The position numbers were made by a program, and so were the translations under genes. Positions 1-64,000 of a stretch of 64,000 nucleotides of DNA are shown here, piece by piece. The stretch comes from Stichopus chloronotus (taxonomy: Eukaryota; Echinodermata; Holothuroidea; Aspidochirotida; Stichopodidae). A model generated the notes under the pieces. It saw nothing but the letters and a program-made list of their open reading frames with translations. It did no database searches and was not told the DNA's origin. The first letter of the stretch is position 1. Every line of letters begins with the position of its first letter. The stretch lies in assembly GCA_021234535.1 (NCBI GenBank), contig CM037833.1, positions 5,044,709-5,108,708 of the forward strand. Direction: 5' to 3'.

Positions 1-97
1 TACAGCAAGCATGGTTCCTTCAGGCAAGCAATTGGGATATTAAAATTGGAAACATACACCCTGCAAAAAGATAAACTGAGACACTCTTAATTTAAAA

Positions 98-1183
98 ATG
101 TACATCTGTCAGCTTTGTGAATATTCAACTCCCTCAATGAAAATATTAGCATCGCATTTTGAGTATCACCGAAATGTACCAAATTTTCATTTTCCGTGTG
201 GTGTTCCAGGATGTACACGAACATTTAGAAAATTGTCAGGTTTCAAATCCCATGTGTATCGAGATCATATTAACTTTCGTAAAGGGACTAATTATGCACA
301 CTGTGACCTTGGAATTACATCTTTGTCATGTAATTTGGATTCATGTACTGAGAAATTTAACAGTATTAGCAACTTGCTAACCCACTTGAAGAAACACATT
401 CGTGACAATATAGAAATATCGTGCCCATTTCAAAACTGTGCCAAATCATTTTGTGTGAGATCCTCTTTCTCATCACATCTATCACGCAAACACAGAAAGT
501 GGCCCTCTAATTTTCTATCAGCATCAGTATTCAGCAGTGAAGATAGAGAAACACTTGAGAAGGACCAAGGATGTGATGAATATTGTAATGGTAGTGATCT
601 GTCTGGGGATTGTGAGCATTTGGAAGTGGATGAAACCTCACATTCCAATGCGAGTGAAGAACACTACCTACGTAATTTAGCTTTATTTTACTTGAAATTG
701 CAAGCTAAATTTCTATTGCCAGTATCTACTCTCCAGAATATTATTGAGGAGTTCCAAAGTATTCATCAAATTGGCCAGTTTCAACTGTATTGTAAACTCA
801 AAGAACATCTTACAGCTCTCAACATCCCTGAGCAGTCTGTTCATGAGGTAATTGATGATTTGACTAAAAGTGATCTTTTAAAAACGTTTAACTCTGGAGT
901 TCTGCGATCTGATCAAACAAGGAAGACGTTTTATCAGTCCCAGTTTTGCTATGTACCACCTGTTGAAATTTATTTAGGTGAAGATGAGAATAACAAGAGC
1001 AGGTATTGTCAATATGTGCCAATACATTCCACATTAAGAGCTCTTTTGAAGAGCAAATCTGTTGTAGAGCAGTACAACATTACCCAAAAACAAGAGAAAT
1101 ATGACAGTGATACTTTAGTAGATTATTTTTTATCATCAGAACCCAACAGCACTGTCAATTATTCTTTACCAAGACTCATTTGA
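98..1183 (+). CDS. C2H2 zinc-finger N-terminal part of a DDE transposase-like gene
   Basis: The ATG at 98 opens a 361-residue frame. Four C2H2-type fingers are visible in the first 140 residues (CQLC..H..H, CGVPGC..H..H, CNLDSC..H..H, CPFQNC..H..H), followed by an acidic, serine-rich linker and a helical region. Such fingers usually bind DNA and here precede a transposase-like domain. The frame stops with TGA at 1181, but the expected continuation (a segment ending FEIVNPLG) is open in another frame from about 1143. The two parts are therefore one ancestral protein split by a single-base shift near 1140-1150. Either the copy is mildly decayed or the assembly has an indel. A decayed fragment of the same finger region lies at 37.0 kb. 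The finger call is firm; the native start may lie further upstream in another exon. Confidence 0.7.
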   Translation: MYICQLCEYSTPSMKILASHFEYHRNVPNFHFPCGVPGCTRTFRKLSGFKSHVYRDHINFRKGTNYAHCDLGITSLSCNLDSCTEKFNSISNLLTHLKKHIRDNIEISCPFQNCAKSFCVRSSFSSHLSRKHRKWPSNFLSASVFSSEDRETLEKDQGCDEYCNGSDLSGDCEHLEVDETSHSNASEEHYLRNLALFYLKLQAKFLLPVSTLQNIIEEFQSIHQIGQFQLYCKLKEHLTALNIPEQSVHEVIDDLTKSDLLKTFNSGVLRSDQTRKTFYQSQFCYVPPVEIYLGEDENNKSRYCQYVPIHSTLRALLKSKSVVEQYNITQKQEKYDSDTLVDYFLSSEPNSTVNYSLPRLI

Positions 1184-2756
1184 GATTGTAAACCCACTTG
1201 GTTCAGGAAAGAGAAAACACAAGGTATTATCAGTGTATGCTAGCCTGGTTGATATTCTACCATATAACAGATCAAACACTGATCACATGCAGCTGGTATT
1301 ACTCTGTAGAGAGCAAGATTACAAGTATTTTGGTCAGGAAGCTGTTTTTTGTAATCTTGTGAAAGATTTGAGAGACCTTGAAGAAAATGGCATCCAGTTT
1401 GAAGATACTATTGTAAAAGGCACAGTATGCATTATTGCTGGAGACAACTTAGGGTCTCATAACATTGGAGGTTTCACTGAAAATTTTAGCACAAGTATAA
1501 ATTTTTGTCGCTTCTGTGATATAGACAGGGAGCTTTTTATTACTTCTCCAATTTCTCTTGGCACAAAAAGGACAATTCAAAGTTACAATGATGCACTTCA
1601 GCACATTGATGATAGAGAATACCTTGGGATAAAATTTGACTCTGTATTTAATGGTCTAGGTCATTTTCATGTCTGTCAACCAGGGTTACCTCCATGCCTT
1701 GGCCATGATTTGTTTGAAGGCATTGTGTCCTATGATCTTTCATTGTACATCTATCACTTAATAAAAATACAGAAAAGCTTCACATATATTCAATTAAACA
1801 GATTAATTTCACAGTTTAAGTATCTTGGAACTGATGCTGCTAATAAACCGTGTAATGTAAACATTAATGGTGAAAAGTTAGGAGGACATGCTGCCCAGAA
1901 TTGGTGTTTACTAAGATTACTTCCACTTATAATCAGTGATAAAGTTGAGAGTCTTTACGAAAATGAAGTCTGGAATCTGTGTCTGCAATTACGTAAAATT
2001 GTGGAATTAATTTGTGCTCCAAAAACTTCCAAAGATCAAGTAGCCTATATGAAGATTCTTATTGAAGACTACTTATACAGCAGAAAGACACTTTTCCCTG
2101 AGAAAGCACTTAGGCCTAAACATCACTATCTTCTCCACTATCCGTCACTCACACTTGAATTTGGTCCCCTTATCCGTGTGTGGACCTTACGATTTGAGAG
2201 TAAGCATGCGTACTTTAAACAGTGTGCAAGGCAGGCCAAAAATTTTAAAAACATTTGCAGCACATTGGCCCTAAAACATCAACTTTTTCAAGCCTATTTA
2301 AGCTGTGGATTGTTATTTCCTCCAAATGTTCAAGTTGTAGATGGAATTCCTTTTCATGGAACACTTTACAACAGCTATGTTGTAAATGCAGTAAACGACT
2401 TCATGTTTGGGCCAGAAGACACTGTTGCATCAAATGTTGTAACTTACAAGGGAACAAATTACAGAAAAGATATGTATGTTACTGTTGGTTGTAATGATGA
2501 AGGATATATCTTTGGGCAAATTAAGCTAGTACTTGTTCAATATGGGACGGTGGTTTATGTTGTCCTGCAAAACTATCAGTCATCATTTCTTCCAAACATG
2601 GGTGTTTACGGCTTACAATTGATAGAAGAGGGCTGTGAAAATTATTGTTGTGTTCAAGCTAATGATCTTATAGATTTTTATGCATATGTTTCGTACACTC
2701 TGAAAGGAATGAAGCTTATATGCCTGCACCATGCAATTGCTTCTCACAGAATTTAA
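1143..2756 (+). CDS. DDE transposase-like domain, CACTA/Transposase_21-like
   Basis: Open without a stop from about 1143 to TAA at 2754-2756. It continues the zinc-finger protein just upstream after a one-base frame change. Visible motifs resemble the acidic triad of Tnp2/Transposase_21-type (CACTA/EnSpm) transposases: AGDNLGSHN with FCRFC shortly after (about residues 100-125), PCLGHDLFEG (about 190) and RVWTLRFESKHAYFK (about 360). LRPKHHYLLHYP precedes the last motif. The C-terminal 130 residues form a separate beta-rich segment. No ATG suits this frame alone, which supports reading it as the 3' half of the upstream frame. The next gene starts four bases after the stop. No terminal repeats or target duplication are visible, so a free-standing domesticated copy cannot be excluded. 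The exact superfamily is inference. Confidence 0.65.
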   Translation, partial: PTALSIILYQDSFEIVNPLGSGKRKHKVLSVYASLVDILPYNRSNTDHMQLVLLCREQDYKYFGQEAVFCNLVKDLRDLEENGIQFEDTIVKGTVCIIAGDNLGSHNIGGFTENFSTSINFCRFCDIDRELFITSPISLGTKRTIQSYNDALQHIDDREYLGIKFDSVFNGLGHFHVCQPGLPPCLGHDLFEGIVSYDLSLYIYHLIKIQKSFTYIQLNRLISQFKYLGTDAANKPCNVNINGEKLGGHAAQNWCLLRLLPLIISDKVESLYENEVWNLCLQLRKIVELICAPKTSKDQVAYMKILIEDYLYSRKTLFPEKALRPKHHYLLHYPSLTLEFGPLIRVWTLRFESKHAYFKQCARQAKNFKNICSTLALKHQLFQAYLSCGLLFPPNVQVVDGIPFHGTLYNSYVVNAVNDFMFGPEDTVASNVVTYKGTNYRKDMYVTVGCNDEGYIFGQIKLVLVQYGTVVYVVLQNYQSSFLPNMGVYGLQLIEEGCENYCCVQANDLIDFYAYVSYTLKGMKLICLHHAIASHRI

Positions 2757-2760
2757 AACA

Positions 2761-5074
2761 ATGGATTGTGAAAGCATCCTTCAGAGAGCCATAACCAGAT
2801 TGTTGCCATCGTTGTCAGATGACTTGCTTCTTAACCTTGTCCATCGGTTGATAGATTGTGGGGTGGAAAGCGAAGGTGATCTTCCCTTTGTTGAAGAACA
2901 TGACATCACTCAGATACTGAAACCAATTCAGTGTCGGAAACTGTTGTCAGACTGGCAGAAAAAAGGTTTGAAAATGTCTTTTTTTTAATCCCCATATTAA
3001 AGTATTTCGAAGTTTAGAAATTCCTTTCTGATGCCTCTGATTGAAAAATTCAATCTATGCAATGCTGAAGTACATTTGAAGGACACCTGATGGTAACTTT
3101 TTAAATTGGTAACAAAGCTGTGGTGAATATATGCTTGCAGAGTGCACATATGTCAGTAAATTGGAGGATCTGTAGTGTTGTAGGATCAGTGAAGATCAAG
3201 TCACGTTTGCAGTACCAGACTGTCAAATATAGACAAAAACCTGAAATACAGTATCAAAGCCCTGATATTCTATATGGTTTCCGGTTACAGCAGATGATGG
3301 TTGTTGTTTTTGAAGGGTTTTAAGGTAGTTAGGAATCACCAGGTGTCAAATACTGAAACCAATGTGAATAGAAAGTGATAAATTACAAATATACATCTAA
3401 ATGTTCTGTGGCACACCTCATGTACAGTTTTTCATTTGAAGAGATAAAGAGCTAAATATGGTCAGGATGAACACTACAATCTTGAGTGTATGCTATTAAG
3501 GAAGGTAAAATGTCATGTGGGAGTTTAACTTTTGTTTGTCACACACAATTGCGCTGTAACTTCACTCTGTTTATTGAGAATGAGCAGAATGACAAGTCAA
3601 TTGTATTTTTTGAAAACAAAGTGACCATCAGCTGACTTACAGTAGTTATTCCTTGCCAGTGGTTGGCAAGAAATCACTAAGCAATATTTTTTTTCTAAGT
3701 TTAAGTTAGAAAAAATGATGAAAAAATTTCTTTTCTTGACTCACACAGAGCTTGTACTGGGCTAGTGTGAACCTGTACATATAAACCCACTTTCCTCAGG
3801 TTGTATCTTTATTTGCAATGCTTGCAATTGCCACACTGTTCATGCATGTGGGTGTTTTAGGCTGTAATACTGTGTAAAGGGAAAGAAAATCTACACCATT
3901 TCAGTATTGAGCCCCTAGATAACTTTCACCAGAAATCACTTTAGGTCATAAGGGTATATTAACAGGAAATCATATAGCTAGGAAAATTCTGCCTGCAGGC
4001 ACAGAGTATTCACATGATTTGTATGTAGCTGGTATGCACTGTTGTTTGTAATTGAAAGAGAAATTAACATGTCTGAATGAGAGTTTTCTTTATTTTTTTT
4101 TCCTAGGTCGGTCAACTACTTCAACAGAGGCAGGCAACTACAGTCAGGATGAAATGAGCAATTCATCAGATGTTTCAACCCCTCCAAATTCTCCTGCTCC
4201 ACAAGCAACTGATGGCCCGCCTTCACATAACTGGCCAGAAACATTTGACATTCCGTGGAACCAAATGCCTTCTAAATTACAATCAGCTATCAAAAATGGA
4301 AGACGGCCCCTGCCGTCTGATAGACGGCAGATGGTGAGAACTGTTGTGGATAGCATGCGAAAATATAATTTAAATCCCAATAAGTCACAGTGTGCAGTTG
4401 TAGCTAAACGAATGAGTTTGAAGTATCCTGAAAGTTTCATGGATAGAACTGATGAAGGGGAAACTTTAGGAAGTGGCCACTACTCCCTTCTTATGCAAAT
4501 TAAGACACGTGTAGAACATTTGAACAGAAACAACACCGTAGCAAGATTAAGGAAAACCAAGAAACGTAGAAACAGTCAGGTAGACAATGAATCACAAAGT
4601 AATGTGCCAACAGATTCATATGGTTGTGTCAACTGGCAGCCAGAGTCACCACCAAATGGTGAATCACCAGAGAGTCTTAAAAAGCAACAGGAAGAGTTGA
4701 TTGAAATATATAAGCAGAAAGGACCGTATGGAGACCATGAAAGTCATGTTGGCAACATTATGCAATTGACGTATTACCTGCAACGCAAGGATATTAATGC
4801 TAGAGATCCAGTTCTATCGGTCAATGAGATAAAGCTGAAGTGGCCATTTTTGTTCACTGATGGAGGACTTCTCGCACATTTCAAAACATTAACAAATATT
4901 TCAATATATAATTGTCTACTTGAAGCTTTGCAGAAAAAGGGGAAACGTATCTGCGATTACTTTGAGCTAAAAAAGACAAAAAAGTTATCCAGTTTGCTAG
5001 ATGACATTAACGAAGCTTATGATGACCATGCAGATGTTCTTGCTGCTGGGTCAGTACTTTTTTCTCTTTTTGAT
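2761..5074 (+). CDS. SAM-domain protein, SAMD3-like, at least two exons
   Basis: Exon 1 is 2761-2965, starting at ATG four bases after the transposase-like stop. It encodes a SAM-like helical domain (MDCESILQRAITRLLP ... KPIQCRKLLSDWQKK). The donor AAG|GTTTGA (2966) and an acceptor with a long pyrimidine tract, TTTCCTAG|GT (AG at 4105-4106), keep a phase-1 frame (G|GT). The intron is 1,141 bp. Exon 2 is 4107-5074: an STT/NSSD-rich low-complexity linker, then a conserved block RRPLPSDRRQMVRTVVDSM ... NPNKSQCAVVAKRM, and a lysine-rich stretch. It ends at a strong donor GAT|GTAAGT (5075). The remaining exons expected of SAMD3-like proteins are not recognisable downstream, so the copy looks 3'-truncated. 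SAM domains mediate protein-protein or RNA contacts; the cellular role is unknown. Tight linkage to the preceding gene suggests a two-gene mobile element. Confidence 0.6.
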
Positions 5075-5119
5075 GTAAGTATGTTTGTATTTCATTCCTC
5101 CAATAGAGTGGAGTATTAG

Positions 5120-5800
5120 GCTTATATTTTTGTCAGCATGGCAGAGTATGTACATCGGAATGACACAAGCAGAAAAGCAGCTCTCAATCAATATCCCTTT
5201 ACGGTTCACTCATAATCAAACATAATTCACAATAAAAAGCTACTTTTGCATTTCTTTTGAAACTCTACGACTTATTCAGGAGCTACAAAGTATTCAAAAA
5301 TTTTCCGTTAAAACCTTCTTCCTTGCACCAATGAAGCTACTAAAGGATTTTTTTTTTCGATTTTTGTTTGAATGATAGTTGTACTAGGTGAGAAAAATCT
5401 ATGTACCAACACACTATTTCTTTCAACAGTTATTACTGGTTGTCCGGTATATTGTAGCAGTACACGTAGGCATAGAAAGCAGGGGCTGGAGGATCTGGAG
5501 GGAGGTGTTTGATTAAATGTATTCAAAGTTTGCTTTTCCTCCCCTCTATGCACACCCACACAGACTATTCAAGAATGAAAACTCATTTTCCCTTCAATAA
5601 CAAAAAATCTTGAAGTTTAGAAATTCCTTTGGAAAATTTGCTCATTACATTCCACCAAAATGCATCTTTATAAAGACCTCCAAATGCTTAAAGAAGGTCC
5701 AAACCCCCACCCCTTCCTTTCCAGTCACCTTTGGACTTTCAAGCTGGGGCTAAGCTCATACCAGCTAGCTGGTGTGAGCTATTGTAATGGTGCGGCGTCA
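5120..5800. other. Spacer without recognisable gene
   Basis: Downstream of the last donor of the SAM gene. Short unsupported frames only; the continuation expected for SAMD3-like proteins was looked for and not seen. The sequence is A+T-rich with homopolymer T runs near 5348. Confidence 0.5.
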
Positions 5801-6395
5801 CTCTATCTATCTGTCTATCAGTCATCTGTCTATCTGTCTGTCTGTCCGTCCGTCCATCTATCTGTTCACAATTGTTCAAAATGCTTCTCCTCCGTCATGC
5901 TTTCATGGATTTGTCTGAAACTTGGACACATTGTTCCATAGGTGGTGGACCATTTAGTGTGTTCAGGAATTTTTGGTCCAAGGTCCTTTGTGGGCCCTCC
6001 CATTTATGAAATTCTACAAAATACTTCTCCTCCTACAGATTATATTGTACAATGCTGATCGTTTGCCACAATGATGTTCAGTTATTGATCCCTTCAGGGT
6101 GTTCAGGAATTGGTAGTCCAAGACCCCATGTGGGTCCAATGGCCCATTATGTGAAATTCTGTTTCAAATGTTGCTTCTCACACATACATCCATGGATTTA
6201 CATTTAACTGGGATACAATAATCCTTGGGTGGTAGTTCACGTGTGGTGTACAAAAAAGTTTCAGTCTAAAGTCCCATGTGGACCCTATGGTCCATTTAAG
6301 AAATTCTGCAAAGTTGTTCTTCTCCTACATATTCTCTTGTGCTGTACCTATTCACAGTACTGCACATACTGTTATTTGTTTGCTGAATAGTGAGT
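5801..6395 (+). repeat. Dispersed repeat copy 1, led by (TCTA/TCTG)n microsatellite
   Basis: A TCTA/TCTG/TCCG tetranucleotide run (5801-5864) leads into a repeat beginning CAATTGTTCAAAATGCTTCTC. The same microsatellite plus repeat recurs at 6815-7196. Within this copy the phrase 'aaatncttctcctcc...' recurs about every 140-150 bp (near 5881, 6021, 6167 and 6314), so the element itself looks built from degenerate tandem modules. No coding capacity is evident. Confidence 0.7.
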
Positions 6396-6814
6396 GCTAA
6401 TTATTTTTCAACGCTGTAATCACTGCAGAGGTACTTTTTTTTCGCCAAAGGTTCAGATTTCAGGTCATTTTGCACGTCAAAGGTCCATTGTGTAATGGAG
6501 ACTTTGCTTGGTGGCGGGAGGGGGAGGGATGTGGTGGGGTCAAAGGCTCTGTTTCATACCTGTACATAAATTGAATTTATTTCAAAAATGTAAATGATAT
6601 TTTGTAAACCTAGAATTCCATTTCGTAGGGATGAGGGAACATGAATATTACGTCAAATGTGCGTTTTTGGTGGGGTTGTATAGTCTTGGATCACACTTAA
6701 ATGAGATGATATTTGTTCAAAAATATGGGAAAATACTGAAATAGCTGATTGATTTTTTGTTGTCCTCTCAGTTTTTTGCTTTTTGTGTTGTACTATGATT
6801 CCTGTGATTTTTCT
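6396..6814. other. Spacer between the two dispersed-repeat copies
   Basis: G-rich patch around 6513-6540, otherwise A+T-rich. No gene or clear repeat recognised. Confidence 0.4.
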
Positions 6815-7196
6815 AGCAGATGTCTGTCTATCTATCTGTCTGTCTCTCTGTCGGTCTGCAATTGTTCAAAATGCTTCTCCCATATGCTTTCATGGATTTG
6901 TTTGAAACTTGGACACAATCTTCCTGCGGTAAAGGGTCATGTGTGGTTTTTAGGATTTTTTGGTCCAATGTACCATATTCACCCTATGGCCCATTTATGA
7001 AATTTCACAAAATGCTTCTTTTCCTACAGATTTTCTTGTACAATGTTGTTTGTTATAATGCTACTGTGATAGTGGTTCCTTCAGGGTGTTCAGGAATGTT
7101 TTGGTTCAAGGCTCCACTTTGGTCCATTTTATGTATTTCTGAAAAATGCTTATCCTCCCACAAATTCTCTTTGCACAATTTTGAAAGCTCATAATG
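6815..7196 (+). repeat. Dispersed repeat copy 2, led by (TCTG)n microsatellite
   Basis: It starts with a TGTC/TATC tetranucleotide run (6821-6857) and repeats the sequence of copy 1 from CAATTGTTCAAAATGC onward, including 'catggatttgt.tgaaacttggacaca', 'gaaatt.cacaaaatgcttct' and 'ccttcagggtgttcaggaat'. Same orientation, offset about 990 bp. Confidence 0.7.
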
Positions 7197-7224
7197 ATAC
7201 TCAGTTAGTGGTACAAAGTGCATA

Positions 7225-7287
7225 CTGTAGAAATTACAGTAATTAACTGGCAACTCTGCTGCCAGTAAATTACTGTAATTTTTACAG
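7225..7287. repeat. Fold-back palindrome (MITE core)
   Basis: Arms 7225-7252 and 7260-7287 are inverted copies matching at 26 of 28 positions, separated by 7 bases. They are built on TTACAGTAATT and AACTGGCA. At this length the transcript or single strand would form a stable hairpin. A looser relative with 'cactgtaat ... cattacagtaa ... cagtaattaactgta' lies near 35995-36065. Confidence 0.75.
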
Positions 7288-9119
7288 GAAATTTTTTACA
7301 GTGTAGGTTTGTAGGCCCACGGGAAACCGGCCGTACCGACCAACACCTGTTGCGAAGGTTAGTTGCTGCTCTCCCAAATATCGTCAAGGAAACCGCCCTT
7401 GGATATTAGTTATAAATACAGAGCACCTTTCTGTTCAAAAGGGTTAATGGTGTATTGAAGCTATACCATTAGTGATTACCACTGCGACTGTAAGCCATAT
7501 GTTACCTAGGCTATACCAGATTTATCACTGGGATTTTTTGGCACTGCTACTACTACTAATTAAGCTGCTCTTTTGTCAGTCGTTGGAGTGTAGGTTAGAT
7601 GTAGATTCAGATGTAGATTATTTTCGTAAAATACACCTTCAACAGTTATTTATTGACATGTCCAGGTTAAATCAGAAAAATGACAGCACGGTTGCAGCTA
7701 AATTGCAAATCTTAGTCAAGTGACATGGATATTCGACGAGAAACAATTATACAAGCTGGTTCAAACTTTAGTGAATTGTCTTGGAAACCTTTTACGTAAA
7801 AACCAGACGTTGGTGAATGTGATTGTGAAGTGCTGATCCTTAAAATTGTAAGTTCATTTTAGTTCATGAATTATACATATGTATACTCCAAAAGACAGGA
7901 CTGAAGTCACAAGGTGTCATATTTCTGCCGAACAAGAGGGAGCTAAGATGTATGAAAATCCCAAATCTTCAGAAGGTCTACAATATACGATGTCAAAGAA
8001 CATGGCGCTCCATGGCATTGTTTGAGTATACAAGATCCTTGCCATAAATTACGATTTGACAGTCTAGATTTAAATTCCTACATGCAACACTTTATTTTTC
8101 TTCTTCCTTAATTTTCAAATGATTCTATTGGATCAGAAAACTGAAAAAAAAAGGAAAAAGAATATTCAAGACTGCTGTCTATAGAATATACTGCATTGCC
8201 TATTTCAAATTTTTCACCGGCTAGGTGGGGAGGGGGTGGTGTTAGTCATGAGGGTTCGTCAAGACTGTTCATTTAACCTGAAGTCCTTTTTTATTAACAG
8301 TCTTTGAGATAATTGTTTAAATAAACGTTTAATTTCAAAGGTATTACAAGCAGTTATCAAAGTGTCCGTAAATTTTATTTATTGTGCGTTTATTTGTTTG
8401 TTCTTTAGATGATATTGGAAACTTGATTAACTTCTTCGTATTGGGTATTCTTTGCTAATGAAAGATGCTTAACAGGATGACTGAAAGTCCATATATTAAT
8501 TATAAATTCAAATTTTCCTTGCAAGTCGAACCACGTATCCTGTACAATTAGCATTTACTCCCGATCTATCGTGGTAAGCTTAAACACTTCAGTAACCTTT
8601 TTAATGTGTTACCCTTCATGCTATATTATTTCAAAACTTAGAGACCTTTGACACAGAATACGTTTAGCTAATGGATTTCATGAAGAAACATAGAATACTG
8701 ATGATGTTTATGCTTGGACAACCGCTCACAAGAAAGAAATTTTGAAACATGTTGGCTATTGAACGATAACGTTTTCGTCAAAATTAAAGTTCTAACTTAC
8801 TTTTGTGCGGGAATGATGATGAGAAAAAACAAATTACATGAATCTTAACTAGTAGCAGTCCTAAATCGTACTTTCATTACCTTTCTAGATAGTCTACAAG
8901 TAGAGAAAACATTCAGACAATCACATATAAGCAGACGCAGTGTGCATTCCACTTACACGCCGAACTGTGGAAGAAGCATACCACCTGTCAAACCATCACC
9001 CTCTGTATGACCCTACTACCATAACAATGATTTATGTTATTTTGAGCCATGCATGCCTAATAGATTTGACTCCGAGGGCAAGTGATTTGTAAACGGCGGA
9101 TAGTATATCTTGTGAGAGT
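7288..9119. other. Spacer, no gene recognised
   Basis: About 1.8 kb with only short frames in all six frames. A+T-rich; one G-rich stretch at about 8223-8240. No repeat boundary seen. Confidence 0.5.
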
Positions 9120-9310
9120 GACAGCTGGTGTAAAAAAAGTGTAAAAGTGGGCACGTACGAACAATTGACAGTAATGAGGTAGGCGGTGCCATGCAAAAGT
9201 GTAATTTTGTCCGTACTTTTAGTGTAAAAAAAGTGAACTAATACACCATTTATACACCTTTTTTTTACACAAAGTGTCACTTTCGTGTAAAAATGGCACT
9301 TTCTAGTGAT
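9120..9310. repeat. Nested palindromic repeat with GTGTAAAAAAAGTG motif
   Basis: GTGTAAAAAAAGTG (9222-9235) faces CACC(T)8ACAC (9255-9270) across a 19-base loop. A second GGTGTAAAAAAAGTGTAAAAGTG lies at 9128-9150, and outer arms GGTGCCA...AAAAGTG and GTGTAAAAATGGCAC also pair loosely. This is typical of a small fold-back element. Non-coding. Confidence 0.55.
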
Positions 9311-9518
9311 ACTTACCTTCATTTGATTACTTTTGTGTCAAAGTATTTCAAATTACTAAAGAATAAAACATATTAAATGTACTGTAAATGACTACAGTAG
9401 CCTAGACATCTACTTAAAATTAATGGCACTTTAATTTGTAGTTAGGCGTGTGGCTATATAGCATTAATTAGCCAAATGTGTTATTTCACATGCTTAGAAA
9501 TAAGTATATAGACTACTT

Positions 9519-9794
9519 CCCAGGTAACATTTTGCCCAGCTAGATCACTCATGGGCCCAATATGGAGGGCCATATGATTTGCAGAAAAGATCTGTAAGGG
9601 GCGCCTGTGGACCAGCTCAGATAACCATATGACCCATATGGGATAGTTATGGTGCCCATATGAGTCATATGATATGGGTAATTATCTGGGCTGACCCATA
9701 TGGGTTCCTCACAGATCTTGGGTGCAGAGACATATGGTCCCATGTTTGTCGATATCGGGCCCCACACAGGGACCATGTTGGAATGTTACCTGGG
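9519..9794. mobile_element. Short non-autonomous element with CCCAGGTAACATT terminal inverted repeats
   Basis: Perfect 13-bp terminal inverted repeats CCCAGGTAACATT (9519-9531) and AATGTTACCTGGG (9782-9794) bound a 276-bp body rich in CCATATGG-like self-complementary words. Inner arms (agctcagataaccatat near 9614; atatgggtaattatctgggct near 9672) make a second, nested hairpin. No clear target-site duplication is visible. This is a MITE/fold-back transposon with no coding capacity. Confidence 0.8.
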
Positions 9795-9929
9795 TCCCAG
9801 CAACTTTCCTTAGAAGTATATGTGATGGAATGACTTCTGTAGCCTGAGTGTATATATGACGAATTGGACACGTTGTTGCAATTATTCCAGTAACCAGAAC
9901 TTTATTGAACTCACAGGTTTGGTGGTACA

Positions 9930-10002
9930 TGGAATAGTATAATAGTATATGATATACAGTATATGATATGATATATAGTATGATATATAGTATATGATAT
10001 CT
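9930..10002. repeat. ATAGTATATGAT low-complexity repeat
   Basis: Irregular tandem copies of GATATATAGTAT/GTATATGATAT. Microsatellite-like. Confidence 0.7.
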
Positions 10003-10614
10003 TTACCAGTAAAGAGAATAAATGAACGTCAAAACCCATACTCGGTTGGTCGAAAGTACGAATTACAAAAATGGTCGTTAAAGGCTTCCGTAGATTCTAA
10101 ACTAACGTGCTCTCACTGTAACTACAACTATATAGTATCCATCATGCCAAAACGTATGTAAATCTAGACATCTCAACCCAAAGGCGATTAAGATAATAAG
10201 TATAAGAATTAGGAACAAATCAAGCACACAAACATCACACATACCAAGGTAGGTATGCAGCCTAAGTAACGATTCCCCACAAGAAAATTAGCGAACGCAA
10301 TCAACAGCTCCTAAACCCAATGGTAATAATATGCTGAGGCCTGAAATGTATATGACTGAGTGTGTATAAGGCGCAACTTTAGAATCCGTGCCATATGAAC
10401 GTATTCGCTAGCTTCGATTGTTCGATTCGGTCCACTGCCATCCTTGAATAGCGAATGCTGAATGGATTGCCTAACTACCTTCAGTAAACAGGGCTAGGGG
10501 GGATCGGGTCATTGGATCGGGTTAGGCGTCATGATTCAGGGTTAGGGGGTTATATCACTACGTTGGATTAGGCGTTTGTGAATTGTATGCATTTTCGAAC
10601 ACTCAACCACCACA
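10003..10614. other. Spacer, no gene recognised
   Basis: Short frames only. A G-rich patch with two GGTTAGG/GGGTTAGGGG words (10480-10560) is not a telomeric array. Confidence 0.4.
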
Positions 10615-10627
10615 ACCGCTCTCGCAG

Positions 10628-10705
10628 CATAGTGCATGGGTTATGCGTAAGACTTATGATGCATCAGTTATCGTGATATTCTAGGTTCGAATCCTCCTCT
10701 AACCT
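10628..10705 (+). other. tRNA-like sequence with pol III B-box, possible SINE head or tRNA pseudogene
   Basis: A canonical B-box/T-loop GGTTCGAATCC lies at 10684-10694. Upstream, GCAT...ATGC can pair as a D-stem around a partial A-box, TAGTGCATGGG. The T-stem pairs at only three of five positions and no anticodon stem forms, so this is not a functional tRNA. A decayed tRNA-derived SINE or tRNA pseudogene is the likeliest reading. Confidence 0.3.
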
Positions 10706-11889
10706 ATACTTCTCTTTCAGGAATAATCTATCACTTCTTCCACAGGTGTCACTACATGTTGATCCTTGCACAAAAAATCGGTAATTTCGGAAATCTAAAA
10801 AAGATAAAAAAAAAACTAGCAAAAGAAAAAAAAAAGGTCAATAAAACATAGACGCTATACTAACTCTTTTAGTTACCTGATACCTTGTCCGATTGGTACG
10901 GATTCTAAAATGATCACGTACCTTAACACACCAGCTTAGCTCTACGAAAACACAACAATTCGGATGCGATTAAACAAGTCTCGAGATGAATGTGGAAACT
11001 CGAGTTGTAGCTAAGTAACCAAAAACTACAGAGCGGCATAAGTGCCTTATTCTATGACAGTATATGATCTTAAGTTATGGTAAACATACTGTAATTGTAG
11101 AAGCCAAAGGCTAGGTGTAGTCCAGAACATCAAGAAGAGCAGTAAAGGCCTAAGTTAAAGGCTTGGCCTTTATAAGCGGTACAAGAACAACCCGTAGCCA
11201 TTAAGCTAGGGTGGCATGCAGTGGCACCTACCTTTATGTACAAATGAAACTGTGAAGCAATTTAGTCTATACCAAAATTACCAGACTAGTGAGGAGAATT
11301 TCCCATATTGGGAAAGTATGAAAGGATATTAGTGCTATGTGAATTACTAGTTTGTTATGACATGTTATACATAAAGTTTAATTTGTTATTACAAATTACA
11401 AATAATTTTATTAACATTACAAATATTTTTAATTAATTGTCACTTCAAATTATTTATTAAGCCATGCAAATCAAGTTATCGATACGACCTTCAAATAATT
11501 CAATTGTAATCACAAATTAGTAACTTTTTATTAAAAGTTATTAATTTAATCGTCAGAGTAAAGTACAGTATGACAAATTATTCAAATGTTATAACATATT
11601 ATTAAATTGTACTAGTAATTTTTATTTGCATGGTAGTCTACTAGTACAGTAGGCTCAAGAAAAGTGTGACATTTAAGCATATGAAGTTGAAAATATGCTA
11701 CAGTAGTAACGTACAGTACAGGGCCTACTACTGTGGGTAAAAAACTGTAATGAACGTATTACTTAGTAGTATTCCGCTTTCATCAATGCAAGCTCAATTG
11801 CTCCTCAAGAATGAACGCAGTAGCCTAAGCTGCATCCTCTGAATAAAACAATAATTTGTTGTGGGTCCCCAGGCCTTACTTCAAGTTAC
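10706..11889. other. A+T-rich spacer
   Basis: Poly-A-rich run at about 10796-10835 and a strongly A+T-rich tract at 11380-11640. No gene, no clear repeat borders. Confidence 0.5.
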
Positions 11890-12146
11890 TCTGTGAATGC
11901 CTTCAAGACTTTACTGTGAAACTTGTCAATTAATAAGCCTTCAAATTGCAAAAGTTGCATTCAGTCTGTCTTCTGAATTTTGCCTTCATATTACTGAATG
12001 CATAAAATGCCTTCGAATGCAATGTTTTGCATTCAGAAGTTAAACTGAATGCAACTTTTGGCTTCAAAATGCATTCAGGAGTTTGCTTTCAAACTACTGA
12101 ATGCATTCATATACCCTCCGAATGCAAATATTGCATTCGTGTTTGG
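11890..12146. repeat. Degenerate tandem/palindromic GAATGC repeat
   Basis: At least ten occurrences of GAATGC(A) or its reverse complement (T)GCATTC occur within 250 bp, alternating with 'cttcaaa' blocks. Pairs such as GAATGCAATGTTTTGCATTC form perfect small palindromes. It could be a decayed fold-back element or minisatellite. Confidence 0.6.
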
Positions 12147-12790
12147 TAAGGGCGGGGAAATAAGCTTTTTAAGCTAACCGAGTTTACCCTTTTGAATTAA
12201 CCATTTGCACCATGGAACACTTACCCCGTCACTGGGGGAAGTGGTCCATTTGAGGTGTCAATTAGTAGCTCAATGTGAAGCAATATCTTGCCTGTCATTT
12301 TCAAGCATTAAGTGTTACCAAAAATAGCTTCACCAGTCTCCCCTATTAATCATTTCAACAGTTGGATTTGTCGATAATAGAAGAAAAAGCTACAACGACA
12401 AGCCCCCCTCTCGAATGTAGCGCTACAGGGGTACGTAACCTGTGAACAGTAATCCAATAACCAACATTGAAACGGGAAGCAGTGTTCGTATAAATATGAA
12501 GGTGAGCGTTCGGTTGGTGGTGGGGTCCACTTGCCTTTGTGTGGGCGGGCCGGCTGTACAGTTTTTCATATGCTAGTCTGTAAGCAGTTTCGTACATTGT
12601 TAAAGCAGGCTATGATACGTAAGTACAGTATGATACCCTTATAAATATTTATATCTGTTGTTTGGTTGAACGGCGTCAGCCCGTGAAGTGAGAACCCAGA
12701 CCTCCGAAGATCAGTGAAAATTCCGAGAAACCAATCCATTCTGTGTTCTGATCTTGTGGGTTAGGTAGACCTGAATAACCGATTACTACA
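12147..12790 (+). other. Possible LTR ending at 12790
   Basis: The stretch ends ...TACTACA immediately before a primer-binding-like site at 12792. TATA-like boxes (GTATAAATA near 12488 and ATAAATATTTATA near 12641) would fit an LTR promoter. The 5' border and a second LTR were not found. Tentative. Confidence 0.25.
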
Positions 12791-12791
12791 T

Positions 12792-12808
12792 TGGTGCCCA
12801 ACGTTCGG
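12792..12808 (+). promoter_or_regulatory. Retroelement primer-binding-site-like sequence
   Basis: TGGTGCCCAACGTTCGG directly follows a CA dinucleotide, as minus-strand primer-binding sites follow a 5' LTR; the TGG-GCCCAACG form is typical of tRNA 3'-end complements. No gag or pol frame follows, so the rest of the element is gone or this is chance. Confidence 0.35.
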
Positions 12809-15800
12809 TCCGCCGGGACGTAAATTTCGGATTATTTGTGAACTTGGCATTGTCAGTACCTCGTGTCTGGCAACCGCCATCTTTCTTTGAACTGCCCGGT
12901 CCTGCAGTGTATCCGCGTACACATTGTGTGTACTACAAGTTAGTGGAGATAGTAAGCAACCGGATTTAGATAGCCCGTACGTCTTATTTCACATTTCAAC
13001 ACCAACGTCTTCTCCAGGGCTTCAACAGCAGATAGGTTAACATCTGTCTTTGAAATACCAGTTAGCATATCACCGAGGAGCACACGAGTCCTGACAACCA
13101 GCTCAGAACTTAGCCACTTGGCAAGCCCCCTTGCGTCATCCTTACGTTTTGGAATTGGAAATAGCGGCTGTTTCCATGTTATCATTTTAGCTGGGGGTAG
13201 AACCCAGAAAAATAGTTTGTTACGACAATATCTAGCTCATTGAAGGAAAATCACATATGTGACGTTCGCTCATATTCACATAACAGTGACATTGTCGCAC
13301 CCATTCTATTGTCATTTTAAGCAGTTTCAACGGACTTCAGAGTACATATTTGTTGTTACCTTATGTTATATATGAATGAAAAACACTACCAATTATTTTG
13401 ACAGGAAAATTTAGGCAACCCGAGGGAAAATTGCGTAGATCACAAGACAAGATTACATACGTTACCAGCTTCATGCAATGTAAAAATTGCAGTTACAATT
13501 CTTGATTTAGCGGCCAAAAATGTAAAAAACCAGCCTTTACTAACGTCCTACCATTATTTTAATATTAAGCTGAATCTACTATTCTGACTTAAACGCACTA
13601 TGGCAGAGCGTGGAGCTACTTCAGAATATATTATAACCTCGATTCCTCTCAGCATTCTACAATTGCAGTAACACTCCTGTTGCAACGCAGTGCAACAGCT
13701 GCCCATCAATGTTATTTCTAAACGCAATTATTTCTGTCCGCATATAAAACCATGAAACAATCTATTCATTCATGATCACTCCTTTCCAACAGAACATACA
13801 CAACCCCCCAAAAAAAATTAAAACTAAACTTACGTTCATAGTCGAAATTCAGAATACTTTCATTTGAAAATCCCCAGACCCATGGGCCCCGATAACTAAT
13901 TTTTATGATGCACCTTGTCTAAAAATGTTCAATTTTCTGTCTAAATTTCGCTCCAAAATTGCTCCCCAAAAACTCAAGACAATCTTGGACAAAATTCTTT
14001 GGGACACCCCGCGCCCCCGTTCAATGTTGGCTATAGGATTGCTGTTCAAAGGGTACATTCACTTCTATAGCGCAACATTGGAAAGGGGCGCGGGGTTTCA
14101 TGTTATCCCCTCACCTATGAATACGACGTCGTGTGGTTTCCGTAAACTAAAACTGAGCTAAACTAAAGCAAAGACTGTATGTACGATGCTGTGTATATTA
14201 CCGGGGCTCGTTGAAGGTAAAGGAACATAAAGATGTGTTATACTATTGCGTCGATCTGGTGTTGTTACGGGAAGTGACCATCCTAGGCTACGTTAGGCTA
14301 AAACGAGTACATCACCAGGGTCGAGGTGTGGGAGGATTTGTTTCCGGGTTAACTCCAAAACGTTGAAACTGAACGTCAATAGAATGATGAGATTGGTTGT
14401 TATGGGCTGCGTAGACGCTAGCTGTAGAAAATTCCAGATCGTTCAATGATCTTACTACGAAAATTGGCATAGTAAGCAGCTCCTGATCAAACAAAATATA
14501 ACCCGCTGTGTAGGGCGGTAATCTGTATGAATTTGGCTCGATCGACAGTTCAACCAGAATACCAAATGCCGGGATTGGGTCTTCGATAGGGAAATACTGC
14601 TAAAACGTAATAAACCTGTAAAGTCCTCGGGCACAAGAGTTACGCAAATTCCAAATATTAGTTCGATGAAGTCTTGCGATTCGAAGTGCCGAATTCAGGA
14701 AGCAGGAGTTCTTTAAGATCGAGAGAGAAGTTTCTTCAAGGTTCACAATGTTTTATTAACTCTGCAAAATGATAACACGGTCAAAATAAGGTCAAAACGT
14801 CCTAACGCGAGTGCGGTCCCAGCTAAACTGAGTTCAAAATATGCTTCATGCGAAGATCACCCGAGCCCGCGCTAGTGCGTGGCAGACGCTGATTGGACCA
14901 TGAAGTAAAGGCATCCGTACAGCCTCTAGTGCTGCACTGTGATTGGCTATAGTTGGATATGAGTGTTTGCACACGGCCCGCAAGTAGTGCTTGCGATAAT
15001 GTCCTGACGTAGTAGAGTGGTCATTGTACACAGCATTGTCAAGTGCAACTCAGGATGCTAGTGTTACAGCCCAAACATTTTACTCTCCACTTTATACCAA
15101 ACTTATTGAAATTCATTGAAAAATAGCCAGTTCAAAAGGTTAGGGGTGGCCCAGTTCAGGGAATAGGGCATATGTTTGCGTTTTGAGGTGGAATTGAAAA
15201 CTGGACTGTAGCCTAGGTAATTTTCGTCCCACAAGACGAGAGGGAAATTTAAAGCGGCCCACAGGGCACTATCTGATGGAAGTAGGCTAGTGATGTATGC
15301 AATTATTATAGCTGGCATATGCTACTGTTGCAGCATAGTCCAATTTTTCTGCAAGGATTAAAGGGGAAAAAACATGTAAAATTTATCCATACAGGTAGTT
15401 AAGAAAAAGTAGATGTAAAATTCATAAATTGTCAAGGCAAGTATTACAGTTCCACATCAGCAAGTTTGGCAGCCACTCGTCAACACTTGCCAATTACAGC
15501 ATCACGAAGTCTCTTTTGCTCCAATGCCAAATCGAAGCACCTGATCACAGATAGCCCGAAAACTGATAGCCCAAACTGAATTTGGTAACCCTGCTCTTGC
15601 CATTGAAGACTCGTCCACCTAGAAAATTTGACGTCGCCATCGACTGTTCTGTGAAGGAAAAAGGCAGCAATTTTAGAACTAGATCCCTTCCACAGTTGGT
15701 AGTCTCCAGTTTGCGTCAATCCTAACGTGTGGTCCCTCCGCAGAACCTCAGACTTCCTGGTTACATATCATGCCTAACGTTTAGCATGACCTCAAGCCTG

Positions 15801-16670
15801 CAAAACTTTTGCTCCAACATCTGCTCACAGTTCTGAATGTACAATACAGCTGATGGTGGTACCCCTCTAAGGATGGTCTCCCCTCACTGTATGGAGGCGC
15901 ACGGTACAGTTAAAACGGTGGCGGTGAAACTCGGTGGCAAGACTGGCGTTGATGCAGGCAACGAGTCCACAGCTGGTCGGTATCCCTGTTGCTGTGGTAG
16001 AGGTAGAAGTGGAGGAGACAGACTGACACTTGTGGGCATACAGGAATGCTTTGTGGAATTGATGCTGGCAAGGTTGGAACCGATGAAATTACGTCTTTAA
16101 TCGGTGAGACTGGAGCTGCGTGCCAAAAAATGTGTTGGGCCATATTAGTATTACCACTTCCATTAATGTCATGGGTTGGCTCCTGTATGATGTAATATCA
16201 TCATATCACCACATTACATGATTGTAATTATGCTTAAGCATTAAGTAGTGAGACAAACGAAAAAAAAAATAATACCACCAATGGATATGCAAATTGATAA
16301 GTCTGATAAGTCTCTTCCGGTAGGATGTCTGGTTAGGCTGCCGTAACAACACAAACTTGGTTCGGCTAACGTTATGCTAGTACTGTATACGACAGCAATT
16401 CAAGAGGAACATTGACTTATTCTTGCGGGTGAGTAACGTTGAACAGGAATTGGCTAGGACAGGTGTCCTTCAGATAAGAGTCGAGAAAGTCCTCGGATGG
16501 TAGGGTTAAAGTAACAGCTAAACTTCTGTAAATTCAGTCTGCGTTTCCTGCCTCGAGTGTTGTCACAATTTTTCCTACAGGTTTACTGTAGTAACGAACC
16601 ATCACGCAAAGTTGTTTCTCAGATCCAACGTCAGTGCTCTTATCTATGTAAGTAAATACTTTTCTTCTTT
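12809..16670. other. Long spacer without recognisable gene
   Basis: About 3.9 kb with frames under 90 codons and no motif recognised in them. Two inverted CCAAT boxes (ATTGG near 14891 and 14941) sit in a locally G+C-rich patch at 14800-15010 and could mark an old promoter; no linked gene was found. Otherwise non-repetitive by eye. Confidence 0.4.
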
Positions 16671-17070
16671 TTAATCATTGATCAGTGCTTCCTTCATTGA
16701 TGAACACAAGACATTCTTAATAATTGCAGAGCACTTTGTTCTGTGCTCAGAAATACCTTGTGATATGTTTTTTATTGGTTCCCCCAGATGATCAAGTGTT
16801 ACAATATGGGGACATAAACGAAGTTCTGCCTTCTTAACGGAGGTCTCTGTTTTTCTTGTTACTCCGACAACAAAAAGCGATCCAACGCTTTTCCTTGCGC
16901 TTACTTGTGGCGGCATGATTGCAGAGATCGTTGTGATGTGCTCGGATGGTACACTTACAGAACTTGCAAGCGGCTTTCGTATCCTCGCCGGGAACACGTT
17001 GAACCCAAGACTTCAGGTTCTCGTCCTTGCCCCAATTACGGCAATATTTTTTACTATAATATTTGGACAT
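16671..17070 (-). pseudogene. hAT-type transposase N-terminal fragment (BED finger)
   Basis: The minus-strand frame from 17070 carries a BED-like finger: RVPGEDTKAACKFCKC followed by HHNDLCNHA. The second zinc histidine position is altered (SKRK where a K-K-H is usual). A frame change near 16850-16900 leads into KKAELRLCPHIVTLDHL and EHRTKCSAIIKNVL, which match the segment that follows the BED finger in hAT/ZBED-like proteins. The frame then stops at 16671, just before where the catalytic core should start. It is a truncated, frameshifted remnant. Nearby hAT pieces at 39-40 kb and 62.5 kb belong to different copies. Confidence 0.65.
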
Positions 17071-17697
17071 ATTTCCTGGCTTAAATACAGAATTTCAAGA
17101 TACACTTGAAACGGCTCGAACTGAAAAGAAGGACGCTCTCGATACGTTAGCCAACAACTGTAGCACGTGTATCTGGGGCAGGCGAAACCCATATTTGTCC
17201 ATGTCGAAGGTTTATTGTAAGTAAAAATGGTCAAAACCCCAAAACAAGCCCCAAAATCCGCATACAAAGCAAGAAACCGCAACCCGCCGGAGCAATAAAT
17301 AAACCGCCCACGTGGCAACAGTGACTATGCCTCCTCGCAAATATACAGAAGTCACGCAGCTACGCAACTGTATACTGCATTGCGTGCACATCTTTAGACA
17401 AAGCCTGATTGGTTTACATAAAGGACAATGCAGTAGCTTATAACACATGCTAAGGCAACTGTTAGGATTGGTCTCAACAATATGTCAATCATAGTAACAA
17501 TCTGACGTGATAAAGTTGACAAGTGCCCAATAACTAATTATAATGTATTGTGTTCATATCAAATGTACCTGTTGCTAAATAATTGTTTTTCCATTTCACT
17601 CAAAGTTTGGTTGGGATTTACTTGTTTTACTTTTCTTTATAGGCTATATTTTCCGTCAAAGTAGCATCATAACTTATTGGTTTATCTTTTTATACTT
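17071..17697. other. Spacer between hAT and Ulp1 remnants
   Basis: No gene recognised. Inverted CCAAT words near 17407 and 17466. Confidence 0.4.
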
Positions 17698-18240
17698 CTA
17701 TGGTCTACACGTATCGAAGCCAAGTAGAGGGTTGTAAATGGTGGTCCTTTTTGCTGGAACATCAACGAAGGATTCCATCTTTTCTCCAAATATCAAAGAA
17801 TTTGCATAATGAAGTACATACAGTCCACAGTCGTGGCCCGTTTGTTGAAGTGGAAAGTTGATTCCCCGATGGTCGTCTTAACTGTCCATTTCTGGCATCT
17901 GAGAGGACTTCCTTCTAGTAGAGATTTTCTGTAAACCTAGTGAAACGTTTTATGTCGTCACTGGAAATGCAGTCCTTGAGTGGATCAGGAGAGTATAGGT
18001 TTTGGTTGTAAATTCGCTGCTAAGAGAATCCAGTGGAAACCCTCCTGGTTTATGGGTATCAGAATCCATCTCCAATCAACTATTCTCTGGCTTTTATACC
18101 ACTTTCGAACTTGAAGATCCTCAGAACCTTTGGAGCTCATGTGAAATGTACTGTATACAAGTTCAGCAGACAATGGGCACAGTGTACTCTTCATATGATC
18201 TTCCTGTCGTCTTTGGTTCGGCATTTGGTTTGGCATTATT
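17698..18240 (-). pseudogene. Ulp1-like (C48) cysteine protease domain, decayed
   Basis: On the minus strand, frame A (from about 18240) contains KWYKSQRIVDWRWILIPI then NQEGFHWILLA, matching the substrate-groove tryptophan and catalytic histidine region of Ulp1/SENP proteases. A second frame (LYSPDPLKDCISSDDIKRF) and a third frame continue to PLQQTGHDCGLYVLHYANSL, where Q and C are the oxyanion glutamine and nucleophile (GAC TGT GGA at 17832-17824). The last frame runs to TAG at 17698. The two frame changes and a stop show decay. Ulp1 domains deSUMOylate proteins and are common passengers in large transposons. The YqaJ remnant upstream on the same strand suggests one composite gene. Confidence 0.7.
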
Positions 18241-19039
18241 ATAGCATAAAAAATATATTGCTTAGTACCTTCCTTCCAAGCTACGCATCCCGGTGAGTCT
18301 TAGTGCAATGGTACTGTTGATGCCATTTCATGAAATAGCCTGATTCCAGCCTTCGTGAACGCAATTACATAGCCGGGAACGACGGATATTTTGTCTGATG
18401 TAATTCTTTAACCCCACCTTTTCCTTCATGACGAGACTGGTGGTGATAAATCGGTCAGACTCTAGTTTCTTTAAGACGTCCAACATGCTGTCGGGATGGA
18501 CAGTGGGTTACTCATTGCGCAACTTTTCTCGTTCCTCTGCTCGGACAGGGCGCTCCATTTCATCGGTTTTGTGTTCGATCCTTCTATAGTACTTCACATT
18601 GCATGTCAAGGTTTCATCCATTGACCATGTTACAGATACAGTGCATATCGGACGTCTACAGCAGTATGCACTGACAGAAAATGTGAAACCAGGGGCTTTT
18701 GTTTCAAATTTTGGAATATGTTCAAAAGACACAATCTTGACCATTAATAAATCAGAATACTCATACCAACATCTTTGAAAACACTTGCTAACAATATAGA
18801 ACCAAAAATGATTGGAAAATGTCACACCCTCTCCGAGTAAACAGATTTTAACATGCCCGGAAAAAAGTCATTTTTACAAATTTGGTTATGAATGATCTAC
18901 TAACACAGTATGCTTATTGGTTTGAAAACATGCATTTCTCCTTACAATTACATGGCACATTGCGTAGACCATGGTCTGTTACTGTCTACAACGTTCTAAC
19001 GTCTGACAGGATGTGTACAAAAATTATTTTCAACCATCT
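18241..19039 (-). other. Inter-domain region between YqaJ and Ulp1 remnants
   Basis: Minus-strand stretches such as EEREKLRNE(stop)PTVHPDSMLDVLKKLE look coding-like and lie between the two enzyme domains, so they may be the linker of one larger broken gene. No domain recognised. Confidence 0.3.
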
Positions 19040-19500
19040 CCTTGAACTAGTTTCTGAAAAAGTAGTCTGAGCATTTTCGGATTTCCTGCCAAGAACTATT
19101 GTGAATGGAATACGAATACTTATGTAACCATGCCTGTAGTACCGAAACAATCACACCATGACCTTTGAGTGACGCCCATTCGCAGCTGAACCTGTGTAAG
19201 GTACATAGTGCAATCCAGGTTTCCATGGCTTGGTATGCTGTGTGAAACACCTTAAAGGACACTTGATTTCTAAAACACCAATACCGCATCATGGACAATC
19301 TATCAGGCCATCGGGAGATGCTCTGAGGTGAATTCTTTAGTGAGCAACGAACAACCCACATTCATGAACTTTAATTTTGGGATGGCCGAACTCCCTCTTC
19401 TGACATACTTCTCCCTGGCCTCACTCTCCATCTCCCTTCCATATTTAAGTGCTGGCAAATCATGGTTCACACTGCTATACAACCACCGCCTTATTCTGAA
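19040..19500 (-). pseudogene. YqaJ-like (lambda-exonuclease-fold) nuclease domain, decayed
   Basis: Minus-strand motifs appear in the order expected for the YqaJ/RecB-type nuclease fold: LPALKYGREMESEAREKYV (19453-19402), SPDGLIDCP (SPDG at 19318-19307), then CGIGVLEIKCP (EIKCP at 19270-19256) and finally LTQVQLRMGVTQRSWCD (near 19194-19148). The D of SPDG and the E and K of EIK are the usual metal-binding and catalytic residues and are intact. A TGA at 19291-19289 and at least two frame changes disrupt the frame. YqaJ enzymes degrade DNA from an end and are found in phages and in some eukaryotic mobile elements. Position just upstream of the Ulp1 remnant suggests a shared origin. Confidence 0.7.
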
Positions 19501-20029
19501 AGCAAACGACTGGTTCTTGCCAAGACACTGGGCAACAGACCCGGTGAAAAGAGGTCTTGGACCATACTGATTTGTACACAGGCAAAATCATAGGTGATAT
19601 ACACAGTGCTTTTTTGTGAAGCCAAAACTCCATACAATACATCAGAACCAATGGTAACAATTTAGTCCCTTCTGTTGCTTGGCCTTGCTTTACGAATGCG
19701 GTGTGTTTACAATTCCAGTCACGAAAAAAGCTGAAGAATGTTTAGCTGACACTAGCATTTCCCTTTTTGGTAATTCTTTTGAAGAGGTTCTGGCCAGTTC
19801 GAACTGGTAACTCCAGGGCATGTTGTGAGTTTGATGGACTTTAAAGGGGCATAGATGTGATAAGCCTTATTGCAATTTGCAGAGATTCACAGCTGTTTCT
19901 GTTTTGTAAAATAAATGGGATATTGCTGTATATTGCAGTTCTAAATTAACATCTTCAATTCATTGCATTAATTGAAATGGCTTTTTTGATATTCATGAAT
20001 TCAGACATATCATTTTACAGTATGTGTAT
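19501..20029. other. Spacer upstream of the YqaJ remnant
   Basis: May include the lost N-terminal part of the YqaJ gene on the minus strand (weakly coding-like at 19475-19660). Nothing else recognised. Confidence 0.3.
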
Positions 20030-20380
20030 TTCAAGTACAAGGAACCATAGTGCCCATAGTCTGTTGTGAAATCATGCAAAATACTTCTTCTCTTACTGAT
20101 TGCATGTATTACACTGTTGATGGTCACATTAGTGCTATGGAAGTGGTTCCATGTGGGTGCATATTTGTCATGTTTGGGGTCCAATATCTGAAATGGGCCA
20201 TATTATAAAAGCATGAAGTATGTTTTTCTCTCTACAAATTTTATGTTACAAAAGTGAGAGTTCATGGTCAGAAATGGACCATATGGGCTCCCTTTTACTT
20301 CATAATTTACATTATGTGCTCTCCATCTGCTCAAGGAACCACAGTGCCCTTGGGCTCTTGTTTATGTTTTAGGTCACTGC
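20030..20380. repeat. Decayed member of the 5.8/6.8-kb dispersed repeat family
   Basis: Shares phrases with the repeats at 5.8 and 6.8 kb ('gaaatcatgcaaaatacttcttctctta', '..gctatggaagtggttcc', 'atggaccatatgggctccc') but lacks the leading microsatellite and is more diverged. Confidence 0.5.
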
Positions 20381-22236
20381 ACACCCCTACTTTCAAGAGG
20401 TGAACAAGAAAAAGAACGTACAACCGGTCCTGACACTTGAAAACAGTTGCTCGCCTCCCAAGTGTTCAGAATTTCTGGACAGTCTGAGTAATGTGTTTAA
20501 TTTCACTTGAGCACACATGGATATCACCGTCACCAAATGACTTCAGTATCTACAAAAACAAGACTACATATAGTCATTATCAAACACCGTCAAAGCATTT
20601 CTAAAACTTTACATTTCTTGTTTTCAGCTACTACTGTAATATGCTAATATACTACTAATATTTAGTACACCACCTCTAATAAAGAGTGACATTACTCTGC
20701 AGACCCACTGCATTTATCTCATCCAGGTGTTCCTCGAAGAAGGCCCTTAACGGTATGACATTGATGTTACGTACGAGGATTCTATATAACAGCTTTCCTT
20801 TCTTTTTTCTTTCAGTAAATTCAACCACTGAGTCAAGATGACCTACACCTTGCTATGTCGTAGGTTAAAAGTCCTAAACGCGTCTTTCAAATTGAACCAT
20901 TTACGATTCCTAAATTTTTTCGGGAACTTCTTTTTAAGCCGTTCACACTCCTTTTTTACCAGGAAGCGTCTTTCCGATGTGGTGGTGGATATCCCTTTAC
21001 AGCACTGCTTTGTCTTCAGGTGTCCAAGAAACCCGCTTTCGATGCTTTGATTTACCTGTTAAAAGGAAGTTAGGAAACCGGTATGGCTTTTAACAGTGCC
21101 GATGAAAGTATTGTAATACTTTTACAAATTTCACAACAAAAATCAGTTGAATATTCTCAGCTATTTATGTAAGCAAGATGGCCGTAAAGGGAGGAAAAAT
21201 CTGAGCATTGCAATTTGAAATAATTCTTTTAGTCCTACATAGAACTACCCAAATAATTTGTTTGGAATTCCAAACAACTGAAATGTTGTCTTTGCAGCAA
21301 TCCATCTGGGAAAGCATTGGAAAGAAGTTTCTTCTTACAACATTAAAACAAGCTTTTATCGGCAGTTTTTGCCCCAACAAAGCCCACGTTCGTAGTTGAT
21401 ATCAGTTTCTTGAGAAACTTTGAAATTTTTACACTTTCACTCAATACGAACACACTAATCAACAATGTTCTTGCATGTAGAGGCATAAATCCATTATATT
21501 GACCACACAGAACGTGAAGTGTTAATTCAAATAGGATACTAATAAAACGTTGAAAAAACAAAACAATTACAAACACAACAAACAACACAACAACCAAGTA
21601 GGGAACAATTCATGACAACACTTATAGAAGGAGTCTAGATTCATTCGCATTGTATTAAAAGGGAGGCAGCGGAGAACATTCCAAATGCAAACATTGATCT
21701 TCATCACCAACATCAACTTGAATGTCCAAGCAAAACCAAACAAAAAGGGACATTTACTACTATGTTTTAGGGTTGAGAAATGATTTCAAGTCTGCCTTAT
21801 GACACGGACAGCCGAATGCCAGAGCACAGTAAGGATAAAAGTTGTCCACAGGCATATGGTTTAATCGATGTATGAAAGAATAGCATACAGTTTTCCTTTT
21901 CTCTTCTGAAAGGCCTGAAAGAGATGCATATAACAAGTTGACCTGACAGTAATCTTATCATTATTGAATTGAAGTTTGATGTTATGAAAGACAAGACATC
22001 TAAATACATATACATATGCCTCGGTGTCAAAGAGTCTATACCACCTATTTTACAACTTCACATCTAGTTGACAAAATATTAGACTTCTGCCTCATCCGCT
22101 CATTTGCATGCAATCATTACTTGTTAATGACAATTAAACGACCGTACCAATTTTTGTGCCACCCACCTTCTCAAAACATTGGCGGCTTAGCACCTGCATT
22201 TAAAGCATTATTCCGAACGAAGTAATTGTCCAAGGA
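20381..22236. other. Spacer, no gene recognised
   Basis: Only short frames; A+T-rich. No repeat borders noted. Confidence 0.45.
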
Positions 22237-22305
22237 TAAGTTAAATTTATTATTATTAGCTTATTATATTATTATTATTTATTTATTATTTATTATTAAG
22301 TTAAA
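22237..22305. repeat. (TTA)n / (TTAT)n microsatellite
   Basis: About 70 bp made almost only of TTA and TTTA units. Confidence 0.85.
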
Positions 22306-22970
22306 TATTTAAATGACATTGCTATGTGAGTCTTTTTGAACTGGAATTGCCCAATAAAGGAATCACAAGCATATGAGTCAATTTAATTCACTGGATTTGG
22401 TGGGTCTTGAAGTATGAGCAGTAATTACATTTTCTGTCTAATATCCTTATAATGACACCTCTCTGGTTGCAGTTACTGATACCAGTGTACTCTAGCAATT
22501 TCAAACAGACAGCATACTGTATTGTATGTGTTGTTCAGCCCTACCGGAGTCCACTACAATCAATAACTTGGCAATTTTTGTCTTTTCAACGATGCTAATC
22601 AATAGCCTGTAGTACTCCTTGTGGACCTGGAGACTAGGCCAAGATTTACTTCCGATTACTCAGACTGGTTACAAGGTATCTGAAATAAGTTGGGTTAATG
22701 CGGCCTCCTCGCCGGTTTTGCTTCTTCTAAATTTGCTTCTTCTGAGAGCAATCGCAGGCAGTCTGTTCCCTTACTGGTCTGTCCGCTTGATATCGCCCAA
22801 AGAAGTATACATTCCCATCGCCTACATCACCTTAACTGAACAAGTGTCTACATTGCTTGCAGACAAAATGGTGGCAAAACAATCGGCATCTTTCTTCGTC
22901 GATTGCCACGGACATTGTGGTGGCAAAAATGTAATTTGAAATACTGCTGCTGTTGGCAATAGTTGAAATG
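22306..22970. other. Spacer flanking the tandem array
   Basis: Unique sequence left of the array; the minus-strand frame of array copy 1 runs into it to about 22832. No independent gene recognised. Confidence 0.4.
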
Positions 22971-24560
22971 AGTTCCTGGTCTTCGCTTGTTAAAAAGAAC
23001 CAGCGAACAAGCTTGACAAGGACAAGTGGCGGGCATCTCTTGTAATTTTTGCAGTTAAGGGAACAACCATTTTGCAATTCCTGATGCACAGCTTCCACAC
23101 TACTCTCAATGATTAAAGAAAACTTTTGAACTTCTTGTATTTCCTCTGATGGAGGAATGTCAGGGCAGGTCATGAGACTCGGTTGACACAGTCTCCATTG
23201 AGTAAGGTAAGAAACTGCCTAGCATCAAACTAATCATGTGGTTGTACTTCCCTAATAGAAAGTACCATTTTAATGCTTGCCAACTTTTTAATGTTGTGGC
23301 CAAGTTTAAGAGCGAGGGATGAATGCACAAACCCATCCACGTTCTCCAAATCCTGGTCAGCAGATTCTCCTGACAAAGCCCTGACCGCACTCACCACTGA
23401 GTTATAGTGGGAAGGATGCAGAAAATCACCTCAAATCATTAAGGCTGTTTACCTCTGACTCAAGTGAAGTAACAATCGAGCACTCTCATTTTCCGCAAAA
23501 TGTATTGCCGTTTCTTAATCGGATCCATTCCTACACATTTCATGGTGAGGTTCTCATCCAGTTGCAACTATGGTAATGTTGTCTGGTCTCATGCATTTAA
23601 CAACCTTGGTCATCTCCCTTCCACTCACTGGATGAGCAAACTGGAGAAGGTTGCTCTGCACACGTGTCCGAAACAAGTAGGGCAAGGACCATAATCCATT
23701 CCTTTTATCCCACTCCCTTGCCCTCCTTCCAAGAATTAATTCTCCCTTCCCGGTCGAGAAAACCTTTTTCCCCTTTATGGCGAAGAAATTCCAACTCTTT
23801 TAACTCTTTCGGAACTGCTGATTGGCAAAGCTTCCAGTCTTGCAACAACTCCTTTATTACCATGGCACTCCAAGGTGTATTTGCTTAACTTGGTTTGCGA
23901 GTTACTGAAAAAAAAAACACATTTTACTGATGGAAAATTTCTCACAAAAATAGCACCACTGGGTCTTTGAGGCCCCCTCAGGTCATCATTCACAGTACGA
24001 AGCAATCAATATCATAATTAGGCATTACATTGCAGTCTATCGTCACTTGTATTTCAGTCTGGTCAGAATCAAACTCATGAAGGCTACTCCTGTTTTCCTT
24101 AGCGGAGAGTCATTTCTTCATTTATGAAGCTTGCTGGGATCTGGGATAATGGGAAATTTTGGGTGGAGAAAAAAACCATGCCCCCATCCCCCCCCCAAAA
24201 AAAGTGATGATCTTATCACGTAAAACAAATAGATCATTTTAACATGCCCCTTTAAAAGTTACCTACACAAGAGACTTCAGTCTGCCCTCTCAGTGAATGC
24301 ATCCAACCTGAATTGAGATAAAACCAAAACAAGTGCAATCTATTACATTCATCACAACAGCAATGACACAGTGCGACTGAAGTTCAATGCTGTCTTGTCG
24401 AGCAGTTCATAGAGCAGTCACATACTTGCAGAGCCAATTTTTCAAGTGGTACCAATAGGAGGGTGGTGTTATAAAGTCTTTTTACATCAACTGTTTTTAA
24501 ATAAGTTTTTTCAAACTTAATTCTTAAGTAGTTGAGGTTAATAGTTTCAATTTTGAATAT
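22971..24560 (-). pseudogene. Array copy 1: zinc-finger/FNKRRPG-type protein remnant
   Basis: Reading the minus strand from right to left: a degraded KGEKV...GKGELI..RR segment; then GMDYGPCPTCFGHVCR (CxxC zinc-finger start) in another frame; then VVSAVRALSGESADQDLENV and SLALKLGHNIKKLASI; and finally LVLFNKRRPG near 22990. These blocks, in this order, resemble a multi-copy family of uncharacterised fish and cnidarian proteins that I know only by motif. Frameshifts and stops separate them. Copy 1 also has a 12-bp local duplication (aactcttttaactcttt near 23792) and lacks the 47-bp block of its sisters. Confidence 0.5.
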
Positions 24561-26120
24561 TGCCTCAATAACCTACCTTAACTGTTCAAAAGAACCAACT
24601 TTGCAAGGACAAGTTACTGGCATCTCTTGTAATTTTTTCCAGTTAAGGGAACAACCAGTTTGCAATTCCGGATGCACAGCTTCCACACTACTCTCAATGA
24701 TTAAAGAAAACTTTTGAACTTCTTGTATTTCCTCTGATGGAGGAATGTCCGGGCAGGTCATGAGACTCGGTTGACACAGTCTTCATTGAGTATGGTAATA
24801 AACTACCTAGCATCAAACTAATCATGTGGTTGTACTTCCCTAATAGAAAGTACCATTTTAATGCTTGCCAACTTTTTAATGTTGTGGCCAAGTTTAAGAG
24901 CGAGAGATGAATGCACAAACCCATCCACGTCCTCCAAAGCCTGGTCAGCAGATTCTCCTGACAAAGCCCTGACCGCACTCACCACTGAGTTATAGTGGGA
25001 AGGATGCAGAAAATCACCTCAAATCATTAAGGCTGTTTACCTCTGATTCAAGTGAAGTAACAATCGACCACTGTCTCCCATTTTCTGCAAAATGTATTGC
25101 CGTTTCTTAATCGGATCCATTCCTACACATTTCATGGTGAGGTTCTCATCCAGTTGCAACCATGGTAATGTTGTCTGGTCTCATGCATTTAACAACCTTG
25201 GTCATCTCCTTTCCACTCACTGGATGAACAGACTGGAGAAGGTTGCTCTGCACACGTGTCCGAAACAAGTAGGGCAAGGACCATAATCCATTCCTTTTAT
25301 CCCACTCCCTTGCCCTCCTTCCAAGAATTAATTCTCCCTTCCCGGTCGAGAAAACCTTTTCCCCTTTATGGCGAAGAAGTTCCAACTCTTTCGGAACTGC
25401 TGATTGGCAAAGCTGCCAGTCTTGCAACAACTCCTTTATTACCATGGCACTCCAAGGTGTATTTGCTTTAACTTTGTTTGCGACTTACTGGAAAAAACCC
25501 TTTTTTGCTGATTGAAAATTTCCTACAAAAATAGCACCACTGGGTCTTTGAGGCCCCCTCAGGTCATCATTTATGGTACGAAGCAACCAATATCATAATT
25601 AGGCATTACATTGCAGTCTATCGTCACTTGTATTTCAGTCTGATCAGAATCAAACTCATGAAGGCTACTCCTGTTTTCCTTAGCGCAGAGTCATTTCTTC
25701 ATTTATGAAGCTTGCTGGGATCTGCATTGGTCACATTCAGGGAAGGAATGATAACTTTAGAAATAAGAGGGATAATGGGAAATTTTGGGTGGAGAAAAAA
25801 ACCATGCCCCCATCCCTCCAAAAAAGTGATGATCTTATCACGTAAAACAAATAGATCATTGTAACATGCCCCTTTTAAAGTTACCTACGCAAGAGACTTC
25901 AGTCTGCCCTCTCAGTGATTGCATCTAATTTGAATTGAGATAGAACCAAAACAGTGCAGTCTATTACATTCATCACAACAGCAATGACACAGTGCCACTG
26001 ACGGTCAACGCTGAAACCAAAATGATAAGGAAATTGAATGTTTTTTCTGTCAATCGACTGTCTTGTTGAGCAATTCAGTGGTACCAATATGAGGGTGGTG
26101 TTGTAAATTCTTTTTACATC
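24561..26120 (-). pseudogene. Array copy 2
   Basis: Same content as copy 1. The segment LELLRHKGEKVFSTGKGELI is open between 25445 and 25146 on the minus strand, with the CxxC finger one frame away. The right-hand 800 bp are almost identical to copy 3. Confidence 0.6.
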
Positions 26121-27506
26121 AATTGTTCTCCTGGTCTTCGCTTGTTGAAAAGAACCAACTTTGCAAGGACAAGTTGCTGGCATCTCTTGTAATTTTTGCA
26201 ATTCCTGATGCACAGCTTCCACACTGCTCTCAATGAATAAAGAAAACTGTTGAACATCTTCTGGTTAGGGTAGTTGCGGAACCTTCTGGTATTTTCTCTG
26301 ATGGAGGACTGTCAGGGCAGGTCATGAGACTCGGTTGACCCAGTCTTCATTGAGTAAGGTAATAAACTGCCTAGCATCAAACTAATGATGTGCTTGTACT
26401 TCCCTAACAGAAAGTATACCATTTTAATGCTTGCCAACTTTTTAATGTTTTGGCCAAGTTTAAGAGCGAGAGATGAATGCACAAACCCATCCACGTTCTC
26501 CAAATCCTGGTCAGATTTTCCTGACAAAGCGCTGACCGCACTCACCACTGAGTTATAGTGGGAAGGATGCAGAAAATCACCTCAAATCATTAAAGCTGTT
26601 TACCTCTGACTTTAATCTCCTCAAGAGAATTAACAATCGAGCACTCTCATTTTCTGCAAAATGTATTGCCGTTTCTTAATCGGATCCATTCCTACACATT
26701 TCATGGTGAGGTTCTCATCCAGTTGCAACCATGGTAATGTTGTCTGGTCTCATGCATTTAACAACCTTGGTCATCTCCCTTCCACTCACTGGATGAGCAA
26801 ACTGGAGAAGGTTGCTCTGCACACGTGTCCGAAACAAGTAGGGCAAGGACCATAATCCATTCCTTTTATCCCACTCCCTTGCCCTCCTTCCAAGAATTAA
26901 TTCTCCCTTCCCGGTCGAGAAAACCTTTTCCCCTTTATGGCGAAGAAGTTCCAACTCTTTCGGAACTGCTGATTGGCAAAGCTGCCAGTCTTGCAACAAC
27001 TCCTTTATTACCATGGCACTCCAAGGTGTATTTGCTTTAACTTTGTTTGCGACTTACTGGAAAAAACCCTTTTTTGCTGATTGAAAATTTCCTACAAAAA
27101 TAGCACCACTGGGTCTTTGAGGCCCCCTCAGGTCATCATTTATAGTACGAAGCAACCAATATCATAATTAGGCATTACATTGCAGTCTATCGTCACTTGT
27201 ATTTCAGTCTGATCAGAATCAAACTCATGAAGGCTACTCCTGTTTTCCTTAGCGGAGAGTCATTTCTTCATTTATGAAGCTTGCTGGGATCTGCATTGGT
27301 CACATTCAGGGAAGGAATGATAACTTTAGAAATAAGAGGGATAATGGGAAATTTTGGGTGGAGAAAAAAACCATGCCCCCATCCCCCCAAAAAAGTGATG
27401 ATCTTATCACGTAAAACAAATAGATCATTGTAACATGCCCCTTTTAAAGTTACCTACGCAAGAGACTTCAGTCTGCCCTCTCAGTGATTGCATCTAATAT
27501 GAATTG
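26121..27506 (-). pseudogene. Array copy 3
   Basis: Near-identical to copy 2 over 26661-27490. It is shortened by a deletion of about 24 bp near 26197 and ends abruptly at about 27506, where the sequence jumps into the middle of copy 4. Same broken minus-strand frames. Confidence 0.6.
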
Positions 27507-28121
27507 ATGTGGTTGTACTTCCCTAATAGAAAGTACCATTTTAATGCTTGCCAACGTTTTAATGTTGTGACCAACATCCACATCCCCCAAATCCTGGTTA
27601 GCAGATTCTCCTGACAAAGCCCTGACCGCACTCACCACTCAGTTATAGTACAGAGGATGCAGGAAATTATTAACGCTGTTTACCTCTGGCTCCAATCTTC
27701 TCAAGTGCATTAACAATGGAGCACTCTCTCTCATTTTCTGCGAAATGTACTGCCGTTTCTTTATCGGATCCATTCCTTACACATTTCATGGTGAGGTTCT
27801 CACCCAGTTGCAACTATGGTAATGACGTCTGGTTTCATGCATTTAACAACCTTGGTCATCTACCTTTCACTCACTGGATGAGCAGACTGGAGAAGGTTGT
27901 TCTCCACACGCATGTGTTTCAGTCCTTTCCTCTCTTTTCCTAGACTTTTCTGTCCAATACAGTGATAATAGGAATGCTTCCACAAGTCTGTTATAAGAAA
28001 ATAGCCCAAACGAGGGTAAGGCCCATAATCCGTTCCTTTCACGTAGCAATATGGGCGCAGCACACTCGGCCATGGATGTGTAAATAACGTGTGCAAGTGT
28101 TCTGTGAAATGTAACAGTCAC
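27507..28121 (-). pseudogene. Array copy 4, partial and most diverged, 5'-most on the minus strand
   Basis: Begins mid-unit at 'tgtggttgtacttccctaat'. Its finger region retains more sequence than the other copies: YGPYPRLGYFLITDLWKHSYY then HC, readable as a C2HC-type finger with its first two cysteines altered. The Copy 1-3 version (PCPTCFGH) keeps those cysteines. Copy 4 may be the oldest unit, from which the others expanded. Confidence 0.5.
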
Positions 28122-28304
28122 GCGTACGCGTCACAAACATTTCAGTGCAAATCGTGTAAAAGTGTCTCAAGTAATCCTTTGATTTCCTTTATTTCTCAGA
28201 TAAGCACGCAGCCACCGTTGGAATTTTGTAATAATTGTAAGAAAATCTTCACATTCATTTGCATTTCTTAATTTATTAGCGGGCCAAAACGTACGGTCAA
28301 CAAC

Positions 28305-28781
28305 TTAAGGGTGCACACCACTGTTAGAGGTACGGCTTTCCTGAGAAAAGTAGTACCGGGAGTACACCGTCAATTTTAGGTCCATTCTAGGTGTAAATTT
28401 TTCATGTTAAGATGATCAGTTGTGGTAGATTTTTTATGGATATGAAAGGGGAGATGTCAATGCCTGAGTGACGGCAAATTTAGATGGATCGGAGGTGATT
28501 TAGGCTGTTTCAATAATTGGTGTAGAAAAGGGTTGACTTCCGTCACTTTGCGGATTAATATGACCAGGTGTACACCCTCTAAATTTCTTCCCCTTGTATC
28601 TCAAAATCTAAACGGTCATGCTATGGTAAATTTGTTGTGCCATGATAGGCCAACTTATTGGCTTTCATGTGAGGGGTAGCTTAGGGGGGTTGTGAACTTT
28701 GACAAGACTGTGGGGGGTAGGAAACAGAAGTAATTTAGTGTGTAAGTCAATGGAACAGCTAATGGTGGTGTGCCCCCTTAA
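28305..28781. mobile_element. piggyBac-type MITE with TTAA target duplication
   Basis: Direct TTAA copies at 28305-28308 and 28778-28781 enclose a 469-bp body whose ends are inverted: GGGTGCACACCACTGTTAG on the left and CTAATGGTGGTGTGCCCCC on the right. TTAA duplication with a GGG start is the hallmark of piggyBac insertion. The body is non-coding. The 51-kb piggyBac-derived gene is a possible but untested source of its transposase. Confidence 0.8.
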
Positions 28782-29216
28782 AGCATGGAAGATGACATTA
28801 AAATTAGATATGATCGCTCAGTTTAAATATGGTTGCATATCTTGAAATATTAACTTACGTTTTAGGGAAAGACAACCTAATATGTTATGTTGCACCTTGT
28901 AATAAAAGAACATACATATCATATCATATATCATACTGAGGTACCAGGAAACCGTGACACACTTTTCCAAAAAATTTATCCGATGAGAACTGTGACCTCT
29001 GACATTTGATCTTAAATATTGATGGGAGACACAATTTCAGACCATGAGTCACCTTTCTATCAACTGTAACCGCCTTTGCCTTCTACGAGTACTTGATTTT
29101 CAAATCCTCTGAGTACAGAAAATGTAATGAGTATGAGTCCGGGCGCGAATACTGGAAGTCTGATAATGTTAAAAATAATAATGAATCTTTAATCATTCAC
29201 TATGTTCCTGTGTTTG
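28782..29216. other. Spacer
   Basis: Includes a short ATATC-rich tract near 28913-28938. No gene recognised. Confidence 0.4.
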
Positions 29217-29880
29217 TCACACACGGGGATTTCTAAGCTTGACCGTTTGTCGGTGGTATGTGAAGGAAACTTGACATGCATGTTTGGAAAAGGCAAAATA
29301 TTTGCACAAAACACCCTGATGAATCCTATTAAAGGGTACTGTCAAGTTCTTATGTCCTCGTGTGTCGACCTCTCCTGAAATATTTCTGTACCTCGTATGT
29401 TCTTTTAACCTAGGACTTGTGATTTGTCTGGTTTGCACACCCAGGAACCATACTTTTACGTGGTTGTTCTGCGTCAACCGCTCAAATTAAAGGAGCCGGG
29501 AGGCCAACAAGTTTCACATAAAACATACTTGGTTTTGATTCGCCATCGTCAGTACTATATACAGTAGTGTACTTGTGAAGTTTTGCCACTTCTTGGTCGT
29601 TACCATCTCTCGTTGATACCCGTAGAAAGTGTAGAATACGACAAGTAACCAACATTCCTGATCCAGAGAGGTCTTTGAATGCGACATACGGAGAACATGT
29701 GCCCGCCCTTTCACTTTTCAAGCAGGAGTAATTGTACATCTTCCTCATCTTGTTTGTCGCCTCAACATATTTAGTTGGTTGGCCGACTACGTCGATACCA
29801 CTTGCTAGTAACCAGCAGTCTCCAATTGACTGAGGTCAATGCTTTGCAAATGTGATCTTCTCCCCATTAGCACACTGGAA
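29217..29880 (-). pseudogene. Unrecognised minus-strand coding remnant
   Basis: From an acceptor-like TTCTCATTTTAG (AG near 29890) the minus strand reads MFQCANGEKITFAKH, one TGA, then PQSIGDCWLLASGIDVVGQ and on through KMRKMYNYSCLKSERAG to a stop at 29482. It is open for over 120 codons except for that one stop. A second frame (29477-29217) follows directly. The composition looks protein-like, but I recognise no family. It could be a broken host exon or an unlisted transposon gene. Confidence 0.3.
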
Positions 29881-31640
29881 CATCTATCTAAAATGAGAAG
29901 AAAAAATGATATGCGTGTTGGAACAAAGATACAGTAACATGCATCGAAAACACGGAAATAGTGATTAATTTTGCATGTGTATAAACATGGAATAAAAGAA
30001 GAAAAGAGAGGGAAAGCTTTGGCATTTTCTACCGTTATTGGAAAAGCAAAATCTCGAAGAAAATATGAAATCCCCATGACCTATAATATTGTGCAAGCAT
30101 CTGCATTATTATGAAGTCATCGAGCATCAGTGACGTTGTTTAAACGTTGAAGTAAGGTAGTGTGACAATTATTGTTGTAAAGGCAAAATCATATAGGCCT
30201 TGGCTGTGTACGTACAGAATGCAATTAGTGTTTGTGCCTGCTTCATCCATTGAGTTGCTCGAACTGGAAGCCGCACTTTCGGGGACCAGTTTTGGAAGGA
30301 CCAAAGCTTGACAAAACTCGTATATCTGCATAAAATGGTAAGTTCTCATAATTTAAGATAGTGCCTTGTTCGGTTGTGTTGTAGTACAAGGACAAGGAGA
30401 AGGATTTCTTATAGTACTAACTTTGCGTCCTAGGATTTCTTTTTAACATCATTATGTGAGTCATCAGCTGGAATATATTCCTCAAGAAAGCCAACTTGAG
30501 ATGTCGTAACTGTGAAAGCTTTTTGATTCTTTGACACGTAGATATACTGTTGCAAGTTACAGATGAAAAAGCTTCATTGTGATTTAACGTACAGTTGGTT
30601 TGACCGTACGGGTTGACATTATGGTGACATGGTCGTAGTCAGCTTCTTGTTTTAAATCTGGGAAAATCATGCTGGAAGTAAGATACCATCATACTTAAAA
30701 AGTGACAACAAATTGATGCAAGCCAACAGTCTTAACCTGTCGCGACCGCAAATAACCTTGGCCTGGTGTTTTTCACAAGTTACTGACTTACCCTGTAACT
30801 TTCAATTGCGGTGATCTCTGGAGACTTTCGATTCAGGATCCTGCTCTTTCAGAAAAGAGTTGAAACGCGCAAAGCCAAACATCCAAAGTATGCAAGATGG
30901 TCCGTAGGTTTCCAAGTAGTACGGTGCATGATGCAGCATATGTGTGAGGAGTGTCTGAAAGAAGAAGGCAGTTGTGAATAATAATAAATAAAAGATCCTC
31001 CACCAATACAACAGCATTCACAAACGTGCTTTCTCGTGTATTTCATATCACATTGGTACAATGTAATAACAAATAAAGAAGAATCAATTCCAAAAGTGTC
31101 CCAAATGGAGTACTGCAAAGCAAAGTCCACAACGTTCAATTAAGTCTGAAGAGAATGACAATGTTGATGCACATGACAGCTCTACTTTCAGTTGAATGAC
31201 ATCATCCTCCTATTTATATCACCTTGTCCCCCCCCCTTTTTTTGATGCTTTGTCAACATGCTTTCAAACTTTATTTTACACTGACTTCACACGAATTTTG
31301 AATGCGTAGATGGCAAAGATAATCGCTATCATGGTGCATTACCGTGTTTGCAAGGTTTGCAAGCTACGACCTGTATCCGCATCAAATGACCTTTGACCTC
31401 TTAACAGTAAAAGATTCTACTTATCAAGTGCGACCAATGTCAGTAGTTTAAGGTTAAGTTGATACAACTTCCAATTGGCGAGGTAACTAACTTACTAAGA
31501 AGAATTCATGTAGTAGGCCTAAACTCTGGTGCCCTCAAATGATCATTGACCTCAAGCACGCAAACAAACGCATTGCAACGAATTCCTTGCCTGCATTCGA
31601 ATTAAAAAGTTTAGCACATGAGTTAATATGTCAATATGTC
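29881..31640. other. Spacer left of the LINE, no gene recognised
   Basis: A minus-strand frame at 30349-30140 (VPESAASSSSNSMDEAG) is serine-rich and could be an exon but lacks support. A run of C then T lies at about 31229-31244. Confidence 0.35.
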
Positions 31641-31658
31641 AATAATTACACAGAATAA

Positions 31659-32561
31659 ATGCAAGGGAAAATACCTGTTGATCCTGATGTAAATTCTGTG
31701 CATGATTCTCAAATCGACAGTTGCAAGTACTATAATTATGATTTCTTTAATAACATTAACCCTTACATTTGGGATAAGAAATTAACTTTGTTTCATGTTA
31801 ATGCTAGGTCGCTTAATAGCAACTTTACCAACCTCTCAATTTCTCTTAGCTCTATTAAGCATAAATTTTCCCTCGTTGGAATTACCGAGACTTGGCTTAA
31901 TGATAATGAAACACTACATACCGTCAATAATATCCCAGGTTACAACTTAGAACAAACCCCCAGAGCAAGACGAGGGGGTGGGGTTGCTTTATACATTAAT
32001 TCTGAACTTAGCTACAAAGCCCGTCCAGACCTTAGTATTTTCGTGGATGGTATTTTCGAGTCTATCTTTGTGGAGGTCTATAATCGACAGTCTCCTGTTA
32101 TAGTAGGAACTATTTATTGTCCAGTTGGTATTAAGGACGGTGTCTTAGACATCATCTCTACACCACTTGACTCTCTGAATAACGAAAGTAAGACTTGTTT
32201 CCTCATGGGCGATTTCAATTGTAATCTTCTTAATCAGGCCGATAACAGTTGTACCCAATTTGTCAACCTTTTTTATTCTTACTCTTATCGTCCACTTCAG
32301 AGTATACCCACTAGAGTTACTTCACATTCTGCCTCACTGCTTGATGTAATTGTCACGAATAGTTTATGTTTAAATTCTGTTTCTGGTGTAGTAGTTGATG
32401 ACATTTCTGATCATTTTCCAGTTTTCACGCTTACTGATTTAGGTGTTGCTATGTTGAGAGAAAATTCAATCTTTTTTAAAAGAGACATCAACCCTGTTAG
32501 TCTTGACCAATTACGCTCCGCAGTTCAAAACGAATCCTGGGCAGATGTCTACAATTCTTAA
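31659..32561 (+). CDS. LINE ORF2 endonuclease domain (APE-like)
   Basis: 300 codons. Visible APE-family landmarks: LTLFHVNARSLNSN (first strand), VGITETWLND (catalytic E), RRGGGVALYI, MGDFNCNLL (catalytic D/N) and DDISDHFPVF (catalytic D-H). The domain nicks target DNA to prime reverse transcription. The frame ends at TAA 32559-32561, but the following 150 bases keep matching the same protein in another frame (NHLNNCLPWVAHTKK), so this stop is a frameshift effect and not the true C-terminus. Confidence 0.8.
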   Translation: MQGKIPVDPDVNSVHDSQIDSCKYYNYDFFNNINPYIWDKKLTLFHVNARSLNSNFTNLSISLSSIKHKFSLVGITETWLNDNETLHTVNNIPGYNLEQTPRARRGGGVALYINSELSYKARPDLSIFVDGIFESIFVEVYNRQSPVIVGTIYCPVGIKDGVLDIISTPLDSLNNESKTCFLMGDFNCNLLNQADNSCTQFVNLFYSYSYRPLQSIPTRVTSHSASLLDVIVTNSLCLNSVSGVVVDDISDHFPVFTLTDLGVAMLRENSIFFKRDINPVSLDQLRSAVQNESWADVYNS

Positions 32562-32724
32562 ATATATTCTTAAATCATTTAAATAATTGTCTTCCTTGGG
32601 TAGCCCATACCAAAAAGTGTAGTAACCGAAATTCGAAGCACTGGATCACCCAAGCTAACTGAACTCTTGTAAAACAAAGAATCGTTTATTCAAAAGTTAC
32701 CTCCGTAGTCGGTCTGCTGCTGCT

Positions 32725-34539
32725 TTGAACGAGTATAAACGATTTCGAAATCGTCTTACTTCTGTCATCAGACAGGCTAAGAAATTTTACTTCTCTACTT
32801 TGTTCAGCAATACCACACAGGACACGAAATCTACATGGCGCTCAATTAATACCCTGTTGTATGGTCGAGGTACTGATTTTACTGCTGATAAATTAAATTA
32901 TCATGGAACTGGTGTTTCGAATCCTTCCGATGTTGCAAATATCTTTAATGATTATTTTACTGCCATTGGTCCTGCTACCCAGGCAGGGATTCCCCCCTCA
33001 CACTGTAGTTATAAGTCCTATCTGTCCCATCGGGTTGTCGACTCTCTATTCATTAGTCCAGCATCATGCGAGGAGGTGTTAAATACAATATTTTCTCTTA
33101 AAAATTCTGCCGCTGGTTTTGATGGAATTTCCTGTACGATCCTCAAATATGTGGCTCATTCCCTGTGCACCCCACTAACCTACCTTTTTAATCTTTCGTT
33201 AGAGAAAGGTATTGTTCCTAGTCCTCTCAAAATTGCACGTGTTGTTCCTGTTTTTAAATCTGGTGATAAAGATTCGGTTAATAATTACAGACCTATTTCA
33301 ATTTTACCATGTCTCTCCAAAGTACTCGAAAAACTTATGTTTACTCGATTATATTCTTTTTTTGTAAAGCAAAATCAATTGTATGAATACCAATTTGGGT
33401 TCCTTCCTGGGCGTTCGACTTCGCATGCTATTTTACACTTCACTAATAAAGTAACAGATGCCTTCGAAAAAACCAGTATGCATCAGGCATTTTCTTGGAC
33501 CTGTCTAAGGCTTTTGATACATTGGACCATAGAATCTTACTCAGTAAACTTGAACATTACGGTATTAGGGGTACAGCACTGGATTGGTTTAAAAGTTATG
33601 TTACTGATCGTTACCAATATGTTGGCATTAACAATGTTAATTCTATACGTAAGCGTATTACTTGCGGTGTTCCTCAGGGATCTGTTGTAGGTCCTTTGTT
33701 GTTTATTATTTATATCAATGATCTCCACAGGGCTAGTAATAAATTGCATGTAATTTCTTATGCTGACGATACCAATCTTTTTTATTCCAGTAATGACCTC
33801 AGTTGTCTACTAAATGTAATACAATATGAATTTATCTATGTTCACAACTGGTTTTGTGCAAACAAGCTATCTCTCAATGTAAAGAAAACCAATTTTGTTA
33901 TTTTTACCTCATCTTCTAAGCAACTTAATCAGGGTGTAAACAACATACAACTTTGTGGTACTAACATACAGCGTTCAAATGTTACTAAGTTTCTTGGTGT
34001 GTTTGTTGATTCTCATCTCACCTGGACTGCTCATATCCAGTATGTTAGCACGAAAGTTTCAAAAGGTGTGGGGATACTAAACAGATTTCGACAACTTCTT
34101 CCTACGAAATTGTTGGTATCCCTGTATAATACCCTTATACTCCCTTATCTCACTTATTGTAATATCATTTGGGGGAGCACGTATGCTACCAGAATTAAAC
34201 CTCTCTTTATTTTGCAGAAAAGGGCTGTTAGATGTATATGCAACGTAGACTATCGTCATCATACTGCACCTCTTTTCGCTAGTCTTAACCTTCTTAATAT
34301 TTATGGTTTAAATCGGTATCTTACCGGGTTGTTTATTTTTGACTGGTTATATAACAGAACCCCGTCAATATTTCGTGCCCAGTTTGTTTCGTGATAGCAA
34401 TTACCCTTATCCTAGTCGTGCCTCAAATCAGTTTATCACTCCCCTTTGTAGGCTTAGGTCATCTCAATGTGGTCTTCGATTTGTAGGTGCAAAACTCTGG
34501 AATTCTCTCCCCTTGGAAGTTACAAACTGTAAAACATAA
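32725..34539 (+). pseudogene. LINE ORF2 reverse transcriptase and C-terminal region, frameshifted
   Basis: Frame 1 (32725 to about 33485) has AAGFDGISCTILKYV, NYRPISILPCLSKVLEK and FGFLPGRSTSHAI. A one-base loss near 33483 shifts the frame, and the next segment starts IFLDLSKAFDTLDHRI (first catalytic D). It continues with GVPQGSVVGPLLF and the active-site YADDTNLF (33759-33770), then LSLNVKKTNFVIF. A second shift near 34390 moves into a frame reading SNYPYPSRASNQF ... GAKLWNSLPLEV, the usual tail of this LINE group. The RT motifs themselves are intact. Only frame changes inactivate it. Confidence 0.8.
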
Positions 34540-34870
34540 TATGCATTTAAAAAGCAGCTTAAAGTTCATTTCATTGCAAATTACCTTTGAACTACCGTCT
34601 TTTTTGCATTTCTGTTCTCTATTATTGTTTTTTTTTGTCTGTCTGTCTGTCTTTAAGGGGTGTCAACACCCACAAGCTCCTAGGAGCTTTCAGTTGCCAC
34701 TCCTCAGTCTCTTACCTGTAAGTAAAGTAATTTTTTATGAAGTGTCTAAGCATGATGATCCTTATATACTGTGTTTTCGTTACTTTTTCCACTCTCAGAA
34801 TATTGTTATGTCTTATATTATAAGTAAGAGATTGGAATAAAGTCATACTGAACTGAACCTGAATTGAAAT

Positions 34871-37020
34871 TGGGAAGTCCCGCTCAACCTTGCATAAAAC
34901 TTCACTAACTTTGGAGGTCAACATCTTCACATTACTTGTTACCACATCTGTAATCTGTCAGCATTGATACGATAGAACAAAACGCCACAAACGTCAACAT
35001 TTTGATCGTTTCCGAGCATTCCTCTGAGTGAGTATGTTATAATACCGTGGGCAAAAACCTAATGAAAATGAAAAATGATTGAAACCATAAATTTAAGGAA
35101 ATGGTTTATAAGAAAGGATGATTTACCGTCGCTGCATTTGTGTCAGGGAGTACATGTTTGATCTCAGTAACATACAAAAATAAATGTAAAACATGTGCTA
35201 AGACGTTATGTGTTATATCCTGTAATATTTGAAACTAGAAATGTGAATTTGCATTTCAAATTCGACGTTGCCTCGATCGGAGAGATAGCGATGTTGAATA
35301 AAAACTGAAGTTGATTACATCGCCCTAATGATTCTCGCCTATAATTCTTAGCATAGTCCGGGAAGGCACTGTAGTCAACCAACCATATCCACATTGTGTG
35401 TAGCAATGTCAAACAGAGTACAAGAGGACATTTATAAAATAAACTTCCAAAAACAATCAAATGATAAACTATGTGAGGAAAAACAGAATTCTTCCCCACA
35501 AGTTACAAACCCCTAAGGAATTGCCCACTTTAGTGTATCAGTTATTCTTATTTCCAGTTTGAATGACGATTTACATTCATGAAAATTTCAGTGGGAATAC
35601 CTGAGCCCACTGACGACATATACTAACCACTTCCCCAGGTAATTGTCTCATGGGCTCAGCCCTTTGTTGTCACGATTTTTCTACTTTTAGGTAATGGGTA
35701 CTTTAATATTTTACGTTTGTGCTTGCTTTGACCTTTACTGCTAATGTTTCGTCAAGTTCTACTTTTTTTGTAAATGTGTCGCTGTCTTTGCACTTGTCTT
35801 TTGTCTTCTACTAAAGTTGCCGTAAGCGTACTTACATTTGCGAAAATGAAATAGCATAAAATCGATTTGGCACACCGGCATACATATACAGTTTCCAGAA
35901 GAAAGTTAAATGAGGTAAATTACTTTTTTCTTTCTAATTCTCTCACTTTCTGGTTGATTTTCAGTCAGTGAAACACAAACGTCAGGTTAACCTACACTGT
36001 AATCTCCAGCACTCATTACAGTAAGACACTGCAGTCGTTTATTCACAGTAATTAACTGTAAATAGTGAACAGCAGCTCAATTTTACTTTGTGCTGATTGC
36101 ATCAATCATTTGACAGTATTTTATTGGTATATTTGGCGCGAACCTCGCACTAAGTCTTCACACTGCACCGGTACCATACCGGCGCTCCATGAAATTACAC
36201 TCAACAACGTTATAAATGCATGGCACACTACAAAGCTGAGACGGCGCGTGATATATGCTGTACATACTTACATTCGTGCGCAGATCACCCTCAAGGGCAG
36301 TGGCAGACATCAATTAATCATAATTTTCAGCATTCCATTGTATCAAATTCGTTCTAGAAATACGGTTTGCTAAATACTGACTGATATTTTGTTGACTTAA
36401 TGGTATGATACTAGTGTAGCCTACCTTGTCAACGTTGTATAGTTTTATTTCGGAAACTAACAAACTTTTGTCAGGCCTAACGCCAACGGTTAGGCCTTGC
36501 GTACGGTACTTCATTGCTTATATTATTAGGCTCTAACCATTACTAACGTTATACGTAGTCTGATGTAGCAGGATCGATACTGTAGCTACAATTCTAACAC
36601 TCGTACCTTGTAATGCCTTTCAAGGTAGCCTAAGTAAGCTCATTCTGCTGCTTTACCACTACAAGCCTAACACAGTTAACTTAGCCTATTTAGTGTGCAA
36701 CGGACGCCAGTGTTGTATCATTCACTAGACCGTAACAGTTCCCAGGCTAGCCTAGTCCTAATACTAACAGGTGGCCTAGGGTAGGTAGCGTGCAACGATA
36801 ACTACCATCCGGTCTAGCCTTCGCCATAGTCAACCGTGGATTCTAAAAAGTAACTCATATCAATGTAGGCCTAGCCCGGGTAAGGTCTAACTTAGGACTA
36901 GGCCTACTTAGGCTGAGTTAGGCCAAGAGGCTAAAGTAGCCTTCTGCCTACGTGGCCTTGGTACAAGAGGAATTTTTAAAAGCTTGTCTGTAACCTAACG
37001 TTAAGCCTACTTTAGGCTAT
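34871..37020. other. Spacer with TAGGCCTA-rich tract and a CAGTAATTAACTGTA palindrome
   Basis: No gene recognised. 35995-36065 has inverted words (CACTGTAAT, CATTACAGTAA, CAGTAATTAACTGTA) related to the fold-back element at 7225. 36470-37000 is dense in TAGGCCT/AGGCCTA words, a compositional quirk seen elsewhere in the window. Confidence 0.4.
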
Positions 37021-37461
37021 GTGGACTTCTGTTTACACTGTAACAGGAGACCAAGCCTTAGACGAAAACATTTTCAACTGGATTCAGCATCTTTGAAATT
37101 CACTGTTATCTTGAACAGTGCTGTAGGCCTAGACAAGTTTGCTCGTCTTTGCCATTATTGTTCTGAATCGTTGAAAGCATTTGTAACACATGCTAAAGCT
37201 CCTCAAAGCTTGCTGTTCAGACAAAACCACTTGGTGATTCATTGGTTAAATGCCCAATTTGCTCACAATCTCTGGTGTGTTAAACTTTATAGGACATTTG
37301 AAGTTACCCATTCAAGAAAAGATGGAAATTCAGTGTCCCTTCAGAACCTGCACGATGAAGTTTCAGGTGAAATCTACTTTTTCATCACACTTATCACGAA
37401 ATCACCCAGACTGGTCATCGTTACCCATATCAAATTCAGTAAATCCAAAGTAAAACAGTAG
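37021..37461 (+). pseudogene. Second, decayed copy of the C2H2 finger gene at 98
   Basis: The first frame reads FCLHCNRRPSLRRKHFQLDS and CHYCSESLKAFVTHAK. An overlapping second frame (37250-37453) reads KMEIQCPFRTCTMKFQVKST then FSSHLSRNH. The latter aligns with IEISCPFQNCAKSF...FSSHLSRKH of the gene at 98-560, finger by finger. The frame change lies between about 37210 and 37250. No DDE domain follows, so only the 5' part of the gene was copied or survives. It starts at GTG in frame, so it is not a normal eukaryotic start. Confidence 0.65.
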
Positions 37462-39210
37462 CCACACCCGCATATATAGTGACTTCTCCCATAATTCTGA
37501 TGTTGAAATAGGCCTAAATGATAACCTCTATGCTATGAATGCTATGAATCTGAAGGGGATCGTCACAAGATGTGCTGCACAAAATAACCCCCAATTCTAA
37601 ATGGTTGTCACTGACATCCAAACTTTTGCTGAATTTATGCAGTTGAAATAACAACTTCTTGGTTCTGATGGTCAGAAACCGTACTGATCATTTGTAGTAC
37701 CTGGATCACTCGTAGGGTTTGGAATTGCAAAGAAATATCTTTTCCAAGAGGCTTCTAATGCCTTACTTGAACACCAGCATACATAGCACCATTTGCAAAG
37801 CACATCTGTAAAGTGTAGTATTTGGTCAGTACTTCTACTAAAAGCTGCTTACTCATAATGATTTGTCCATAAATTGCAGAGTGTGATCATAACAGGAAGT
37901 GTGCTTACTCTCACTTGCTGAATACAATACAACACCTCATAATTATTCTGTATCTATGACATTGAAATTACCTGCTTACATACATTGTACTTTCAAGAGA
38001 TCTGTTCAAATCGGGTTATTGAGATGTTGTCAAATAGTTTTATTTGGTGTTAATTTCAGTGTCCACACACTGCCACGGGGTCAGATATCATGTTTTCCGT
38101 TCAACAGTACTGTAAGTTTACCAGTCGTCGACCTCGTGGTTGTGTTGATACCTCAAACCACGCTGAAGGCTGAGGGACATGGGATTGATGAGTCGTTGAC
38201 CAATCAGAGTGCATAATCCATACTTCAGTGCCACCCACAATTAACTGTACGCAATAAACCTGAACTGCCTGGAACAAAAAAAGGGTGAAATAATTGTACA
38301 GCAGAAAACACAAGCAAATGAAACCCGAGAGACTAAAAAAACCAAACACTTGGACAGATACTGCTGTAACATGGATAAGAATCATTTTTACTTCTTTGGA
38401 CCCTATGGTCATGGATGGTGAATTACAATATCAGCAAAATATTTGAGGTACAGGTGCATGCATGCATTGTTCGATGTTAATGCTTAAGTACTAAAATACC
38501 TTTAAATTAGCAAATGGAGAATTGCAATGTCCTTGATACTGCATTGTACATAAGAACACGGCAACAAAATTTATACAAGCCACTACACTGAAGGTAGCCC
38601 TTACTACCGTAGATATATACAATGCAGAGTAGCATGGTAGCTGCTAGCTCAGCGTGCATGTAAGTAACACACAGTAAACACACCTGCCGATTAGGTACAG
38701 TACAACACCTCTGACGGTAGGCTACTGTGGCCCAGAAAATCTGTAATTTTTTGGGGCAGTCTTTTTCTGTTGAAGTAATAAACATACAACAGTCTGATGA
38801 GACTGAATGGACGTAGGAGGTATTGTTTCCCTTTGAATGCTGGAGAAAGGCCCATGAAGTCTCCAAAACAGCCTTTGTAAGGCAAACACTTTTGAAATCG
38901 TCATGTTCGGTCACCCACTAATAAAAGATCGATCGTGGACTTTGTTCAGGTTTCGGGCCATTAACTGGTTTTCATATCAGATTTAGACAAGTTTTACCAT
39001 TTAATTTTCCACTGAGCATCTTTTGAGTGACCCCGTCTTCTATAATTACCCCCAGGTATGGCCATACCCCTTAATTAGCTTACCACTTAATTGGCGATAG
39101 CTGCGGTACCTATCCATGAATTACAAATTACGGGTGTAGCCTTTAAGGCCTGTCCATGAAAACAGAGCTAGTCCCTGCTTAGATTTTCATGGTTAGGTAA
39201 TTAGAGAAGC
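37462..39210. other. Spacer, no gene recognised
   Basis: Possible tail of the finger-gene fragment just after 37461 (a DVEIGLNDN-like stretch). Otherwise short frames only. Confidence 0.35.
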
Positions 39211-40690
39211 ATGGTGTATTGTAATATAGCAGTACACACTTTACATGACAATGGAATACAGTGTAGCCAGAAGCCTGCAAAGCTTAAAATTCACGGCTTA
39301 GAAATGTATACTGTAGTGAGTAACTGCCTAGGAACTATCGACAGTGTGTACAACTTCCTTAACACTCCAAAGCGCCAATCCGTTTTTTCTAAATCTGTGG
39401 AGGACAGAGCCCAGGGTGCGAGTAAAACTCGACTGCAGCAAATGTGCCCTACTGGATGGACTGAAAGGCACGATGGCAGCTGTCGTTTTTTTTTTCCCGT
39501 GGTCCCGTGTCCCGTGGTGGACACATTGCAAAAAATTTCAGAATGGCAAGATAGAGCATCGGCAGCTGGTGCAAATCAACTTCTTTGTGCCATCAATAAA
39601 CCAGAATTCATCATCACGGTGCAGGTAATCGCAAAAGTGTTTTCAGTCAGTCTTCCACTATGCCGGTTTCTACAAAAGGTAGATTCAGACCTTGCTGAAG
39701 CAATGAGCTACGCTGCAAGTGTGGAAGACATATTAAAAACGATGAGGCTCGATGCAGTTGATGCATTTCATGCCCTGTATTCTTCTGCTGAAAAGACATG
39801 TAGAGAACTAGAAGTTGCCGTGTCTATGCCCACGAACAGCAGGAAGACAAACCGATATGTGTAACGCGAGGACCAGCACCCCAGAGGAGTACTACCGTTT
39901 GTGGATCACTTTCTGTGTCAGCTACAAGACACAGCTCACTCACAAAGACCTCTTAGGCGGTTTTTGTGCCTCATTCCAGACGGTACCTCCCCAAAGCCTA
40001 GTGTTGTACAGCAACATCAAATGGAGCAACTCCTTGATCATTATGAACACGATTTGGACTGATAAATTAACTGCGCTGGGAGAGTTAGAACTCTGGTACC
40101 GACGAGTAGCTTCTATGGAATCCAGTCCAAAGACGGCCTTAGATGCCCTGATGGTGTATGACACTGATGTCTTTCCCACCGTTGGAAGACTGATCAAAAT
40201 AATATAGAAGGTGGGTGGAGGGGGTTTATTGGTCATTGGCCAACAAATACCAAAAACCTTCTTGACAGTTCCATCTTTATAACACATTCATGTACTTATA
40301 CGCCCAGTGCTTGATCTTGAAAAAGGATACAGGCTTTCTCGTTGGGATTCTCCTGTCCCACATCCGTGGTATAACCAGTGGCCTCTCAATCAGTCAATCC
40401 TAAATGCTGAACTTTTTAATAAGGTTCAAGTTGAAACGTTGAATGTAAATTATTAAGTGTTATCAGTATGCTTCCAGTTAAAGACCTGTGAATATAATGT
40501 GGAGAATAACTGAAAATGTTAACAGGTCTTTCTCGACGCTGAGAAGATTAAAAACTTACCTGCGGAACACCACGAGACAGGAAAGATTAAACGGGTTAGC
40601 TCTTCTATAAATTCACAGAGAAATACCTGTGACCGCAGAAGAGATTGCAATTTCGATTGTAAAAATCCTCATAGAAGTAAGAAAATTAAT
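39211..40690 (+). pseudogene. hAT transposase, P52rIPK/ZMYM-like, decayed
   Basis: Three blocks on the plus strand make one ancestral protein. Block 1 (39211-39864) has SVYNFLNTPKRQSVFSKSVE, TRLQQMCPTGWTERHD, VDTLQKISEWQDR and LPLCRFLQKVDSDLAEAMSY, typical of the middle of 52-kDa-repressor/ZMYM-like hAT proteins. Block 2 (about 39860-40207) has TPEEYYR and LTHKDLLGGF. Block 3 (40524-40690) is the hAT C-terminal dimerisation domain, RSFSTLRRLKTYLRN and QERLNGLALL, then a TAA, then IHREIPVTAEE. Frame changes lie near 39490, 39840 and 40000. The N-terminal finger and DDE start are missing. It lies 0.55 kb upstream of the first exon seen of the 41-kb gene. Confidence 0.8.
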
Positions 40691-41238
40691 TATTATTTTA
40701 AATATCCCCTTTCACGTTGGGGTTTCTGCATCTTTTGTTGCCATGCACCATAAGCAACAATGTCGTCCTGCCAAGTGTAAAGAGTGTGTTCTTTGAATTA
40801 AGTTTCAACACCAACTGAAGCAATATTGAGATTTAATCACAAGACAAAGCTGATTGACAGACAAGTTATACTGTACCACTCCTAATTTTGCAGTTTACTG
40901 CCTAAAATCACAGCTGAGTGCAGTTCAATGTTTCAGTGACACTGCATGTGATTGGTCGTACATAGTATTCTTCATTGATCTGATTTGATCTTTTTTTATG
41001 ATTGGTTTTCATATCCTCATGTCTTTCAGAAATGTATCTATTGCAAATTGTGGCATGAGCAGATTCTTTTTCTGTGAAATTCTCTCATGCTGGTTTGATT
41101 ATGGATCAAGGTCTGAAGCAAGATCTGCCTGTGATGATTTACATTGTATCCATACCCTTGCCATATGTCTGTTTATGAATGAATTATGTGCGATTAAATT
41201 GCATTTTTGCCTTTCTTTTTTTTTCTTATGTGGTGCAG

Positions 41239-44200
41239 GAAGTGTCCAGATTAATCTCAGAACAGGTACCCCAAACAAAAGTACTTAATACTGTAGAAAA
41301 TGCTGCAGAGGTGCTGAAGGGTTTTGCCACCAAAGTAAAGGAACTGGAGGAAGGAGGGAAAGTTCAAGTGACTGCCCTGATTAGTGAATCTGGCTGTTCG
41401 TCTACAGAGACGGTAGATGACATGAAGACCTCCCAAAGCACACAAGTGATGATGGAACCCGTCAGGAAGCACCACCGGTCAAAGGGTGTTATGGTCAAGA
41501 GTGTGTACTGGGGAACCAATAAAGGTAAGAGTGAATCCATAGCTCTTTGCACAGTACTTTGTTTTGTACACCATGATAACTACATACGGTATTTGCAGCA
41601 AAAATTTCCGCAAACTGTTTCCTTTGTCGTACTGTACCCTCTACTCTAACCATATTAGATAACTATGATAGTTTGTTAGCTTTTCTAGTTGCAACAAAAT
41701 AGTGATTAGCAAACTCATCCATTATGCATTGAAGTAAAATGTATTTCATGAACAGGTACACAAACTAGAAAATGTCAAGTAGAACAAACCAAGGATGCAT
41801 GGGTACAGACTGTCGGCCACGATATGGAAGTTACTGCAGCCCCAGTTGTTGCAACAGAGGAAGGTGGAGGCGAAGAGTTGGAAGAAGATGAAGAGGAGAT
41901 GGTGGACGAATCAAAAGATCCAGATTATCAACCTTCAGAGAGAGATGGAGACCTGGATATTACAAAGTCACAGTTCATGCCAGATATGTAAGATTGCCAT
42001 CCAGGGTGGATTGTAAACATATAAGTTTGTCGCTAGAACTTTCATTAAACAATGCATTGGCCTTTTCCCCATCTTGCACACCATCTCATGTACATACAGT
42101 AGCGCACTTGTCATTAACCTTGTAAAGGTGGTATCTCAACACCAGTAACAATAACGGATATTGCACTTGGCAGATGGACAAACAGTGTGAAGATGATCGC
42201 AACATGAGGTTAATTGTCATTTGTTGTCACCAGAGGACAGATTGTAACATAATACATTATGACCGATATCATTGAGGGATCTGTTCATTAGCAGTGAGAT
42301 GGAATCCTTTTGAGTAAATTTCTACCATTTTTGGTAGAGTTCAAAGAGCATTTTGGGTTGTCATTGGTGAAATATCCAAAAGTATATAGTCTCACTAGCT
42401 AACTCTAGGTAGCAATACTGTACCCAAACAGCAACCATTAAGCCAATGAAACAGTCATGAACTGCATTGCATGACTAAGCGAAGTAGCTCTTTGGCTACT
42501 GGCTACTATGTAAAAGCTGCACCTTAACTGAGTTACACAAATGGTAGCAAAAAAAATCATTTTATGTCTTTTTGTTTTCACGTGACAGTGTTGATGAACC
42601 TACCCCTCCACACATAGAGCAAAAGTACATCGTGTTTGAGTCATGTCTGATGAGTTTGTTTACACTCTGTCCCAATTGCCATGGAGAGGCTGCAGGGAAT
42701 GTAACCCACATCAAAGGAAGTTTGGTAGTTGGTTGCCATTTCTGCCAAGAAAAGCCGACACCCTGTGGGCTTAGTCAGAGGTGGTATAGCCAACCCTACA
42801 TGGGCAATGTACCTGCAGGGAACATTCTTTTGTCAGGGTCCATTCTGTTTAGTGGAGCATCACCAAAGAAGGTCATCCACGTTTTGGAAGGGATCAAGCT
42901 TGCTTCCATTTCTTATCAAACTTTCATGCTTCACCAACGAATCTACCTTCAACCTGCCATAGTGAACATTTGGGAGAGGAAACAGCTTCAGATGGTCGAT
43001 CAGTTGAAGGAAGAGGGGGACAAGCTTGTTGTCGGTGGTGACGCCAGAAATGACAGTCCTGGGCACACAGCAAAGTTTGGCTCATATACATTCCTTGAGC
43101 AGAGGATTAACAAGGTCATACATGTGGAACTTGTGCAGGTAATTAAAACTGCTATGTTCACACAATCTACTTTTGCCTCATTTGCTTTATTCTCTGCTTT
43201 GAATTTGACTTAGGTTCCTCTCAACAGTTTGATAAATAATGTTTTTGGACTCTCCAAATACCTTGAAGGTCACATTTGTGCCCATTGTGGTCTGCAAATG
43301 GTCCACCAGTCATCACTTTTCGATACACATAGTAAGGGTGTTTTTATCAATATATGCACAGAACGTCTCCCTTTATGCATGTACAATAAACTGCACATTT
43401 CCCAAAATCTCCAACATTGATTTCTGAAGCGGTAACACAAGCTGGCATTTACTAACGATCATCACTCTCTGCTGTATGTCCTGATTTTATGCTTACTCCA
43501 ATTGCCGCAACCACCACAAGTTATACCATTAGTCTCATTGAATCAATGTTAACATGTGTGTTGTGTTTGATTGTGGCTAATCACATAGCAAAACCTTTAC
43601 ACTATTTGGTAAATCTTCAATGAATGTTGGTTTTTAATGATTTTCTTCTGTTTAGAAAAATGAGGTTGCAAACAGCTACCAGATGGAGTTGGAAGCTCTG
43701 AAGAGAGGAATCAATAGGCTGAGGACACTAGAGCTTGATATCGGCACAATCATCACCGATAGGCATACACAAGTCACTGCCTGGATCAGAGCTGAATTAA
43801 CAAAGAAGGCATCAAACATGTTGATGTATGGCATATATCCAAAGGTACCTCATTTTCCCAAATGATTTTCTCACCCTCAGTTTGTGTATGTATGGAGTGT
43901 ATTAGTGTAACTGCTTTTGTTTTATTTATGAAATGTTTGTACACCTGATTTTGTTCTCTGAGCATTTTTTTTGCAATCATTTATGTATGATTTCTCAATT
44001 GCTAACTTACAATAAAATATAGATCAAATTGTAATCTCTTAATTTTTTTTTCATTTCAAATATTGTAGGGGCAGTTTCTAAGTGTTTCTAAAGTACCTCT
44101 ATGCACTTTGGTTACTTTTCAACCCCAGGCTTGAAGAAGAAATTAAGAGCAGCCGGTGCAAAGAAAGATTGCAACATCATCAATGAGTGGACAAAAAGCA

Positions 44201-46076
44201 TCACCAACCATATCTATTGGTGTGCAAGTTCCACCCCAGATGGAAATGGAGATGTCATGGCAGCAAAATGGACATCAGTTGTTAATCACATACTGAACAT
44301 TCATGACCACGAGAATCATCTATTCCCAGCTTGTGCTCACCCTCCACTTGGAGCAGAAGGCAGATTGAAGGCTTGGGTTCCAAGGGGTAAGTGAAATAGC
44401 AATAACTCTAGCTGTCTGTTGAAATATGTGGGGCATCCCGCACCTTTACCATTTCAAACTATTTCAGCTTGTCTGCACTTTCCACACAGTTTGGCATTGC
44501 GCTTAACCATACACATCCACACATCAGTTGACCTTCCCAACCCCTGCACTTTTGCATCTCCTTCTTTCCTGTACTAACAAAAAATATTTCCAATTATAAA
44601 ATTCCATTGCATATAACATTTCAAAGAAAATTTTTGTACCATTTAGAAGGAACAGATCATTGCAGAAACTGCCAGTTATAATTACATGCCAATGCAAGTT
44701 TCTGTCTTTGGTCTTTCAACAATTTTAGAATGTAAGGCTCCAGAGGAATTGATAAGAATTCTTCAGTCACCCACCCTAATACGAGGTGTGAAGATGATGT
44801 CACCACTTCACCAGACGTCTTCTGTGGAGAATTACCACAGCATCATCAACCAGTTTGCTCCAAAGATGTTGGCTTTTTCATATCAGAGTATGCTGTGTAG
44901 GTTTCAGATTGTAAAGTGTATGCATTTTAAACTACCCCCACCACAACCTCTAATCCTTAATCCAAGAAGTTGTATCCATTATGTGTTTTGGCAGATCATT
45001 TGCTGCAATTGTTCGAGTGGCAAGTAAATTATTAACACAATCACGGTGGTAATATGTGTCATAATAAGGGCTATGATCACTTTATATGATGGATGATTTT
45101 CTTGTGGCCACCCCCAGCCTCTGTGAGACAGTTTACACTATGCAGTCGCCAATGTCAACACCCTAAAAAAGTAACAAAAAATAGGGAAAAAAAATGAACA
45201 AATACGAAATTGTTTTGGCTTGAATTGTGTCTGGGGAATTGTGTACTGACATGTATCTGTTATTGCATTTATGTTCATGTTTTTATTTTTATCCTGCCAG
45301 GCTCTAGCAGCATTGTATTACAATGAGAATGCTGGAAGGGAGCAGAAGAGGGACGAAGATGGCAGACTTAAGTGGAAGACAAGTTTCCCCAGAAGCAAAG
45401 GAGGTGACTATGTACTGCAGAAGATTCTTGATAACCCAACTCGAGGTAAGGTTGCTTGACAGGGACACTTCAAACAATTTCAATTTTAAATACATTTTTT
45501 TTACAATGCATTTAAGTTGATTGTTGCAGTTAGTACTGTCTTAAGCTCCATAACTTGCTGCTGCTGCTGTTATCAGGTTCTTGGATCAGCTCATTTCAAA
45601 GTTTGTGAGGTGCAGTGGCAAACAGTTCTTGATTGGCCTGACAAATTCTTTTGTAAAGAGTGGTCATTAGTGGTGAGCTAAGTGATTACTGTATAAAAAT
45701 TTCCAACGCTTACAAAGTGACCAGACAACTCTGATCTGACAGATCTGTGATGTTTCACATCTATAATCATCAAAGTTGTTAACATATCAATTTAACTGTT
45801 TGTGATGAGGGAAATCATAGTTAGCTATATCAAATGTTTTTGTTTCTGTTAGAGGTGTCTCTGGATTATATCCAACTGCATTTTACAATTACCAAATATC
45901 ATACTCTTCTGTTCATTTTCTTATTTTCACAGAATGTCAATGATCTACTCACTGAGCTGACTAGATTGGTTATTCAAGGACAGAAGAAGGAAAGAGAGAA
46001 CATTCAAGTGTTGATGAATGCACCATCACCTTTAGCTCATTCTATTACCCATCCAACAATAGATGAAGCTGTTTAA
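41239..46076 (+). CDS. Eight-exon DDE-transposase-like gene (Kolobok-like suspected)
   Basis: Exons by GT-AG sites: 41239-41524, about 41757-41987, 42589-43138, 43656-43844, 44129-44386, 44729-44910, 45301-45445, 45933-46076 (TAA). Phases agree at nearly every junction. Order: alpha-helical start, acidic linker (EELEEDEEEMVDESKDPDY), a CPNC..CHFC putative zinc site, PAGNILLSGSILFSGAS, then three candidate acidic residues: GDARNDSPGHTAKFGSY, ITDRHTQV and QTSSVENYHSIINQFAPK. Two defects: one base is missing near 43826, because DVWHISK|GLKKKL is restored only in another frame, and the 45445|45933 junction is out of phase. The first exon is not seen. The family is widespread in fish and cnidarians; calling it Kolobok-like is inference. 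It could be a multi-intron transposon gene or a co-opted one. Confidence 0.65.
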
Positions 46077-46488
46077 AGACAACAAACAAGATTTGCCATT
46101 GCATAATTGGTGTGAAAGAATTTTATTTTAGCTTGTAGCATCTCCATTCAGTTCGATGTTTTTTTCTTCCAATTTTTTATTGGTAGAAGGCTGCTAGCAG
46201 GGTGTAAAAAGGAATAATCAGTTCATATAAGGATCATTGCAGTTCATAGTTCTTTAGGAGTTTTGACCCATTTTTTTTTACTGAGGTTGTTAAGATGTCG
46301 AGTTTTACAAGTGTTACAAAACTGCACCACAGTTGATAGGAGTGTGCATGAGAGGTCAACTCTGTGAGGTGTTTAGACCAAATGAGATTGAGTTAAAGGG
46401 AATTGTTTATGATTGTGTTTTTTTATTTCAATGCTGTGGCTGCTAACTGAACTTTGCCTTGTGAGGAAAGGCATGGACTGTAAACGCA

Positions 46489-46494
46489 AATAAA
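46489..46494 (+). other. Poly(A) signal AATAAA of the DDE-like gene
   Basis: AATAAA about 410 bases after the stop codon, in an A+T-rich 3' UTR-like region, followed by T-rich/GT sequence. It fits cleavage near 46510 and gives a convergent arrangement with the minus-strand gene at 46742. Confidence 0.55.
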
Positions 46495-46741
46495 AAGACT
46501 ATGACAAGTTTATATACTACATGTGATTTCATTGTATTCTATGCCTTTTTCCTTTGGAAGTTGACAGGGTGATATGGATGAAGCTTCATGAATTTGGTAG
46601 AATATATATTATATTCCTCATTTCGCTCCTCTCTTTATACACCTTCCCGAGAAGGGTGGTGCGAAATGGTCAGCCCTATTCTCACCAAATAGAAAAAGTC
46701 AATTAGCCTATGCAATGAATGTTATTTCAAAACATGGGAAA

Positions 46742-48755
46742 CTACTCTAAAAGTGCAAAGCGAAATCCTCTTCTCTCTTGTCCGTGTTGAGGAGGATAGG
46801 CCTGAACGATTGTGCGCACAACACATGAAGGTAGGGGAATTCGGTTGTTGCGTCCTAGGATCTCCCATATCCATCTGACAACCTGGCGATAGGCAGTGTA
46901 TCGAAAGCGACTGGAAAAGATAAATGGAAACAAAGCAGGTTTGGTTTGTTATTCCTATAATCTTTTTGAGTGTGAATTTGCTTCAATAATGTAAAATTGT
47001 ATTAACTTGGTTTCTGAAGTTCCCAGCATATTATTGCACACAAAGTAACCAGAGAGTGGGTAGAGGCAGGATTAATCATTTGAAAGGGAATCATTCATAT
47101 TTTCATATTATATTTTGGATTGATAGCATTCCTTACCCATGCTCATCTTGTGGGATTTGTCTCCTTTCTCTGGTACTGTAGCCAATGTAAGTCACTTTTA
47201 ATACAAAAGGGCACAGCACAACTCGGTGGTAGGCTTTCATGCTGTGTTAGACATGTATCTGGGTTGTCGGTCTGTTCCATGATGTCCACAATTTGCTGGT
47301 ACTCCCGACAACAAATGCTCTCCTCCACGGTTGGCATCAGAATACAGTTATGACACTGGCACCTGTATTAAAAATGGAAAAATATGTGTAATGTTGGATG
47401 GGTGGTACATGATACCCACAAATACCTTCCCCTACTGGGCACTTGTTACAGTGAGCTAATGAGGGGGGAGGGTATGAAACCATAATACAATTTATACGTG
47501 TTTTAATTTTTCAATGGGGACATGTGTGGATGATAGATCTTGAGAGGGGGATAGGAGAGGCTTTTCCTCTCTTTAGCTGCAATGCTGCCTTTGCTTCAAA
47601 CCCCAGAAAATAATGGGGGTGAGGTTTTGACATTTAGAAGTTAGTTACTGAACTGGAGAAAAGATTGTAGATATAAGTGACATTTCTTCACCATGGGAAA
47701 AGGTATGGGACAGGTTTAATTGCGGTATTTTACATAGAAATGTTTGACGTCCAGATGGGGGGGGGGCTTTGTCCAATTTTGGAACATTTGATTACACATA
47801 AATTGCTCTTCCCTCACAGATACAACTATACAATACCCAGCCAAGAAATAAGTTCCACGGTGTGGCCGTCTATTAGCCAGTGTAGTCACTCGATGGAACA
47901 CTTTTTCTTTCACAATTTCATGACACTGAGATATGTATGCAACGAAAGTGCCACTGTTTAGTCGGAGGAGTTGGCGTAGCCACTCCGGTTGAATGTTTTG
48001 GATTTGTTGGAGAATTGTGGCAAATGTTCTCAACGTTATGAAGCTGCAATAAGTAGGGAGGGGTCATTCTCAAAATAATTTGATAATTTAATAATAAAAC
48101 AAAGCCACGTTCCTAGTACCGTTTGGATGTTGAAAATTTTTAAAATTATGGCAAATATTCTCAACATTAAACGGTGATAAAACAAACGAAGAAAAAGCAA
48201 CGTAAGGGGTTTCCAAATAGCAAGGTTGTTTATTTATATGCAGTTTCCTTGGTTACAACTCTTGTATTGGCTCCTCTGGTGTGCTTAAAACCGTATACAC
48301 TGACACTACATCACCAGGGCCCTTGTTTCAACGACCTTCACCTAGACCTGACCTGACCTTCACATAGATTTGCAGAATTAATTCTGAGATAACGGCGCAT
48401 AAAAAGCAGTACTGCTTTGCTGCAACATTTGGTTAAATGAAGATTTTACAGTTTAAGAAAACATTGTTTTGAAAACGAAGCAGTCTAGAACTCGGAGACG
48501 GTCCTGGTTGGCAGGGTTGGCTTCAGCTGGTTCTTCTCTTTGGTGAGCCCCTTCCGCGGCATTAGGCTCAAACATGTAAGGGTTTACCCCCATTCTGGGT
48601 ACATCGGCTTCTTCCTCGGCTACGTCAATATCATTTTCTGAATCATTGTCTGAAGATGATGATGAATCTTTGAAGGGCGAATCCACACATTCCAATTCAA
48701 CGTAGCCCTCAGCAGGCTCTGCTTCTACCGAAGGGTCTGTTACGTTGGAGGCCAT
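46742..48755 (-). CDS. P2X7-like C-terminal (ballast) domain protein, three exons
   Basis: Exon 1 (48755 to about 48465): ATG, acidic serine-rich N-terminus (DSSSSSDNDSENDID) then MGVNPYMFEP. Exon 2 (47362-47137) has acceptor TACAG|G: CQCHNC..MPTVEESICCRE ... CLTQHESL, the zinc-binding cysteine cluster found in the P2X7 cytoplasmic ballast domain; donor G|GTAAGG. Exon 3 (46910-46742), after TTTTCCAG: SRFRYTAYRQVVRWIW ... PSCVV, then TAG. The joined phase G|GT gives EHGRFRYTAYRQ. One base is gained or lost near 47160, since exon 2 otherwise meets TGA before its donor. The exon 1 donor is not canonical. There are no transmembrane segments, so this is the free-standing ballast domain that invertebrates carry in many copies, not an ion channel. 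An extra exon near 48046-47716 is possible. Confidence 0.7.
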
Positions 48756-50269
48756 TCTAGATCCAAATGATACTCGATGACCGTCAGCGATTTGTCAGAT
48801 TAGGCTACTATCATACACAGTACTGTATTGTGTGCAACTTGCCAACCACGATAGGCTACCAAGCGAGATAATCAAAACATATACTTGGTAAAAGGTACGG
48901 AGGTATTGTCAATTGACCAGTTGTGGTTGTGAATAAACGTTACTTCATTCTTGTTTACTCTGTGGCTTTCCTATAGGGACCGAGAAAGTTTATTCGCTTG
49001 ATGCGGATTGAAATTGTTTTGCGTAGTTTTTCGGATGGTTAACGTTGAGCTAATTACAGGATTATTGGTAAGTAGACTCTTCAGTGGGGTATGACTCCCC
49101 GTAAAACTGCTACTCGGACTAGGCCTACTATATGACAAGGCCACCATGACCTTGTGAATCAATGGCCGAAGCTGTAATCGATTACCGAAAATATGTTTCT
49201 CAAGTAGGTTTGTTCATTCTGATTTAATATGAAGGTCATGTAGCGTAGCTAGTAAATTTCATCGTCGTTGCACATCACTCGATAAAACCTAGCCCGTAAG
49301 GGAAAATGTAAAGCTAGAATTTGTGAAAGTTATCACTAATCATGGCTAAACACGTTACGGAATTCACGAAAGAAGAAATGAGGTTTGATTGAAGTTTAGA
49401 CTAGACCATGCAAAGGGTTGATACACAAAGAGCAGTGTCACGATGTTAACATGACTACAATCGCAGAGCTAATAAAACGTATACTACGTTTATTAGCTGA
49501 ACAGCCCGCCGTGTGGATGGAGTGCACTGCATGCTCTTCCGAGTCGAGTCACTCCTCGCTGTGACGTCACTCACTGACCTGTGTACTGTTCAAGGACAAA
49601 GCGGTGTTTGCAAATTCCCAAATTTCGAATATTTCGGAAGAAGGAAACTGATGGGTTTATTCCCTTCGTAAAGGACTTTGCGGTGAGCGATTTAAAAAAA
49701 TGAAAAAGTATGTTGTTTAGTGACACTTAGACCGCAGTCTGACTAAAAATGAGGGGTTTTAGCTATGGTTATTATAGTTCATCTTTAAGCAAGGTAAGGC
49801 TGTGAACAAAAAATATACAAGTGATATGTCCAATACAGTTCACCATTATTCAGAGATTTGAGTAAATTCAGTTAATTGAAATATATCCTGAAACATACTG
49901 CAGGTTTAACAGTGGGGATCATCGTGCGTAAATCATCTCATGGATATGATACTACTGACCAGATTGTGTGAGGAATATTAAGCAGCATGTAAAATATATG
50001 GAAAATATAAATTGCAATTTTATGAATCACATCAAATTTGCTACCTGTTAAGTGGGTTCATTTGCTGGATAATCCAACCCATAGTGTTTTCTTGATGCTG
50101 ATCCCATTACTCTTCATCCTTGTGAAGCATTGGCAACCTTGCCTCTTTTATATTTCCGTCATCAACGTTACTTTGTTGCCCACTCAAGGACCGTTCACTC
50201 TCTATTGAGTATCCCATGCTGCTTCAACCAACTGTAAGGAAATAACATGAAGCACAAGGAAGTAAGTAG
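48756..50269. other. Intergenic region between two minus-strand genes
   Basis: It should contain the promoter of the P2X7-like gene (just above 48755). A perfect CRE palindrome TGACGTCA lies at 49562-49569 in a locally G+C-rich patch; its target is unknown. No gene recognised. Confidence 0.4.
49562..49569. promoter_or_regulatory. CRE-like palindrome TGACGTCA
   Basis: Consensus ATF/CREB site inside GTGACGTCACTCA, near an otherwise CpG-containing patch. Isolated match; function not shown. Confidence 0.25.
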
Positions 50270-50931
50270 TTACCTTTTGAGTTTCCGTGCTTTCTTCCAT
50301 GAGGAAAAAATTTCTGCTTTTGCAGTGAGAAAGAGTCCCTTTGTTGCTTGAAGCTGTGCCCTTGTTATCAGCTGCAATTCGTTTTCAAGCTGGGTCGATG
50401 TGCAGTCTTTACCCACAAGCACTCTGGTTTCACAGTTGATGGAGAGCCTGGTCACTTTCCTTCCTGGGCTTAGGAATGTGAACTACCAGGATAGCCTGTG
50501 AATAGGTCATAAAAGAGATGGTAAATTTGGAGAAAAATCAGTGAAGCATGTGCAATATACATTGACGTTGGAGAGTTGGTAGTTTGTCAGAATGACGATT
50601 TTTTCATTCCAACATTCATTATGGTGTTATTACCTGTCCTGTAGTTTTGACAGATGCAGTCATTTCATCTGTTGATTGCAACAGCTTGGTCTTTACGATA
50701 TGTGACCCAATATCCTCCATTATCGGTGTCAATGGCATATCTGAGGGTGCTATAGCAAGTTTTCGGGCCCATTGTCGTGACATACATGCGATCCCACATC
50801 TCGAAGTGCCCTTGCACAAAGTGCATATGATTGATATTAGCCCCTTCAGTCACGAACGTACATGTTATGAGGGAAAAATTATTGTTTGTGTTCACTGTAA
50901 CCTTTTGAGGTAAATATATGCAACAATGCAT
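50270..50931 (-). CDS. Unrecognised minus-strand gene, two exons visible
   Basis: Exon A, up to about 50931-50642, includes HMHFVQGHFEMWDRMYVTTM, LRYAIDTDNGGYWVTY and, after a one-base frame change, KTKLLQSTDEMTASVKTTGQ. It ends at a donor CAG|GTAATA. Exon B, after TATTCACAG at about 50502, reads AILVVHIPKPRK then, one frame away, VTRLSINCETRVLVG and a helical QLENELQLITRAQLQATKG. It ends at the donor AAAAG|GTAACT near 50274. Splice signals and composition suggest a real but frame-damaged gene. I recognise no domain; the pattern FEMWDRMYVTTMG may be a useful search seed. Confidence 0.35.
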
Positions 50932-51107
50932 GTTTTATGAAATTACCTCATCAATTATACAAATTAGGGCCTGTGTACAATTATACACACTGTGCCTAGG
51001 TGATGATAAAATTAGATGTGTGGGACTGCATGAGCTGGGATTAACCAAAAACGTTCATTAAAACTTAACATGGTCCTTTACTGTCTAACATGTCTCAAAG
51101 TTGACTC

Positions 51108-52738
51108 TTATTTAGTATGAAAGTCAAAGAAACAGTTTTTGTCCTTAGTAAGACAAAGGAAGACCCCACACTTTACATATTTGACTCTGCTAAGTCCTTT
51201 GTAACCTTCCATTTTGCAGCACTGTCCAAGATCTTTAATACATGCTGGGAAGTGTCTGTAACCGTCATACCGCATATCAGATGAAGAGCAGCTGAACGGC
51301 CTGCATCTTTTGTTAGAATGACCTGCTTCATTTTCTGGGGACTGAGGGGGTGGAGACAAGCTGGACCTTGGCCTGCCTACTGGTCTGGAATCTGCATCCA
51401 AATGTGCTGTTAGGAGGACATCTGCAACTAAATATCGAAATCCTAACAGATCAAGGATAGGAGCTTTTGGGGTGCCATTTGCGCGCTCAATATCCCTATA
51501 CTCAAGCCAGGAGTTAGCCAAAGTAAGATCAATGAAGTGAAAATCACTCGAACAGGCCCCTCGAAAATGTTATCATTGTACACCTGTACACACTTTGGCC
51601 TATCAACCATGATGTGCTCTTTAGCAGATTCACTCCAACGTTGAACCTGGTCTTTCTCTTCAACACCAACAAAGCTTGATGCTCGGGTTACCGCTCCATT
51701 GTCCATCAAACGGACCACACATATATCACACCCGAAACTTTACTGTCTATAGCGACACGTCCCTCTTTTTTAAGTTCTTTCTCCGCTTTAAGTGTGCAAC
51801 CGATCAGCCGATTGCCTTTAATAACACCAAGGGAGTGTATTCCCCCTTTTTTAAGTTCCCTGATGAGCGGCATGCCCGTAAAGTAGTTATCAAAACAAAC
51901 TTTGTAATTCCGTTGGTTTGGTAAACTGTCTGCTAGTCTTAAAACAACCGATGCACCCAGCCCCAGATGCTTTGTTTCTTCCGGAATTCCAGTCCCTTTT
52001 CCCTGATAGAACTCGAAATCCAGTGCCCTTCTCGATTTACCACAGATAACAAAATTCTTGACCCCAACTGGATTAGGCTTGTTCTTGAACTGCTTGGCGA
52101 GAACTCTCCCTGTGAATGGCACCATTTGCTTATCTACTGCGCTGTACTCCTCACGGGGAAGCTCAAGGCAGCGACATCGGACTGTATCTAAAACAGGTTG
52201 TACCTTCCAGAATTTGTTCTGGTTACCAGCGTCAGGTTCTCGAGCAGAATTTATGTGAAGATTTGTGCGGAGCTGAAAGTACCTGTTCACAGGTATTGCA
52301 TTAGCGATCCTGTCCACCCTAGTTGATCTTTGCCAAAACATCCGAATCCGGGGAAAGCAACAGTTTGCCATGATGATTGATGCACCAAAGAACTTTCTCA
52401 TCTGACATTCATTAGTGCCTAAGGGTCTACCCTTGGTCATCATAGTAAATGTTTGTCTGTTTCGCAGGAAGTTACCATTCCAGGCTGTACTTCCAGCTTC
52501 GAAAGCTTTTCTCCGTGAAGTATACCATTTTATCTCAGTCTTTTGTTTTGTTATTTCTCTTTGTTCTCTTTCTGCTGATGAGCTGGGGCTTGGTTCATTT
52601 TCCTCATCATTTGAATCACTGTTATCATTTGAATCACTGGAGTAGTCTTGACTATCATCATAATTGAGTCAGACAAGTCGATATCTGAGTCAACTAAGAG
52701 TTGTAAAGCTTCCTCTGCAGTGAATCTACGCCTTTTCC
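51108..52738 (-). pseudogene. piggyBac-derived transposase (PGBD4-like), decayed
   Basis: An acceptor TTTTTCAG leads into the N-terminus at 52738: KRRRFTAEEALQLL, then an acidic serine-rich stretch (one frame change near 52665). The DDE_Tnp_1_7 core follows in the longest frame (52443-51706): YSAVDKQMVPFTGR (first catalytic D) and VCFDNYFTGMPLI (second catalytic D). A frame change near 51725 precedes VVRLMDNGAVTRAS and HIMVDRPKCVQVYND. There the family normally has a GGVD motif with the third catalytic D, but it is missing and the sequence jumps to FHFIDLTLANSWLEYRD. A C-terminal cysteine cluster (CGVFLCL..NC) follows. It can be neither intact nor catalytic. Host domestication of the remnant is unlikely given at least three frame breaks. 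Confidence 0.85.
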
Positions 52739-53227
52739 CTGAAAAAGTTGGGAGTAATACTTAATTAAGACTTTAAGAAAAACTTGAGGAAGGCCTACTC
52801 CTCCTTAGAACAATACTTGTAGGGCGTGGTTACCCGGGGTATCCACAAATTCATGAAGGATAAATGTATTCATTCATGTTTCAGACGGACTTGTTCAGGC
52901 CCCCCCCCCTTCATATATGTGCTAAGCTCCCCCTCGCCAGGATGTTTTTTTTAATTGGGATGGCCAAATGCAGGGTCTGATCTGTGGCCTAAGGGAGGGC
53001 CTCACATGCAACCTGGTACAATATTTAGCATCATTCACAGTCATTGTTTTGTTTCATTACAAAGGAAAAATATTTTTAGAATTCCATTGGGGTGCCCGCC
53101 CCCCCCTCGGCTATGTCAATACCAAAAAAATCAATTCTAGCTACACCCCTGCCATACTTTAGTCATTCTGGTACAGTTTGTGGGCGTGTAACTGTCCATC
53201 TTCCCCACACCCCCACAAACACTTTCT
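52739..53227. other. Spacer with poly-C tracts
   Basis: C-rich runs near 52901 and 53098; the tail 'ctagctacacccctgcc' near 53140 resembles the 3' end of a dispersed repeat. No gene. Confidence 0.4.
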
Positions 53228-54168
53228 ATGAACAAGACATTAGTCCTACATCTCCAAGAACAATGCACGATAGTTAAGTTACAGTTAAAGTCAGAGGTGA
53301 ATGTCACACCCCTTCAAGTTTTTTCGTTGTTCAAGAAATGTAGGTTGGCAATTAAAGATGTGCAGACGTTGCAGGCACTTGCGGCCCGCAACACGTATGA
53401 CCTAAAGTTCAGGTCGGATGCTGCCCGACGTTAGGGGGTATCTTGCCTTAATGGCATTGATGGACTCACTGTTACCCCATATGATCGCTCTGTGGTGGTA
53501 ACAGTTTTGTACCTGAACTTTGAGGTCGATCAGGACCTGGTTGCGAGGGGTCTAGGTCAATACGGAACTGTCTCAGACATGCGGTTGGTCACCTATAGTG
53601 AAGGTGATTTGAAGGGCGTCCTGAACGGAAAGAGGCAGTTCCGTATGGCACTGAAGAGGGATATACCGTCCTTCCTCTTCATAGGGGGTTCCAAAGCCCA
53701 CATACGTGCGGTCAAGAGGGGCACGAGGCCAAATTTTGTCCAATTAGACGTCGTGGAAAATGCCTACAACTTGGGCATGACAAGGCCGAGTGTCCTAACC
53801 AGGTGCGGTGTAACCTTTGTGGAGGGGAGGGACATGTGTCTGGGTCATGCCCGTCGTCATATTCTGCCCGTGCTAGTGCGGATGTTGGGCAGGCACAGGA
53901 GCCCTCGCAACCAGGACCAGGTCCAATGGAGAAACCGGGGTCCCCTTCACATGATGAGGTAGCACATCAAGTTTTAGAGGAATTTAAGGCTTCTAAACAA
54001 TGTGATGACGGTACCACGGAGGCAGGCTATCCTTCACCCAGGGAGGCTGGACCATCGACAGTGGAGGATGACCTTCAGTTGTCTTCGGAATCTGATTCTG
54101 CCATGTCAGATGAGGAGCCTGCCTCAGAGTCTCCACCCAAAAACCCACCATCCGGAGAGTTGGTTTGA
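53228..54168 (+). pseudogene. Tx1-like LINE ORF1 (CCHC zinc-knuckle RNA-binding protein)
   Basis: Frame 1 ends at about 53434 (AARNTYDLKFRSDAARR). A frame change near 53440 gives VVVTVLYLNFEVDQDLVARG and YSEGDLKGVLNGKRQFRMAL. A second change near 53760 gives two zinc knuckles, CRGKCLQLGHDKAEC and CNLCGGEGHVSGSC. An acidic PEST-like tail ends at TGA 54168. ORF1 proteins of this LINE group coat the RNA and carry it to chromosomal targets. The copy is inactive through its frameshifts. Confidence 0.8.
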
Positions 54169-54329
54169 TTTGTGTGAGGGGGCCTCACCCGAAGCAACTT
54201 TGAAAAGGTCGGGCTTCAAGCGATGTTTCAGATCAGGAGCCCATCTTTCTAGCCCATCGGCTTCAAACTTCGGCAATAAAAAGGTCAAGTCAGGAACAGA
54301 TGGGTAACTCATTTCACACCCCACCATGT

Positions 54330-56760
54330 CAGGTCCCCTGTCCCTCGTGACCCTAAATGTTATGGCGTGAGGGACACTCGGAAGCGGTCTAGAATTTTTC
54401 AGTTTTGTAAAGCACTAGGAGTAGACTTCGCTTTCCTCCAGGAGACTCACATTGTAAATGAGGACGAAGTCTGCTCCTGGTCGTATGAATGGGGTGGGGG
54501 TTTGCATGCTTCTTTTGGTTCCACATCGTCGTGTGGCTCTATTTTTTTAGTTTCGCCAAGATGGGCTTCCCTGGTTGGAAAAGTTGATCGTGATCATGAA
54601 GGACGGTTGGTATGCATCACCATAAAACATCCTTGTGGGGGCTTCTGCCTGTGTAATATTTATGCACCCAACCGCCCTTCTGTCAGCAGGAGCTCTTTTA
54701 CTACCCTACCCTGCCTTCCTTCGTCCCTGGCTGTGATGTCGGCATGTCGGTGTTGGACATGTTTATGAAAAATCAGGACATGGTAGACGTTTGGAGAGTG
54801 CAACATCCCGGCTTAGTCAGGTTCACTTGGCATCGCCCTGATGGCTCGGATGCCTCAAAGTTGGAGCGGGTGTACGCTCCACCTGCACTGTCTCCGAGTT
54901 GCTCTAAAATTGTGAGATGTCCGATTTCGGACCATCATGCGGTTACTGTCTCCTTTCAACCTCCAGTGTCATGGCCAGTAGGGAGGGGTTTCTGGAAAAT
55001 GAACACGGATATCCTAATGGAGGATGAGTTTTCGAGTTCCTCTCGCTCTACTCAAGGGAGAGGAAAGGGAACTCCTCCGCACATCACGCAATCCAGCAGT
55101 TTCTTGACCAGAAACTACACGGGGCTCGTGTTCGTGCTCGTGTGCATTGCGTGGAGGCGGAGGAAAAACCCAACTATCAAGTTTTACCGGGACGTCACGA
55201 AGTATGCCATCGATCGGCGCGTAAGGGCAGTCCGTGACGTCCATGGCGTAGTACAGAAGGACCCTCTCGACATCGTAGAACTTGGTTCTCCCTTGACAGT
55301 CGACGAGCTCTGGAGGGCGGTGACGAAGATGAAAGCCGGTAGAGCCCCTGGGTCTGACGGTACTCCGGTGGAATTTTATAAACGCTTGTGGAGTACCGTT
55401 GGACCCGATCTGCGTCTCCGCCTCCCTTACTGGCTCACTGAGTCCTTCGCAGCGCACAGGTGTGATAACTTTGTTGCCAAAGTCAGGGGATCCCCTTGAT
55501 CCGAAAAACAAGCGGCCAATCACCCTGTCGAACGTGGACTACAAGATCCTGGCAAAAGCCCTTTGCAACAGGCTGGGCACAGTTATGCCGGATCTTGTTG
55601 GGCCTTTTCAGACATGTGCCGTGCGGGGACGCAGTGTTCAGCAGAACCTCTGGTTGATGCGGGACTTAGTTGAATTTGTTATTGACCGTGACCTCCCATG
55701 TGCGCTTGTCTCCCTCGATCAGGAGAAGGCCTTTGACATGGTTGATCACGGTTTTCTCCTCAGGGTGTTGACCAAGTTTAATTTAAACCCAGCCTTTGTT
55801 AAGTGGGTTACGTTACTTTATAAGAATGTAAATGGTTGTGTTAATGTAAATGGTTTTTCATCAGACACCTTCCGAGTCCAGCTCTCCTCTCCTCTATGTA
55901 TTGTTCAGTGAATCCTTTGTAAGAGCGTTTTAAGTAGACCCTTTGTTCCGACCGTTTAGCATACCCGGTGGAGCTGAGGTCAAGTGTCTGCAGTACGCTG
56001 ATGACGTCGCTTGTGTAGTCTCCGACCTAGCTTCCTTCAGGGCCCTTTCTGACACGCTGGTTACCTTTCAAAGAGCAACAGGTGCCAGACTGAACCCAAC
56101 AAAGGAGTTTGTCCACGTAGGTGGCGACATAGACAACTGCCTTTCGCGGCATCGTGGGAGGATGTCGCATAAAAAATTAATGGTGTTTGGTTATGGGTCG
56201 CCGGAAACCTGGAATGAGAAAGTGGACCTGGTGGAGGCTTCAGGGATCGCTACATTAGCCTGTTGGGGGAAGGTTACTGTTATCAATCGTTTCATTTACC
56301 CTCTCTTGTGCCCGGGTTGCCCCGGATGGTGTCCTGGCTCGACTTGAGAGGGCCGTGTTTGATTTTTTATGGTCATGGAAGACGGAGTTGGTCAAAAGAA
56401 GGGTTGTGTACCAGGACCTTCAGAGTGGGCCTTGTGCATTTTCCTTCCAAGCTCCGTTTTCTCCTGACCAAATGTGTTTATAATGCTGTTGACAGCAGCA
56501 TTCCGTTTACGTATTTTGTTCGTTATTGGGGATGGCTTTCATTCCGCCGTTTTTTCCCCTCCCTGTTTAGCAACAGCGCTCCCCACAGCGATTTAGTGCG
56601 GGGGCCCTCTATCGGCTGGTTGGCCAGGTCCATCCCATCGGCTATGCTTCAGGGCCGGAAGTGTGGAGTGTAGTTCATAGCAGGTTACTTGACTTACGCC
56701 ACAACAGGTCTCGCCGGCGTATCGCACACGTGGGAGAGTGTTCCAGAAGTGTTTTGGCAG
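54330..56760 (+). pseudogene. Tx1/L1-like LINE ORF2 (endonuclease plus reverse transcriptase)
   Basis: Endonuclease: LVTLNV near 54347, FAFLQETHIVNEDE (catalytic E), NIYAPNRPS, KLERVYAPP and CPISDHHAVTVSF (D-H). RT: PLTVDELWRAVTKMKAGRAP, then LLPKSGDPLDPKNKRPITLS after a frame change near 55480. It continues with ALVSLDQEKAFDMVDHGFLL (first catalytic D) and LQYADDVACVV (active site, near 56000). The segment between QLS and SPL near 55885 lacks the GVRQGCPL motif of RT domain 4, an internal deletion that must kill the enzyme. C-terminal fragments run to about 56750 in two frames. Together with ORF1 this is nearly a full element, 3.5 kb, with no visible poly(A) tail. Confidence 0.8.
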
Positions 56761-57027
56761 TGTGACTTTGTGGCCCTTTTCTGGGAATGGTTTCAAGTCC
56801 TGACTGATCGCCTCATGTTTTGTATGGTCTGTCTCACACGTTGTGCAACACAAGGTTAGGTTGAGGGTTGAGTCGGTGTCGAAGTCGAGTTCCTCGTTTT
56901 CCGACATTTTCTGAGCGCCCAAATTTCTCCATGCTTATTAACAGCTAAGGACTTTACTCTTTGAAATTTCAGTGAATTCAGTCACTTTTCCTGTTTCACA
57001 GACACGAATGATATATTCTAATTTTTC
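56761..57027. other. Spacer after the LINE
   Basis: No gene. The minus-strand frame here is antisense to the LINE tail and not supported. Confidence 0.4.
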
Positions 57028-57325
57028 GGTTTCGATGATAATCGTAAGCTTTGTAATCATGCATACGTGTGTGTGTATGTCCGTGACGCCATACCTTGGT
57101 ATTTAGGTGTACCACCTTGAGAAGAATCCTAAGTTCATTTGGGGTCAACGGGGTCAGATTGTGAAAACCTTGAAAACACGATATCTCAAGAAGGGAAGCT
57201 CAATATGTCAAGTTAAAAATATTTCATATCTAACCCTTCAAAGACGGGGATGGAAGAATGGACCTCCCTCAAGTTGGGGTGGGTCGTTCGAACGCTCTGA
57301 CCCCCTGGCTACGGGCCTGTAAAGT
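57028..57325 (+). repeat. Dispersed repeat, copy 1 (GATGATAATCGTAA...GTGTGTCCGTGACGCC)
   Basis: 'gtttcgatgataatcgtaa.ctttgtaatcatgcata.gtgtgtgt' starting near 57027 reappears at 63928-64000. The copy here continues through 'gaaaaccttgaaaacacgatatctcaagaaggg' to about 57325, where it becomes unique. The second copy is cut off by the window edge. Confidence 0.8.
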
Positions 57326-57696
57326 TCCACTCGTATTTATTACTTTGATCTCTCTCCACCTTTCTGTTTTTCTCTAAGCATGCCTTAAACATTGTGTACA
57401 GGAAAAAAATTAATTGACATTTACTTTTAACGCTTTAAAGATTACAGATTACATTACTTCGAAATCTAGTTAACGGCAACGAACCAAAACTTTATCCTCA
57501 AAAGTCTTTTGATGATGTCCGTGGCCATAGTACACCAGTTATGTTTTAGTTGACTGGGGTGATGAACCCTTCATCCAAAGTATTCGTTTATGCAATTAGT
57601 GTGAATGATAGGCCAAAGTTCAATACAAATGCTCTATGTCACCACCCAGAGTATTCAAAGCTTGGTATCGGTGTCCTGGACCTCGTCGACAAGGAT
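57326..57696. other. Spacer between repeat and PC4-like gene
   Basis: T-rich. No gene on either strand beyond the end of the PC4-like frame. Confidence 0.4.
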
Positions 57697-58251
57697 TTAT
57701 TGGGTCGGGACAGTTTCAGAGGGAGAAACTTTCGGACGTTGGCTGTTTTCTGGTGTCTCCAGTGCAGCTTCTTCATCCGAGTCTATGACAAAAACGAAAA
57801 GCAAAGGGTCCGTAACTTGGTTTACATCATACCGCAAACTACAGAACAGCTTCTCTAACCAAATCCACTGTTCTTCAGTTAAGTCTATGCCTTTCTTTGT
57901 TGGATAGATGTTAGAGTATGGCTCCTTACCTCGAATCAGATATCAGCTTGCTGAACAGCTATATTTAGTCCCTGTCTGGAAGTAAATCACTTCTTCTTTA
58001 CGGTAAAATTCTCTAATGCAGATGTTGGGTTTGCCATTCAAAATTTCTACGTGGCGGTACCGATTGGCGTCGAGATGAAATATAACAGGTTTACTCGTTT
58101 TCTGATTTGAGACAGTTGGTGGTGGTGTGTCAGGACTTGGGTTGATGGGCCACCGAGATTGCTTCCGCTCATGAAGAGAACGGAGGACAGGATGGACTGT
58201 CACTAACTTGCATTTCTCTACAGGGTTCAATCCAAACGCGTTGTTATCCAC
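57697..58251 (-). pseudogene. PC4 (transcriptional coactivator p15)-like domain protein with one internal stop
   Basis: One minus-strand frame from ATG 58251 to TAA 57697, interrupted only by TGA at 57945-57943. It has an N-terminal proline/serine linker, then RYRHVEILNGKPNICIREF and YRKEE. About 60 bases follow with the TGA, then KEPYSNIYPTKKGIDLTEEQ and WIWLEKLF. This matches the PC4 fold signature (V-hydrophobic-IREFY ... P.KKGI.L..EQW..L), a single-strand-DNA-binding beta-sheet plus helix. The 60-base block is in frame and may be an insertion carrying the stop. The C-terminus is acidic (VIDSDEEAALE). PC4-like domains occur both in host coactivators and in echinoderm/cnidarian transposon-linked genes; I cannot tell which this is. 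Confidence 0.55.
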
Positions 58252-61134
58252 CTCCTCGTTGACGGGCTCTTATTTTTAAGAGTGGAGGTCATCACTGGAA
58301 AGGCCATTGTTGGAACGTGTTAACGTTAGAGACGATACACTGTTTCCCTAAAAATTGGGTGAAACCAGGCTACCACCAAATCCTGGTGTAACCATGTTCC
58401 CTCAGTAGGGCAAACGTTTGTGTGTCCCAGAAAAAATCGGAGTAAGGATTCCTTGGGATCAAGGGAAACGCTTCCTACGTTTATGAGGGAAACTGATAGT
58501 AGATGGGGAACCTGTTTACTGGTGGTAGCAGAAGTGGCAACCAAGGAAGTGAAACCTGCAGGGAAACATGACACATTGGTGTAATACAACCCCTCGACAA
58601 AAAGATGCAGAGTTACCAGCAATAGACCAAGTGTCCCCCTGTACAGACTTCATGCCAAAACATGGTTTACCTAGTTATTTTCAGCGAATCATCACATAAC
58701 TTTACACAGCATTATTTAAAACAACCTTTCTAAGTGATTAGACTCTCAACAACCTTAACATCAATGCTGGAGAATGCGATAGAGAAAGCTTCCAACAATA
58801 GAAAAAAAATTGCAGCAACTTCTTGCAAATTACATTTCTATATTACTAGACTCTAGATACATTTTACTCTAAAGCTGGAAATGTGCAATGAGTGATTTGG
58901 TTAAAGCATTGATTGATTGATTGAAGTGCTCAGATTCCACCCCCCCCAAAAAAAAACATGAAGAATTAACACTTTTCAAATGCATACTGCAAATTATGAC
59001 AGGAAGAACTAACCGTTATAAGGCGTGCTCCTTTGCCAGTTTCACACTGAAAATGCAACAAATATGCTCTAAAAAGAAAAAGTTAAGTTATCAAAATTTA
59101 TGAAAAAGGTAACTCCACGTGACTAGACTCTTAACAGCTTTCACATCAATGCTTACTTCAACACTTTTCAAATGAAGTTTCAGATGTGAACTAGCAGCTG
59201 AAATCACATGAGGACTATCAAAAAGGATAAGTTTTCTCTGCCACTGTGACAACACTTTGGGCTCTCTGGGTCTCCGATTACAGCAACGAACGGATTCAAA
59301 TCGGCTGCTTCTACGATCTGCTCTCTGGGGGCTTCCCGCGGTTATTGATTTAACATTGAAACTTATAACACCAGCTTGATGCATATCTTTTTCCTGATAA
59401 AAGCAAACGTCATTTTGAGTATAATAGGGGAACTGAAACTAGTCTTGTCGGTGCTTCTAGCTGCTTTCTAATCTACACATCACTTTGGAAATTCCTTTCC
59501 TACAACAGAAAGTTTTGTTCCACCTTGGTTTTCCAGTCAGTTTACTCTTGCGTCACAAACAATTTCATCTAGGTCTCTAGTTTTCCTTTTTTGGAGAGGA
59601 GTGATGTCACGATTTAAAGCTCACCTCAAATACTTTACTGAAGCTTTCATTGTTGAAGGAAGTGGGCAGCAACAGAAGTGCAGATACTGTACTTTCCTCG
59701 AGTTGCAGGTATTTCATCGATGAAGGCAGGATATTAGCTTTGCCCCGAGTTTGTGCTTGTTTTTTCAAAGCTATTTTGCTTAATGAGTTCTTGAAAGTCT
59801 CATGGAATTCTGTGTCTGTTAGGTGTGCAGGCGTGTTAGGCGGGAGGGGGTTGGACTTAATAAATTGTCTCCTCCGTGCTACTAGGGGCGCAAATCCCGG
59901 GTGGGGTGTGGATTTGAGTAATCCATGAGTAAAATATGGAGGTTACATGGTTAATAGTTCCATGCCTAATAGCTCTGAAACACGGCTGTTAACTTTCCTA
60001 TATAGATAAAACTAATTTTACTTTGGACAGCAGATACGCTACAATTATACAACGGACTACGTGTTTTCATGTCTGAGGATCGAAGCTATATGAAATTCCA
60101 TGTACGTAGCAAAGGACAAATGCACGTCATCATGTGAAAACATACTGCCCCTCACTTCCTCTCGCAAACCTTGTACTCAAACTAACCCGTTTTCTAGTTA
60201 CAGTAACTGTACTAAAACCCACGAGGATTACATTGGAACAGTTTTTCTGAAGCTTCGGAAATGCTAGAACACAAGAGCTTCCACCAGGGGCCCTTTGGGG
60301 CTTTGCGCTCGCGGTGCCCGCTACGCGTGCACAGTTTAATACTCATGGGCACATCATAATCATTTTCGCCCCCTCACTCTCATACCCTATCAAAATCCTT
60401 TTGAAAACACTAACGGGGTGGGGGGGGGGCAGCCCCAGTTTGTCAATGGTCCATTCACTCATCTAATTGTCTAACTGTGGGTTTGCTTCTCATTGCCTCA
60501 AATAAGCATGATGATATCACATGGCAGTATTTACCACATGCTGTCCACCTCAGTAGGTCTGCACATGGAAACATGGGCGAATGAATTCCCTAGAGGTAAG
60601 GTGAAACAACGAATGCACCAGAACGTAACCCACACTGTAGTTACACCCACCGTCCTAAGTGTAATTCTGGAGACTCAACTGTGACGTTTAATTCGAAAAT
60701 CAGTTGCTGAACGAACTTTTTCTGTGAAGTATGAAACCACTCGTAGTTTACTTGCCCATGAAGCAACAAAACGTGTGTCTTTCAAATTGCTTTGCTCTCG
60801 AAAATCCTAGTTAACAGTCGACTTGTTCAAATGCACTACACACATTGGGCAATAAAATCTTGACTTGGTCCTTGATTAAGTATCCTAAGCAATATTTTTT
60901 CTCTCTTCAAAACATTCATGTTGAGTATATCAAACGTTTAACCAGTTTCCATAATATTGTTTCAAAAGAACATCTTTTGTTCACTAGTCATTGGCGGGAA
61001 TTTGAGGTCGCATTTTATAGCTTTTGTAGATAAGATGCCTGTTACTTATAGCATAATGAATGCCTTCTTCCTTGACCTTTCCACCACGAGAGGCTGTTTC
61101 AGATGGTTAAAATTAGTTCTTGGTGAATTCGCAG
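58252..61134. other. Long spacer, no gene recognised
   Basis: Weak internal repetition near 58735, 58845 and 59118 ('actagactct.aac...tcacatcaatgct'). A TTGATTGA run lies near 58908-58924 and a poly-G run near 60420. A minus-strand frame at 58326-58622 is 98 codons but has no recognised motif. Otherwise unremarkable. Confidence 0.4.
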
Positions 61135-61292
61135 GAGGTGACAGCAGAGAAAATATTCCAGGAAATCATCTTGCATTATAACAAATATTCCCTGGTTCCA
61201 GAGGAAGTCAGGGTTTGGTCTCAAAGATATTTGGGAATGATTGCGAATGATAGAAGTAACGTATCCATTAATTTGCGGAATTATCAAAGAGG
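61135..61292 (+). CDS. Possible single exon of an unrecognised gene
   Basis: Acceptor TTCGCAG|GAG and donor AGAGG|GTAACT bound 158 bases with an open frame: EVTAEKIFQEIILHYNKYS then SLVPEEVRVWSQRYLGMIAN and DRSNVSINLRNY. The composition and length look like a real exon, but no neighbouring exon in phase and no family were recognised. Could be part of a decayed transposon gene. Confidence 0.3.
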
Positions 61293-62497
61293 GTAACTTG
61301 ATTTGAAGTAGAATCAAATTGGAAAGAAGAGGTAATAATGAAACAGAGAGAGTTAGTTTGGTGGCAATAACTGAGGAATTTGGAAAGTTGAGAGAACGAC
61401 TGCCGTGGCGTTGCGTGCTGTGAATAATATGCGGTATAACTACTAAAGCACAGGCATTTTTAAGAAGGGTCAACCTGTTGAGGCGTTTGCTATTATTCAG
61501 CGCCATGCTTGAATCTGGTCATGACACGGCATTACTACAGTAAAATAGACATGAGCGAATGATCTTAATATGAATGCGAAGAATGCCAATAATTCACTTA
61601 AGGTTTTGTACGAATGTGACTTTAAATAACAATATTGCATTAAGGCCTTATTGCTGGAGGGGAAATGTTCCCATCTTTAAAATCATTTCACATACGAGTA
61701 GATTAATAGTCCATTTGAACTAAGGTAGCCTGCAAATTTTATTTTCAAGAAACAAGTTCTTACAAAAATACTGTGTTGCCTCGTAGCCCATGAGTAATTT
61801 GTTCACTGAACCTTTTTAAGTATTAGAAAAGCAATTTCAACTTAATTGCAACAATTTAAACTTTAAACAGTTAAGTCTGTTGGCGTGATGTACCGGTCAG
61901 AAAATAGGTCCTCTGGTTCAGTCAGTACGACCAATCTCCTCACGGAAATAGGAATGATCAAAGTTAAACTATGCCGGGTCAGATGCCACCTTCTCAAGGG
62001 AAACTTTAGACAATGAGGGGTAACTGGAACTTAATTTAGCTGTTTCTGAAAATAAAAGTCACTTTTCACGGCAAGAAAGGCAATGGAGGTATTAGATTCT
62101 CCAGTAGAAGCGAAAGTAACTCTGTCTGCACCTCTTTACACAGGAGGCTACAAAACCACTGACCATAAACGGGCTCCTGATAATAATATTAGCAAATACA
62201 ACGATGTAGTTACAGAACTTTCTTGGGAGGCGGGTGATATAGACTGTAGCCTTAACTACTATAGGCCACCCCCTTTTTTTACGAAGCAAATTTCCTCGTT
62301 CAAACCAGAGCAATAAATAGGAAAAAAAGCTGTTCAAACGGGTTGACAAAGAAACAAACTTAGAAATGAACAATTGAGTCTCATAATTAAAGTCTCTGCT
62401 TAGGAATAATGAAAATCTCTGCTTATAATTGAGTGCCCATAGATATTTCCCAGTTTAGCATGCACATGAGCGGCCGATACTTTTTGGTTCAGCTCAT
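61293..62497. other. Spacer
   Basis: Short frames only. 62040-62320 has one plus-strand frame of 77 codons without recognised motif. Confidence 0.4.
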
Positions 62498-62752
62498 CTA
62501 GTGCAATTGTAAAGTGGGGGTATATTGTAATCGTGTAGGGGAAACCACAGAGGCGCCTATGTAGGCAGCGGTATGTGCTGCCAAAAAAACCTGATTTTCC
62601 GACAGCAGCTGGCGTATTTTGTGACTATTGGAAAAAGTTCCAACAATTCCCTTCCATGTGGTAACTGCCTTTGACACACGGTCTTCATCCGTCATTGAAT
62701 TGGTAATGGCTAGATGTAAGTTATGCCCAGAGCAAGAAAGGCGGGTCATCAC
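62498..62752 (-). pseudogene. hAT transposase internal fragment
   Basis: Minus-strand block TRLSCSGHNLHLAITNSM then DRVSKAVTTWKGIVGTFSNS and HKIRQLL. The CxGHxLHLA...S...WK.IV..F..S pattern is the RNase-H-fold insertion region of ZBED-like hAT transposases. A TGA lies just upstream and neither the BED finger nor the C-terminal dimerisation block is found nearby. A short orphan fragment of a third hAT copy. Confidence 0.6.
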
Positions 62753-63740
62753 AACTTTTCAGGTGTGTGAGAACCTGGAAGACAAATCGTCTCCAGACGT
62801 TTACTTTATAAATGCCAAGTGTCAACTATGAAGTTAGCAGTTACTCCTCAGTACGGGTCAGTGGTCCTACCGGACCACATAGCCATCGTCCTTTTGCTGC
62901 ACAAGTTCAGCCTTTATATCATCTTGCAATAAAAGGCAGACAGTGCGGTGTTTGTGAAACAGTTCCGACCAGGCAAGTCTTACCGGAAATGAAAAGCTTT
63001 CAACATCTTTCTCAACCCCTCTTTGTCGATAGGAAGACATGGGTATGGGAGTCACTGGCAATGCAATAAAGTCACTGCTTCTGTGAGGGTCTTCCACTTC
63101 TTCCCACCCTTGGGGGTACACTTAAAACTGAAGTCCCTGACGTTTTGACAGCCCTCTGGATTTAGTCAAAGCGAAGGCATCGGTGTTGTCGATCTTTAGG
63201 TGTTTCAGCAGCTGACTTTCTTGACTCCTTTGAGAACGAAATCAGGTTCCCCTAGCAATGTTGCCCTCAAATCAGGTTAGAAAATTTTGATGATGTTGCA
63301 TAGTTGTTGCATGACATATCGACGAAATTAAGTATGCTATTACGTAAGAAGGTAGTCTTGCAACAGCTGTTTACCTAGAAGGTTACACCCAATATTTTAC
63401 AGGAGTTCTCTGGCACGGAGATGAAAAAGACGGGGCAGCAGCATCATCTATGCTGCTCTTCTCGTGACTACAATCGTTTTTTTTTTCATTTTGCGGTGTG
63501 CAGTTCCGAAAAATGTGCTGGGCAGTTGATTTTGAAGCTGATTAACGTATCGGCAGAAAACCGAAATAGAAGAACAAGGACATGTCTACTGTTTACCACA
63601 GCCAAACGAAAAGCACTCATGAAGACTTACATGACCAACGAAGAAGATGCACAACCATTATTTAGATGATTGCGTGACATGGCAGTAATGGCCTGTAAAA
63701 GCTGAAGCAATGGAGAGGTAGTAACATAAGAAGTTAGCTT
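62753..63740. other. Spacer
   Basis: No gene recognised; frames up to 85 codons without motifs. Possible further decayed hAT sequence upstream of the 62.5-kb fragment. Confidence 0.35.
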
Positions 63741-64000
63741 TAGTATGATAAAGGACGAGACACATCAAGTATGACATCAGTTACACTTACCCTTCTGGAG
63801 ATGTTGTGAATACGTTTTAACATTTTGACCTACGGTGACCTGAACCATAAACAATAGGAATCATCTACTCAATATGACCACGCCACACAGTAAGTATGAC
63901 ATCAGTCACAGTTACTGTTCACAAGGTTTTGGGTTTCGATGATAATCGTAACCTTTGTAATCATGCATATGTGTGTGTATTGTGTGTCCGTGACGCCCTA
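63741..64000 (+). repeat. Dispersed repeat, copy 2, truncated by the window end
   Basis: Contains 'caagtatgacatcagttacacttac' (about 63767) and again 'taagtatgacatcagtcacagttac' (about 63892), a direct duplication of about 125 bp. It then runs into the GATGATAATCGTAA...GTGTGTCCGTGACGCC segment shared with 57028. The complete unit is therefore longer than either visible copy. Confidence 0.75.

Follow-up and report, generated by a model that had tools for sequence, protein, structure and literature searches.

Two enzyme remnants lie side by side on the minus strand of a Stichopus chloronotus chromosome, a YqaJ-type exonuclease followed by a Ulp1-type protease, and the question raised by this locus is whether they once belonged to a single large mobile or virus-derived element, as a sequence-only reading of the DNA had proposed, or came together by another route. 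The window, by which we mean the whole 64,000-nucleotide stretch that was analysed (C5:5044709-5108708), was compared with the rest of the genome (719 Mb in 267 contigs), with proteins of other sea cucumbers and with domain and structure collections. The coordinates of the features are given in Table 1.

Table 1. Features of the YqaJ and Ulp1 block and its surroundings, in window coordinates.
Feature	Position	Strand	Basis and remarks
Duplicated stretch	12469-37329, right end may go further		inverted, gapped duplicate at C5:5944000-5956325
Interspersed repeat of ~560 bp, beside the YqaJ remnant	19808-20363	minus	own-genome DNA search
YqaJ exonuclease remnant	19452-19045	minus	tblastn, Pfam, PDB exonucleases; frame changes and two in-frame stops
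Junction stretch between the remnants	18717-19044	minus	no match to the Ulp1 element in local alignment
DDE-like domain, first part (the "linker")	18151-18716	minus	L053 3678-4330; P0005 193-409, P0002 671-884; 5'-truncated at 18716
Ulp1 remnant, protein-level extent	18170-17701	minus	joined reading (X at each break) scores 43.6 bits in Pfam
Ulp1 domain and 3' tail	17532-18160	minus	L053 5937-6569; P0005 933-1089; ~1.6 kb lost before it

The identity and order of the two domains were borne out. When the translations were joined, with X put at stops and frame changes, the YqaJ remnant scored 41.3 bits in Pfam (cut-off 22, E 2.4e-10) and the Ulp1 remnant reached E 3.9e-11 (cut-off 20.7), about twice the cut-off in each case, these scores being flattered by frames that were picked by eye. 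Among the unjoined frames, 17985-18299 reached 21.7 bits for Peptidase_C48 (E 2e-4; the cut-off is 20.7), 17698-17877 stayed slightly below it (20.4 bits, E 5e-4), and neither of the two unjoined frames over the YqaJ stretch matched YqaJ in Pfam. The unjoined C48 matches are independent of the choice of frames by eye, as is the comparison of the window with two sea cucumber proteins related to the Ulp1 element, P0002 and P0005 (E 7e-39 to 1.5e-7). Against solved structures, the Ulp1 piece matched SENP5 (E 2.4e-5) and also SENP1, while the YqaJ piece matched exonucleases, 3syy at E 3.6e-6 and the lambda enzyme at E 1.1e-3. YqaJ proteins from the same genome matched 19387-19253 and 19203-19045 in a tblastn search covering the window together with its duplicate (best E 7e-11). 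The catalytic motifs are still legible (SPDG, EIKCP, HW and Q...DCG), and both remnants are dead, as had been thought, with frame changes and stops; in the YqaJ stretch, one in-frame stop lies ahead of SPDG and one between SPDG and EIKCP. The joined Ulp1 pieces, used as a protein query, gave no match at E<=0.01 among 207 candidates; a Pfam run on 30 window frames gave a single weak match (E 0.036), and Rfam gave none in the window.

The idea that nuclease and protease form one element did not hold up within the reach of the searches described here. Genome-wide, there are at least 12 matches to YqaJ (PF09588) and at least 27 to Ulp1 (PF02902), with the broken remnants of the window in neither list. 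Among these 12 and 27 matches, the nearest YqaJ and Ulp1, which lie on C1, are 176 kb apart, and two of the YqaJ matches are on contigs without any of the Ulp1 matches listed. Intact homologues of the two domains were found only in separate genes, as far as tested. Protein searches were run in both directions. In the 12 YqaJ loci, P0002 and P0005 found one weak match at E<=0.01 (L019, E 0.008, to a PHD finger), and seven YqaJ query proteins gave none at E<=0.01 against L043-L056, which represent 11 of the 27 Ulp1 places, seven of these 11 belonging to the window's family. As a control at E<=1e-10, the YqaJ proteins recovered 11 of the 12 YqaJ loci (L019 was missed), and P0002/P0005 recovered 9 of the 14 stretches L043-L056, missing L043, L045, L047 and the flanks L055 and L056. 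Within that coverage, a single protein or element containing both domains was rejected on the genome distances, the two-way protein searches and the stop of similarity at window position 18716.

The DNA between the domains had been described as a coding-like linker. Part of it, 18716-18151, corresponds to the DDE-like domain that the Ulp1 element carries; for 19060-18790, no similarity to that element was detected. The best local alignment of 18790-19060 with the Ulp1 element scored 26, against a mean of 29 and a maximum of 45 for 200 shuffles. Similarity to the family ends, going upstream, at 18716. Upstream DNA was read in three of the seven places of the window's family (L052+L046, L053 and L054), and beyond the position equivalent to 18716, L052, L053 and L054 carry the PHD finger and ubiquitin hydrolase or the corresponding DNA.

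The better-preserved YqaJ genes of this genome sit in ISL2EU-like transposons. In the 9.9 kb read around each of the 12 YqaJ matches, a transposase was found at eight places, five by Pfam and three by DNA identity. DDE_Tnp_4 and/or HTH_Tnp_4 were present in all five transposase frames tested (L010, L013, L015, L018 and L020), on the strand opposite to YqaJ, and the DNA of L009, L011 and L014 is at least 96.5% identical to transposase-bearing copies. L016 resembles ISL2EU copies by eye only, and at L012, L017 and L019 no transposase was visible in the 9.9 kb read. Pfam recognised YqaJ in all four frames run (L010, L011, L018 and L020), with a PHD finger too in the frame of L010, where YqaJ also scores as Viral_alk_exo. 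A SWIM-like CxC...CxH motif upstream of YqaJ was read by eye, Pfam making no call. The YqaJ copies include three groups with a within-group likeness of 94-98% over 5.5 to 8.7 kb. Of the seven copies viewed, five have clear inverted ends bordered by AT (for example ATAGGGTGATTGCAC...GCAATCGCCCTAT), a putative target duplication only, since AT is its own complement; in L011 and L013 the left end is indistinct.

In the published descriptions, ISL2EU elements of the PHIS superfamily combine a DDE, HTH and THAP transposase with a YqaJ ORF and make AT target duplications (PMC4482050, PMC9179366), the role of their extra ORFs being given as unknown (PMC4482050). The copies in this genome share the YqaJ gene, the opposite-strand DDE/HTH transposase, the inverted ends and the AT edges. 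They differ in that Pfam called no THAP in the five transposase frames, whose first exons may be missing, and in that they read AGGG or AGAG after the AT, not GG.

The YqaJ remnant of the window resembles the YqaJ of these copies, with 48.9% identity to L011 over 45 residues and 42.6% to L020 over 47 residues, and has in common with the ISL2EU proteins a Cys-containing insert between SPDG and EIKC. Neither a SWIM-like part nor a PHD finger was detected in it. It also differs from the published ISL2EU elements in having no transposase beside it, the best match in the window being at 44801-44872, 25 kb off (E 0.096), and no ISL2EU ends recognised around it among 25 of the 38 short inverted pairs in 12400-30000. 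Because there is no transposase alongside and there are no recognised ends, we call the remnant ISL2EU-type by similarity only.

For the Ulp1 remnant, five of the loci fetched for Ulp1 (L046 and L048-L051) have 64-72% amino-acid identity to the Ulp1 of the window. In the product of L052, which lies upstream of L046, a PHD finger and a ubiquitin hydrolase (UCH) are followed by a domain with CDATGSVAWKEG, and L046 carries on from there with a lysine-rich stretch and then Ulp1. The longer relatives have the order PHD finger, ubiquitin hydrolase, DDE-like domain and Ulp1, as pieced together from L052+L046, from L053 and from P0002 and P0005, which overlap each other; all four parts were found in one chain in no single protein among the relatives examined. 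Two copies on separate contigs, L053 (C11:22168300-22175800) and L054 (C2:13949900-13957400), are 99.87% identical throughout the 7.44 kb compared, a stretch that ends inside the identity, and this near-identity suggests very recent copying. L052+L046 and L053 share 97.7% identity across 6.8 kb, and the seven fetched copies of the window's family are spread over C2, C8, C10, C11 and C15. The coding part of L053 runs through three frames (1690-4560, 4473-4865 and 4847-6403), a break-up that could reflect an intron, a lesion or frameshifting.

Compared with L053, window 18716-18465 corresponds to 3678-3941 and window 18467-18151 to 4031-4330 (83-86% DNA identity), and window 18160-17532 corresponds to 5937-6569 (84.8%). 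The window copy has no counterpart to L053 upstream of 3678, to a short segment around 3941-4031 or to the stretch of about 1.6 kb past 4330. Window 18716-17532 is collinear with L053 and P0005 except for one internal loss. By this collinearity, the Ulp1 remnant is to all appearance a 5'-truncated and internally deleted copy of a multicopy family. L055 and L056 contain a 74% inverted pair of 214 columns, 13 kb apart, for which no link to the Ulp1 element could be recognised.

Two further kinds of frame were seen among the Ulp1 loci. L047 605-2800 (C1:568500-571300) is another long frame, in which Ulp1 scores 36.7 bits and the PHD and SprT-like matches stay below threshold; its upstream part has what we take to be a transposase-like look. 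L044 851-3349 (C5:28437200-28441200), with L043 and L045, represents another family, in which UCH (26.7 bits) is followed by a Ulp1-like match that lies below the cut-off in the frame run (16.6 bits). The combination of hydrolase and Ulp1 may recur in several elements.

Relatives of the family were sought in a protein search that took the L053 frame (residues 120-957) as its query and scored the 7998 candidates sharing the most words with it. This query found P0001 (BSL78_02337 of Apostichopus japonicus), P0002 (1389 aa, from Holothuria leucospilota, named "Ubiquitin carboxyl-terminal hydrolase 36") and P0003, an unnamed protein. With P0003 as the query, P0005, a 1089-aa A. japonicus protein with Ulp1, was added, as were P0006 (from A. 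japonicus, named "putative poly", with 99% identity to P0003 across 40% of the query) and the unnamed P0004. Pfam detected PHD and UCH in P0001 and P0002, UCH in P0003 and Ulp1 in P0005, and the C-terminal end of P0002 lies about where Ulp1 would start. The named relatives come from two sea cucumber species and from no other hosts.

The middle domain of the family contains DATGS, SSDRS and EAYNK in order, at 842, 920 and 1183 of P0002 and at 364, 442 and 698 of P0005. No Pfam transposase was matched by it in the L052/L046 frames or in P0001-P0003, P0005 and P0006, and structure predictions from shallow alignments were unusable (mean pLDDT 34.8 and 30.8). The label "DDE-like" is accordingly a provisional one taken from these motifs. 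Their D...D...E order and closing E-x-x-N presumably resemble those of Mutator-like DDE transposases, from which the middle domain differs in matching no Pfam transposase family. Mutator-like elements with Ulp1 domains exist.

Based on its domains, motifs and dispersal, the PHD-USP-Ulp1 family may be a transposon. Our tentative proposal, held with slightly less than even confidence, is that the Ulp1 remnant stems from an undescribed group of animal DNA transposons, recently active in a sea cucumber, whose product would unite a deubiquitinase and a deSUMOylase, the element's own means of removing ubiquitin and SUMO marks, with a PHD finger that reads chromatin and a DDE transposase that falls in no Pfam family. 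Among the open-access papers listed, none describes a transposon that combines a ubiquitin hydrolase with Ulp1, as far as the abstracts show, and the family may already be in print in subscription papers. The oomycete elements CryptonF and CryptonS encode a C48 (Ulp1) peptidase (PMC3212892); the family described here would likewise pair a candidate mobile element with a Ulp1-family protease. Cryptons differ in using a tyrosine recombinase, for which Pfam gave no match in the L052/L046 frames, P0001-P0003, P0005 and P0006, and the sea cucumber family adds the PHD finger and the ubiquitin hydrolase.

The block has a second copy on the same chromosome. The duplicate covers at least 25 kb of the window in pieces that are 76-100% identical by blastn; in the own-genome DNA search, the best piece of the duplicate scored 1862 bits. 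Stops in both remnants are common to window and duplicate, therefore both elements were dead before the copying took place; the duplicate has extra losses, including 36 bases within Ulp1. The use of this copy, at C5:5.94-5.956 Mb, as independent evidence for the pairing was rejected, given the homology of at least 25 kb with shared lesions. No third copy equally close was present among the matches listed, the best 40 of 2290 candidates, where diverged ones may hide behind the repeat next to YqaJ; this repeat of about 560 bp occurs in at least 38 other places at 89-96% identity among the same best 40.

The window contains further repeated and mobile DNA. At 22996-28308 there is a tandem array of three to four units of about 1.57-1.59 kb, the best parts 93-99% alike, which is in the duplicate too. 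A transposase frame on the minus strand (51709-52668; DDE_Tnp_1_7, 125.2 bits in Pfam) is one that we take to be of the piggyBac type. By eye, frames for the endonuclease and reverse transcriptase of non-LTR retrotransposons were read on the plus strand at 31659-34391 and 53435-56344, and long plus-strand frames at 80-2753 show C2H2-like fingers, the rest being transposon-derived in look.

Taking these results together, the block is very probably made of two decayed and unrelated elements that adjoin. One would be left from the exonuclease ORF of an ISL2EU-type transposon, the other from a PHD-USP-DDE-like-Ulp1 copy that has lost its 5' part and an internal stretch. Of the suggested mobile-DNA origin, it stands that both domains are real and probably come from mobile DNA; that they are parts of one element is unsupported. 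It could be argued instead that YqaJ replaced the PHD and ubiquitin hydrolase half in a low-copy Ulp1 lineage, giving a chimeric YqaJ, DDE-like and Ulp1 element. Strand and order agree with a possible fusion, the junction sits where the PHD-USP half would be expected, and a PHD finger can occur in ISL2EU YqaJ proteins too; the window and the duplicate are both so arranged, but the duplicate belongs to a larger copied segment and does not count separately. Diverged copies of the pairing may exist among candidates beyond the best 40 scored, which were crowded by the repeat; however, there is no equally close third copy among them, the window copy starts within the coding stretch of L053, and YqaJ is in none of the five relatives run through Pfam (P0001-P0003, P0005 and P0006). 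We regard such a chimera as very unlikely.

It is a little less probable again that the remnants are separate and that YqaJ came from a host gene, a virus or an element other than ISL2EU. The window copy has no detectable SWIM-like part, PHD finger or transposase, there are three YqaJ places without a visible transposase (L012, L017 and L019), and the Viral_alk_exo score of L010 indicates a domain shared with viruses. However, the remnant finds its best matches in ISL2EU proteins (L011 and L020), which have the Cys-containing insert as well, and most YqaJ places, eight of the 12, have a transposase. On the preferred reading of two adjoining elements, the pairing of YqaJ and Ulp1 is ordinary decay.

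The two elements could have worked in different ways before they decayed. The ISL2EU exonuclease presumably processes DNA ends as the element moves. In the Ulp1 family, the DDE-like domain would act as the transposase and the PHD finger could bind chromatin, while the deubiquitinase and the SENP-like protease may take ubiquitin and SUMO off the transposase or off host silencing factors. Both elements lost their frames first, and the segment was then duplicated on the same chromosome.

To summarise, a puzzling pair of domains is explained, and a mobile element with YqaJ plus Ulp1 is removed as a false lead. The by-product of the analysis, the PHD-USP-Ulp1 family, outweighs this main finding in importance. 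If the family is a transposon, the H. leucospilota protein named as a ubiquitin carboxyl-terminal hydrolase 36 would be a misnamed mobile-element protein, and the use by mobile elements of ubiquitin and SUMO removal against host silencing would become testable.
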